In this document: positions 1 to 64,000 of the stretch, one piece after another
Layout: every line of letters starts with the position of its first letter
Position numbering within the stretch: the stretch's first letter is position 1
Assembly: GCA_021904315.1 (NCBI GenBank)
Contig: CM038920.1
Location: 2,852,001 to 2,916,000 of the forward strand
Length of the DNA: 64,000 nucleotides
Source: Sphagnum magellanicum
Taxonomy: Eukaryota; Streptophyta; Sphagnopsida; Sphagnales; Sphagnaceae
Direction: 5' to 3'
Position numbers and translations under genes: made by a program
Notes under the pieces: generated by a model
Databases searched by the model: none
What the model was told of the DNA's origin: nothing
Seen by the model: only the letters and a program-made list of their open reading frames with translations

Positions 1-446
1 CAATCAATTGGATGGATTGCAACTAATGAGCCACCGGTGAGAACAGCAAAAATCATTCTGATGACACTTCCACCTGATGCCCCATGATCCACCACAAGAA
101 TTTACCCATACCGCATGGCAAGTGCATAACTCAAGAACATCACCATAGTAGGAGCATCTTTTGAACACATTCAGCCCTTTGAAGGATCAAATAATCACCG
201 CGTACAAACTTTGTTGTCCACTTGCTTACCTCTCCAAGGAAGGTGTAAGATGATGTCAGGGATTATAGATGAATCAGAAGAAGGTTCAAATATAATATGA
301 TCAGGTAATAAAATCACTGTTAACCTAGATATCCTTCCTGTTGAAAGGTACCAAAAAGGAAGTGGGACCACATAATCATCATGGTCAAAGTCAACAAATG
401 ATGCACAGGTACTACATATACTTCTGGTATCTGCACCCTTGGCCAC
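1..446 (-). pseudogene. Unrecognised coding-like remnant at left edge
   Basis: The minus strand carries an open stretch of about 84 codons (195-446). The same frame stays protein-like to the window edge apart from a couple of stops. The translation has a balanced composition, including CSTCASFVDFDHDDYVVPLP near its start and LPDHIIFEP further on, unlike the AT-driven random ORFs around it. I do not recognise the family. It may be the end of a retroelement polyprotein or a decayed host exon continuing left of the window. No start signal or splice site can be defended. Confidence 0.25.
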
Positions 447-689
447 CTCAGGTTTGAATCTAGGGCTTGCAACATCTTGTGGAAGTCACCATAAACCAAC
501 CTAAACCATTAACATCTTGTGGCCAAGTTACAGTTTTCCCTTCTATGGCATAAAGACTTTGTTGTGAACCATAAGAATAGTAGCACATACACAGTGATGG
601 CAGTGTAAAAGGATGTAGCCTATCCCACTAATTCAGTGCCAACAAAAAGAAAAACTTGCCTTGTTTCTAGATTTGTCGTCTGGTAGTGC

Positions 690-1005
690 CAGATTGATTA
701 ACAAATACACTCCCTTCCTTACATCCTCACACATCTGTTTCACATTCATTGCAATTGGGTTAGCCCAAACCCAGCACCGAATTCAAAGCTTCAAATTGAA
801 AAGGTTCAATTCTCTTTTTGCTGCGACTTTCCTGTTTGCTGATCCTTGAATTAGCAATGGGAGCACATCTTGAACCTTAACCTGTGATGGATTTTCCACA
901 TACACTACCTTCCTTGCATTCACACATCTTTTTTCTCTTTAATTGGTACTAGGTCAATTTAACCTGTGACCTGATTCAAAGCTTCAAATTGAGAAGCTCC
1001 TATCT
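690..1005. repeat. Diverged local direct duplication (~190 bp offset)
   Basis: Two related segments, about 700-805 and 890-1005, share the order ACACTNCCTTCCTT, then CACACATCT, then GATTCAAAGCTTCAAATTGA. They look like an old tandem duplication. No function is apparent. Confidence 0.5.
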
Positions 1006-1009
1006 TGTT

Positions 1010-4000
1010 GTGAACTAGGTAAGCAGCTTATAATCATCAAGAGGAATGTACATCCCAAATGTACCTGTAAGTTTGTCAAAGTTCGTTTTTAACAAATCAA
1101 TGATTTATTTGTTGAATACCTCCAGGAAGAAGCAATTAGTTAAAAATTTCAGGTTCTCCATCTCTCACTCTTCCTACAAAATTTACACCAAACATGTGAG
1201 CTTGCAGTTCATATAGTTCATATAGTATCACCTCCCAATTTGGATGTAGGTCACATGAAACAAAAACAATCCAAATGCAATTGACATGACCTGATTACAC
1301 TTCAGATTCTGCCACAGAGGTACTAAATTGGGTAACTATCACCTCTAGCAAGTCTCATTATTAGATCCTCTCCAAGAAAAACTTGTTGCTCTGGTAGTGG
1401 AGACATAGAAGTGGCATATAGATGTGCTATGAACTTATGTACAAAGGAAGTCCTTCAATCCTTTTCTAGTGTTTCTCAAAATTCTTTGACACTTTACTGG
1501 CCAACACCACCACATCCATTACCATTATGCTTAGATTCACAAAAACAAGAAGTTCTGACACAAATTCTTAAGATTTATTAAAAAGTTCACAAGAAACCAC
1601 ACAAAAAATACAATTAGAAGGGGCAAAGAAGGGATAAAAACTTCAAGGAAAGAACCTCTTCACATTGTGAACCTTGTGAAATGAAAATTATACACAGAAA
1701 TCAACATTCATGACTACGATAATTTTTGATTTGTTTGAACTTCATGTAATCATATGCACCATCTAGACATTGTGCACAATTAATTAACCCTAGTCATCAT
1801 TGGTATGCCATGACTAGGGTACATGTATTAAGTTTTATCAAATTGATGACATGTCATGTTGACTCCTTGTTTGAATAATAATCTTAATCTTTATTAAAGT
1901 TTTTAGTAACTACTACATGAAAGTTTGCTCAACATTTGAATTAAATATCATCAAGAAATTATAAAAATGTGATGTTATGAAACCAATTAACCAGTTAACC
2001 AATTTATAATTATTTCTTTAACATATGAAATTAATTTTAGTGTGAATCCTAATTAAAGATATTATATATGAATTTATAACCCTTAAAAAATCTACAAAGA
2101 TCAATGATTGATTTTAATATATGGCTAGGTGTCATTATGTCTTAATTTTTCCAATTGCATGTGTGAAAGAGGATATTGTTTGGGAATATTATCTAAGTTA
2201 AAAAAATTCTCTACCTGATATTACATAAGTTTCTAATATCCAAATATTTAAATAATTTTAAATTTATGTTTTCAATGAATTTTGACATCCTATATTTGTT
2301 TAAGTTTTAAATCTTGATTAAAGGTGTGAAAAGTGATGAAGGAAGTAAGGTGGTTGTGTACGATTAAAAGCCATCATGCATGAAATATTCATATTAAGTT
2401 CTAAAATTACATTTCAAATAATGCAGATCATAATGGTAGTCACAAAGTCATTACAAACAACAAACATTTGGTTTGTTTCCATGGCAAAAATATGTAAAAA
2501 AAAGATAATGTTTCTGAGTTTTAAAATCCAAGCAAACAATGTGTGCATTGTAACCCAAATAAGTGAACCACCAAGTTCCTATATCCAAGCCTTCATCAAT
2601 TTCTTGTTTTGACTAAATAAATACCACAACTTTAGTGCTACCTCCTTTACTTTGAACCTTCCATAGAAATTACATCCTTTTTTATCTTACTAATTGAATT
2701 TACTTATAACAAGTAATATTTATTATAAATATTGTGTACATATGGTATATTTTTTCTAATTTTTTTTTTCTAATACCTATTATTAATGCATACTCTATAT
2801 TATTTATATTTGAAATTTTGAATAAACATAACCATACTATAGGACTAGTTGAGTTATAATTTTTACTCATGTAGTTTTCCAATACATTATACAAATGAAA
2901 GCACCCATTGGGCAAGGATATACATAATGTCTTTACATTTAATACTAAAACAAAAATAAAAATTCATTCATATTAATTATGAAATTAAAAAATGAAATTC
3001 TATAATTACACAACTTGGGCTTTGCATTGTTGTGTATTATTATTACAATCAATTGATGAATTGATTTGGTGGAAATTATATTCCATTCAAAATTTAACAA
3101 TATTGAACATGAAATTGCATGCAACTTGAATTCAATTTGAATTGAATTGAATTGAAATGAACTACATTTCAATTATTAGATTTAATTCAAAATCAATTTA
3201 AAAGAAATGATATGCAAATTGGTGAAAAATGCGTTGAAAATCTACTTGTGATTGTGATGTAGGCAAAATAAATCAACCTTAAACAAAATAAAGATCCAAT
3301 AAAACACCATTCCATTCCTCTTTACTTGGGAATTGGCTAAACATATTCCAATTTGGAATTGTCCAAAGCAGACTTATGAAACCTAAATTTGTTTTACCTA
3401 AACTAACTTTGAGGAATCATTGTCACTAAAATTAAACATTTGAAATTAATTTCAATATGAAACTATAGATATACATAATTATGTTATTGTACATGAAATT
3501 TGAAATATGGATGATTATGTTTTTGAAATGATCTTACTTCACAAGTTGAAATTGTGGTTGAATAGGTAGGAACTTTTTTTGTAATCATGGGACATGAGAG
3601 TTCAATTTGTCTTGTGACATCATATCCTTGTAATTTAAATTATTATGTAGTCCATCAATATGCATTGTATTTACTTTGAATTTGATATGATGATGTTGAT
3701 TAATATATCCTTTAATTTCAACAACTTGTTGATAGTTTAACAATTTTCAAGATAAAAAAACATATTTTTCATTATTTATATCATGCAATTAAATGGATTA
3801 ATGAATTAATTTTTATTTGTGATCTAGTCAGGTTGTCACCACATCAAATCAAGGTAAACTACAATGCATTTTGATCAATGTATTTTTTCAATATTGTGAT
3901 GGATTGTTCAAGTTGTGATCATCCATAAATATCATTAACCAAATTTGGCAATATTAAAAAATATGAAAGTAGAAAATCTTAAACACCTTTTCATATCATA

Positions 4001-4140
4001 GACAATTATGATGATCTATGGCAATTTTGTTTTAAAAACCTAATAAAAAAATCCAATAAAAGATCAATGGTTGGAACCATCACATGGGAAACAAAAAAGG
4101 AAGGCCAAAGAAAGGCCAAATGTATAGCCTACAAGAACCA
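1010..4140. other. AT-rich intergenic stretch, no gene seen
   Basis: I see no coding region, RNA gene or clear transposon boundary here. The only local structure is a short imperfect ATTGA/AATTG microsatellite at about 3131-3158. Short ORFs in this stretch have the biased, low-information composition expected of AT-rich non-coding DNA. Confidence 0.5.
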
Positions 4141-4149
4141 AAAGAAAAG

Positions 4150-5830
4150 GGAAAGAATTAATCCATTTTGTGGTAGGAAGCTATTTCACCCATGGCCCTT
4201 CTAATGTGACTTGCATTCAAATCATGAGATTTAATAGTAATGGGAGGTCTAGAACAAGCATCACCCGCCAACGCAATTTTCCTCTCTATTGCAAAAGCTA
4301 AAGCACACTAAAAAGTAATATTAACACGTTGCTTGAAAAATTGAATGTAAAAAGACAAGGATAATTACCTCCCAATTGTCTATTATGGAAAACACGAGCA
4401 CACTCTTGATGAAATGATCCATATCACGCCCCAGTGCATTGTGCACCTCCATGGCCATTGGAATAAAGTGGTGCCCTGCATGAAACCTTTTATCCTTGCA
4501 AATCTTAGCAATGGCACTAAGTTCCATAATTGCACTTATTAGTCAATTAATCACACTCAAAGCCATTGTTTCTTGTGTTGGGTTAGTAACCACCACATTG
4601 GCAACGAAGACTTGGTCCTCTTGGGTCATGTAAATATTAGTTCATAATGAAATTCTTGACGTAAAGGCATACCACCGCTCTTTTCATACAATGTGCCCAT
4701 TTTTTCAAGCGAAGGCATACATGACGTTTTAGATGGTATCATGTGTGGTTATTTGTTGACTTCAAAACGGGCAATGAACTAAATGCGTGCTAGATGTGTT
4801 TAACTTGTGTCCATTTTCATACATGAGAAAACTAAATGCCAAGGGTTGAATCAAATTGAGATGAAAATGCAATGTTGAAGTGAAAGTAGACTGTGTGATG
4901 CAAAATGAATAGATAAATGGCTTAGTAACCAACCATAGCCTTGCCCCCTTGTCCAAATGAAAACAAATGTAAGTTTTGGATGTTGAAGAAATGGAGTCAT
5001 ATTCCAAGATAGATTTAAGGGATGTGTTGTGGTGGATGTCCATCAAAGATGTTTGTAGACTTGGGGTGCCAGTAACTGCCAAACTCTCAAAAAAAGGGTG
5101 CATCTCCCTAGTTACAGGAAGAAGGCCATTTTGCACTACACGTAAGCATGATTGAAACATGTGTGGGCCCCCTTCAACTTGAAAAACATACTCCTCCAAA
5201 ATGAATCTATCTAAAATATGAAATTTAAAACAGAAATACGAAACCACCAAAGCTCAACTCCTTAGAAAAGCATATGGGGCACAAAAAGAGAAGGCTTATA
5301 CCACCAAAGGATATCGGTAATCAAACTTGATGCCTTGTTAAGGGGCTTTGAAAAACTCCCACGATCTTGGACCCATAATGTCCCCACATACATGCATAAC
5401 TCCCTTATTGAAACTTGCCAAAAGAGACGAGGAAAAAAGGAATACTGTTCGTGTGAGATAAGAAGTTCGACAAGTTACACATGAAGACAAAATGCCCAAA
5501 GCAACCTAGGTGTGTCCCAAGAGAGGAAGATCATCAATATGTGCCACGTTTTGAAATAAAGCCTCATTCGAAAAATGTGTGGCAAAGTTCTGAAAACCCA
5601 TTGGAACACTCAAAATGTGTAAGCCATCTGTGACCAAAGTGTAGCCTTGAGGAATCTTTATGCATGGAGAGAGCCCTAATGAACTCCAAAGCTTGTAGTT
5701 TGACAATTGGACCCTAAGCCCAACTAAGGTTAATTGGGTTGAAAGGTGGTCAAAGGTGCATGTAATTTCATTCATAAGCCCCATGATGTGGGTATGTGGT
5801 TTAAAAAAAATAAAAATTTGGGACAAAATA
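4150..5830 (-). mobile_element. 5'-truncated LINE-like reverse transcriptase relic with C-terminal zinc-knuckle/nuclease-like part
   Basis: Read on the minus strand, conserved blocks appear in family order. At 5826-5506 is an RT thumb-like region containing YKLWSSLGLSP, GYTLVTDGLHILSVPMG and HIDDLPLLGHT. At 5250-4762 is a middle region that ends in a C/H pattern (HLVHCPF near 4765). At 4527-4321 is a block with HHFIPMAMEVHNALGRDMDH. A tail continues to about 4150 with IERKIALA and RPPITI-like sequence. The blocks lie in different frames and are separated by stops and frameshifts, so the copy is dead. The abrupt start near 5826 inside the RT fits 5' truncation, as is usual for LINEs. The H..C pattern followed by an acidic FIPMAMEV block suggests the zinc-knuckle plus restriction-like endonuclease layout of RLE-type LINEs, but that is inference. 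I recognise the block series as a recurrent plant RT family but cannot name the clade. Confidence 0.5.
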
Positions 5831-6340
5831 TTTTTTATTGAATTTTTTTTGCAAAATGGCGAAAGCTTGCCAAAATAACATTGTTAGTATGGATGGACTA
5901 TATATGCATGTAATCATGAATGATTATAAACTTAATCATAATTAATACTAGATTTTTGGATAATGTCATGAACCTCCATGGTCATATTATGATGGAGATT
6001 TTAGTTCAAAGCATCAATGTTGAAACATTATTCAACAAACTACCATTAGCAACTTGATGTGGGGATGAAAGAAAAAGCCTTGATTTATCAATTTCCAAGG
6101 GGTTTTGTTTAGATTTGAAACCTTGAAACATATGTTTTTTCATAACCACGAAGGCCACCAAAATGTTCATCTTCACCAATCATTTTGAAGAAATTATACC
6201 TATAATTCCACCACTACTAATAGTCACATTTTATAATCCAAAGTCTTGTCAAAAAGTGATTCAAAATTCAAAATTAATAAATGAAGTGATTTTGGAGGAT
6301 TTGAATTGTTAAAAATGATATTTTTGTATAGAAATTTGGA
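5831..6340. other. AT-rich intergenic stretch, nothing recognised
   Basis: This stretch lies between the RT relic and the first copy of the dispersed repeat. No ORF, RNA gene or repeat boundary can be supported. Confidence 0.4.
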
Positions 6341-6344
6341 TAAT

Positions 6345-6540
6345 TTTTTTAATATCCTTTATATCAAAGTAGCCAATTGTCTAAATTCAATTTGCAGTGT
6401 GTAGACAAAAATATAGAAAGATGATTAAAGATTTTTACATCATATTTAATTACTAGCCAAATTTCTAGGGACAATTGTCATTTTTTCTAAATCTTCATAT
6501 GAATGATCACCACTTTGGTTGCAAAAAAAATTCCTAAAAT
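6345..6540 (-). repeat. Dispersed repeat family R1, copy f
   Basis: Read on the minus strand, this copy carries AAAGTGGTGATCATTCAT, then GAAGATTTAG, then AAATTTGGCTAG, then a CTTTCTATATTTTTG tail. The same block order is seen at 10.4-10.7, 11.6, 16.1, 22.9, 49.1 and 50.0 kb. Confidence 0.55.
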
Positions 6541-9500
6541 ACACTGGTTGGTATTATGGCATGGTTTTAATAATGAAGAGAATTCTTGATGTGAGTATGA
6601 TATGTACATCTAATATGTTTTTATTATGTTATCAATGGTTGCGATTGGTAACTTGTTTGGAGTATGGTTGTTATTATTTTAGCAATGATTAGCAACACCT
6701 TTGGAATATTTGTACTTTTATGTAATAGGTAGTCAACAATATAGAGGGATGCTTGAATGTTGTTATTTTGATAATTCATTTGTAACCAAATTCGGTTTTG
6801 CCATTTTGTGGATGTTTGCCACCTTAGTAAATTTAGTTTAAAATCCTTAAAAAACACATGTACATGATGGAACTAGATTTTTTTTAGGTAAACAAAATAT
6901 TCTCTTACAAGATTTTTTGTTTTGGACAAAATCACCCAAAAAAAGAAAATTTGGGTGAAGTTTGTCACATTTTGTAGTGGTTTTTACATGAACATAATGA
7001 TCACCACCTGCATAGAAATTGTGATATAGTTGGATTACAGAACCCAAATCTAAAAATATTTATGTGTTAAAGGCATTGAGACATAAATATGAGTTGAAGC
7101 CTTTTTGCAATAGGGGATGGGTTTAATAGTTCAAAAAACTGAATGGACATTGAAAGATCTAACCTTTGGCTAGAAATCTTCCACTCTTACTATGCAACAT
7201 TTACCTTCACAAATAAAACGAAGAGATCATGTGCTTGAAGCTCAAGTTGGAGAAGGGTTCAAGTCAAAAGAAACGAGAAATAATAGTTATAAGTTCATTT
7301 TAGTATGAAATGTGTGGTAATTAGAGACAATTCATATGGGTAGGGTAAACATGCCCCCCATCGAATAGAGCTCAATAATTGAACACCCTAGCATGTTAGC
7401 TTGACGTCTAGGAATGGTCGTGGGTGAAACTACTAGCATTTTAAAATGTTTTTATCACCAAATGCTTGGTATTAAAAAAAATTGTTTGGTTATTTTTATT
7501 ATTCACATGGAATATTGATTTAGTGTATGGTTTTGGGGGCAGGAGTGGTTGGTATTTGAAAGAAATTGAATGTCATTATGTATATGATTTGTTTGGTCAT
7601 AGGAAAGTAATAGGCACAACCTCAAGCATTAAATTGAAAATCTTTTGGTTGTGTAAAGATTTCTTCCCCTTTGGAAAACTAGTTGGAATTGCTAGGGAAT
7701 TAGACTAGGAGGGAAAAAAATGATTACTTGGAGTTCAACAATATATAAGCCCTAAACCTTAAAGTTATCAGAAAGAACCTAGGGGGAAGTAACATTATAC
7801 ATGACGATCCTAAAGGGAAACAACACAATGCAACAACCATCTTTACAAAATATTTTGTAGCTTGAAATGCTGACAAATTACATCAATTAAACCTTTTGTT
7901 TATACCTTGCAAATGGACAAAAACAAGAAGATGTGAACTATGATGTTAGACACACAAACATTTTGCCAATATGTCTAAGTGAAACATAAAAAATGGGTTT
8001 GATTCCAGAAAAATGAGCTAATGCCACCTAAAGGTCCAACAAAATAGAATGTTAGTTGCACATTTTAAAATTTAGACCAAAAATCAACATGTTCACAAGG
8101 TCAATGTGCTTATACATGTCACTCATAGACTTATATCTTAACATGCCATCAGGGAAGAATATAGGACATGCACAATTCTGTAGGTTTGTTAAAGTTACCA
8201 TTATTTCTACATCTAGGTTAAGAAGTAGATATATCTTGACTTTGGGATTCATGAACTTTTTCATTTGATAACAAATACAAACTCAAAACTATTGGAGAGG
8301 AGAAGATTCTCTATGCTACCAACAAGGAAAATGTGGATGCACATGTTGTTGATGTAATGGTTATTTGGCACCTTCTTTCTAGAAGTTCATTTTGTTCTGT
8401 ATGCACATTTTGTTCCACAACCATAGATTCACGAACTTTCAAAGCAAATGGCTTTGTGTGTTTGATGGGATGCAAATTAACATTAAAGTTTCCAATTAGC
8501 TTCTTCCTACTTTCTATGAAAAACCTAAACATCTATTTTTCAGTTTGATGATAAAAAATAAGAACTAACTTTAGAAAAAAGACCAATTCTAGAAGGTCAC
8601 AACACAAATCAAGTTTTTTTCCCATGAGAGACAAATATAAAAGAAATTTTTATGTGTGTGCAATCATGTTGTTCCAAACTACTTTTGAAAAAAAAATGGT
8701 TGATAGAAGCAATCATACTAACATGTACCAAAAGCAATCATAACCACTATTTAATTTTTTGAATTTTGGATTGTAAAAAATAAAATAATAATAAATAAAA
8801 TATTTTAAAAAAATGTTATTGTGAATACATTATGTATATATCATAAAAATTTGGAATCAATATAATGAGTGAAAAATACATTTAAAAACTTTTAACCTCT
8901 TATAACTAATGTTTAAAAGCTGCATAAAAGCTGCTTAAAAAAAATTTTGACACTAAAATCACAATTTGAAAATACTTTTAATGACATATTTTGGGACTTT
9001 TTTAATATACACCTTAACGTAATAGTGCTAAGATTTAAAAAAAAAGTTTAATGTTTTTTTGTAAGACATTAAATTTTTTAAAAATATTTTAAGAATAAAG
9101 CAATGGTCTAAGGGGGCACGTGTGGCTCTTAATAGCATGGTTGGACCTTGACATGCATGAACAGTCTACACAAGAATTCAAAGCCAACCAACACTTATCT
9201 CATAGTAAGCAAATGAACATTCCAATAAACCAACAACTACCAAAAGCATTTCCATGTCAAAAATTTGTTCAAAAAGACCAAAGACGTCATTGATTAGTAT
9301 ATTGTTCGGTCGTCTCCTTTAATGATTTATCTCTTTGAAGCTTGCTCTTTCAGGAATCATTGGAAGCACATGTTCTTGATACATCAATGAGAAGACCCAA
9401 AATAAAAGTTTGGCAAATTTTTCATCTAACAATAAACCCTACAATCTCTCACTTGGATCGTGTATGACTGCAACTATTACCCATTGATTTCATCAACTTT

Positions 9501-10430
9501 CTACAAAGGATAGTGGCCAATGTAAATATTAGCGATGGTGAGGAGGGAGGAGATTTAGAAATTTTCACTTGTTGAAATAGAGGAGTAATGCCCACAGTTT
9601 TGGAGAAGTTTTTGAAAATTTGTTGGTGAACAGGAGTGCATTCACCCATCATTGTAGATTTTGAAACCCTAAACAAAATTAAATCTACACCCTTTGTTTA
9701 AAGTTAAATAGTAAATTTGAAGATTTTGACCAATGCATTCTTCATTCATCTCGGTGATGGAGGTAGGAAATGTTTGGTAATCAGGGTATTACTGTTTGCT
9801 GATAGGTGGCAAACGAACTCCCCATGGGCTGCATGTGTCTGATGTAAACTTTTTCAAAAATTTTATCACCCTAACTTTGTGTGAGTATATCTTTCTCATT
9901 ATTTAACCAAATTGAACGATTTCAAAGCCAGTGTGTGCGCAATCTAATGATCTACATTTCATCTTTAGACCCCAAATACAAAATAAGTATATTAAGCGAG
10001 AGCTCAATGACTGAGACACTAAGTGTTCAGTCATCGACCAGTTTACCCTAGTTGATGGACATTTAATAATGACCAACTCATGTTCTATGGAAATTAAGAT
10101 GTCAAAATTATGAATTTGATTTGTCCTAAGTCTGGACTAGGCCCAGGGATTAGGTCTTTGATGCTGGAATTAGTTGTAATTCACATGCCCATGTCAGTCA
10201 AGTAATCTTAGGTCACTTGCTGGATTGTACTGGTTTGATTGTTCTTCTACTTTAAGTTTTGAGAAACTTTTCTTTTGTTACAAAGTCCTAAAGACTACTC
10301 TCCATTTAGTTCTACGTCCCTCTTGGGATGCTCACCATTGACTAGAAAGCAGAAACTTGGAAAAAAAAACATTGGATAGAACCCATTTTTTATGTTTTGC
10401 TTCTTTTCATCTCCTACCAAAGAAGCTCTC
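6541..10430. other. AT-rich intergenic stretch, no gene seen
   Basis: Several ORFs of 60-80 codons occur on both strands (for example near 7466-7708 and 8056-8548), often as mirror pairs on opposite strands. That is typical of chance ORFs. None shows a domain I recognise. 8700-9100 is very AT-rich with poly-A/T runs. Confidence 0.4.
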
Positions 10431-10439
10431 AGTCCCAGT

Positions 10440-10690
10440 GGAACCAGCCTACAAGTAAAATTTCGCCAAAATTTTAAAGAAAACAATCGAAAATGATTTG
10501 ATTTGGAGGGTTTCAATTGCCCCAAGTGAGAAAAAATAGCAAAAATTGCCAGATTTAAATATTTTGAGTGTGTTGCCATTAATATAGAAAGTTGATTGAA
10601 GATTTGTCTGTCATGTAATAGACAAATTTGGCTGTTGTCTTTTAGAGGGATGATTGCCACTTAGGCTAATTGAAGAATTCCTAGAATAAA
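10440..10690 (-). repeat. Dispersed repeat family R1, copy g
   Basis: On the minus strand the block order is AAGTGGCAATCATC, then ACAGCCAAATTTG, then a TTTCTATATTAATGGCAA tail. It matches the other R1 copies over about 200 bp by eye. Confidence 0.55.
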
Positions 10691-10909
10691 CACTGACTGG
10701 AAACCACAAAATCCAAGAAAAGAAGAAGATAAAAGGCAAACAACTGTTTCACAGGTGTATGACTAAACTACAAAATCCAAAAATTGCAACAAAAAAAGCC
10801 TCCAAAAGAAATTGAAGGAGAAAAGAGTAACTTTTAAAAGGCTTTCCCAGGAATTGTAGAAGAAATGTTTAACCTAAGTAGATTAGATTTGGTGATCTCA
10901 CTGTACATT

Positions 10910-11330
10910 GAATGCTGTCTGGCATGGCTGCGTTTTGCCTCTTGTGTGAACGCTCACAGTACACCAGCTCGGGACGACTGCAGGTTCGCCGGACAAGTTA
11001 CATTAATCCCTGAATTTCTCTGTTGACTTGTTAAATTATTTTAGTACGAGCTATAGTAATGAACCGTAATATGTAGTCAACTATAGATTTTGAGGTTCGA
11101 TTATTTGCAGACTGTGCCTGGCACAGCCTGTCTGTCCGATGTCTCCCCCTTCCAACTTCCACCCAGGTTGAAGAAGTTGGATCTGAGTCTAGACTTTGAA
11201 GAGAGAGAGAGCGAGAGGCGCGATAATCATCGTCTTTCTTCAATGTCCTCACGTGAATGCAGTGTCGTCAGTTCTTCCACTAATAGCGTACTTATGAACG
11301 TAGCCAGTGGCCAGCCTTGTGGCTTCATGT
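10910..11330. promoter_or_regulatory. CpG-richer island, possible promoter or exon remnant
   Basis: GC and CpG content rise sharply against the flanking AT-rich DNA (for example the GAGAGAGAGCGAGAGGCGCG stretch near 11200). Open frames of 70-100 codons exist on both strands but none is recognisable. The island could be a regulatory CpG island, a host exon I cannot identify, or simply a less deaminated sequence. No TATA box or splice signal decides between these. Confidence 0.25.
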
Positions 11331-11627
11331 ACTCTCAGTACGAATCAGTATTTTTTTTAAAGTTCATTTTTTCATATCGAAAATTTGGCGAAATTTAACA
11401 AAAAAAAAAAGAGCATAACTAGTCGAATTTACACTATGGAAAAAAAATTTCCCAATTTCTTTTTCAAGAAAAAAGGAAAATTCAGCAGGAAAAAAAAAAA
11501 CTGCAATGGATGGATGGACTTTTGACGCTAATTTCTGTCTTGACATATGTAAGTGAGTACCAGTGAACTGACAGCGAAAGCTCGCCCCATGAAATGAATG
11601 GTTGATTGATGTGGGGCAATGTTTTTT

Positions 11628-11860
11628 TTTGCCAATTTTGTGATATAGTTGAAGTGGCAATCATCTGTAGGAAGATTTAGCCAAATTTGGCAAGAAGCTA
11701 AATATGAAGTAAAATTTTAAAATCATCCTTTCATATTTTTGGCTACTTTACTCAACCATGTATACTTAAATTTTGGTCTAAATCTTGCTATTCAAAATCT
11801 TAAAAAGCACTTGATTTAAGCATTTTTAATTTCGCCTTTTGGCTAACGAGTAAGAGAAAG
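11628..11860 (+). repeat. Dispersed repeat family R1, copy a (best preserved)
   Basis: It starts after a poly-T run with CCAATTTTGTGATATAG, followed by AGTGGCAATCATCTGTAGG, AAGATTTAGCCAAATTTGG and AGCTAAATATGAAGTAAAA. It then runs through a CAACCATGTATA block to a TTTTGGCTA tail. Copy e at 50.04 kb matches almost the whole length in the same order. Confidence 0.65.
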
Positions 11861-12295
11861 GCTTTTTCTTTTGGGGGCAGGGGAAAGGGGGGTACTTCCA
11901 GAAAAACTTCACAGGCTTTAATGGAAGGAACTTCCAGTGACTGTGATCAGCTGCAGTTGCATCAGCCAAAACCCCAAATAATCACTCCAGTGACCAGTCA
12001 AGAAAACCATACAGCAGACTTCGCTGTACCCATGAAAAGGCCACACAAACATACCAAACCAACCAACCAACCAGTCCAGCCAAGAAATCATACACTAGTG
12101 ACTAAATACGGCAACACAGCCGACATTGGGTGTCTCCATGGCAGAAAAACATGGCAGACATGCGAGCCCCAAGCTGAACCCAACAGCCCCCACTACTACA
12201 CCAACAACAGACCACTATGTATTATGTACCGTGGACTATGTAACTTGCAAGAGTCTCCTCATAACTCACAATACCCTCAGTGTGCTCTGCTGCTG

Positions 12296-12345
12296 GTTAC
12301 TGGAAATAGCTGAGGCATTGGAGCGCCGAGGCTATTTCCAGTAAC
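12296..12345. repeat. Perfect inverted repeat, 15-bp arms, 20-nt spacer
   Basis: GTTACTGGAAATAGC (12296-12310) is repeated as its exact reverse complement at 12331-12345. It could form a short hairpin. The next bases are not a T tract, so a terminator reading is not supported. Confidence 0.8.
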
Positions 12346-12349
12346 TAGC

Positions 12350-15300
12350 AAGTAGTGACAAGCTTGAGCCAATTACCGGATGTAACTAGTGTCCTTAACA
12401 TCCATAATGTGCTCAACACATAGATGTGATAACCTTTTTATCCCTACACCAAATGGATATATATGGATCACTTTTCATCCAGACATGTAATGAGATACAT
12501 GCAGCTTAAACTTAGTATGGGGACCTCTTTGGTCCTTTCATGTCTAACATGAGTTTTTCCTAGATTAAACTTTCCCATGGGGAATGGGATGTCCATCAGG
12601 AAGAGACATGTGAACAAGTCAGTGCCTAAACCTGGTTATGTTTGGAGCTCCAGATCCGTCCAGGATTTGAGGACGTCACATTAAGGGTACCAAGATGTGT
12701 GAGCAGTTCAATGTCAAGCTGAGATTGGAGTCCTGACAAAATTGAGGGTTTGAAGAATTCACAATGCACTTGTCTACAGCTCTTAATCTGTTGAAATGGG
12801 TACAACTGAATAATATGAAGAATATTAACTTAAAAAAGAACGTGTTAAATTCCAAAATAGTCAGACTGCAACATGGTGCATATTTGATTATGGACACAGT
12901 CACGTGAACAAGTTTTGTAAATCATGTGAAGGATGATGGGTTATCAGACCTTTGCAAGGTTATTAGATTCAGAATTTTGGATGAATGAATGCACATTTCA
13001 TGTACTAGTTGGGATGTGTATGGATAAATGATCATTTTGAATTTGGTTGAATTGATACTAGATGAATGAAGTTTGATGGGTAATGAACTAGATTTTGTTT
13101 GATTATATCTATCCTTCACCTCACAACAATAGAACATGGTTTTCTTGTGTAGTTATATTCTAAGTAGATTTTTAACCAAAAGTTATTATTTCTAGTTAAA
13201 TGTTTTATGAACTAAACCTCAAGATTCTACAACCTTCTTTACCATTGTTAATATATCGACAATCTCCCAACTCCAACCACACGACTCCACTGAAAGTAGC
13301 AAGTTTATTGAAATCTAGTGTATCATTGGTTCCCTTGTAAATGTTCAACAAAGAACTAGTTACTAGATTGTCTAATGTTTGTGGTGAATACACTCTGGAC
13401 TGTCTCTACTAGTGAAGTTGCCCAGAGATTATCATGTCGAACTTGAAAAACTTGAGAAACTGCCCTCTTTAAGATGCTTTGACAAAACTCAGTGACAGGT
13501 AAGGAAATAAAAACTGTAGGACAGAAAACTCAAAGGTGCCAATAATGCATAATTTTACATATGTACAAAATCAATCTAAAAGTGTTTATTATAATTTTGT
13601 TTACAAAATTTTGACATGTTGGGGTAATTTCATGTGGAGATTAAATATGCTATATATCTAACCACACATCAACGATGCAACACAACTGCACACTTACGGA
13701 ATATTTGCAAATGCCATTGGAGTTATTGGGCAATTGCAAAATGGAGCATAGGTTAAGATATTTCACCCATGTTTGAATTGTCAAATTTCGACATTGAAAT
13801 TCATTTTGGTCCTATCATTTGGAAAGTTGAACATGTACAATTATCTAGGTTAAAGGATGCTAGCTTTTGTTGTGCCAGCTGGTAGTGACTTGACTTCTCA
13901 ATGATGGCCATGGCATTTATGTGACGACTACACAACAATTAGGACTTTGAGCATAAATATGCACATTTTATGTCTACATTACATGATAAGATGAGTATTG
14001 AGGTCAAGCTTGATTAGGTTTTTCCATTGCTTAAAAGTCTATTTTCCATTCTCCAACCTTCTTTCATACATTGCTAAAACCTAATTGAATGTCTATAATC
14101 CTTTAAACTTGAATTAAAGTTGGCAACTCCTCTAGCAATTTGTAAATCACAAATTATTTGGCCATGCTCTAAGGATTTTATATGTATCAAATTTGGAAAT
14201 GACTGTTGAGACAACACATGGATCATTGTATTGGCACAGGATAACAAATTACAATCATCACCAAACCTTTGATTTCATTAGAGATGGACAATTAGACATT
14301 TGAAACCTTGAGTTGAAAAACACTGCTTGTATGTGAAAGGAGTTATTATTCTGGTACCAAAAGTACCAGGATAGGTTACCAACCATTAGATCTGGTGTAG
14401 GGTGTAAGTATCCTATACCTTTCGAAAGAAAGCTGTACTCTAGTGTGTATGCAAGAGGTTTGCAGTACACTGGCTTCAACCCAGATTTCAAAGTCAATCT
14501 TGCTTGAGCTAATTTTCCTGAAAAGTGACCTCTGCAATCCAAAGGTTGGGAGATGGGACTTGAGACCTGGAGATCCTATCACATAGGTTTGATCTTTGAT
14601 CTGCCATTCTTGCTTTGCCTAAGGGGTTAGAGGCCCTATGAGCTCAAACAGAAGACATAATATTTCATACACAAAGATTTGCATGTGTGCAGTTAACTGG
14701 TAGTTAATTTCCAGTTAAAACTATCTAAAAACCAACTTCAGGGGAGCCAGAGAAAACAAACTCTTTAGTAATATCAAGACTCTATTCACATGTAATTGGA
14801 AAACAGAAATGCAAATTTGTTTAAAGCTTTTAGGGTTCTTTTGGGAGCCTGTTTTATCATGAAGGGTTTAGGGTAAGTGAGAACAACTAAAAGGGAGTGA
14901 AGATAATGTTAAGAAAATGCCACAAACTATTCTAAAGCAAGTTCATCACAAAAACCCTACCATGTTTCTAGGCCTCCAATCTTAAACATGTGGAATGAAA
15001 TACATAACCTAAAAACATCATCAAATATAGGTGGTATAAATGGATAATTGGATAAGGTACAAACTACAAACACCATGACAAAACCAAAAATCACAAATTA
15101 TCTTGTGGAGGCTGATTAAAGAATCTTACAACTATAACCATCCTTCTTGCAATAGGGTAGATTAGAGGTTGACAGAAATATCTTGACCTAGTTTTGGTCC
15201 AAATTCTCTTTAATTGAATCCCACTAAAACCCACCACAATTTAAACTCCTCATCTTACACATGTGGGTTCACTTTGCACGTAGGACAAGGTAGCTCCACT

Positions 15301-16140
15301 TACAAAGCCCTACAATGATCATGAATGTCCTCATGTCTAGATCGTGAACATGTCACACAATGTACTATGTTGAGGTAGTTAAGGATAAGTTTAAGGACTA
15401 CAAGTCCATATCAAGAACCAAGTCTCTAGGCCTTGGAAAGAAGAGCTTGATTGTCCTGCACAATGTGAGAGGGTAGCACTGACTTTGTGTGCACAATGGA
15501 CAAAATATGTCAAATGACCTTACATCATGTCAGCTGCACAATTGGTAGTTTCCGAGAGGGCAGCATAGAAATTAGATTCTATTTAGCATTTGAGATAATT
15601 GGGATCACATATTTGGAGACCAACATCCAAGATCAAGAATAATAATTACCATCACCCCAGGGACGTCTCAAGGCATGACCAGCATGGACATTCTGTGGGT
15701 AGAACAACAGAGAGGTTGCTCCCAATTGGATTACATGACCTGGCCGTGCACCAGCCATTGGAAACCCCTTGTGGATGAACCACAGCTGGAACATTGGTAA
15801 CCTATTCCGTAAACCCTCCTATTTCCACCGCACATTAGTTAATTAGCTGGGTTAAGTATCATACACAACTTGGTAGATTAAGCAATTGGTTACTATGTAG
15901 GTAGAGGTAAATGTGTAAGGCAGTTGGTGACTACTAGGTAGGTATGTAAATACATGTGGATGGTTATGACATCTATTTGTTATTGAACAGGAATTCAACC
16001 AAAAAACAATTTCTGTCCACCTACCATCCATCCTGCAGTGTGTGCTGCTGGGTGGCCTCACAATGTTCTCCTGTCCAAACTCTGGCCTCCTCAACATGGC
16101 AAGGACTTGTTACCAGAGCCCTCACCAACTTGGTGGTAGG
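12350..16140. other. Intergenic stretch, no gene seen
   Basis: Mixed-composition DNA without a recognisable coding region. Short ORFs near 14258-14582 and 15852-16168 have no identifiable domain and lie on opposing strands. No repeat boundary was found. Confidence 0.4.
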
Positions 16141-16144
16141 GTTT

Positions 16145-16410
16145 ATTTTTCCCAATTTTGTGATGTAGCTACACTGGAGATCATCCACAAGAGGAATTAG
16201 CCAAATTAGGCTACCAATTCAGAGAGGAAAGTAAAAAAATTTAAGAATCCTGTTATATTTTGGCAACCTACTAGAACCCATTGTCCAAATATGGCAATTT
16301 CAGGGAATTTTTTTTTGTGTAAAATCCTCAATATCTAGTAACTTTGGTGCATTTTTTCATAAAAATCCTTTGTATAAGTCAAACTGGATAATTTTGTCAG
16401 TCACTAAGTG
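16145..16410 (+). repeat. Dispersed repeat family R1, copy b
   Basis: The core reads CCAATTTTGTGATGTAG, CACTGGAGATCATCC, GAATTAGCCAAATTAGGCTA, followed by GAAAGTAAAA and a TTTGGCAACCTACTAGAACC block that matches copies a and e. Confidence 0.6.
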
Positions 16411-16659
16411 GCAAAAATTTGGACTACAAAGAAAACAATAGAACTGCAACTTGGTGGGTCAAATTTCCATTTTCCAAAGCACGTCCGTGTCTATCATTCA
16501 GCAGTCCAAGCGGTTAACCATTGTTAGTATTGGTATCAAATATGGCCCTATTATGAGACTGCTTATAAGTTTCTTATCTCTTATTATGATAGTTCCTTCA
16601 GTTAGGCCTTGGATCTCATGTCATTTACCAGTTTTGGCCCGTTTCAGGTTTCTGTAAAG

Positions 16660-17570
16660 GTGCAGATTTGGGTTCGGATCTAGCTCTGGGTAAATTTGAC
16701 AGGTCTACATGAACCTGGAATTGGCCAAGAATCAGACCTGGTGGATCTACATGGACCCAGACCCAGCCAAGAACCGGATGTGGGAAGTTTTAAGGTTTTT
16801 TACAAGGTCCAAGTCGTAGGGTTATGTAGGGGCTAGGGTCCTAGGTTTAGATAGGGTTTTTAGTTTCTAAGTTTTGGGATCCTAGCCTTCAACTTTGACA
16901 TATAAGGGCATCTCCAATGGCAATGATAAAATCATGGCCTTTACATGAATATGTTATGAATGACGATGTTCCTTATGTTGTTCCGAGGTCCTAATTGGGC
17001 TAGTGTAGGTGGAGGTCACTTTTGATTACCTATTCCTTACATTGTTCTCTATTGTTTGTCTTGGGAACATGTTGGGGAACATTTTGAGAACTTTGGTAAC
17101 CCATTGGGAAGTTAAAGGACCTTGGTGAGAACAACATAGGAATCTTTTGAGAACTTTGTGAGAATATTTTGAGAACACCAAAAAGAATTTAAATCAAAAT
17201 TGCTTTGAAAAAAAACTTTGGAACCATCCCCAAGAATAAGTTGAAAACAGCCTTGACCTAAATCTAGATCTAATTTTTTTTGTAAAGGTTGGACCCATTG
17301 AACGTGGAACCATTGGTCAAGAAAATTTAGTGCTGCCATGAAACCAATGGAATTTGGTTTTCCAGAACAATTCTCTAAACCTGTTGGTCAAGAAATTTTT
17401 GACCCACCCCTGGAACCGATCCAGGGTTTTGATTGTTGAGAATATTAATTGTCTAGACTTGGAACCAGAGAATCTTCCATTTAAATTAAAAATTAAAAAC
17501 TACAACTAAAATTAATAAAAACTCTAGAACTGGACAACCAAAGAACCAGAATTAATAGTTTTTACAAGTG
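16660..17570. other. Intergenic stretch with short internal repeats
   Basis: Around 16700-16790 a block of about 53 bp containing TCTACATG..CC..GCCAAGAA occurs twice in diverged form. Around 17060-17180 TTTTGAGAAC recurs several times. No coding region is recognised. Confidence 0.4.
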
Positions 17571-17574
17571 ACTG

Positions 17575-17970
17575 ATCCACGACGAAGCTCCGAGCTCTGA
17601 CAGCGTTCTCGTTAGATCAGTGCTGAAAGCTGATAACAGAATTCTGCGTTTGGCGAAAGGGGTAGCTGACGAACGGCCGACCGCTTGTCAGGTTGAAAGA
17701 AAGAGAGCGGTACGTAAAACTGAAACAAGAGTGGTCCTGAGTGGGAAACATCTACTATATCCAGAAACAACGCTTTCGGGGCTTGGCGTTTAGGTACCCG
17801 GCGAAACTGCCGGGTCTGCGAGCTGGGACCCCGCTCTGCTGCCATGCATGACCGCCAGAATCGGTGGTCGGACAGAACGTCAGCACGCCGCCAACGCTTC
17901 TAATGTACCGATTCCGGCGTTCGGACTTGGGAGCTTTCGGCGCAGAACCTACGTGAGAAGGATGGATGTT
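17575..17970. promoter_or_regulatory. CpG-rich island, unassigned
   Basis: This is one of the most CpG-dense stretches of the window (GGCGAAAGGGG, GAACGGCCGACCGC, CACGCCGCCAACGC and similar). Open frames exist on both strands (for example minus 17612-17845 and 17755-18000), as expected for GC-rich DNA, but the translations match no family I know. It may be a first exon or promoter of an unidentified gene, or a recent insertion that has not yet lost its CpGs. Confidence 0.3.
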
Positions 17971-17999
17971 GTATTGCCTTTGATTATGAATTGCCGTCA

Positions 18000-20240
18000 A
18001 ATTGTAATATTATCCATTCCTTCCTTATGTTTACATTCATTCAGGTTTTGTTGGCTCCAGACAGTTAATGCTCCCTTCGGTTCATCCAATCGTTAAAAGC
18101 TTGGATGTTCATCCAGGGTCCCCCTCTTCCTGCCTGACATGGAGGTGGAATTGCCACTTGATTCTGCACATGAACTCTTAACTAGACCCCTACTGTCAAC
18201 ACCCAGAAACCACCTCCTGCAGCTGATTCTGACCAAGCTCCCTTGGTGAGCTTTATGGCCTACCAGAATCAGCCACAGGGCCGCCAACCGTTCTCTTGTA
18301 AGTGGCATTTCAAGCAGGACGCTAAACACTCCCTTACAAAACTTTGCGGTTGTCAGTGTGATGTCCTACAGGACACTCTCATGGTTCTGTTGCAGGGTTT
18401 GAATAATGTTGGCACTGTACATAGGTCAAATAAATTAGAGTACCACATCAACCCAATGGATGAACCAGGCTACTAATTTGTATGCAGCCTGACTCTTGAA
18501 TGGTTGTAAGTTCTAAACTGGTGAGCCATTGCAGCACATGCAGGACATATAGGATTAACAAATGTGATAATGGACATCATGAATTGTGCAACTATATGCA
18601 GGACATCGCCCACTCACACCCACAAAGTTCATAGGGGGCGTTTGATGCCCCTAACATTTTGAGGTCATCATTGAAGCATTAATTGATGGATGGATCTATA
18701 GTGAAATCTCCAGTTTAGACAAACTCGAGGTTGTTGCCCACTACCAAATTATAGTGGGAATGGGGGAACTCAGGGTCACTTCCTGTCAGGGTTCCATGTG
18801 CATATTGTCAACTACCATTTCATTGTTTTCACCCTGCCTACCCTACCTAGTACCCAGAAATGAATTGTCAACCAAATCTCTCTAATTTCCTTCATCTGAC
18901 TCCATAATGAGTGAATTTGGTCCTGAAGAGTTTTGGAAGAAATTCATCCTGAAGTATTAATAATTAAATCAATCCAGCAGGAACATGCACCCAAAAACGG
19001 CAAAAAGTTTGATGAAATTTTCATAAAGTAAAATGTCAAACATCATGTTCAATCTTGGGATCTGAGTACAAATGGAGATCTTAATTTCATCCCAAGGGTA
19101 AGCAACCAGAATCTTTTGCAGGGCACATTCACAGTTGGATCAGTTTGGGTCACATGATCACATGACTTTTTTTCCTACTATTTTACTAATTTAATTAGAA
19201 TGTACATAGGACAAGTTTAAGTAAGCAAAAAACAATAGTTCTTCAAATCAAGATAATTTACATATGATGATTTTGTCTTTTCATGTGTGTTGGGCCCTGA
19301 CTTTCCATAAGTTTCTATGAACAACTTGATATGGTTTTTTGGTTATAGAATTATTTTGTGCACATCTGATCAGCACATGGCACTACAAATTTCAAACCCA
19401 AATGAATACAAAGCAAGTATTTAATTAATTGAGTTTAACGTTTGTGACTGGATTTGGGACACATGCATTAGGGACATGACTGTAAATCCAGTGTCCTGCA
19501 CAGCTTTTTGTTCTTAATGGAAGAAGAGAAAGTTGCAGCAGATGATGAGAGTGGAGTAGTAAAGAAGTGGGTAAACCTTTAACATGGGCAGTGGCGGCGC
19601 ATATGGTAACCTTTCTTGAACTCAGGTTTAATTGACAGGGGAAAGTTGTTGTTGCTTGTCCCTTGATCAGGCTGGACTTTCTACTCTTTTCAAACTTTTT
19701 AATGCTCCGGGCTATTTGTCCGAGCCTTATCCCTTCATCAGTGCTGACACTCTCTGACAACTGACTTCATCAGTTTCCCATTTACGCGCATTCTCATCGA
19801 CCAAGCTGCTGGGCCCTAGCTAATTTTCTTTTATAGATCCCACAAGCTGCAGCAATGATCCAGCAGCAGCCGCAGCGGCATTTAACAGCTCTTGTAGCAT
19901 CAGACCACAGCTGAAGTTCTTATCAGCAGTAGATTCTGCTAGCAGGCAACTGGTACATTAAGACGCTGCTGTGATAAGAGTTTGAACTTTGAAGTCTTCT
20001 AATATTCATCATTTCCAAGGCCGCTTCGACTTAGCTTTTTGCAGAATCAACGTACCCCGCTGTAAGCTACTTCTCTTCTGAACTTTTGATCTATATCAGA
20101 AGGTGGTAGTGCTCACTTCAGATAGAAATGTTTTGTTTTGGCATATTCAACGTGTAGTGAACCCCCATGATTCAAGCTGAATAAATCTGCGAATCACCAT
20201 TGCTGCATTGCGAGATCATGTCATGGGTATGCCAGAAGCA
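18000..20240. other. Expansin upstream intergenic region
   Basis: Mostly unique-looking DNA with no recognised gene. From about 19480 the base composition becomes less AT-biased towards the expansin start, which fits a retained promoter and leader region. Minus-strand ORFs here (for example 19425-19760) show no domain. Confidence 0.4.
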
Positions 20241-20246
20241 GCTAAT

Positions 20247-20253
20247 TATAAAT
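20247..20253 (+). promoter_or_regulatory. Possible TATA box of the expansin gene
   Basis: TATAAAT lies 126 bp upstream of the chosen ATG. A transcription start some 25-35 bp downstream would leave a leader of roughly 95-105 nt. A second weak candidate (TTTTATAGAT near 19830) would imply a longer leader. Without transcript data the choice is tentative. Confidence 0.3.
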
Positions 20254-20378
20254 GGTTATCTATTCAAGATCTGATCAACTTAATTTTGTTATAATGTCAG
20301 TGTTGCGAGATCGTGAAGTGAATTCTAGTAGGCGATCATTGTAATTTGGACTTTCTTCTGATGTACAGAAAATCGATC

Positions 20379-21497
20379 ATGGCGCGGTTCATCTCGATAT
20401 CATTGCCAACCGCAGTAGTTTGCAGTTCGCTTGTAGCAGTATTGGTCTTGTTGCAGCAGGTCGCGAATGCACAACTAGACACAGGCCCCTGGCAGCAAGC
20501 GCATGCTACATTCTACGGCGGTAGCGACGCTGCTGGAACAATGGGTATGCTCAAGCTTATACTGGTGATGTCTGCAAGCTTATCATGCATGCAATCCAGG
20601 TCTGCACTGCATTCAGGCAATTGTATAATGACCAGCAGTGTGGTCATTGGAATCTAGATTGGTCTTGTGTAGTGATCGGGAGCGTGCTGAATGGATCTCA
20701 TGATGTGGGTTTTGTCTGGCAGGTGGTGCATGTGGATATGGCAATCTTTATGGCGCAGGATATGGTACCAACACAGCAGCTTTGAGCACAGTCCTTTTCA
20801 ACAACGGAGAGAGGTGCGGAGCCTGCTTCCAGATCCAATGCTACGGGAGCAGATGGTGCTTGCCTGGTTATCGGAGCGTCACAGTAACTGCAACTAATTT
20901 TTGCCCACCCAATCCTTGGGAAGCCAGCGACAACGGAGGATGGTGCAACGTCCCCAGGCCGCACTTCGATATGGCCGTGCCTGCGTTCCTTCAGCTTGCG
21001 GAATACGTCGGCGGCATTGTCCCTGTCAACTACAGAAGGTGGGAAGGAATTCTTCTCAGTACACTGGGTACCTATGACCCAACTTTGTTGTTGTAGACTG
21101 TAGTGTACAATCGACAACGCGAAGGTTTGGGGGACCGTCAGGAATTACCGTGTCTCTGATTGTGAAGATGCTAGAAATGTTTTGCAGGGTCCCATGCTTG
21201 AAGAGCGGAGGGATTCGCTTCACAGTCAACGGGAACCCATGGTTCGATTTGGTCTTGGTGACCAACGTTGCCGGCGCTGGAGATGTGACGGCAGTGTCGA
21301 TCAGAGGAGGCTATGGACCTTGGATTCCGATGAGCCGCAATTGGGGCCAGAACTGGCAATCCAATGCCAACTTGGTAGGCAAGAGCTTGTCCTTCATTGT
21401 CACCACCAGCGACGGCAGACAAGTCGTGTCTACAAACGCCGCTCTATCCAACTGGTATTTCGGTCAAACATTCGAAGGCTCTCAGTTCTCAACTTAG
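20379..21497 (+). CDS. EXPA: Alpha-expansin (EXPA), three exons
   Basis: Secreted cell-wall loosening protein that disrupts non-covalent cellulose-xyloglucan contacts at acidic pH without hydrolysis. Exons are 20379-20544, 20723-21038 and 21188-21497, joined by GT..AG introns of 178 and 149 bp. The coding length is 792 nt, 263 residues plus TAG. Residues 1-31 form a signal peptide ending VANA|QLD. Domain 1 (GH45-like, about 43-155) has GGACGYGN (56-63), CGACF (87-91), TNFCPPN (113-119), GGWCN (127-131) and the HFD motif (136-138). Domain 2 (CBM63-like, 162-263) keeps RNWGQNWQ (211-218) and FGQTFEG (252-258). Both introns fall inside codons, at Gly56 and Arg161, matching the classic EXPA intron A and B sites. 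The ATG at 20379 (GATCATGGCG) is preferred over an in-frame ATG at 20361, which would only add MYRKSI before the signal peptide. It has no nearby partner gene. All key residues are present, so it looks functional; paralogue number is not assignable. Confidence 0.95.
20545..20722 (+). other. Expansin intron 1
   Basis: The donor is ATGG|GTATGC and the acceptor TCTGGCAG|GTGG. Removing it restores the uninterrupted [10 protein letters not shown] motif. Reading through the donor gives a different frame that lacks the expansin motifs. Confidence 0.93.
21039..21187 (+). other. Expansin intron 2
   Basis: The donor is AGAAG|GTGGGA and the acceptor TTTTGCAG|GGTC. Splicing restores NYRRVPC, the conserved junction between domain 1 and the cellulose-binding-like domain 2. 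Confidence 0.93.
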
Positions 21498-21499
21498 CT

Positions 21500-22850
21500 C
21501 AGATCAGCTCAACTCAACGAATGGCGCCGGCGATTAAACATGCAGACAACAAGCAAACCATATTTACCTGAATGCTGAAACTGCGGATTCAGCTAAAGTC
21601 TGAATCTTTCTGCAATGCAAAACTGCAGATCTAAGCTTACCACCCCATGATATTTATTACATCCCGCATCGAATATTGTAAAATCGACCCAATGGATCCA
21701 ATCCTGGTCTTATACAGCTCATCTTTATTCATGATCTCTCATACTCAAAAAAATGAAACAAATTGTTAGCAAGTTTAGCTTATATTATTCAAGACTTCAG
21801 GGATGCTGAGGCTTGCAGAATGTAAGCCCGCATCATGAATGAGCCAAAAAAAGAAATTGCGTACACAGTAGAACATACATCTAGTAGAATTCACAGTTCA
21901 GGCTGATGTCTGTCAACTGGTTTCATCAGCTTTTGCTGGATCTTATATAACCAGCTCGCACCAGCAAGAAGGCTTTTGAGAAATTTCATGGCTGAATGGA
22001 AGAATAAACAAAATCAACTATGTTAGTTATATCTGCTCTTGGCTCCCTGGGGTTGTAAGTTGCTGGATCTAATTTACCTGGCAGTATGAATAATTTTGAA
22101 AAAACTCCACAGCTAGCTGGGGGTTTGATCAAAGAATAAAGAAGTATGGCTACCAAAACCCTTTCTTTTTTTGGTCAAGTGGTGAGGACACAGTTTTCCA
22201 TTGGGTTTCAGTTACCTAGCTAACCATAGTGGGTAGCTTACCTAGTTACTGACAACCTCTAGCACTTACTTAGGTACTAGGTAACCATCTACATGTTCCT
22301 ACCTACTTTCAGTAGCCACTGTCTTACCTACCTACCTACCTACCTCCATGACCTAATTTTTATAAGACAGCTTACCAATGTGAAACCCAATGGATCAATT
22401 CAGTTAGGGTGGTTCATTCACAACAGAGTCATGATTCATAAGGAGCTGTGCTGGATGGTGTGGTGATGGCTGTTAGTTCACTCTGGTGAGCAGGAACTTG
22501 CTTTGATGCAGTTTGAGCAAACCAAGAGCCTTGCTTATCTCCTGGACTTCACCAAGGAACAGAAAGAGGTGACATTTTGGAGAAACAGCAGTTTTGTTTA
22601 GGTTTTTAGATTTATAACAGTGTTCTAGTGGGTTTTAGAGCACATTTGCTCAATAGACAGAAACTTACTGACATTGGACCTCTTTGACATTGATTGTGTG
22701 CGTACTGCAACTTTGGTTTCTTGTGTTCATCACTCAACTTTAGACCTAGGTTTTGACAGGCCAAGCCAAACAGGGTTCACAAAAACATTATTCACAATGT
22801 TGACTATTTACTGCAGCAGCAACTTCAAGGAATATGGTGTGGAGTCCAGT
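21500..22850. other. Expansin 3' flank, no further gene
   Basis: Non-coding. It includes a short CTTACCTACC tetranucleotide-like tract at about 22200-22350, related in sequence to the much longer one at 41.85-42.48 kb. No certain polyadenylation signal can be chosen. Confidence 0.4.
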
Positions 22851-22854
22851 GTTT

Positions 22855-22965
22855 TTTCAGTCAATTTTTCTGTGATGTAGGCAAAGTGGTGATCATCATA
22901 AAGAAGACTTAGACTAAGTTGGCTATAAATAAGATATGAAAGTAAAAAACATTTAAGCACTGACT
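22855..22965 (+). repeat. Dispersed repeat family R1, copy c (short)
   Basis: Core blocks TTTTTCTGTGATGTAGGC, AAGTGGTGATCATCAT, GAAGACTTAG and GTTGGCTATAAAT are followed by GAAAGTAAAA, in the same order as the other R1 copies. Confidence 0.5.
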
Positions 22966-22969
22966 TCTT

Positions 22970-24830
22970 TTCTTTTTGCGTCACTTTTGTCACCAAGTCA
23001 TGGCAAAAATTTGTGAAAAAACCGAATGCTGACATTGTTAGCTGAACAATTCAATGCTGTGTGACGATTTCTATTTTGCAGTTATAGGATGGTGTACTGT
23101 AATGCTAGAAGCTCAATTTGGTTTACCTTTGGCAAAGCAAAGGGGTGAGGTTAATCTTTGAATGTTTTGTAGGCATAGAATGTCAGGAGTGATTGCAACT
23201 AGCAGATGTCTAGACCTGTCTGCAAGAAATAACTATACCTAAACCCAATTGAGTGTGTGACTTTTTTTATCAGTATTACAAGATAGCAACTACATCGAGG
23301 CATTTGTGGGTCAACTGCAACCACATAGCTTCACTTGAGAAATTTGGTACTTATGGACCCTTTGACAACTATGTTAGTGTGTGGGTGCATTGAAGTAGCA
23401 AATTCCAGCATGTTTTGGCCCACTGAAACCCTTCAGTTTCCTTTTGTTGGCTTTGACCTTATACATGAGCCCCATTGCCTCTGTCCGATTTGCAGCCTCA
23501 ATATTGATGAATGTGGTAAGATTAGTGCCATGATCTAGAGAAGTTGTCTGATGATACAACTATGTGATTGATATGGTGCTATAGAAAAGGAACAGATACA
23601 AGCTCTTTCAAGGTACAAATATTGACCTGTTTGTAGCACTGCAGTTCACATTGCCATCACCTCATATCAGCAGCAAAGAACCCAGTCAATCTTTTAGGAC
23701 TAGTTCCAGGTGTTCCACCAAATCAGTAATCTCAAATCGTCAACTTTGGCCAGAGGCCTAAGGATTTGGCACTCATCTGATGGTGTACACTGTATATACC
23801 TGATGGATACAGGAATTATACCGTTAGTGAGGGACACAACAACGTTACAAAGACAATGACTCTGTTTAAATGATTCAAAGAATAGTAGTACCAAATCACA
23901 ACCATTGATGTAAACTGTCTCTATCTTCCAGATTTTGAGCTTCTATTAGTTTGTGCTGTGAAGATTCTTCTTTTTTTTGTTGGCTTCGTAGAGCTTTGTG
24001 TTTTACTCTTCCAAAAAACTATTGTCTTGGGATTTCTTACTTACATTCAATAACTGAATCAGACTCTACTCTCAATTCATAGGAACATATCTCCTAGATT
24101 TCGTTATTCTTTGCCCTTTTCCAAAAGAGCTACAAGCTTAGATCACACATTGTGTACAACAATTGTGATTCTGTGACAGGAACCCAATGTGAGGAGGGGG
24201 AAGCAACCCCTTTTGCTAATCAAAAATCAAATAGTGTGACCCAAGCAGGAATTTCCAATGGAGAATAGCATCCCAATCCACAAAAATACCCATGTGACAC
24301 CAAACCTCAATCAGTAACTCCTCAATCTGAGACTGTTTGCTAGAGCCCCTTGGCTTAGCATCTCTACTAATAACAGACCAAATAGCTAAACCTAATTTCA
24401 GCAATAGAAATCCAAGCCCATTTGCAAATCTCCCTACTTAAGTAGGGACTGCTTAAAACAAGCAATCATCTCATAATATTCCTCCACCATCTAATAATAA
24501 TCATCCACCTGGTGATGATATATTAATCTCATTTTTGAACATGTTATTAGTGGAGAAATAATACCCAACCATTGTCCCCTCACTCACAAATCCCAATAGA
24601 ATTGTCTTCATGAAAAAATAAATTAATAGCAAAAAGTTCTCCAAGAACTAGAGCATGAAAAGTGATTAAGAAACCCAAAAGATTAATTGAAATTATTGAA
24701 AGCAAGTCTACCCCAAAAAAGTCTCAAAGAAAACATTGAAAGCCTTGGCAACTAAACATAACCCCACATTCCAAAAACATATGAAGAAAGATTTCATTGC
24801 CATTAGTCTCACAATTGGAAAGTTGCCATC
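22970..24830. other. Intergenic stretch; possible distant LINE remnant on minus strand near the end
   Basis: No gene is recognised. On the minus strand, 24160-24830 reads in broken frames with words resembling a zinc-binding reverse transcriptase tail (FWNVGLCLVAKAFNVF), which is weak. An 62-codon open frame at 24216-24404 (minus) has no identifiable domain. Confidence 0.25.
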
Positions 24831-24839
24831 AACTTTAAG

Positions 24840-25560
24840 TTCTAATCTTTAGAGAAAAATAATACTTGGACTTATATGACTTTGCCAAAAGATCAAAAAC
24901 CAATCATTTCAAAATGGAGTTTCACAAATCAAATGGCAATATAGATAAATACAAAGCTAGATTGGTTGTCAAGGGATACACACAAGTCTTAGGACTTGAT
25001 TTCATAAATATGTTCCCTCTAACTTTAAAATTTAAGTTTCTCATAATTTTAATATCTTTAGCTTCTCAATTTTATTTGGAAATTTCAACATTTAAACATT
25101 AAAATTTCCTTCTAAAATGGTATTTTAGATTAAGACATTTAAATGTATGATAATTCCTAAAGAATGTCCAACATCATCCCTAACAAACATAGTTTATAGG
25201 TCACATAATCCTTGTATGGGTCAAAACAATCACCATTAATTTGGTACCAATGACTTGTTACCCACTTTGTTCACAAGGTTTTAGTCAAATAGAATCCAAT
25301 GTCCACATTTATGTCAAAAAATATATATTGAAAGAGGCTTCATTGTTTTGGGAATTTATAATTTGAACAATGGCATTATTCTTAGCAATAATATGAAGTT
25401 GACATGTATGAATTAAAAGAAAATTTGAAAAAAGAATTTGAAATTATGAGTGAAGGTGATATCCACAACATACTTGGTATTGAAATCATCTAGAACCATG
25501 TGGAGGCCTTTATATTCATCTACTAAGAAATAAATCTATCTCTATGGTTGAACACTTTAT
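24840..25560 (+). mobile_element. Copia-type reverse transcriptase fossil
   Basis: The plus strand shows the Copia RT start KARLVVKGYTQ followed by GLDF and a downstream KKEFEIMSEGDIHNILGIEI block, in the usual pol order. It is a heavily decayed internal fragment of an old Ty1/Copia element with many breaks. No LTRs can be assigned to it. The level of decay suggests it is older than the Copia relics at 38-40 and 54-60 kb. Confidence 0.7.
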
Positions 25561-26725
25561 AGTGAATAATTATAGACATATCATGGTGTAATCACAAAAA
25601 TAGGAATCAAAGTAAAGTGTAACCAATGCTTAATTTTTCATGTTTTAGTATCAAAATTTGTAATAATCTTACAAGTCATTCAAAAACATTTATGACAATG
25701 TTTATAATATATTATGAAAACATGTGGTATGATTTGGAATGGGCAAATGATGTCAACATTAAATGATCTACAATTGATCTTATTAATTTCTACTTGTAGA
25801 ATCAAAAAAATAATCACATGGGCAACTAAAACACATATTTAATTAATTCTAGATTTTACAAAAGTCCAAAAGTACCAACACATCATTTACACCATGCAAA
25901 CAATGTGACTTTCAACTACAAATATGACCTAGTGGCCACCAAGTTGTTCACCATAGCAAAAGATTTTAGGAAAATAGCAAAAAACATATAGGTCGAACAT
26001 CCAAATTACACCTTATGGCCACAAGATTTTTGACCACAACCAAAAATGGAATCATTAACATAATAAAATTAACACAAATCAACAAATTTTATTGAAAATT
26101 TAAAATACAATTTGAAGTTTGGGTCAAGCTAATGCCTAGCTTGTTGAAAATTCTTAATGCAAACGAAATTGAAAAAATGAGAAAATTCCAAAAAACATAT
26201 TAATGGAATAAATAAAACGTATTTGTGACATACAAATTGAACCTAACTTTCAACTATAATCTTATCATAAATGAAAGACTACTTTAAATAACCCTAAAAC
26301 AATGCAAATCTTAATAGTAAGGTCAATTCCTCCTATTTTTTGAACTTTTGTGATGGTCCATGGTCAAATATGCAATTATATTTGCATTATCTCGAAATAA
26401 GAATCCTAATGGCAAACATTACTTTCTCCATTTTAGATTTACAAACGTTGTCGCATAGTCTACGAATAACAAGCATAACTAGCTGCAAACAAAATTTAGT
26501 GCCAACAAAAGAAAACATATAACATAATTTTTTCAACATATAATATAAGAAATGACCTATAAAATCAAAAATGAAGATAAATGAAATGATTCCGAGTGTG
26601 TACCCAAAGAGGGTTGGGCATTGATAGGATCACCATTGTCATAATTCATATATTGCATGAATGAAAAATAATTTTGCAAAGAAGAATTTAAACAAGGTTT
26701 AAAATACTTGGCCAAAACATCATAA
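25561..26725. other. AT-rich stretch, nothing recognised
   Basis: Contains one near-palindromic CCTAGTGGCCACCAAG (25928-25943), a motif that recurs in the minisatellite at 27.6 kb and in the DUF7869 composite. No coding region is supported. Confidence 0.4.
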
Positions 26726-26730
26726 TGATC

Positions 26731-27300
26731 TCAAATTGTGTTTATCAAAAGCAATTTAATTAAAGCTATCCATAAATGAGATGCCAAATCCAACAATTGC
26801 ACTTTATTCATTAATAACAACTCACCCCTAAAGGACTCCAGAAAAAAACCACTCCACTTCAGATTTTCAACTATTTTACTAGGTTCATCGTCAATTAACA
26901 ATGTTTGATTTTCCTTCCCATAAAGTAACCCACGGCAACCATGGTACACACGCTTCAAATCCTTCAAATAATAATGAAACCTAGGAGAAATTTGACCAGA
27001 AGTCTTTGACCATTGGTCGTGTCCCAAAATAAAGACAAATTAATCCACAAATGTATCTTAAATCAGCATTGGAAGAACCTCAAGCACATCCTTTAGTTTC
27101 ATACAAGACCAAATTGTGATGTAAAAGTTTTCAAGTGTGTGAGAAAGGAAATGTTTCATTCCAATTCTCACTTTGACTTTGCTCTTATCAATAATTCTTA
27201 CAAACATTCAAGCATTCCCTTGCAGAACAACGAATTGAGGGAAATAGCAAGTACACCGTTCACGTTTAAAATTAATAATTTTTTGGGACCTAAAGGTCCT
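26731..27300 (-). pseudogene. FCP1/NIF-like (HAD) phosphatase pseudogene fragment
   Basis: The minus strand encodes pieces of an FCP1-homology domain, the HAD fold that dephosphorylates phospho-Ser/Thr targets such as the RNA polymerase II tail. Near 27290-27240 is the motif I region, reading LNVNGVL where plant members have LDLNGLL. The first catalytic Asp position is therefore Asn. Next comes a stretch like VLQGNA. A 98-codon open frame (27027-26731) carries GHDQ, YYLKDLKRVY, the motif III/IV region LLIDDEPSK and NKVQLLDLASHLW. The two parts lie in different frames with stops between them, so it cannot make an enzyme. The order and spacing fit the C-terminal half of the plant FCP1-like family. 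Whether it is a processed host pseudogene or was captured by a transposon cannot be told; no intron is visible. Confidence 0.55.
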
Positions 27301-27622
27301 GAATGTACATGTGAACGCAAATATATACCTTCGTTCACTTAAGTTTGATGCAAACAAATCTTGAACTACAAAAAAACCAAAGCATGCCCCATTTAAACAG
27401 ACACAACACAAAATATTAAGGTGATATGCACACCTTCAAAATTCAAGTCATGATCAAATAATGATGTCCAATCAAAAATACTATTGTTGTGTTATACAAC
27501 ACATTGACGTACCCTAAACGAAAAATTATATTTCAAGAAAGCATCACATGTGGGCATTAGGTGACATTACAACATATTAAATAAAACAACAACAAAAAGT
27601 TGGAACTAAACACACGCAACCA

Positions 27623-27825
27623 AACCCTGTGGGCACCAAGTTAGTTTTGACAAGACCCTAGCGGCCACTAGGCTAGATTTAACAAAACCTTGGCAACCAC
27701 TAGACTAGATTCAACAAGACTTTGGTGGCCACTAAGCCAATTCCAACAAGACCTTAGTGACCACTAGGCCTATTCAACAAGACATTAACAACCACCAAGC
27801 AAGTTCCAACATGACCTTGATGACA
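27623..27825. repeat. Minisatellite, 32-bp unit, about 6 copies
   Basis: Anchor positions at about 27629, 27661, 27693, 27725, 27757 and 27788 give a period of 31-32 bp. Each unit holds a variant of the near-palindrome GTGGCCACTAGG followed by a TTCAACAAGACC-like spacer. Copies are diverged by roughly a fifth. Confidence 0.85.
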
Positions 27826-27829
27826 CTGA

Positions 27830-27935
27830 AAGCCTAAAACATCTAAATTATATGAAAATAGTTCCAAAACCCTAAACCATAAAACCTAAACCTCAAACCT
27901 TAAACTTTAAGATATAAACCCTAAACCTAGGATTA
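27830..27935. repeat. Short degenerate telomere-like tract
   Basis: CCCTAAACC-type heptamers with substitutions (CCCTAAACCATAAAACCTAA and on). It is related to the longer tract at 30.09 kb. Confidence 0.6.
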
Positions 27936-28289
27936 TATGTTCACCATATTTTTGTTCATTTTGTAAGCCTTCTTATTATTTCTCTTCTTCAAATACTTTT
28001 GGTGTTGCTTGAAGATCCTTTCTTGGGATTTGGCTCAATTCTTGTCAATGTCCAATTGGACTGTGTTGATTTGGTCAATGGCATCCATGACAATTGACAA
28101 TTTTAAGTTGTGAAATGTCACAAGATTTTGTAGAATGCAGATATTTTATGTCATTGGTAATATTTGGATATAATTCAATGAATTACATTTATTTGTTGAA
28201 TATATAGAATATTGATAAACATATAATAAATCAATGACTTCATTATGGACCAAATGAGATTTTGATGTGAAATAACATATGTCTCTAAC

Positions 28290-29190
28290 TATCACGATCT
28301 TAACCTTAGGTTCGTGACCAAGGCAAGGGCATGGAAAAGCCTAGGCCGGGAATGCAACTTGGGAATCACATTCATAGTCCCAAGAATGCGAAAGAACGTG
28401 AAGGAATGAACCCACACACTCCCAAGTGGACTCCCACTTTGGGAGTTAAAGTCCTTATGGAATCCCAAATTTTTAAAGAGCAATTTGAGGGGTCGAAATT
28501 CATAGGATTAATAATTTCCTTGTACCATTGGAAAGCTCTTAAAACGTAAATGTCTAAAATGGGCTCGCATGATCCATTTGAATATTTTGAAAAAAGGGTC
28601 AATAATCAAAGTGTCAATTTGATTTTAGACCACTAAAAGTCGAGAACTACCCTGAATTATGTGTGTGCAAGTGATGTGCCACATATTGTTGAAAAGCTCC
28701 CGATAATGGCTACAACTTTGCTTTAGACCTTGCCTTAATCAAAGGTCTACACAAGAACTTATGGGTTTCCAAAGTGGCAAGAGTCCCAATTTTGAGAATT
28801 TTGGGATTCTTGACTTGGGAGTCTTGAGAAAAAAGACATTTGGGTGTAAGCCCCGTGGCCAATCACAAAGAATACTATAAAGGGGAAGGTGGTGGCTTCT
28901 TGCAAGTTCGAATCATGGTGAATCTTGTGAGTCTGTGTATGATTATGGTTCGTGCATGCATCAAAAATGTTTCAATTATGCATTAACCAACTTGTTGTTT
29001 GGATTGTGTAGATTGATGCAAATAATTAACCCACTTGTCATTCATCCTAGTGCCCATCCCGAAATTCCAACACCCCCCTCTTACCCCTGAAGTGCTACGA
29101 ATGAAGGAGCATATCCCAATTTTTTTTTCTTCCACTATTTTCATTTTGGGACTTGCATTTGAATCATCTAAGGAGTTTGGGAGTGTGTCA
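28290..29190 (-). mobile_element. Solo LTR of family L1, copy 1 (old, deaminated)
   Basis: On the minus strand it starts TGACACACTCCC, runs 901 bp and ends at the position equivalent to the TG..CA end of copies 2 and 3. It is flanked by CTAAC (28285-28289) and TTAAC (29191-29195), a five-base target duplication with one difference. It aligns along its length with 31421-32355 and 43526-44416 but has far fewer CpGs. No internal retrotransposon sequence adjoins it, so it is a solo LTR fossil. Confidence 0.8.
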
Positions 29191-29195
29191 TTAAC

Positions 29196-30086
29196 CACCA
29201 TCTAAAAAATAAACCCATCAAAAATGAATGATTTTTTTCATTGCTGTGACTCGTTGGATGAAACTCAATAAAAATCGCACACTATTATAATAACAGGTTT
29301 TATGGTTTTAAAAACCCCCAAAGTGATAGCGTAAAAAAAACCCTTTGGTTTTCTAAGACAAGTTAATTTTAACAAGTCTAGTATAACTGGGATGGTTTCT
29401 TTTACTTTTTTTTTACTAGTGGTCAAACAATACACAATGTATGGTCATCTTAATGCCCCATTTGTCTTTTTATTTATGCTTTGGTAATCAAATGGGTGTT
29501 TTGATTATTTGATTATCAATCAACTTGATAGTTTGAAAATATCCATGTTTCATTCGCCATGTGTCACCAAATGTTAAGTTCATTGAATGCCATGTGTAAT
29601 TATTAGAATGGATGGAAATTTGTCAATTTGTCGGTTGGTTGATTCAATTGGCAATCAACTAGATAGTCAAATGATACCACTATAAGGACTAAATAATGGT
29701 AGACACATGTCATTGGCTTGTTGAATAGGCTGCTAATACATGGTATTGTAGCATGCCATAAAATGCTAACACATGTCAAATTTAAACTATTTGTTAAGTT
29801 ATCCTTTAGTTTAATTTGCTTTCACAACATCCAGTTATTTGATTAATTGATTTGACAAAATTGGGTCAAAATGGTGAGTGCATGTAAACTAAGGTGGACC
29901 ACTTTTGGTGTTACAATGGAATTTTTTAATATTGCATGATTGCAATTAGTACATGTTATTGTATGTGTTAAGAATTTTCAATAGATATTCACAAATTATA
30001 TACTTGAATATATACATATGCAATTAATTGTAAATGCCAGGTGGTAATTGATCTTTATTTTATACAATAAATTTGAAGGGTTATTG
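29196..30086. other. AT-rich stretch, nothing recognised
   Basis: No coding region, RNA gene or repeat boundary was found between the solo LTR and the telomere-like tract. Confidence 0.4.
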
Positions 30087-30671
30087 TATAAACCTTAAAG
30101 CCCAAACCCAAAGCCCAAACAATAAATTCAAACCCTAAACCCTAAACCTTTAAGCCCTAAACCTTAAACCTTAAGTCATAAGTCATAAACCTTAAACCCT
30201 CAAGCCAAAAATTTAAAGCCCAAACCTTAGACCTTAAATCCCAAACCCTAAACCTTAAAGCCCAAACCTTAAACCCTAAAATTTAAATCCCAAACTATAA
30301 ACCCTAAAGCCTAAACCATAAACTGTGAACCGTAAAACCCAAAAATTTAACCCTTAAACCATAAACCCCAAAATCTAAACCGTAAATCATAAACCTTAAA
30401 GCTAAAAATCTAAACCCAAAATCTAAACCCTATAGCCCAAACCCTAAATGTAAACCTTAAAGCCCAAACTTTAAACCCCAAAACTTAAACCCCAAACTCA
30501 AAACCCTAAAGCCCAAACCATAAACCCTAAACCCTAAACCCTAAATGTAAACCTTAAAGCCCAAACCTTAAAGCCCAAAATCTAAACCCCAAACCTTTTA
30601 CCTTAAACCTTAAACCCTGAACCCAAAACATAACCCTAATCCCTAAACCCTAAACCCCAAACCCCAAAGCC
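30087..30671. repeat. Interstitial telomere-like repeat tract, ~585 bp
   Basis: Dozens of heptamer-like units AAACCCT, AAACCTT and AAAGCCC are written head to tail on this strand, with intact CCCTAAACCCTAAACCCTAA near 30523-30545. It is the C-rich strand of the plant TTTAGGG telomere repeat, heavily diverged. Longer-range variants such as AAAGCCCAAACCTTA recur every 21-35 bp, so the tract may have grown as a satellite rather than been laid down at once. Confidence 0.85.
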
Positions 30672-31420
30672 TATATAAATAATAATCTATTATGAAATAT
30701 TCATTAATCATTCATGAATTTAAAGGTATGTTTTTCAAACTAATTTGGTATAATTCTATACGATCATTATTCATAAATAATAATAGATAACTAGAATGTC
30801 AATTATTTTATAAATAATAATTAACCAATAATAAATCTATTATTGGTTATTTGAGGCAATTAGTATACTAACACAAATGCCTACCCATTTTTTCCTTAAA
30901 AAATAATTCAGAAAAATGATATTTGAAATTCAAAAGTTGAACATCAAGTAATTTTGCAACTTTGCATGGTCAAAAACATATAACCCAATGTTTTCTTTTG
31001 TTGGATTTCACTAAACCCAAATATAATGAAGGATGGTACAAATTCTTCAAGTCAACCATAGTTGTTAATTATATGCTACAAATTTTAGTTATCACGAAAA
31101 AATTTTAAATCAATACATTAAATATGCAATATTAACTATTATTTCCAACTATTAGGATTTTGGGTTTCTTCATACATGGTGTAGATCTTTGTTTCGAATG
31201 TACACATCCATCATTACATTCAAAATGGAGGCCCCACTCTTCACACTAAAAGATACGAAAGAGGCGGAAGTTTTAACCATAGAACATTCTTGAATGTTTT
31301 TTTTGCAATGACGATGTTCTTCAAGAGAAAGGAGCAGGATTAGGTTGAATTTGTGACTTTTCTTTCAAGCTGGATGAACCTTGTGTAGCAATTTCCAAAG
31401 TAGGAAGGTGACGAGCATAA
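30672..31420. other. AT-rich stretch, nothing recognised
   Basis: No gene or clear element boundary. It leads directly into the second solo LTR. Confidence 0.4.
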
Positions 31421-32355
31421 TGACGCACTCCCAACTCCTCAAAGGGCTCAAATGTGAGCCCAAGTAGGAAAACAGCGGAAGGAGGAGTCGGAGCACGCTC
31501 CCTAGCTCACAACACTTTGAGGGGTAGAGGGGCATGTTGGAGCTCCAGGATGGGACTAGGAAGAGTTGACAAGCTTCACTCACTCACACGGGCCTGCACA
31601 CAACCCACACAAAGTGGTTAGTGCAAAGTTGGAGCACCCTTGGTGCTAAGACGAACCACGAGCAACACGGACACACAAGACTCACCATGGCCCGGACTTG
31701 GGGGAAGCCACCACCTTCCCCCTTATAGTATACTCTGCAGCTCTCCATGGAGGCTACATCCAAATGGTTATTTTTCCCGGGACTCCCGAGTGGGAGTCCC
31801 GAAATCGCGCCAAATGGGACTCCCGCGATTTTGGAGCCCCATAACTTTGCGAGCAGACCTCGGATCGCAATGCGGTCTAAAGCAAAGTTGTAGCTCTCGT
31901 CAAGAGCTTTCCAACGATATGTGGCACGCCCCCTGCAGCTAAGTAAATCGGGTCGATTCCTGACTTTTTGTGGTCGGGAGTCAAACTGGCATTTCGACTC
32001 CTGGCCCTTCTTTTGGCCATAACTTATGTTTCAGATGTCTAAATGAGCAATGCGAGCCCATTTTAAACATCTAAGCTCTAAGAGCTTTCCAATGATATAA
32101 GGGACGCCACAAGACATTGAGGTTTGACCCTTGTAATTGCTCTCTGAAGTTTCGGGACTCCATCTCCTAAAGTGGGAGTTGCCTTGGGAACGTGAGGGTG
32201 CACTCCCTCATACTCCCTCACACTTTCTAACACTCTCGAGAGTATGTGATGTGACTCCCGGGCTTCTTTTTGCCTTAACTCCTGGACTTCCTCTTGGCTC
32301 GCAACCTTGCAACCCCTTTTGCCTTGGTCGCGAGCCGAAAGCTCGGGTTGCGACA
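31421..32355 (+). mobile_element. Solo LTR of family L1, copy 2 (CpG-rich, least decayed)
   Basis: It runs 935 bp from TGACGCACTCCC to GGGTTGCGACA, giving TG..CA ends. It shares with copy 3 the successive blocks GGGATGGGACTAGGAAGAG, GGCCCGGACTTGGGGGAAGC, CCCCATAACTTTG and GGTCGGGAGTCAAA. It keeps many CpGs lost in copies 1 and 3. The bases outside the ends (CATAA and CTAGA) do not form a convincing target duplication, so the flanks may have recombined. Confidence 0.75.
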
Positions 32356-32890
32356 CTAGAATTCCACAATAAAATACCTAGTATTCTTTCATCTTAGTAT
32401 TATTTGCTAGGTCAAAAGCATAAATATTTTGTTATGTTCTATTGAGGTTGTGTTTAAAGATAGTAAGATATTTTTTTTATCATTAAACAGGCCAAAATTC
32501 CTTTTCAAAACCTACTTGATTCCTTTCCCTGCATGTTTTGCATTATTTTCATTTAATTAATACATCTTAGTATATGTAATGGTCACTCTAACATCAATTG
32601 CATTGCCAAGAGGTTAGGAATATCTAGTACATAATAAACATGCACAATTTATTTCTAGTGGTGGACTTAATCTATTCATTAATGAAATAATCAATGTTCT
32701 ATATATTATGGTTTAAAACTGAAAAGAATGCAAACTGCCTAAATAAACAAGAAATAGAATTTCGCTAGAAACCCACCATTTTTTGCCATTGATTAATTTG
32801 GTGGGAAAATATATTACGCCATTCATTTTGGCAGGGAAAACCTACTAATGTTTCTATTAGAAAGAAATAATGAGAGAAACGATTAATAGT
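32356..32890. other. AT-rich stretch, nothing recognised
   Basis: No coding sequence or element boundary seen between the solo LTR and the 49-bp minisatellite. Confidence 0.4.
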
Positions 32891-32894
32891 CGTT

Positions 32895-33800
32895 AAACAT
32901 TTCTTCCTAAAAATGTTTTTCGAAGAAATGCTTGGTGGTTGCTAGGTGTTTTTGTAGAAATATATTGGGTGTAGAATGTTTAATGGTTGCAAGGCATTTC
33001 TATGCACGGATATTGGGCACAAAAATGCTTGGCGGATGTTAGGCGTCTTTGTGTAGGGAGATTTGGTGCAAAAATGCCAGGCGTTTCTACACAGTGATAT
33101 TGGGCACAAAAACACCTAGTAATTGCCAGGTGTTTCTGTGGAGTAATATTGTGTGTAAAAACGTCTAGCAATTGCAAAGCATTTTTGCGAAGGGATATTT
33201 GACATAAAAATGCTTGGGCACCACCAAATGTTTCTATGTAAGGATATTTTGTGCAAAAAAACCTTATGACTGCTAGGTGTCTCTACACAATTATTTTAGG
33301 TGCAAAAACACCTTTTGGTCACTAGGTGTTTCTACATAGGGATTTTAGGTGTAAAAACATTTGGCAACTACCAAGCATTTTTTTGCAAGGCGCAAAGATG
33401 CATTGTGGCCGCTAAGCATTTCTGAACAAGGAATTTAAGTGCAGAAATGCATGGTAGCTACTAGGGATTTCTATGCAAGGATTTGAACTGTAGACAAATT
33501 TTTATGTAGGGATATTAAGTGCAAAAAAACTTGGTAGCCACCAAACGTTTCTACGTAGGGAATTTAGGTGCAGAAATGTTTGGCAGATGTCAGGCTTGTT
33601 TAGGCACATATATTAGGTGGGGAAATGCCTGGGGATGCTAGGTGTTTCTACGCAGGGAAATTGAAAGTAGAAATGCTAGGCAGCCACTTGGAGATCCTAT
33701 TCATGGATCATTGATAAACAAACTCCCCACAATCACCTAACATTTTAAAGAGTGGATATTGGGTGTAGAAATGCTTGGCAGCTATTAGGTGCTTGATTTT
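32895..33800. repeat. Minisatellite, ~49-bp unit, about 17 diverged copies
   Basis: The phrase TATTGGGCACAAAAATGC with variants recurs at about 32963, 33011, 33060, 33098, 33148, 33196 and 33245 and onward. The period is 48-50 bp, with one short unit. Each unit also has a TGCTAGGCGTTTCTACGCAG-like half. It abuts the DUF7869 relic and may be its terminal or subterminal region. Confidence 0.85.
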
Positions 33801-33849
33801 ATAGATGGTAAAAGAAGAAGCTCTTAGAATTTGGGTAATTCCTCACTAA

Positions 33850-36800
33850 GTTGAAGATTTGCATAGTGAGGAATTACATGGTGAAATGAGTTATATTTTT
33901 GAGGATGGTGTGGAAGGGTCTATTTGGAAGTTTGGGTATGATTCCATGAACGAGAAGGAAGTGAAAAGAATATTGTGGAAGGTAATCATGAGGTTAGTGG
34001 TGAAGAAAATTTTGAACAAAATAAAGAGGATTATAACCAAGGGAATGCATGTGGGAATGATGATGCAATGTATGGCCATGGTGTGGGGGACAAATTCAAA
34101 TATAGCGGGAAGATGTTGATCTGAGTGGCAAAGAATTGAATATGATCTTGTAGACAATGGTGGGGTTTTCATTGCAAAAGGTTGGGTGGTTACATGTGAC
34201 CCATAGGAAGCAATTCTTGACGATTAACTTAGGGAGGACCATGTTGGGCTTTACATCTTGTATTGTTTTATGACTATGTCAGTAGTGATGACCATTTGGA
34301 AATGACCATTAGCTTAAACAATTCTTAAAGGGTACCCTTTAAAAAGCATTTCATAGCATTTTATGAAACCCACATATTAGATGTTGATGGTGAGATCAAT
34401 TGGTGTAAAGAAAAAGAAATATTCCTTTTGTAAGAGGAAGTAAAACATCATTGACTCTAAGGGTTCCATTTCTAGAATTAAGAAAGTGTTGTTAAAGGAG
34501 TCAGTGCGTAATGTGGGTGCAACAAAGTGTTACGCCATGAATTGTTGTTAACATTTTCTTCATGAAAAAATGTTGTTGAGACAAGAGTTTTCGAGTTTGT
34601 CATTTGAAGACCGCAAGACATATGGTTAGATATTCTAAGAAGGTTACATATGAAGGGAGACAAAAGCCAACAAAAATTTATCATTATTCAAGGTTTTAAA
34701 CATTTGTGAAAGTTTGGTACGAAATCATTGGTCTTTCTAGGTCAACATATATGTTATACAAATTACATAGCAAGTGAAGTTGTTAGTTTTTACCACATGG
34801 GAACAAAGGTACAATTAAATTACGTATGTCAACTTGGTAAGTCAAATGTTCAGTCATTGATTGACCTGTCTACGGATATTATGTCACATCAAATGAAAAG
34901 GATTGGAAATGGTAGACAAGATGTGCAACAAGTTTTGCTTAAAACATGGAAGATTCTATAGGAATGCAATGATCAAATTAATTATATGGAACAACCAACA
35001 TTTTTTGTTTCTATCTGGTGACAAACACCTTGCGGTTGTTAAATGTTTATCATGAAAAACTATTTTATGAGAAATTGAAATGGATTTTTGAATGTTTATT
35101 TGGCAACATACATCTATCATGCAGAATATAATATTTTTTTTGTTTTTTGTATTTGTGGGTTGGTAAATAAACAAGGAATTAAACATTGGAGGTATTTCTC
35201 AATTTGTTATGAGTAGGTTGAAAAAAAGACACCATTTGAATGTTGATGTGTGTGAAATCGAGGGTTTGTGTTTGTGAAATGCATTGTTTGTGAATCCTTA
35301 AATGACTTGATATCCAAATTGGGAAAGAATAGTAATGAAGTTCTAAAATATGAGGCGAAGCTAAAAAAAATATCTTGCAGCAAGAATCATGTAGAAACTT
35401 ATACCATACTTGGAGGATAGACTTAATGTGATTGAAAATGAGTTCCTATGCATTATTCATGACAAGATGGACCGTGCAAAAACTGTGCTTTTAAGGTTGT
35501 GTGTAACAAAATGATATTGGGGCTTGGACAATTGCTCATTACCCTTACGAATATGATAATGCATGGTCATGGGGATAATAGATATGCATAATATTATAAT
35601 GAGTTGTGGCCAAACAATCCCAATTTCACAATTGGGCCCTTGTTATGGTTCTTGCGAACTTTAGAGGTGGCCCTAATTTCGAAATCAAAATTATTATTTG
35701 AACAACCCCTACAAAACTCATTATTTACACGTATGTCGTAAAGGAAATCAAGTTGCATATGCAAATTACACACCCTAGATCAAATTGTTGTTCTAAATTA
35801 ACCTTCAATGCCAAGAAATTTGTTGCTTCAAATGGATAATTGTGTTAAAGACAATAAAAATTGGCATTTGTTAATGTTTCTATCATTGTTGACAACGAGG
35901 GATGTGTTTGAGGAGGTCAAATTGGGATTTTTTGTAGTTGGCCATATGCATGAGGATATAGATGGTTACATTGGCTATTTGTCAAAAAAGTTGGAGGAAA
36001 ACAATTACATTTTAATATATTTGATGAAAGCTTTCATGATCTCACAAGAGAAACCATCCATTTTTTAATTGATTTAGGAGATTCCAAATTTTAAATATTG
36101 GGTCCTAGGTTGTTTGAAAGATGGCCTTGAAAAATTGGTAAGGCATACTGATATGCATCTGTTTAAATTTTTTGTTGATTCATCAAATTAACTAGTGATG
36201 CAATACAAAGTTTCTCCCACAAATCCTATTTGGAGTCCAATAGATGGGTCTCCAATTAAATTATGGAAAGCTAATCCAAATGGTTCACTAAAGTTGCTTA
36301 CTAAAGTTCCAAGCCCTGTTCCATATTGCCCAATTTGGGGCAATGATGCATTGAGGTTAATGGACAAAGAAAAGTTTATAAATTCTGGACTATCCAAATA
36401 CATGGATTTCTGGAAGGTGGGCATTGCGCAAAATTCCATTTATGAAATGAAGATGAAGTTGTATGTGGAGTACTAAGATGATATTTTGTTGCATTTGTGA
36501 AGACCATTACCGCCTCAATGTATAACTCTTTTGGAAGGCTTTTGGCCTTCAAGTAATTGGAGGTCTAACTATGCTAGGGCTTCATTGTCAACCTTGATGG
36601 ACATTGTTGATCCAAAAGATCCAATTCGAGTTCCTTATTGTGAGCCAAAGAACATGAGACCTTTAACTACATACATGCCATTAAGAGATCTTAATGTTGG
36701 AGATTTTGTCCTCGTGAGACTACATGATTTAAATCTTGTTCCTTTCTAGATGGGAAAAATGGAGGATGCTGTTATCAAGGATGAAGAAAATGAATATTTT

Positions 36801-37016
36801 AAAATGGTGAGAGTTCAATGGAAGGTTCCTATAAAAAAAAGATCAAATTTAGATGAACGACATCTATATGAAGATTACTGGAATGGGAAGTGGAAATGTA
36901 ATTTAGCAAATTCAGAACAATGGTTTAACATTTCAACTATTTTTATTTTTTTTCTTGCTTGGAAAAATACAACAAATAGAAGTCAAATTAATATTCTTGC
37001 TACAACCAATTTGTGA
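33850..37016 (+). mobile_element. DUF7869-type transposase relic, composite copy A
   Basis: Ordered blocks on the plus strand resemble plant proteins with a DUF7869 domain, thought to be RNase-H-fold transposase derivatives. These are an NCC..F....R.EF block near 34540, LLQMDNC and GHMHEDIDG near 35820-35965, MQYKVSPTNPIWSP and PYCPIWGND near 36196-36350, and a C-terminal LHDLNLVPF..MGKMEDAV segment with DERHLYEDYWNGKW near 36730-36900. The relic is broken many times. The same blocks occur in reverse at 61.45-64.0 kb with about nine in ten bases matching in the parts I compared. The family name is from memory of motif patterns. Confidence 0.65.
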
Positions 37017-38230
37017 AGGATGTTGGTGACATTGATTAAATTACATTTACAATTTTTTGATGTCTTTTGTATCATTGTATTGATTGGATTGTCATTTTAA
37101 ATCTTTTTTGCAACTTTTGTGTTGTATGGTTTAATAGATTTTTTTTTTCCCAAAATTTATCCATGTACATGATTCTTGAAAAGTAATAATAAATAATCTA
37201 TTTTGTTCCATCTGATCCCTAGTGGCCACCAAGTGTCAACTTTCCTACATGGTATGTAAAGCCCCAAAAATAATGGATTTGTTATAACATGAATAATAAA
37301 ATTACATGCATAAACATTATTGTTATTATTATGTTGTGCCTTGTTTGTATTTCAGAAAATTGAATTTTTATTTCTATTTATTGGGATCATTTACTTGTGA
37401 CTTTCTTATTTGATAATCTATTATGTATTATCACTTGTTAGGCATTGGGATAAATTATATATGGAATTTGAAACATAGTAGATTTGTTATTGTATGATTA
37501 ACATGGATGGATAAAGTTGTTATTGTTAGAAATTTAGCATGTTGTCAATATATTAGATTCAAAACATTGAGTTCATTTTTCTCACTTTAAATGGGAGTTG
37601 TGTCATTTGGTTTTTATAGCTTATAATTTTTTATGTTTCACCTAGTGGCCACTAGGCATTCAATTATAAGTTAAAAAGTTTTATGGTGTATATATATTTG
37701 AAAAATATTAACAAAATTTGTGTGATAGTATGATGTTGTAGTTTTGCCAATTTGGCCTCTTTCCTTGTTTCAAATTCAAAGGGTTGAGTCTCTTAATGTT
37801 AGATAGAAGCACTAACATTTGACTTTCAATCACTCATGAAAATTCATAGTCTTGTTTTAGATTTGATATGAATGTTTTTAACATAATGTGTACATGGATC
37901 TTTTTGGAATTGTTGGTTAGAAAGTTGTTTTTATTTGGAAATAATGTAATCGAAATTTTTTATAATATGACATTCACGTCAAAAATGATCATTAATTTGT
38001 TAAGTCTAGTGACCGTTAGATGGAGTTCATTCCATCCACCAAGTTGTATAAAGTCCTAAATTAAAATTTTAGTTTTAAAATAATTAAATATGTGTTTAAA
38101 AAACAAAAATCAATTGCATTTTTTTCTATTGAAAATGAGGTTGATGATAAGGTTGTCATAACATTTGAGTGTCCATCATGGTGTGATGTGTTTGTTTGGA
38201 TGTAGACATAGCCTAGTGTCACATCAAGAC
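37017..38230 (+). mobile_element. Non-coding spacer of composite copy A
   Basis: AT-rich sequence between the DUF7869 relic and the Copia relic. It is collinear with 60240-61449 on the other strand, so it belongs to the duplicated unit. It contains the perfect palindrome CCTAGTGGCCACTAGG at 37641-37656 and a variant at 37217-37233. Confidence 0.7.
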
Positions 38231-38460
38231 AAGGTCAACATAGGTCAAAGCCCATATTGGGCTACTCGAGCCAAGGTTGTCAAAATTGATGCCATAGTTG
38301 ATGGCACTCTTCAATGATATCAAGGCATGTTTGGTGGTAAAGGGCTATTATCAAAAGCCTAGAATTGATTTTGCAGAGACATTTACTTAATAGTTTTGAA
38401 TTTATTCATGCATTCTTGGCCATAATTGTTGCAAAGAATATGGACTTGATTCAAAACTAC
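38231..38460 (+). mobile_element. Copia reverse transcriptase fossil, composite copy A, 5' part
   Basis: It matches the minus-strand copy at 59.86-60.24 kb, where KGYYQKPRIDFAETFTP is readable, a typical start of the Copia RT. It is cut at 38460 by the solo-LTR-like insertion and resumes at 39524. The element is broken at several points. Confidence 0.75.
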
Positions 38461-39523
38461 TGTCACCAAAAAGAAAGGGGAAATATTTTCTTCATTGTAT
38501 AAACCCCAATGCTGAACATACAGAAATTGATGTGTATTGCTGAAGTTATACTGAAACAAAAAGATTTGCTTCAAGTATTACTTCTTCATTAAAACTCTTA
38601 CAAACACCTAAATTCTGTTGTTTTATTTTTATGGACCACAAAGGATCAGTTTCATTCTTGATTTCCTCTCTAAGAGTCAACAGGTTGTTTCATAGGTGGT
38701 AGCTCATACCCAACAAAAGAAACCCCATAGAGACCAACTCAACAACTTCACATGATTTTTCTTAAAGATTGGATAGAGATTTAGGGCATGATTAATGAAT
38801 GTAATATATTATATTCTTTAGTATCCCTTTCCCAAAAGCCCCAGAGCTCCCACAATGCAACAAATATTGTATCCTCAAGATGGAACACATTGCGCACTCA
38901 TCATTTCAAGATCCCCAAAGTCATCACACATGAGCTGCCACACAACCATTCCAGAAATCCTTGACACATTCATCATCTCCCTTGTGTTGGTCCCTACAGA
39001 AAATATGCAAGACCTCTAAACCTTTTCTTAACATTTTTGGTGCAGCGGAAGTTCAATCGTCAGGGTTCTTCCAATCCAGCAATCCTAATCAAGTTATATT
39101 CCTAAAATCCAAATCCTCCACACACTTCTAGTACTCCAAAAATTCTAACCACTTAACTTTTTTTTTCATCACCAAAAAGCCTCCCTTACATCTTTTAGCC
39201 GACATCAAATATACTCCTCCCATCCTCATCCCTTCGTTCCCCAGAAATCATCCTACCAATCTCCTTACAGAACTGTGATTCATAAAGTTCACAAAGAGTT
39301 TTCATTGAGCAATTAGGATTGCGTTCCATCATAAAAACCAACTCACCAAGCTCCTTTCACCATAACCTGCAAAGCAACAAAACATACCAAATATATAAAC
39401 AAGTCAGAAACAAATTCTTTGGCGCCATTGAATCACCGCACCACTAGTAGTTGAGCCACTGAGCTGCATTAAGGTTTGCAGCCTTCATCCACAGAAAACA
39501 TCTAACATTGTTTTTAGGTTACA
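38461..39523. mobile_element. Solo-LTR-like insertion inside composite copy A (1,063 bp)
   Basis: The insert starts TGTCACC and ends GGTTACA, a TG..CA frame with near-matching inverted ends. The uninterrupted sequence is present in copy B near 59980-59995, where TCAAAACTAC runs directly into CTTTTGACATGG. The flanks are CTAC (38457-38460) and TTAC (39524-39527), a four-base duplication with one difference, or three bases if read strictly. No coding region is seen, which fits a solo LTR of a second family, unrelated to L1. Confidence 0.75.
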
Positions 39524-39957
39524 TTACCTTTTGACATGGTTTTCTATCTAAAAAGATTTGTATGGAGTAGCCACAAGGATTCCAAGTTCCTAAATTTATG
39601 CAAAAAGTCTATAAATTACTCAAAAGTTTATATGGCTTGCGGCAAGCTTCTCAAGCATGGACTGCTCTCTTTCACAAGTTTTTAAAATCTCATAACCTTG
39701 AGGTTTTTGAAGCAAATCCTTACTTGTATTGTGATCATTCTTCTCCCAAATTGATGATTCTTATTTTTGTTGATGATGTTTTTGGGGGTCACATAAATCC
39801 TTCCAAATTCATGAACATAATTTCAGATCTTCAAAAGTAGTTTGACATCACATTTGGTGACGTAAGGTGTTATATTGGCTTATGGATTATTCAAGATTGA
39901 ATCAACCATACTTTAGTCCAATCACAAGATTTTTATTACTTATGTATGTACTCAAGA
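39524..39957 (+). mobile_element. Copia reverse transcriptase fossil, composite copy A, 3' part
   Basis: The plus strand reads the RT core KLLKSLYGLRQASQAW and then LMILIFVDDVFGG, the Copia form of the catalytic DD box. Homology with copy B stops near 39957. The copy is an internal fragment with several breaks and no recognisable LTR of its own. Confidence 0.85.
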
Positions 39958-41845
39958 GCCCACTAATTGGCACTGATCTAAATGAAAAACCTCAAACTTT
40001 TTGTAAATCTCGATGCAAAAAACAAGTTTTATTTACACTAAGCATGCAACTCTCTTATCTTTCCATAGCACACGGAAGAAGAAATAATAAGAGAACAAAG
40101 AAAAAAAGCAATGAATTCATGTAAAAGGTTGATAAAATTAGAAAATAGAAAATAATCTCTAAATTTTTTACATGTGGCACACCTATGTAAATGAAAAGAA
40201 TAAACTTCTTTGGACTTCCACAACCACTTTGCAAACTAAACCGCAATAAAAAAGAAAACACTCACACTTCCCCCCCCCCCCTTCCAAAAGCAAAAAATCC
40301 TTAGCCTTTGGGGTGCGTGTTACATCTCCTCATTGGCCATCATTTTTTCCTAAAACTAATACCAAAGACACTGGAGTAGAATTGCCCATCACTGAAGATG
40401 TACCTATAATTGAATATTTTCCTATCTTTTCTTCATTCCTTAATCAAATTGAGTGATTTTTGTGTCATTGGATCATGAACTTGAAGGCTACATATGTTCT
40501 TCAAGCATTAGAAGTGAAGGAACAATTCAAAAAATTATAGGTAGAGGATGAGTGATAAACCAAACACCCATATCTTCCCCATTTCTTTACCAAATTGAGC
40601 AATTTTTGCACCATTGGAAGCACTAGGTGGAGGGCTACAATTGTTCTTTTAGCTTTAGAAGGAGAAGAATAATGTGTGAGGATCCAACCTCCTCTGAGTT
40701 CTTATAGGTTAGCTCATTGGCCGATCTACCCTAATTGGGGTACATAGTTTATTCCAATAAAGAGGCAAGAGGAAAGCATGCAAGCAAAGCGATACACAAT
40801 CTTTAGAAGGATTGATTACAATCCACATCTCATTTTGTTCTTTTTACCTTATGTTAAAAGGTGAAGGAAGGTCAATAGTTAGCATAACTGTTTGGGTTCA
40901 AATTGAAGAACAAGAGATCCTTTTCTAAAGAAAAACAATTCCCTACTATAAGCAAATGGTCAATCCCTAACATTTCAAAGGTACTTGAGTAGAATTGGAA
41001 CACATATGCATAAAATCTTTCTTTTCACGGTCACTAAAATCAGTATGCTCCCATTTGAAGTAATGTAGAAATAATAGGTCTCCCTTGAGACCTAGTCTAA
41101 TTGCAATTGTGGGATGTTGCTAAATAAGGTATGGATTTTTGAAGATGCAGCATGTAACTTATTTAATTCACCTTTGTTCCCAAGGCAAAAAACAGGTGAT
41201 CCAAATTTATATTTCAAATCATGTGTAGATGTATAAACTAGTGTTGTGCAGTTCTTCCTTTTTGAAAAAACCTCCTATTCGGTTCTAACATTTTAAAATT
41301 TATGTGACAATTCTTTGAGTATTTCCAAACCTGGCTTTTGAACCGAGTTCAGTTCCATGTACACACTACACATTCCCCAATGTTAAAGATTTTGTGAGTA
41401 CAAAGTTTTATGACAAATTAAATAGGGGTCTATTTAAATATAGAGTTGAACAACTAATTAAAATTAATAATTAAGTATAAAGTTCAATCTATTTATTAAC
41501 TTTTGAAAAAAAGTCTATTTTTTAACATATATATCCTTACCCTATTTTCAAAACTAATTTTTCATTGTTCTGATACTGAATCTAGGAAAAGATTTTTTCC
41601 ACAATCTGATTCTTGTGTCGGTTCTAACAAGTTAATGTCAACTTAGGTCTAGGCTATAAAAACTTGGCCAAAGTGAACCAGCAACCACCAATGCACTAGT
41701 TGGCCAATCTGTCCACTAAATGGGTTACGTTATTTCATTTGATGTCAGATGGGGATCATCACAGTCCATTTCTTTTCACTGTTAACCATTATATTCTTTT
41801 TTTTGGTTTTTTCTTGGTTGTTTTTTCTCTGGACTTGACCTCACA
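39958..41845. other. Intergenic stretch, no gene seen
   Basis: A run of 12 C lies at 40270-40281. Around 40520-40700 a phrase with ATTGAGTGATTTTTG..CATTGGA recurs in diverged form. No coding region is recognised. Confidence 0.4.
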
Positions 41846-41849
41846 CATG

Positions 41850-42480
41850 GTTACCCTACTCACCTTCCTACCTTCATAAGTATTGTACCAACCTTGGCAC
41901 CTAACTAATTATCCCCTACTAACATAACTACCTTAATAACTAGTTATCTTACTGACCTAACTACTATAATAACTACCTACTCTACTAACCTAGCTACCCT
42001 GTTAACTACATACCCTACTAACTTAACTTCCCTACGGACTTAACCATTATATTAACTACTTACCCTATTGACCTAGTTACATTACTATTTACCAACCCTA
42101 TATACACAACCACCCTATTGACATAAGTACTTTACAAACCTAGTCACCTTGATAAGGTAACTTGTTTCTTACGTACTAACTTGTTTATCTATCTAGTTAC
42201 CTTACTAGTGTAACTTTCTTCCTACCTACTAACTTGCCTACCTACATGCCTACCTACTTTAGTAACCTATTTACCTTGCTCCTTGAACTTCCTTTCTACT
42301 TACTAACTTGCCTACTAACCCAACTACCTAGTTATGTACCTATTTACCTACCTATGCACCCACCTTCCTACCTACCACTTGTTCACCTACCTACCTATGT
42401 TTTTTACATAGCCAAATATCTAACTAATTACCTATTCACTTTTCCCACCCCCCAATCCTACCTATCAATTTATTAAAGTT
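41850..42480. repeat. ACCT/ACTA-rich degenerate tetranucleotide tract, ~630 bp
   Basis: Units such as CTACCTAC, CTAACCTA and CTTACCTA fill the stretch with only short breaks. Any ORF here is a translation of the repeat. Related short tracts lie at 22.2-22.35 kb and, on the other strand, at 47.02-47.05 and 47.33-47.39 kb. Confidence 0.8.
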
Positions 42481-42714
42481 CGCCCTAGTTCATGGATGAT
42501 GAACATAGGTCCCCCTATGTAGTTATTACAAACAATTTATAATGGAAGCAATGTCATAATTGCAACCATTTTGGTTTAGTTAATGCATATTTTATTACTT
42601 TTGTTTACCTAATTTATTTATGGAATGGACATTACAATACATCTTTTCATGTAATTATTATAAGTACATATTATTGGATTATGGTTTAAATTTAAGGTTG
42701 GGATACATAACTTA

Positions 42715-42845
42715 GTTAGCAAGTTTTTCACAAATGTATAGTAATTAATCTAAACTAGGCTAAATTTGGGGGGGAAATTTTAGGGTTTAAACATATGTGA
42801 AATAATACAATTTCATTCTATACCTTTTTCAAAGAGAGTGGAAAA
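42715..42845. repeat. Left member of a diverged direct repeat
   Basis: TTTTTCACAAATGTATAGTAATTAA through AAAGAGAGT matches 44508-44632 in order, with substitutions. The third L1 solo LTR and other sequence lie between the two members. Confidence 0.6.
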
Positions 42846-43525
42846 AATTGTTTGGAGAGATCACACAAAGGTAAGAGACATTTCTTTTCTTTTGGTGTTT
42901 TACAAAATTTATTTGATTGCTTTTGAAGATTAAGGTTTTTTTCGATTAGTAAATCTTTGTAGGTTAAAAGCTTTAAAATTTGGTTTCTAAATGTTTTCCT
43001 ATGTTTTTTTTTTAAAAAATGTTTTACATTATATAATTTGTATAGTTTTTTGGGTTTAGGGCATATATCATTAGGACTTTTTTTTGTTAAGGTTTGTATA
43101 ATTAGGGTTGTAATAGGGCTTATGGCAAAATATCATTTGGATGTTTAGGGTTATGCTTTATGATTTAATGTTTAAGAATTTAGTTCATATATATCAAGGC
43201 TTAAGGTTTATATTTTAAACTTTGCTCATTGTATTGGTTTTTTATTTGATCACTTATTTAGATCTATAACATAATTATGAATCTCCTTTGTTTCCATATG
43301 TCCCATAGTTGTTAAAGTTCAATATTTCCTAACCCCCTTTTGTTTAAATGCAATACCCATATCATATTGTGATAATTCATTAACCATGAAACATAAAAAT
43401 ATTTTTAAAATATTTGATTCCCTGCCATACATCATAAAGTTCATGTTTTCAAAATTATTTATTCATCTTATAATATGATTCAACATATATAAAAATGAAC
43501 ATAATGCAAAATTGGTCACATTGAT

Positions 43526-44416
43526 TGACACACCCCCAAGCTCCTCAATGGATTCAAATGTGAACCTAAACTGAAAATAGCGGAAAGTAAAGAGTCAGGG
43601 CACTCTCCCTGGTTCGCAACATTTTGAGGGGTAAAGGGGGTGTGCTAGAGCCTCGGGATGGGACTAGGAAGAGTGACAAGCATCATCTATTCACACAGAC
43701 CTGCACAAAACCAACACAAGGTGGTTAGTGCATAATTGGAACACTTTTGGTGCTAAGATGAAGCACGGGCAAACTTGGATTCACAAAACTCACCACGGCC
43801 CGGACTTGGGGGAAGCCACCACCTTCCCCCTTATAATATACTATGTGCCTCTCCACGAGGCCTACATCCAAATGGCTTTTTGTCTTGAGATTCCCAAGTG
43901 GGAGTCCCAAAATTACTAAAGTTGGGACTCCCACGATTTTGGGGCCCCATAACTTTGTGTGCAAACATCCAACTAAGATAAGGTCTAAAACAAAGTTGTA
44001 GCCTTTGTCGAGAGCTTTTCAACAATATGTCACACACCACTTGCACGCAAGGAAATCGGGGTGATTCCCGAGTTTTAGTGGTCGGGAGTCAAATTGCCAA
44101 TTTGATTATCAACCCTTCTTTTGGCCATAACTTGTGTTTCATATGTCCAAATGGGTGATGCGAGCCCATTTTAGACATTTGCATTTCAATAGATTTCCAA
44201 TGGTATAAAGAACTCTTCGAGCCATTGGGTTTTGACCCTTGCAATCATTCTCTGAACATTCAGAGTCCACCGGGACTCCAACTCCCAAAATGGAAGCTCC
44301 TTTGGGAGTGTGAGGGTTCATTCCCCCACATTTTCCTTCACTCCCGGGTTTCCCTTTTGGTCTAGAACCTTATAAACCCTTGCTTTGGTCGCGAGCCCAA
44401 GCCTAGGGTTGCAACA
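43526..44416 (+). mobile_element. Solo LTR of family L1, copy 3, with perfect target duplication
   Basis: It runs 891 bp from TGACACACCCCC to GGGTTGCAACA and is flanked on both sides by TTGAT (43521-43525 and 44417-44421). It aligns end to end with copies 1 and 2 and is intermediate in CpG loss. No internal domain remains. This copy fixes the family's ends. Confidence 0.9.
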
Positions 44417-44507
44417 TTGATGATATAGGGGGTTAGGGTTTAATGTAAAATTTACTACTTAATGTTAAAATTATGGTTTAAGTTAGAGTTTAAGGCATAT
44501 AAATTAA

Positions 44508-44632
44508 TTAATAGTTTTTTTACAAGTATATAATAATTAAAATAAATCTAGGGTGCATTTTGGGTGGAATTTTTAAGGCTTAAATATATGTAAAATAATG
44601 TAATGTCATTTTATATTTTTTTAAAGAAAGTT
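44508..44632. repeat. Right member of the diverged direct repeat
   Basis: Counterpart of 42715-42845. It leads into the 79-bp array through a phrase AAATGCAATACCCAT that also occurs near 43348, so the duplicated unit included that motif. Confidence 0.6.
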
Positions 44633-44679
44633 AAATTTGGAAATATTGCCAAATGATAAAGATATATATATTTTTTGTG

Positions 44680-44975
44680 TTTCCCTAAATGCAATACCCA
44701 TATTCAAGTTCGTTTCAATATAACCCCTAAGTGATTTAAGTGACTTGAGGTGTAGACCCAACCCTAAATGTAATACCCACATGTAGGGTCATTTCAAAAT
44801 AACCAGTATGTAATTTGGATGACCTTTCAATGAAAACCAAAACTTATATGTAATACTTGCATGTAAGTTCATTTTGAAATAATCCAGATGTGATTTAAAC
44901 AACCTTAGGTGAATAATCAACCCTAAATGCAATACCCACATGTAAGGTCATTTCAAAATAAATGGTTTGGGTACC
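44680..44975 (+). repeat. Left array of a foldback-like structure, ~79-bp unit, 4 copies
   Basis: GCAATACCCACATG with variants starts at about 44691, 44770, 44850 and 44929, spaced 79-80 bp. It is followed in each unit by TAGGTCATTTCAAAATAA. The motif is the reverse complement of that in the array at 45330-45560. Confidence 0.8.
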
Positions 44976-45329
44976 CAAAATAAATTTCTTTATATACCTA
45001 AATTAATTTTATGACAATTAATTATCATGAATAATTATCTAAAATAATGATTTGAATAATTTAATTAACATAAAAATCTAATTAAAATAATAAATCAAAT
45101 ATTAAATTATTGATTTTCTTTTTAAATCTAAATTTTAATTAAATGAATTATTAAGGTTCAACTAAATAATCAGTTAATTAATTTTTTTTAAAAATATGAT
45201 AATTTAAATATGATAATCAATCATTTACATTATTTAAAATAATTTTTTAGTAATTCCTTAATTATGACATTATTTGTTGATACTTAGAAAAGATTATTAT
45301 GTCATATAAGTCCCATAAATAATACAATG
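44976..45329. repeat. AT-rich centre of the foldback-like structure
   Basis: About 350 bp of almost pure A/T between the two inverted arrays. No coding capacity. Confidence 0.5.
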
Positions 45330-45560
45330 GAAACCTTTATGCAAGTATTGCAAAAGATGTTAAAAATCAACAACTATTTATGGACCTACATGCAAGTATT
45401 GCAATGGATGTAAAAAACTAACAATTATTTACAAGACCTATATGTGGGTATTGTAATGGATGTAAAAAACCATCAACTATTATGAGACCTACCTATGGGT
45501 ATTGCAATGGATGTAAAAAACAAGCAACTATTGCGAGACCTATATGCGAGTATTGCATAT
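45330..45560 (-). repeat. Right array of the foldback-like structure, 51-52-bp unit, ~5 copies
   Basis: GACCTATATGTGGGTATTGC with variants recurs at about 45383, 45435, 45486 and 45537, each followed by AATGGATGTAAAAAAC. It carries the motif of the left array in the opposite orientation with a different spacer. Confidence 0.8.
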
Positions 45561-46685
45561 TTAAAATGGCCTTATGGAAATTATAATAAAAAGGATGTAG
45601 GTATTACACAATGTTCATTTTGATTTTTGTAACCTTAAACAAATTAATGTTACTTATTCATATGGGCCTATTTAAGGTTTGATTCTTACATTTAAAATAC
45701 TAAGAAAATTATGACAAAGAAGACATATATGATTAACCATATACCCATCAAATAAATGTGACTAGAATAAAATATTATATTGATTAAATATGTACAAAAA
45801 TGGGTGGATCAAAAATTGCTAATGAACCTAATTTAAAAAAAGGTTTTTTATAATATATCAAAGGATCAAAGTTCAAAACTTGGGTAGTCCAAAAAATAAA
45901 AAGGCTGAAAAAACCTAGTTAACTATATAAAGTGGAAACCTTAAACCATATCATTATTTACAATCTCGTGTTTGGTTCGATAAGTAACTGTTGCATTTGT
46001 AGCCCTTACTGCATACAAGCAATGTACAAATGACGACGTTACATCTCAACCTGAATTGCATTTGCAACAAACTTTTCTTTTGTTATGCCTTGAACCCTAC
46101 AAACACCCAAAAATCACCAAATTAAACCCTAACACACCTTGGATGAAACAAAATTATAAAAAAACAACAAACATTGATTATTATTGTTTTTTACCTTCCA
46201 GGAATTTAGAATGATTCATGGAAATCTAATACATTTGTCAACTCTTATGTCTAACTTGCTTTAGTGGACTTTCAATCCCAATTTTTGACATCTCATGCCA
46301 TCTTCAATCGTTGTGCATATATAAAATGAGTGGATCAAATCATCTCTTGTAAATTTTCATCCTTCTCCATCCGTGATGTTGCATTTCGAGGCATGCTTCC
46401 CACACCCTAAGAATTAAGACCCAACACTTGCAACAGTTGCTCTAAAGCTAATTTGACCAAAGTTGGTTTTGGGAATGGTGGACATTGTTCTGCAATAATT
46501 ACCAACTTATCCCACCCGTGTTGTGTTTTGGCACAAGTGTGATTAATATCCTTTTAATCATTCTGCCTTTGCACGGCCACGACATTTCTCAAGATGTGAG
46601 CATTCATTTTAACATGGTCTTGATGTTGAGGACCTCTTTTAGAAGTTGAAGGCCTCCCAAGTTTGGCCTTTTCTACCACCAAGCC
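45561..46685. other. Intergenic stretch, no gene seen
   Basis: No gene, RNA or element boundary can be supported. Confidence 0.4.
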
Positions 46686-46689
46686 AAGT

Positions 46690-46985
46690 CGACAATAACT
46701 ACCATCGCATTTTTCTTCTTCTTTACAACACCCTTTAAAAGAAGGCGATGGCAGCTGCCATCGCCTTCTTCATCTCTACAAGACTTGGCAAAAAAAAAGA
46801 AGGCGATGACAACTACCATCACCTTCTTCTTCTCTGCAAAGCCACCTCCATAGAAGAAATTGACGACACATTCTTCTTCACTATAACATGATTACAAAAG
46901 AAGGTGATGGTGACAAGTTGCCATCGCATTTTTCTTCTTCTCAAACACAAAAAAGAAGGTGACGGCAACTTGTCACTTTCTTCGT
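46690..46985. repeat. Cluster of inverted repeats with a perfect 32-bp palindrome
   Basis: A perfect palindrome spans 46739-46770 (half-site AAGAAGGCGATGGCAG). Imperfect hairpins of the same motif lie at about 46797-46830, 46898-46940 and 46951-46980, with a lone arm near 46706-46728. All repeat GAAGG(C/T)GATGGCA and its complement. Confidence 0.85.
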
Positions 46986-47014
46986 TGTTGCAACAGTAAC
47001 ACAAAAAAAGTGAA

Positions 47015-47395
47015 GAGGGGGAGGTAGGTAGGAGGGGGGGGAGGTAGGTAGGAAACAAAAATGTTAAAGAAGAAGATGATGGTGTTTTCTTCGTTTGAAT
47101 CAAAAAACAAACGCAAAGAAAGGAGGGTGCTTACCTTTCTTCTTCCGCTTTCGCATTTGGGATGAAGCAATCCTCTTGCCTTTTCGTCTCCACATTCCTT
47201 GAACTCTTCACGTTGCTGTAATGTTGAGCTCTCCACCTTCCTCAAGCCGTGTGTCACAAAGCTTTGTGTGACTCAAGCTCGGGAACTCTACTGAGCTTTC
47301 GAGATGCAATGAGCGAGAAATGTGGTGAAGGAGGTAGGAGGGGGGAGGGGTAGGCAGGAGGGGGGCAAGGTAGGTAGGAGGGGAAACTTTCGCGG
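47015..47395. repeat. Two G-rich GGTAGGTAGGAGGGG tracts
   Basis: G-rich runs at 47020-47053 and 47328-47390 contain GGTAGGTAGGAGGGG units and G runs long enough for G-quadruplex formation. Their complement is the CCTACC motif of the 42-kb tract. Minus-strand ORFs here simply translate the proline/leucine-coding complement. Confidence 0.65.
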
Positions 47396-47399
47396 CAGA

Positions 47400-49135
47400 A
47401 AAGGGGGCTGAAAAATCCCTAGGCAAGGGAAGAGGATGGGTTTTTGGTTCGTCCCCAAAACAACTTGAATGGCCTCATCCTCAATTCGTGCATTGGTGGC
47501 TACTGGTTCATTCCAGCCCAAAAACCTAACCCTGAACCACCAATTATTACCCTCGAAAGAATGTACCCACCCAACATTAATATAAACCCAGTCCAGCACC
47601 CAGCAATGCACTATCCATCAATGGAAACCTATTTTGATGCAGTTATGGATGAACCACAAATGAGTGAACAAATTTCCATCTTGATAGGTATCCCCCAAAC
47701 CCTTCTATTTTTCATCTATGGAAGTAGGAAGGTTTAAAAGATATATAGAGGATACACACACATATGTGTGTCATTGTAATCCTCAAACTGAATGTTGTTA
47801 GTGTATATAATTGGACTAATAAGACCTACTTAGTCCTGTAAAACTAAAAATTTGGAACTCACAAAATTATCATACCAGTAAACAAGAGTATGGAACAATC
47901 AAGGTGTAACCAAAAGAAAGTGGAAGATTAACAAAACAAACCTGATTACATACAATAGATCTAAATAAAATTAAAATTTCTAGCACCCTACAACAAATAA
48001 CACTTCTTGAATTTTGTTGTACCGGTGTCAAAGAGGGATTCTACTGACATTCATTGGTTTTAACATAGCCAATTCTTGTACCTTCTAATTGGTAAACCTG
48101 TTATGGATGTATGAATTTTAAACATACATCTACTTAATGGCCATGAATTATTAACACCCAACTCCAATGCATACCACCAAGAATAAAAAATCTATCAAGG
48201 TATGGCCTTTGAAGTCAGAACTCTTAAGGTTCACTCGATCCATATGAGCCACTAACCACTTTCCCATTGAATGCAACAATGCAATGTACTTCCACCTCTC
48301 TTATCTGAAAACCTAAAAACTTGGAGACCCTTGAATCTAAATGCTTCAAAAGAAAATGACTTTGAGCAGTAGGTACTAGGCTTGTCTAAAGCCACTCAAT
48401 AAGACAGACTCTTATGCAAGAATGCACGACAAATTTCTCTCTTCAAGTATCTTTTTCATTCTTGATTTGGTTTGTCTCATTATGCCCACCTTAAGGACAC
48501 CCCTTGAGGTTTCTAACACTCATTTTGTCAATTGTCTACAACATAGATCTAAGGTACTACAACACAAACTCCCCATTCCCAGATGTTCCTTGACTTCTAT
48601 ATGCCCCTTAGTTCTACGGCTCAGATCCCTCAATTCTTCATAATACCTCAACATCAACCCCTCATATCTATCCTTACATTAATCTAAACAACTACTTTGC
48701 TAAGTTATCGACATAGCAAAGTTCATCAACAACTAGCTTAGTAGTTTGAAAACTACAACAACAAGAAATTGCATACCAGAAAGAACCTACTCCTTTCTCC
48801 TTCATACTACCTCTTATGCTTACCTTCCTCCATCCATTCCTCAAACCTTCTTCAATGCAATCACTTCCTCCACCATCCATCGTGTGGTGCAACTCGTGTC
48901 CTCCATAACACACAAACAAACAAAATAGCCTACCCATGCATTCCTTGCAGCAGTGATGGACATATTCCCGCCGCAAGAATGCAAAAAGGTGACGACTAAT
49001 GAAACCAGTAAAACAAAAACGAAACCCTAAAAATTTGTTGTGTTCACACTATTAGGGTGACCTGCTGTTCAGTCACAAAGGTACTTGATTATCATATCAA
49101 ACAATTGGACAAACTAACAATTGATCAGTCACAAG
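47400..49135. other. Intergenic stretch, no recognised gene
   Basis: A plus-strand frame of 97 codons (47444-47737) and several 60-95-codon frames near 48692-48999 show no domain I recognise and overlap on opposite strands. A CACACATATGTGTGTC self-complementary stretch lies at about 47755-47772. Confidence 0.35.
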
Positions 49136-49141
49136 CAAGGT

Positions 49142-49230
49142 TTTTTTTCCCTTCACTTCTGTGGTCTAGCCACACTGACAACCATCTACAGGAGGATCTA
49201 GCCAGATTTGGCTACAGCAGGATAATCAAA
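49142..49230 (+). repeat. Dispersed repeat family R1, copy d (core only)
   Basis: It shows TTCTGTGGTCTAGCC, CACTGACAACCATCTACAGG and GATCTAGCCAGATTTGGCTA, the R1 core without the longer 3' part. Confidence 0.55.
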
Positions 49231-49629
49231 TTGTTTCCTAATGCTACTGATGTTTGGTGACCTGTAGATCAGGCGCTCTAAATCTGGGGAACCCAGTCCA
49301 AAATCCATGCTTTTTTGGTGAATTTTTTTCCAAAAAATTCAAAAAGGAATCCTTGTAGGAGTCGTAGCCTCAAATTTTTTCTCTTCCTTTCGGCAAAATT
49401 TTGCACAATATCAAAAGGCCGGTTACAAGCAGCGGTTCTTTTTGGGTGAAAAAAATGTTTTTGGGAAACTTTTGCAAACTTTCTAAAAACAATATTAGTT
49501 TAGGGAGTTAACTTTAATTAAGACTGAATTATTCTTATTTATATGAAGTAAATTAGACCATGAACATATGATGGTACTAGTCGCCAAGTGTCAATCTAGG
49601 CCACAGTGTGACACACCCCTTGTTACAGA

Positions 49630-49698
49630 TTTACCATGCTGAAATATTTGAGTTTCCATAATTCTCCTATGGAAACTCAAATATTTCAGCATGGTAAA
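49630..49698. repeat. Perfect hairpin, 31-bp arms, 7-nt loop
   Basis: The arm 49630-49660 (starting TTTACCATGCTGAAA) is exactly complementary to 49668-49698, with loop ATTCTCC at 49661-49667. No mismatch in either arm. Confidence 0.95.
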
Positions 49699-50039
49699 AT
49701 ATAATCTTCAAAAAATCCTCTAAAAGAAGCCAAAATCCTTCAAGATATCATAACTCTATAAATTAATCTCAAGTTTCAACACAAGCCAAAATATCCTCAT
49801 ATAAAAATAAACCTATTACCTAGGGGCCAAAATCCCTTAAGCTACTATACTCTATAATGAATCTAAACACAATATCCCTGCCTTGGTAGGCAAGGCCAAG
49901 AAATATGATGACAAAGTTGGTTCTAATTAGCAGAGTCAACATGAGTTTGTTGAGAAGCAATTAACCTTAATACTCGCTGTACAACTTACATACAAGTACA
50001 TGTATATAGTAAATCCTAAACATTATGCATGTCAACTTG

Positions 50040-50305
50040 TATTTTTGTCAATTTTGTGATGTAACAAATTAAGTCGCAATGATTCACAGCAAGATTTAGC
50101 CATTTAATTTGGCTATAAGCTAAATATGAAAATGAGTTTTAAAAAAAGTCTTCAATATTTTTGAGTAGTTACTGGAACCATGTATATAAATCTGGGAAAT
50201 CTTCTTGAATTTTGGTTGAATTATAGCTATTGAAAATCTCAAAAAGCATTTTACCACTTTTAATTTTTCATACAGCTTTTTGGCTATATACGTAGCCATC
50301 AAAAA
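50040..50305 (+). repeat. Dispersed repeat family R1, copy e
   Basis: It aligns with copy a over about 230 bp: GTCAATTTTGTGATGTA, AAGATTTAGCCATTTAATTTG, AAGCTAAATATGAAA, GAACCATGTATATAAA, then GAAAATCTCAAAAAGCATTT and TTTTTGGCTATA. Confidence 0.65.
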
Positions 50306-51280
50306 AGTGACTAATGCATGTGTACATAGCAACAACCAGAAGTTGGCAATGTAATAATTAAGACTCCACTTGAAAATGGACATATGTTCTGTACTTGTCA
50401 AGTTAGAAACACATTTTGCCTTCATTGAAGTGCAATTATAGCATGGAGTTTACTATAGGCAATGTAGAAGAAAATGGATATGATGGTAATGTTCAGTATT
50501 TATCGTGGACCATTTTTGTATATTGAAACCATACAATGTACATACCCTTTTAATGGGTTACATACATGATGACATCACTTGAATAGGATTGCAGTGGAAA
50601 TGGATTATGGAATAGGCTCATTGTTCCTTGTAGTGCTGCCACACAGATTAGGGGTATTGTTGTACACTTTCCCAATACAATTCTAAAAGTATTCCCAACT
50701 GCTAACCTTACCCCAACGTTTTACACATCCTTGATTCATGGTGATCCAGAAGAACACGTTTCATGTCCATATTGTTGAACACACCCCACTCACCCTCCAT
50801 GCTCCCCACATTTCACATATGGAGAGACAAAAGTTTTGGAAAGTTTGAGTTTTTTCACATAGATCAGTGCCCATTAGTGGGCTATGTGAACAATTTCTAG
50901 GTTAGGAGTCTGTCAGAGTGTGAACAGTAAATTTTTTTGTTTTGGGTGATGAGCCAATCAGAGAGGTCTATCCCAAAAGGAAAAAAATTGTCAAGGTTGT
51001 CCCCCCAAACCAATTAACACAAATCACACTATCTTTTGTTGATAGGTGAACTAAAGTTGGGTTGGACTTGGAACAGTGCACTGAGGATGTTTGGGTATGG
51101 CCTAGCCAATATTTTAGTTGTGTTTCCCTTTCATTGAAATTTGAAAGAAACTTCAACTTGAATGAGATAATGTAATTTTCAACCTAGTCCCTCCCTCCAG
51201 GTTCATCTTTCTACAACCACATAAAAAACACATTTTGGCATCTCTGGTTTTCCATCCAGGTCATTGTCATAATGTATCTC
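50306..51280. other. Intergenic stretch, no gene seen
   Basis: No coding region or repeat boundary was recognised. Confidence 0.4.
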
Positions 51281-51284
51281 TAAG

Positions 51285-51880
51285 GGACAGATGCACCCCA
51301 ATCAATGAAAGCGCCTGCAAGAAAACTGCGTTGTATCAAAATCAGGTTAATTTCTGTTGGATGAGGAGACTGTTCCAGTGCTGTACAGGAAAGCAGCTAC
51401 AAAATGTCTAAATAAATTCATTTCTAATTCTTCTCCATTGAGAAATAAAGAGAAAAAAGTCGCATGTACAGTACTCTGGACTCTACCAGGAATCAAACAC
51501 TTTCCGACAATTGGGAAACACGCTAGCTCGCTGGTTGCTGGGAAGGTCCATCGGCCATCCTCCCAGCTCTTACACCATGCCGAGTATGTATTGAGTCGCT
51601 CTTGAATATCCTTACCGATGAAATCAAATGAGAAACCAAGAGAGCATCCTCGCAAGTTCTTGGACGCGGATACTGGGGTCCAGAAGCAGTGTTGTGCTCA
51701 GTGCATGCAATTATTACAAAGCTTGCTACAAGTGGGGGGAAGATGCTAGCTCGTCCGATGCTGCTGGGAAGGTGTCCATCGTTTATCCCTTCCAGGGTAT
51801 TCAGTCTGTCTTTACCCTTATCACTACTAATTACAGATGGGAGATATCCCACGGCATTGACTATCTCCGTTCTTGCACTT
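51285..51880. repeat. Left member of a diverged direct duplication
   Basis: It starts near CCAATCAATGAAAGCGCCTG and CAAGAAAACTGCG. Further on it has TTTCCGACAATTGGGAAA, CTGGTTGCTGGGAAGGTCC and AAGAGAGCATCCT. The same blocks in the same order lie at 52705-53680. An internal echo of the GCTAGCTCG..CTGGGAAGGT block occurs near 51748-51778. Frames of 80-109 codons on both strands match no family. Confidence 0.65.
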
Positions 51881-51889
51881 GTGTAGTAT

Positions 51890-52700
51890 GATATAGCAAT
51901 ACATCTGGTTCAAATTGTCAACAAGTTTGGTGGTACGTAAGGCCCAAGAACAAGGGTGTTACCAAAATAAGGGTACCATCCGGGCCCACACCCGAGGTGG
52001 TGCCTGCATTCTGGTTATGTTGTATTTGAAGGCCTTACCGATTGTAAAGCATCTGCCTCCCCATTGTTTTGTACAGACAAACGTTTCAAAACAAAATGTT
52101 CCTCCTAAAAACATGTCATTTTGACCTCATTCACACTCATGTTGCAAAATTGCAATCCTTCATCACCCTACATAAAAAGGGTTATTATCTCTTGTCCAGT
52201 AGTGAATTGAGTTGACCTGGTCTACCCATGATCTGAAATCAGAACAGGAAACTAGGATCTACCCAGTAATTTTTTGCCTGCAAGCTACCTCTCCAAATCC
52301 ATAGCTGCCTTGCAAGGATCTCACAGTTGCAATAGACCAGGTTGCAGAGAGACTGGTCATTTCTTCATGACTCCCAGTAGGAGTATGTTGATTTTGGCCA
52401 ATCTGAAATGCTAGTTCTTAATGCAGATGTGCAGGGGTCTTATGGTTCTACGTGGGTTTCTTGAAATGCTAGGGTTTGATCAAATTTTCCTGACAGAAGA
52501 GACGTCTTTTTTTCTCTTAATAAAATTATTGCAAGATTGCTCTTCAAATGAACCCAAAACCAATGTGTTATGCTTCCTCCAGGCCATTTACCAGAATAAC
52601 AAGGTAAAAAATTTCTAATTGTATAAAACTGGTAGATATCATCATCATCATCAGAATTTATCATAGGTGTGTGTCTCTTTGGCTCTAAGAAACCGTCCAT
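51890..52700. other. Intergenic stretch between the duplicated blocks
   Basis: No gene is recognised. Short ORFs overlap on opposite strands. Confidence 0.4.
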
Positions 52701-52704
52701 CATG

Positions 52705-53680
52705 CAACCCAATCAATGGAAAGTGCCTGCCAGAAAACTGCATTAAGTCTTAACTTCTACCATACCTCAAACTAATTTTTAGCACTTCTTTGCTGGATAT
52801 ATATATATTTTTTGAAAATGACTTGGTTAAGCAGTTTCAAATATTATTTTTAAAGAATTTCAACAGTTGAGGAACGAGTATGCAAAGTACACCTTTACTT
52901 GTGTATTTTGAATAGTAACCCAATGGTTGGGACAATAATGTTTCTTTCACAAGTTGGGAATTTGATCCCCAACAATTAATTTTGGCAAATATTAATAATT
53001 TTCTCCCCTTTTCCAACTATACCTTTTGCAAATTATTTTGTGTCAAAAATCAATAATTTTCTCCCCTTTTCCAACTATACCTTTTGCAAATTATTTTGTG
53101 TCAAAAATCAATAATTTTCTCCCCTTTTCCAACTATACCTTTTGCAAATTATTTTGTGTCAAAAATCAATAATTTTCTCCCCTTTTCCAACTATACCTTT
53201 TGCAAATTATTTTTGTGTCAAAAATTAGTTGTAGGTAAGGTATCAAGTCAATCAAGCTCTTGGATTAGGACTTAGAATTCAAGTCCTTGACATCTAAGCA
53301 TCTACAAATGTCTTAGAATTCATTTAAAATTCTTTGCCATTGAAAAATAAACGGAGAATCAAGGCTACAACTTCCTGGAAATGGGACACTGGGGTCTAGC
53401 CTGATCCCAGGGGCCAAATGTTGTATGTACAGTCATAGTCCAGATGTACTACAAGGAATCAAAAGCTTTACAAATTACAGCAACTGGGAAAGTTACTAGC
53501 TCTAGGAATCTGAAAGCTTTCTGACAAGTGAGAAAGATGTTAGCTCCCTGGTTGCAGGGAAGGTCCATAGACGTTCCTCCAAGTTCCTATAGTTTGTAAG
53601 GTGCATAAAATGTACCATGTTGGTCTTTAGCATCTTTAGTCATGGGCTCAGGTGAGAAATGAAGAGAGCATCCTATTGGA
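52705..53680. repeat. Right member of the diverged direct duplication
   Basis: CCAATCAATGGAAAGTGCCT, CAGAAAACTGCAT, TTTCTGACAAGTGAGAAA, CTGGTTGCAGGGAAGGTCC and AAGAGAGCATCCT repeat the order of the left member. It is lengthened by the 58-bp tandem array inserted or grown inside it. Confidence 0.65.
52985..53228. repeat. Tandem repeat, 58-bp unit, 4 near-identical copies
   Basis: AATAATTTTCTCCCC begins at 52994, 53052, 53110 and 53168, giving an exact 58-bp period. Copies two to four are nearly identical, with a one-T expansion at the end of the last. This array is much younger than the sequence around it. Confidence 0.97.
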
Positions 53681-53689
53681 ATTATGCAA

Positions 53690-54190
53690 TCCTCAAACAA
53701 ATAAGTAACAACCATTATGTTTTCAGTATTTTGAACATTTTTAGAAGCTTTGCAACATTTATAAATTAGCAAACATATGGTCTCATAGTAGCATTACCCA
53801 AGATATTCATTGCAGAGAATGCAAATATACAATAAGAACAACAACATTGTAAACCAGTGCTGAAAATATGTTCATGTGTGAATGTTATAAGTGAGAAATC
53901 TAAAATTCAAAACTATGAAACGTTAATATCATTGTGTAGATTATACTCAATAGAATTACTAGAAAACTTAACATGCAAATTACCATGAATAAAGTTACTT
54001 CACATGTTCAATGTAACTAACCTAGACCTTCAATATTCCGGTACTCCGATTCATTGAACATCAATGTAAAATACTCAATACACAAATAATAACTCCCATT
54101 TATTGAGGACTTGGAACTAGACCAAGAAGATTGTGAAAACGTTGGAACTTTTCTGCTAGAAGGGGTGTTGTCATAATATCAACATATTGA
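53690..54190. other. Flank of the composite copy B, nothing firmly assigned
   Basis: It may hold the remainder of the Copia element beyond its RNase H region, but I could not identify an LTR or polypurine tract with confidence. Confidence 0.3.
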
Positions 54191-55170
54191 TCTTGAGTAC
54201 ATACATAAGTAATAAAAATCTCCTAATTGGACTAATTCATAAAGCAAGTGGAAGTGCACATTAGCATGCTTAGTGTGCTTATGGAACTCTGAATTTTTTA
54301 CCATGCAAATGGTAGCTTGATTGTCACAAAAAAGAAGTGTAGGAATGTGTCAAGTAATCTTTAAGTCATTTAGCAAACGACGAAGCTAGAAAACTTCTTT
54401 TGTTGTGACAAGCAACAATGTACTTAGATTCTGTTGTGTCGTTGGATGTGCAAGTTTGGTTCTGACTCAACTATGTAATAAGTCCATTGTTAAATAGAAC
54501 AAGACACCCATTTTGGGATTTTCTATCATTAGTATCCATAGCACAATTTGCATTTGAATATGCAAGAAATTTGTTCACTTCATTAGTGCTTGAAAAACAA
54601 ACCCAACATGTTGCAATCCCTTTAAGATATCACATGATTCAATGAACAACAATACAATGAATCCTTTTTAGGCTCTATGAATATTTTGAATCTATCTAGA
54701 CAGCCTAAGAAATATTCGGACAAGTACCAACCATGGCAAACATTAAGCAATCCACCATCTCTTGGTATGAAAAATCAGCTTCAAATTATTGATCTGCATT
54801 AAATGTAAAATGTACCTAAACATTGGGATCTACTAGAGTTGATACTAGATGACAATGATCATAGTTAAAATGATGGCCAATTTGAACAATATATCTTGTT
54901 TGATCAAGATACAAAGTATGGTTGATTCAATCTTGAATAATCCATAAGCCAACATAACATCCTACCTCACCAAATGTGATGTCAAACTACTTTTGAAGAT
55001 CTGAGATTATGTTCATGAATTTGGAAGGATTTGTGCGACCCCGAAAAACATCATCAACAAAAATAAGAATCATCAATTTGGGAGAAGAATGATGACAATA
55101 CAAGCAAGGATCTACTTCAAAAACCTCAAGGTTATGATCTTTAAAAAACTTATGAAAGAAAGCATTCCAT
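54191..55170 (-). mobile_element. Copia RT/RNase H fossil, composite copy B, 3' part
   Basis: On the minus strand this carries the RT DD-box region (LMILIFVDDVF at about 55070-55040) and then an RNase H region with words typical of Copia (GCLVLF, CDNQATICMVKN, HANVHFH). It continues the fragment at 59864-60239, from which it was split by the CACTA insertion. It is a broken internal fragment with several breaks and no assigned LTR. Confidence 0.8.
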
Positions 55171-57389
55171 CACTAGTACAAAACCCCCCCTTTTGCAACT
55201 ACATTTTCAATTACTGTTCAACTATAAACCAAGTCAAAAACTACACATATAGTTACAATTTATTTTTTGCAACTAGGAAATTTTTTTGCAACTGCTAACT
55301 AGTAATGTTGAAAAGTACAAATTGAGAATGAAATTACAATCAAAAGTGAATGCCACATGTCAACATCACAACAATAGCCATTATGTGTCACTACTTACCA
55401 ATTTAGTTGAAAATTGTTCTACCAATATAATTAAGGGATGTTGTCAATTGCATTTGACTAATGGATGACCTTCATCTACTAACTAAGCATGACATCAGTC
55501 AAAAATATAATTACAATTTCAACTAGGTTGCAACTATGTAAATTGAACATTTTGACTATGTTGCAATTATGTAAATTGAACATTTGGCTAATGGTTTGGT
55601 GACACGTGGCACACTAACAATGTTAACATGTGGCACATTCATAAAATGTGGGATCAACATGTAGTTAAATGACACATGGCATGCTCACAAATTTTGGGGT
55701 CAACAAATACTTAAATGACACATGGCACATCCACATCAAAAGTTTCGGCCACATGGTGTTTAAGAATATGTTAGTTCTAAACCTAGGCACCTAGGTTAAA
55801 CCTAAACACAAGCCATTTAATCTAGGCTTAAATTAGGGCTAGATCTAGGCACCTATGTTTGGCTTAGACTTAAACCACATGGCAATTAATAAATGAAATC
55901 CTATTTCATTTGGTTTAGCCTTTAAGGTTGAACCTTTTTGACTGGCTTATCCCAAATGGCTATTATATTTTCATGTTTATTGTGTTCTCCAATAATCCTA
56001 GTGCACTCTTTTATATAGTATGGATTCATGGAATGGAAACCAAACAATATGGGATAAAAGTTTGAGTTGTAACCTAAGGAAAACACACCTATCATTGAAC
56101 ATTTAATGATATTGGATCATTATAACTCTTTTGTCCATGGTTTGTTCCTTTTGAAACTTAAAACAATTTTGTAATCCTCCACCTAGCATATCCAAATATG
56201 TAAAAAACGTTACAATCTAATGGAAAATGAGCAAGATATGCCCTTTTAAAATGAAGGGGGTTGTGCTTTGGGTTTTTTCATAAATGTTCAGTATGATTTT
56301 GAAACTTCAGCTCTTTAACTATTTTTTTTTACTTTTCATTTTAAACAAGTTTTATAGATTTTGAAATAGTGCATTTGTAGCCTTTGAAATCGTTCAAAAT
56401 AAATGAGAATTGAGCAAAATATAATTGCTAGAAATAAAGGGGGTCTAGAGACAAAATTTGAAACAACATATCACTCATTTTCTTCTTGCGTTTTCTGTTT
56501 TGTTCCTTTGCTTTTGAGGTTCGAAGAACATTTGTAGCTCTCTATTTTGCACTTTCAATGACATAAAAAACGTTCAATTTGGTTTTGAAATGAAGGAAAA
56601 CTTGAAAGTGTTCAATGATAGAGTACCATTTGCTGTTTACCTTAGTTGTAATCCAATTGCAACTTAATTGCATCTCAAATAGTTGTAATCTAGTTGTACA
56701 AGTTAGTCTAAGCTTAGTTAGGCCTAGACCTAAATTAATAATCTACCTAGTCTAAATCTAAATACTTACCTTAATTACTTATAATAATTATTCATCAACT
56801 ATTTTTAATTATACAGTTGTATAATTAAACAATTAAAGATATTATCATCATTTATTAAATAATTCGGTGATTTTTTTTTAAAATAGCAATTAAATTTTAT
56901 TTATGTATGAAATAATTAATTATCATTGAATTGTTTTTAAATTCGAGATTCATTATAAATTCTTATTAGCATTTCATAAAACAAAAAAATTAACTCACAT
57001 ATAAATATTCAATAATAGATTTTATTTCATAGTTTAATTACAATAATCATTATAATGTTGTGGTAATTAATAATTGACTACAATTACAACAATAACATTA
57101 ATAATAATATTGTAGCTAGTAAATAGGTTAGGCTAGTTATTTAAATATTTTTATTCCTATTTTTATCTAACTTGTTGGAACTATTAAATGACTTAGTATA
57201 ATAAATATTAAATAAGATAGAATATTTTATAATATAATAGTGTTAAATAAAAATAATTTCTGAAATTATATGATAATTTATTAAATATATTTACTAATTA
57301 TTCTAAAAATTATTATATTTTAATCATAAATAAATAAATATTTTAATAGATGAGAAAATTACACATGTATTGAACATTTTTTTTAAAAA

Positions 57390-58224
57390 AATCTAAATAT
57401 CCTTACTTCATATGTTATAAACTAAAATTGAATTTACATAGAAATTATAAATTATGCATGTATTGAACATACACAATATTAAGTTGACTTAGATTTCAGA
57501 ATTTCTTTAAAATTTATTTTCAAATTAAGGTGTGATATTTGTATGCACAAAAAAATTCATCATACATGTAATCATTCATGGATATAAGAAAAAATTATGT
57601 GTACCTTTAGTAATTAATGAATCTTTATTGCAATTTTGTAAATATTTTAAAACATCATACATATAAAAATGAAGAAACATTAAAGTTCCAAAACATAATG
57701 AATTATGTATCATTACTTGATTTGTTGTGAATTAACATTTGATTTACAAAGAAATAATAAATTACATATATTGAACTTACATTATTACAAACTCATATTT
57801 CAAAATTTCCTTAAATTTTATTTTGAAATTAAAATTTAATATTTATATGCACAAAAGAAAATTCATCATACATAAGCATTCATTTCCACAAATAGAATTT
57901 ACATGTAGTTTAATGTTTAATGAATTTTTATTGCAATTTTAAAAATATATTGAGATATCATGTTTATAAAAATTAATAAACATTAAAGTTCCATTAAAAT
58001 ATTAATTATCTATCATTATTTGATATGTTGTAAACTAAAATCCAATTTACATATAAATAATAATTAGGTGTATTGAACATGCACATTATTAAAAATTTAT
58101 ATCTCAAAATTTTATTAAATTTCCTTCAATCAAATTTTATTATTTGTGTGCACAAAAAAAATTGCATCATACATAACCATTCATTTTATACAAAGATAAT
58201 TTACACATAATTTAATCTATTAAT
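57390..58224. repeat. ~300-bp tandem units inside the CACTA element
   Basis: Three diverged units share AATGAATCTTTATTGCAATTTT, ATAAAAATGAA, GAACAT..CATTATTA, and GCACAAAA..TTCATCATACAT in the same order. A fourth partial unit follows the 435-bp repeats at about 59100-59400. Confidence 0.75.
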
Positions 58225-59098
58225 GAAGGTAGATAATTTGTTTTGTTTTATTCTATCATGTTGAAATTTTTTAAACCAAATTACTTCATAAAATGTTATT
58301 CATATTTTTGAAAACCTAATAATGAATAGGGGTGCACTGACTTGGGTTGAAATGTTTTGGAACTATAATGCAAAGGTTATTGATTACTGAACCATTTGCT
58401 TAATAAACATTAATAAAATCATAAATAAAAATTTTACTCAAATCCAAAGGTAAACTTGGTGTTGTTGGAAAATAATCGCTAAGTTAGATTTAATGAGATT
58501 TATTTCATAATTTTCATATTTAAGGTGTGGAATATATTGAATTTTGAATGAATTTTGTTGTTGAAAATTGAAACAAATTACAACAAATTGGGTTTTAAAA
58601 GGGAAAATGAGTTGAATGTGTTCACATTTGGGGCCAACAACACATGTTACCTTATTTATCCATGAAGGAAGGTAGTTTGTTTTGTTTTGCCATAAAAATT
58701 CAATAATAAACCACGGTGTCTTAGGTTATGCTATGGAACTTGTCATCAAAAAAATTTCAATGAATAAGGGTGCAATGACTCGATTTAAAATGTTTAGAGT
58801 TACAATGTGGAATCTATTGATTATTGAACCATTTTTTCATTGATTTTTTTGAAAAAGCAAGATTGAAAACTATATTGGAACTTGGGGGCGTTCTTGGTAT
58901 TATTGGAAAGCCTTCACTAAGTTTGATTTAGTAAAATTGATTTCGTAATTTTGAGACCTAAAATGTGAATAATATTATTGAATTTTTGGTGGGTACGTAT
59001 TGTTGTTGGAAATTCAAACAAATTGCAAAAAGGGGTTTGGAAGGAAAATTCAATTGAATGCATTCAAACTTGGGCCAATGACATAGGGTACATTAGTG
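58225..59098. repeat. ~435-bp tandem duplication inside the CACTA element
   Basis: 58225-58662 and 58663-59098 share GAAGGTAG..TTTGTTTTGTTTT, GAATAGGGGTGCA / GAATAAGGGTGCA, TTATTGATTA..GAACCATTT, and the GGCCAA..ACA end, in order. They interrupt the 300-bp series. Confidence 0.75.
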
Positions 59099-59863
59099 TT
59101 TAATGACTTTTTATCATAATTTTAAATAATTATTAAGATATCATGTGTATAAAAATGAATAAACATTATAGTTACACAATATTATTAATTATGTATCATT
59201 ATTTGATGTGTTGTAATGATTTACATAAAAATAATAAATTATATGTGTATTGAACATAAACATTAGTACTAACATTTTTTTTTTAAAATTTAAACTTTAT
59301 TTTGAACTTAAAGTTTAATATTTATATACCAAAAAAAAAACCATTCATTTATACAAATAAAATTTACATGTAATTTAATGTTATCATAATTTTAAATAAA
59401 TATTACAATATTATATGTATAAAATTAAAGTTGCCGATTAGTTGTTTAATCTAGTTGAAAGAGATAGTTGTAAACAAGACTATGTTTCATCCATCCTTTG
59501 GTACATTTTATCATCCAAAATAGTTGAACACTAATCAATGTCTTGACTAAGTGCCAACTAAAAAACCCTAGATGCCAAGAATATTTCAAAAATGACCCCT
59601 TAGTTGAAACATGCTTCACATTGTTTACTAACATAGTTGGAAGTTCAACTTGGAGACATTGTTGATGCCAGGAATATTTGACAAATGACCACACAATTGA
59701 AAAATGCTTTCAACTATATACCAATATAGTAAACGAATCAACTAAATTGGTAATTTCCATAATTCTATTTTAAAATTTTAAAAATCTAGTTGAAACATAG
59801 TTGCAAATGTCATGTAATTGAAAACTTTTGTGTTAAAAAAGGGAGGTTTTTTACTAGTGCATG

Positions 59864-60239
59864 CTCGAGAAGCTTGCCACAAGCCATATAAACTTTTGAG
59901 TAATTTATAAACTTTTTGCATAGATTCACGAACTTGGAATCCTTGTGGTTGCTCCATATAAATCTTTTCAAATAGAAAACCATGTCAAAAGGTAGTTTTG
60001 AATCAAGTCCATATTATTTGCAATAGTTATGGCCAAGAATGCATGAATACGTTCAAAACGTGTTGTAGGAGTAAATGTTTCTGCAAAATCAATCCTAGGC
60101 TTTTGATAATAGCCCTTTGCCACCAAACATGCCTTATTATCGTTGAAAAGTGCCATCAACTATGGCCTTGGTTTTGACAACCCTGGCCCGAATAGCCTAA
60201 TATGGGCTTTAACCTATGTTGACCTTGTCTTGACATGAC
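59864..60239 (-). mobile_element. Copia reverse transcriptase fossil, composite copy B, 5' part
   Basis: On the minus strand it reads VAKGYYQKPRIDFAETFTP and, past it, the region preserved in copy A on either side of the 1,063-bp insert, here uninterrupted. It ends at the CACTA insertion. Confidence 0.82.
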
Positions 60240-61449
60240 ACTAGGCTGTGTCTATGTCCAAACAAACACATCACACCATGATGGACACTCGAATGTTATG
60301 ACAACCTTATCATCAACCTCATTTTCAATAGAAAAAAGTGTAATTGATTTTTATTTTTTAAGCACATATTTAATTAATTTAAGACTAGATTATTAATTTA
60401 GGACTTTATACAACTTGGTGGATGAAATGAACTCCACTTAGTGGCCACTAAACTTAACAAATTACTGATCATTTTTTACGTGAATGTCATATTATAAAAA
60501 AATTCAATTACACTATTTCCAGATAAAAACAACTTTGTAACCAACAATTCTAAAAAGATCCATGTACACATTATGTTAAAAACATTCATATCAAATCTAA
60601 AGCAAGACTATGAATTTTCATGAGTGATTGAAAGTCAAATGTTAGTGCTTCTATCTAACACAAAGAGACTTAACCCTTTGAATTTGAAACAAGGAGGGAA
60701 GCTAAATTGGTGAAACTATAACATCATACTATCACACAAATTTTACTAATATTTTTTTTCAAATATATATACACCATAAAACTTTTTAACTTATAATTAA
60801 ACATTTGGTGGCCACCAGGTGAAACATAAAAAATTGTAAGCTATGAAAGCCAAATGACACAACTCCCATTTAAAGTGAAAAAAATGAACTCAATGTTTTG
60901 AATCTAATATATTGACATGTTAAATTTTTAACAATAACAACTCGATCCATCCATGTTAATCATACAATAGCAAATCTACTATGTTTCAAATTCCATATAT
61001 AATTAACATAATATTTATCCTGGTGCCTAACAAGTGATAACACATAATAGATTACCAAATAAGAAAGTCACAAGTAAATGCTCCCAATAAATAGAAATAA
61101 AAATTCAATTTTCTGAAATACAAACAAAGCACAACATACCAATAACAATAATGTCTATGCATGTAACTTTATTATTCATGTTATAACAAATCCATTATTT
61201 TTGGGGCTTTACATACCATGTAAAAAAGTTGACACTTGGTGGCCACCAGAGATTAAAGATCAGATGGAACAAGATAGATTATTTATTATTACTCTTCAAG
61301 AAACATGTACATGGATAATTTTTTGGGAAAAAAATATTTGTATTAAACCATACAACATAAAAATTGCAAAAAATATTTAAAATGACAATCCAATAAATAC
61401 AATGATATAAAAGACATAAAAAAATTGCAAATATAATTTAATCAATGTC
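60240..61449 (-). mobile_element. Non-coding spacer of composite copy B
   Basis: Collinear with 37017-38230 in reverse. It includes the palindrome variants at about 60437-60454, 60804-60819 and 61235-61250, matching those of copy A in position. Confidence 0.75.
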
Positions 61450-64000
61450 ACCAACATCCTTCACAAATTGGTTGAAACATTAGTAACATCAAGATTAATT
61501 TTAGCTCTACCAGCATAAGTAGCAAGAATACTAATTTGACTTTTGTTTGTTGTATTTTTCCAAGCAAGAAAAGAAAAAAAAAAACTAAAATGTCAAACCA
61601 TTGTCCTAGATCTGCTAAATTACATTTCCACTTCCCATTCCAACAATCTTCATACAAATGTCGTTCATCCAAATTTGATCTTTTTTTCATAGGAACCCAC
61701 CATTAAACTCTCACCATTTTAAAATATTCATTTTCTTCATCCTTGATAACATCACCCTCTACTCTTTCCATCTAAAGAGGAACAAGATCTGGATCATGTA
61801 GTTTCATGAACACAAAATCTCCAACATTAAATTCTCCAAATAATGGCAATTAAAGGTCTCATGTTCTTTGGCTCACAATAAGGAACTCAAATTGGATCTT
61901 CTAGATTAACAACATCCATCACGGTTGACAATGAAGCCCTAGCATAGTTAAACCTCCAATTGTTTGAAGGCCAAAAGCCCTCCAAAAGACTTATACATTG
62001 AGGCGATAATGGTCTTCATAAATGTAGCAAAATATCTTCCTAGTATTGCACATATGGCTTCACCTTCATTTCATAAGTGGAACTTTGCACAATACCCACC
62101 TTCCTGAAATCCACGTGTTTGGATAGTTTAAAATTTATAAACTTTTCTCTCTCCACTAACCTCAATGCATCATTGCCCCAAATTGAGCAATATAGAATGA
62201 GGATTGGAACTCTAATAAGCAACTTTGGTGAACCGTTTGGATTAACTTTCCATAATTTAACTTGAGACCCATTTATTGAACTCCAAACAAGATTTGTGGG
62301 GGAAACTTTGTATTGCATCATTAGCCAACCTAATGAATCAACAAAAAATCTAAACAAATGCATATTAGTATGCCCTACCAATGTTTTAGGGCCATCCTTC
62401 AAAAAACCTAGGACCCAAGATTAAAAATTTGGAATCTCTTGAAGCAATTGAGGAATGAATGGTTTCTCATGTGAGATCATGAAAGCTTTCATCAAATCTA
62501 CTAAAATGTAATTGTTTTCCTTGCTCAACTTTTTTTACAAATAGCCAAACCAACCATCTATATTTTCATGCATATGGCCAACTTCATAAAATCCCAATTT
62601 GACCTCTTCAAACACATCCCTTATTGTCAATAATGATAAAAACGCTAACAAATGCCAATTCTTATTGTCTTCAACACAATTATCCATTTGAAGCAACAAA
62701 TTTCTTGGCATTGAAGGTTAATTCGAATTAACAATTTTATCTAAAGTGCGTAATTTGCATATGCAACACGAATTCCCTTGCAACATACATGCGAAGAATG
62801 AGTTTTATGGGAGTTGTTCAAACAATAATTTGGACTCTAAAACTAGGGCCAACTCCAAAATCCGCAAGAGTTGTAACGAAGACCCAATTGTGAAATTGGG
62901 ATCATTTGGCCATAATTCATTAAAATATTATGCATATCTCTCATCCCATGACCATGTGTTATCATACTTGTAAGGGTAATGGGAAATTATCCAAGCCCAA
63001 ATATCATTTTGTTGCACACTTACAACCTTGGAAACGCAGTTTTTGCATGGTCCATTTTGTCATGAATAATGCATAGGAACTCATCTTTTGATCACATTAA
63101 CTCTATCCCCCAAGTATGGTATAAGTTTCTACATGATTCTTGGTGCAAAATATGTTTTTTTAGCTTCGCCTCATACTCTAAAGCCTCATTACTATTATTT
63201 CCCAATTTGGATATCAAGTCCTTCAAGGATTCACAAACAATGCATTTTGCAAACATGAACCCTTGCTTTCACACATCAACATTCAAATGGTGTCTTTTCT
63301 TCAACCTACTCATAACAAATTGAAAAATACCTCCAATGTTTAATTCCTTATTTATCTGCCAACCCATAAATACAAAAAATAAAAATAAAATATTAGACTT
63401 TTCACAATAGATGTATGTCGCTAAATATACATTCAAAAATCCATTTCAATTTTTCATAAAATAGTTTTTCATGAGAAATACTTAGCGGCCACAAAACATT
63501 TGTCATTAGATAGAAACAAAAAATGTTGGTCATTGCATATAATTAATTTGATCATTGCATTCATGTAGACTCTTCCATGTTTTAGGCAAAAGACATCGCA
63601 CATCTTTTCTACCATTTCCAATCCCTTTCATTTGATGTGTCATAATATCCACATACAAGTCAATCAATGATTGAACATTCGACTTATCAAATTGACATAC
63701 GTAATTTATGTGTACTTTTGTCCCATGTGGTAAAAACTAACAACCTCGCTTGTTATCTAATTTGTACAACATATATGTTCACCTAGAAAGACCAAAAATC
63801 TCATACCAAACTTTCGCAAATGTTTAAAACCTTGAATAGTGATAAATTTTCGCTGGTTTCCATCTCCCTTTGTATGCAACCTTCTTAGAATATATAAACC
63901 ATATGTTTTGTAGTGTTCAAATGATAAACTCCAAAACTCTTGTCTCAACAACATCTTTTCATGAAGAAAATGTTGACAACAATTCATGGTGCAAAACTTT
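61450..64000 (-). mobile_element. DUF7869-type transposase relic, composite copy B, runs off the right edge
   Basis: The minus-strand blocks match copy A: DERHLYEDCWNGKW near 61660, MQYKVSPTNLVWSS and CSIWGNDALRL near 62320-62160, and MNCCQHFLHEKMLLRQEFW near 63987. One open frame of 120 codons (62040-62402) includes KTLVGHTNMHLFRFFVDS, a part less well kept in copy A. The relic is broken many times and continues outside the window. Confidence 0.68.

Follow-up and report, generated by a model that had tools for sequence, protein, structure and literature searches.

We analysed a window of 64,000 nucleotides of the Sphagnum magellanicum genome (contig 14, 2852001-2916000) in which a relic of a DUF7869 gene is followed by a relic of a Copia reverse transcriptase (RT), and in which the same pair, here called copy A, recurs farther along in inverted orientation as copy B. 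The question that this locus raises is how the two came to share a junction twice. A sequence-only reading had offered three options: a retroelement that carried a DNA-transposon gene, a nested insertion spread by segmental duplication, or an unrecognised composite element. Based on searches of the genome (439 Mb, 31 contigs), the second of these is supported, and we consider it very likely that a DNA transposon was nested in old Copia-bearing DNA and that the pair was then spread by segmental duplication, not as a mobile composite. Coordinates of the features are collected in Table 1.

To judge from their alignment, copies A and B are the arms of one old inverted segmental duplication. Self-comparison shows that arm B repeats the gene order of arm A, inverted, at about 87% identity. 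With 14 kb of DNA past the window end included in the mapping, the arms span A 23926-40000 and 50840-73188, so the homology extends well past 33850-39957, the piece in which the shared junction had been described. The same order of DUF7869 and Copia RT in A and inverted B stands (Pfam, self-comparison), but a spacer of about 1.2 kb in both copies does not, as the repeat at A 38461-39523 is missing from B. Homology between the arms continues outside both ends of the transposon described below, on the left over 23926-25829 and on the right to 40000, matched in B. The proposal that the joined unit is older than the split of the two copies holds. DNA in common thus lies outside both ends of the nested pair, and on the right it reaches 49284 in a copy on contig 9. 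In the flanking DNA, A and B agree at 1789 of 1903 aligned bases on the left (94.0%) and at 326 of 360 on the right; identity is 87.1% and 93.4% for two blocks of the transposon and 91.4% and 93.0% for two of Copia. Where the arms differ, later events seem to be responsible; B 50884-54190 has no counterpart in A, through either gain in B or loss in A.

Some further features lie around the arms. Two inverted sequences of about 2 kb (90-94%) border arm B, at window positions 49901-51880 and at 73186-75433 past the window end. The sequence of this pair recurs on contig 4 (about 7.24-7.28 Mb) and, many times and in both orientations, on contig 10 (2.45-3.41 Mb), and is a low-copy unit having its own inverted layout. 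Near and between the arms, at 44683-45557 and 52974-53225, there are short tandem arrays whose units measure 79, 51 and 58 bp, and Pfam showed no family in two frames of the DNA that separates the arms.

Table 1. Features of the locus, in window positions
Feature	Position	Strand	Basis or remarks
Arm A of inverted segmental duplication	23926..40000	+	paired with 73188-50840 in inverted blocks
Copia RT relic, left of transposon	24858..25496	+	RVT_2 profile 1-211, 37.8 bits, 2.1e-9; also tblastn
DUF7869-bearing DNA transposon, copy A, degenerate, ~11-12 kb	25830..38096	+	ends common to contig-1 copy; TIRs
Left TIR, 19 bp, AACACATATTTAATTAATT	25830..25848	+	exact TIR search of genome
High-copy 940-bp repeat insert, arm A	31416..32355	+	without counterpart in B
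DUF7869 relic, in-frame stops, arm A	35499..36284	+	
Right TIR	38078..38096	-	one mismatch against left TIR
Insert, arm A and contig-9 copy, 1,063 bp	38461..39523	+	TGTCACC...GGTTACA between CTAC and TTAC; absent from B
Stretch also on contig 9	38618..49284	+	~93-97%, together with 36216-36625 and 37150-38001; ends >9 kb beyond Copia relic
Copia RT relic, right of transposon, arm A	39523..39936	+	RVT_2 profile 87-220 at 39529-39924, 70.8 bits, 1.7e-19; also tblastn
Arm B, in-window part	50840..64000	-	runs on to position 73188, outside window
Copia relic, arm B, continuing past RT	54215..55169	-	tblastn
CACTA-like insert, arm B	55171..59859	-	CACTAGT...ACTAGTG, 3-bp ATG duplication
Copia RT relic, arm B, first part	59817..60138	-	tblastn
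Same transposon, arm B, in-window part	60361..64000	-	other end at 71267
DUF7869 relic, arm B	62232..62945	-	

Each arm holds one copy of the DUF7869-bearing transposon, at the same site. Its terminal inverted repeat (TIR) occurs 167 times without mismatch in the genome (72 and 95 by strand), against none for the reversed control, and the right end was placed near 38096 by comparing other copies in the genome. An exact TIR copy lies within 10 kb of a DUF7869 match in 20 of 73 cases on contigs 1-6 and 8-10, while 1000 shifted controls gave 0.5 such cases on average and never more than 5. On contig 1 there is a copy (C1:21003928 to ~21015513) whose match to A covers 25830-27824 and 33849-38097 and whose match to B is more complete; it has its transposon ends in common with A and B, while its flanks differ and give no match outside the ends. 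When left and right ends were paired, a 4-bp target duplication was exact in 6 of 10 own pairs and in 5 of 90 crossed pairs. At 2, 3, 5 and 6 bp, the equal pairs numbered 1, 0, 0 and 0 of the 10 own pairs and 9, 4, 0 and 0 of the 90 crossed ones. The four inexact own pairs may be mispaired: one agrees at three of the four bases (CTGA/CTAA), two join a single left end to two different right ends, and in the last the ends are separated by 45 kb. The duplication at the A/B insertion is imperfect (CTAA/TAAA in A, TTAA/TAAA in B), as is that of the contig-1 copy (GTGG/TTGG, tip mutated).

A first set of transposon copies gave no inverted matches above shuffled scores because the stretches compared stopped short of the left end. 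A LINE-like 5' truncation, hinted at by copies sharing only their 3' end, was rejected once the TIR pair had been found. Inside the transposon, at 30089-30673, there is a degenerate array of about 84 units of TAAACCC, similar to the plant telomere repeat, with a homologous array in arm B.

Pfam confirmed DUF7869 (PF25273) in the piece 35802-36065 (82.8 bits), on the same strand as the right Copia RT, and it is the sole Pfam family in the scanned plus-strand stretches of two transposon copies. A genome search gave 259 candidates; the best 150 were scored and all 150 match, 18 of them without an internal stop. A read-through alignment of 15 rows shows no variation at D151, N159, H187, H189 and E190, which sit in the motifs QMDNCVKDNKN and VGHTHEDIDG. 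The D, D and E/D residues are conserved, a pattern that would fit a DDE/D enzyme, and the fold models are of low confidence (mean pLDDT 54.2 and 33.8 in two predictions). A profile search of solved structures returned one match only, at chance level (E 0.86), and one search of a limited literature collection found no paper on DUF7869. It is probable that the DUF7869 protein is the catalytic protein, or transposase, of the transposon.

CACTA (EnSpm) transposons make a 3-bp target duplication and have termini that begin with CACTA. The DUF7869 transposon is like them in its large size, in a terminal CACATA loosely similar to CACTA and in repeated motifs near the ends, but its duplications are of 4 bp and its termini begin with AACACATA, not CACTA. 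Membership in this group was rejected on these termini and on the own end pairs, none of the ten being equal at 3 bp and six at 4 bp.

In its termini and target duplication the transposon resembles Sola, a group with a DDD transposase, and is a candidate member. A plant review describes Sola as having 4-bp duplications, TIRs of 11 to 1124 bp and lengths of 2-9 kb, some above 15 kb, and as present in the moss Physcomitrella (PMC10741241); Sola1 in bivalves has a mean length of 5,445 bp (PMC10294476). The 4-bp target duplications (exact in the majority of own pairs, though imperfect in A, B and the contig-1 copy), the 19-bp TIR at both ends, with one mismatch, and the size all lie inside these reported ranges. 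DUF7869 is not named Sola in the literature consulted, and the likeness is one of termini, duplication and size. We regard it as doubtful that this large TIR family with 4-bp target duplications, with DUF7869 as its transposase, forms an unnamed superfamily other than Sola, such that proteins of this kind elsewhere would mark the same family. The locus itself is a case of ordinary nesting and segmental duplication, of which the termini and target duplications of the DUF7869 transposon family are a by-product; the Pfam orphan DUF7869 is thereby tied to a transposon family with defined ends, which makes such copies easier to annotate.

In arm A the transposon has a Copia RT relic on either side, and both exceed the RVT_2 Pfam cut-off of 31.6 bits (Table 1); the Pfam scan also confirmed RVT_2 in the piece 39571-39837 (54.1 bits). 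Scanned in pieces, the counterpart of the left relic in B stays under that cut-off (22.7 and 26.2 bits), but tblastn detects it. On the right in arm B, the transposon ends at 60361 and Copia RT similarity runs from 60138 on by tblastn. The start of Copia on this side rests on that similarity in B, the Pfam scan of A 38097-38462 showing no RVT_2. A stretch of 677 bp in B (54236-54912) is absent from A; Copia similarity by tblastn spans it in B, and the absence is therefore a loss in A. Elsewhere in the genome, near-identical Copia copies with open frames of about 1362 amino acids are clustered in short stretches on many contigs, for example contig 9 at 8.67-8.79 Mb and contig 19 at 7.49-7.57 Mb, and these clusters might mark centromeres.

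The presence of Copia RT relics in the same orientation on both sides of the transposon could suggest that a Copia retroelement captured a DUF7869 gene as cargo, which was the first of the three options. We think this very improbable. The left and right relics overlap in the RVT_2 profile (1-211 and 87-220), and we therefore read them as two relics, not the two halves of one gene split around cargo. They enclose a complete transposon that has both its TIRs, its site is empty on contig 10, and the independent copies of the transposon sampled elsewhere have no Copia flanks.

The sequence-only reading had proposed a search of the genome with the junction, taking many copies as support for a mobile composite and only two as support for a segmental duplication. 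With B 59800-60800 as query, running from the right end of the transposon into Copia, the best 40 of 246 candidates were scored. Among these 40 places only A (query 3-809) and B itself run on into Copia; the other 38 end by query base 451, the transposon ending at about 440. The 500 bp past the transposon end (B 59856-60355) gave 12 candidates, all scored: B is matched whole and A in two pieces, and the rest are the contig-9 Copia piece (94%), a 110-bp match on contig 2 (89%) and otherwise short matches, including three on contig 10. We also sampled 33 flanks of transposon copies, 16 right and 17 left, in which four places are counted twice per side and from which 3 of 20 left-end loci without a recognisable TIR were excluded. 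Compared with ten Copia proteins at E values up to 1, none of the 16 right flanks showed Copia similarity, and only three of the 17 left flanks did, all of them belonging to A and B.

Parts of arm A are also found on contig 9, in a third, damaged copy (Table 1). This copy has A's solo-LTR-like insert and A's Copia loss, and it lacks 38002-38617, so the transposon-Copia junction itself is not preserved there. Site patterns group the contig-9 copy with A: 116 sites have A and contig 9 alike against B, 21 have B and contig 9 alike against A, and 22 have A and B alike against contig 9. The contig-9 copy is a later segmental copy of arm A.

If Copia and the DUF7869 transposon moved as one unit, the junction would be expected at unlinked places with unrelated flanks. 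Such a unit would be compatible with the order and orientation that A and B share and that the contig-9 copy shows partially, but the places found among the scored matches are A, B and the damaged contig-9 copy, and these have flanking DNA in common, which continues on both sides in A and B and for more than 9 kb past the unit in the contig-9 copy. The transposon is bounded by ends and target duplications of its own, with Copia left outside, and the census, partial as it is, points to linked copies sharing longer flanking DNA. The sequence-only reading had named two observations that would speak against a composite, namely that Copia and DUF7869 do not occur together elsewhere and that the two copies sit within a longer duplicated block. 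Both go against it here, Copia being absent from the other sampled flanks and A and B lying inside such a block. We consider a composite mobile element most unlikely, and it can be struck from the list of candidates; the repeated pairing is a fossil of nesting.

The insertion site can be seen in its empty state on contig 10. The left flank (23926-25767) is also present there at 87%, and at all three loci examined the two flanks lie 7-67 bp apart with the transposon absent. In A coordinates the left flank stops at 25776, 25767 and 25776 and the right one begins again at 38186, 38127 and 38127, with gaps of 67, 15 and 7 bp; the flanks score 97-272, against shuffled maxima of 25-41. These empty sites are inexact, in that no counterpart, or a diverged one, exists there for 53-62 bp to the left of the insertion point and for 30-89 bp to its right. 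The transposon entered DNA that had previously been one piece.

Since the unit is present in several copies on contig 10, several targets were available, and the transposon might have inserted twice, independently, into two pre-existing copies of the unit. There is very little likelihood of this, in our judgment. The insertions in A and B are at the same base and in the same orientation, with similarly degenerate target duplications, and the two arms share extra flank bases that are missing from the contig-10 copies. In the two transposon blocks, identity between A and B (0.871 and 0.934) is also higher than between A and the contig-1 copy (0.859 and 0.900).

A single nested insertion, duplicated afterwards, therefore remains our preferred reading, and the order of events that follows is based on the shared and unshared inserts and on the site counts. 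Copia relics would already have been present in a low-copy chromosomal unit, itself existing in several copies, when a cut-and-paste DUF7869 transposon of about 11-12 kb entered the member on chromosome 14. An inverted duplication within that chromosome would next have turned the unit and its transposon into the arms A and B. Arm A would have gained its solo-LTR-like insert and lost Copia sequence, with both arms gathering separate insertions and losses, and part of arm A would later have been copied to contig 9. As in other nested insertions copied by segmental duplication, the junction lies inside longer common flanks, related loci lack the insert and later inserts are specific to one arm; we see no notable difference from such cases, although the inverted layout and the contig-10 cluster complicate the local history.

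Among the arm-specific inserts, that at A 38461-39523 is a probable solo LTR; of 40 genome matches scored, 38 fall solely within it. The CACTA-like insert at 55171-59859 interrupts the Copia RT of B. The 940-bp insert of arm A belongs to a high-copy repeat of 800-940 bp with three copies in the window (28395-29190, 31416-32355 and 43526-44332), which are 69-77% alike; a genome search for it gave 7684 candidates, of which the best 40 were scored and are mostly that repeat.
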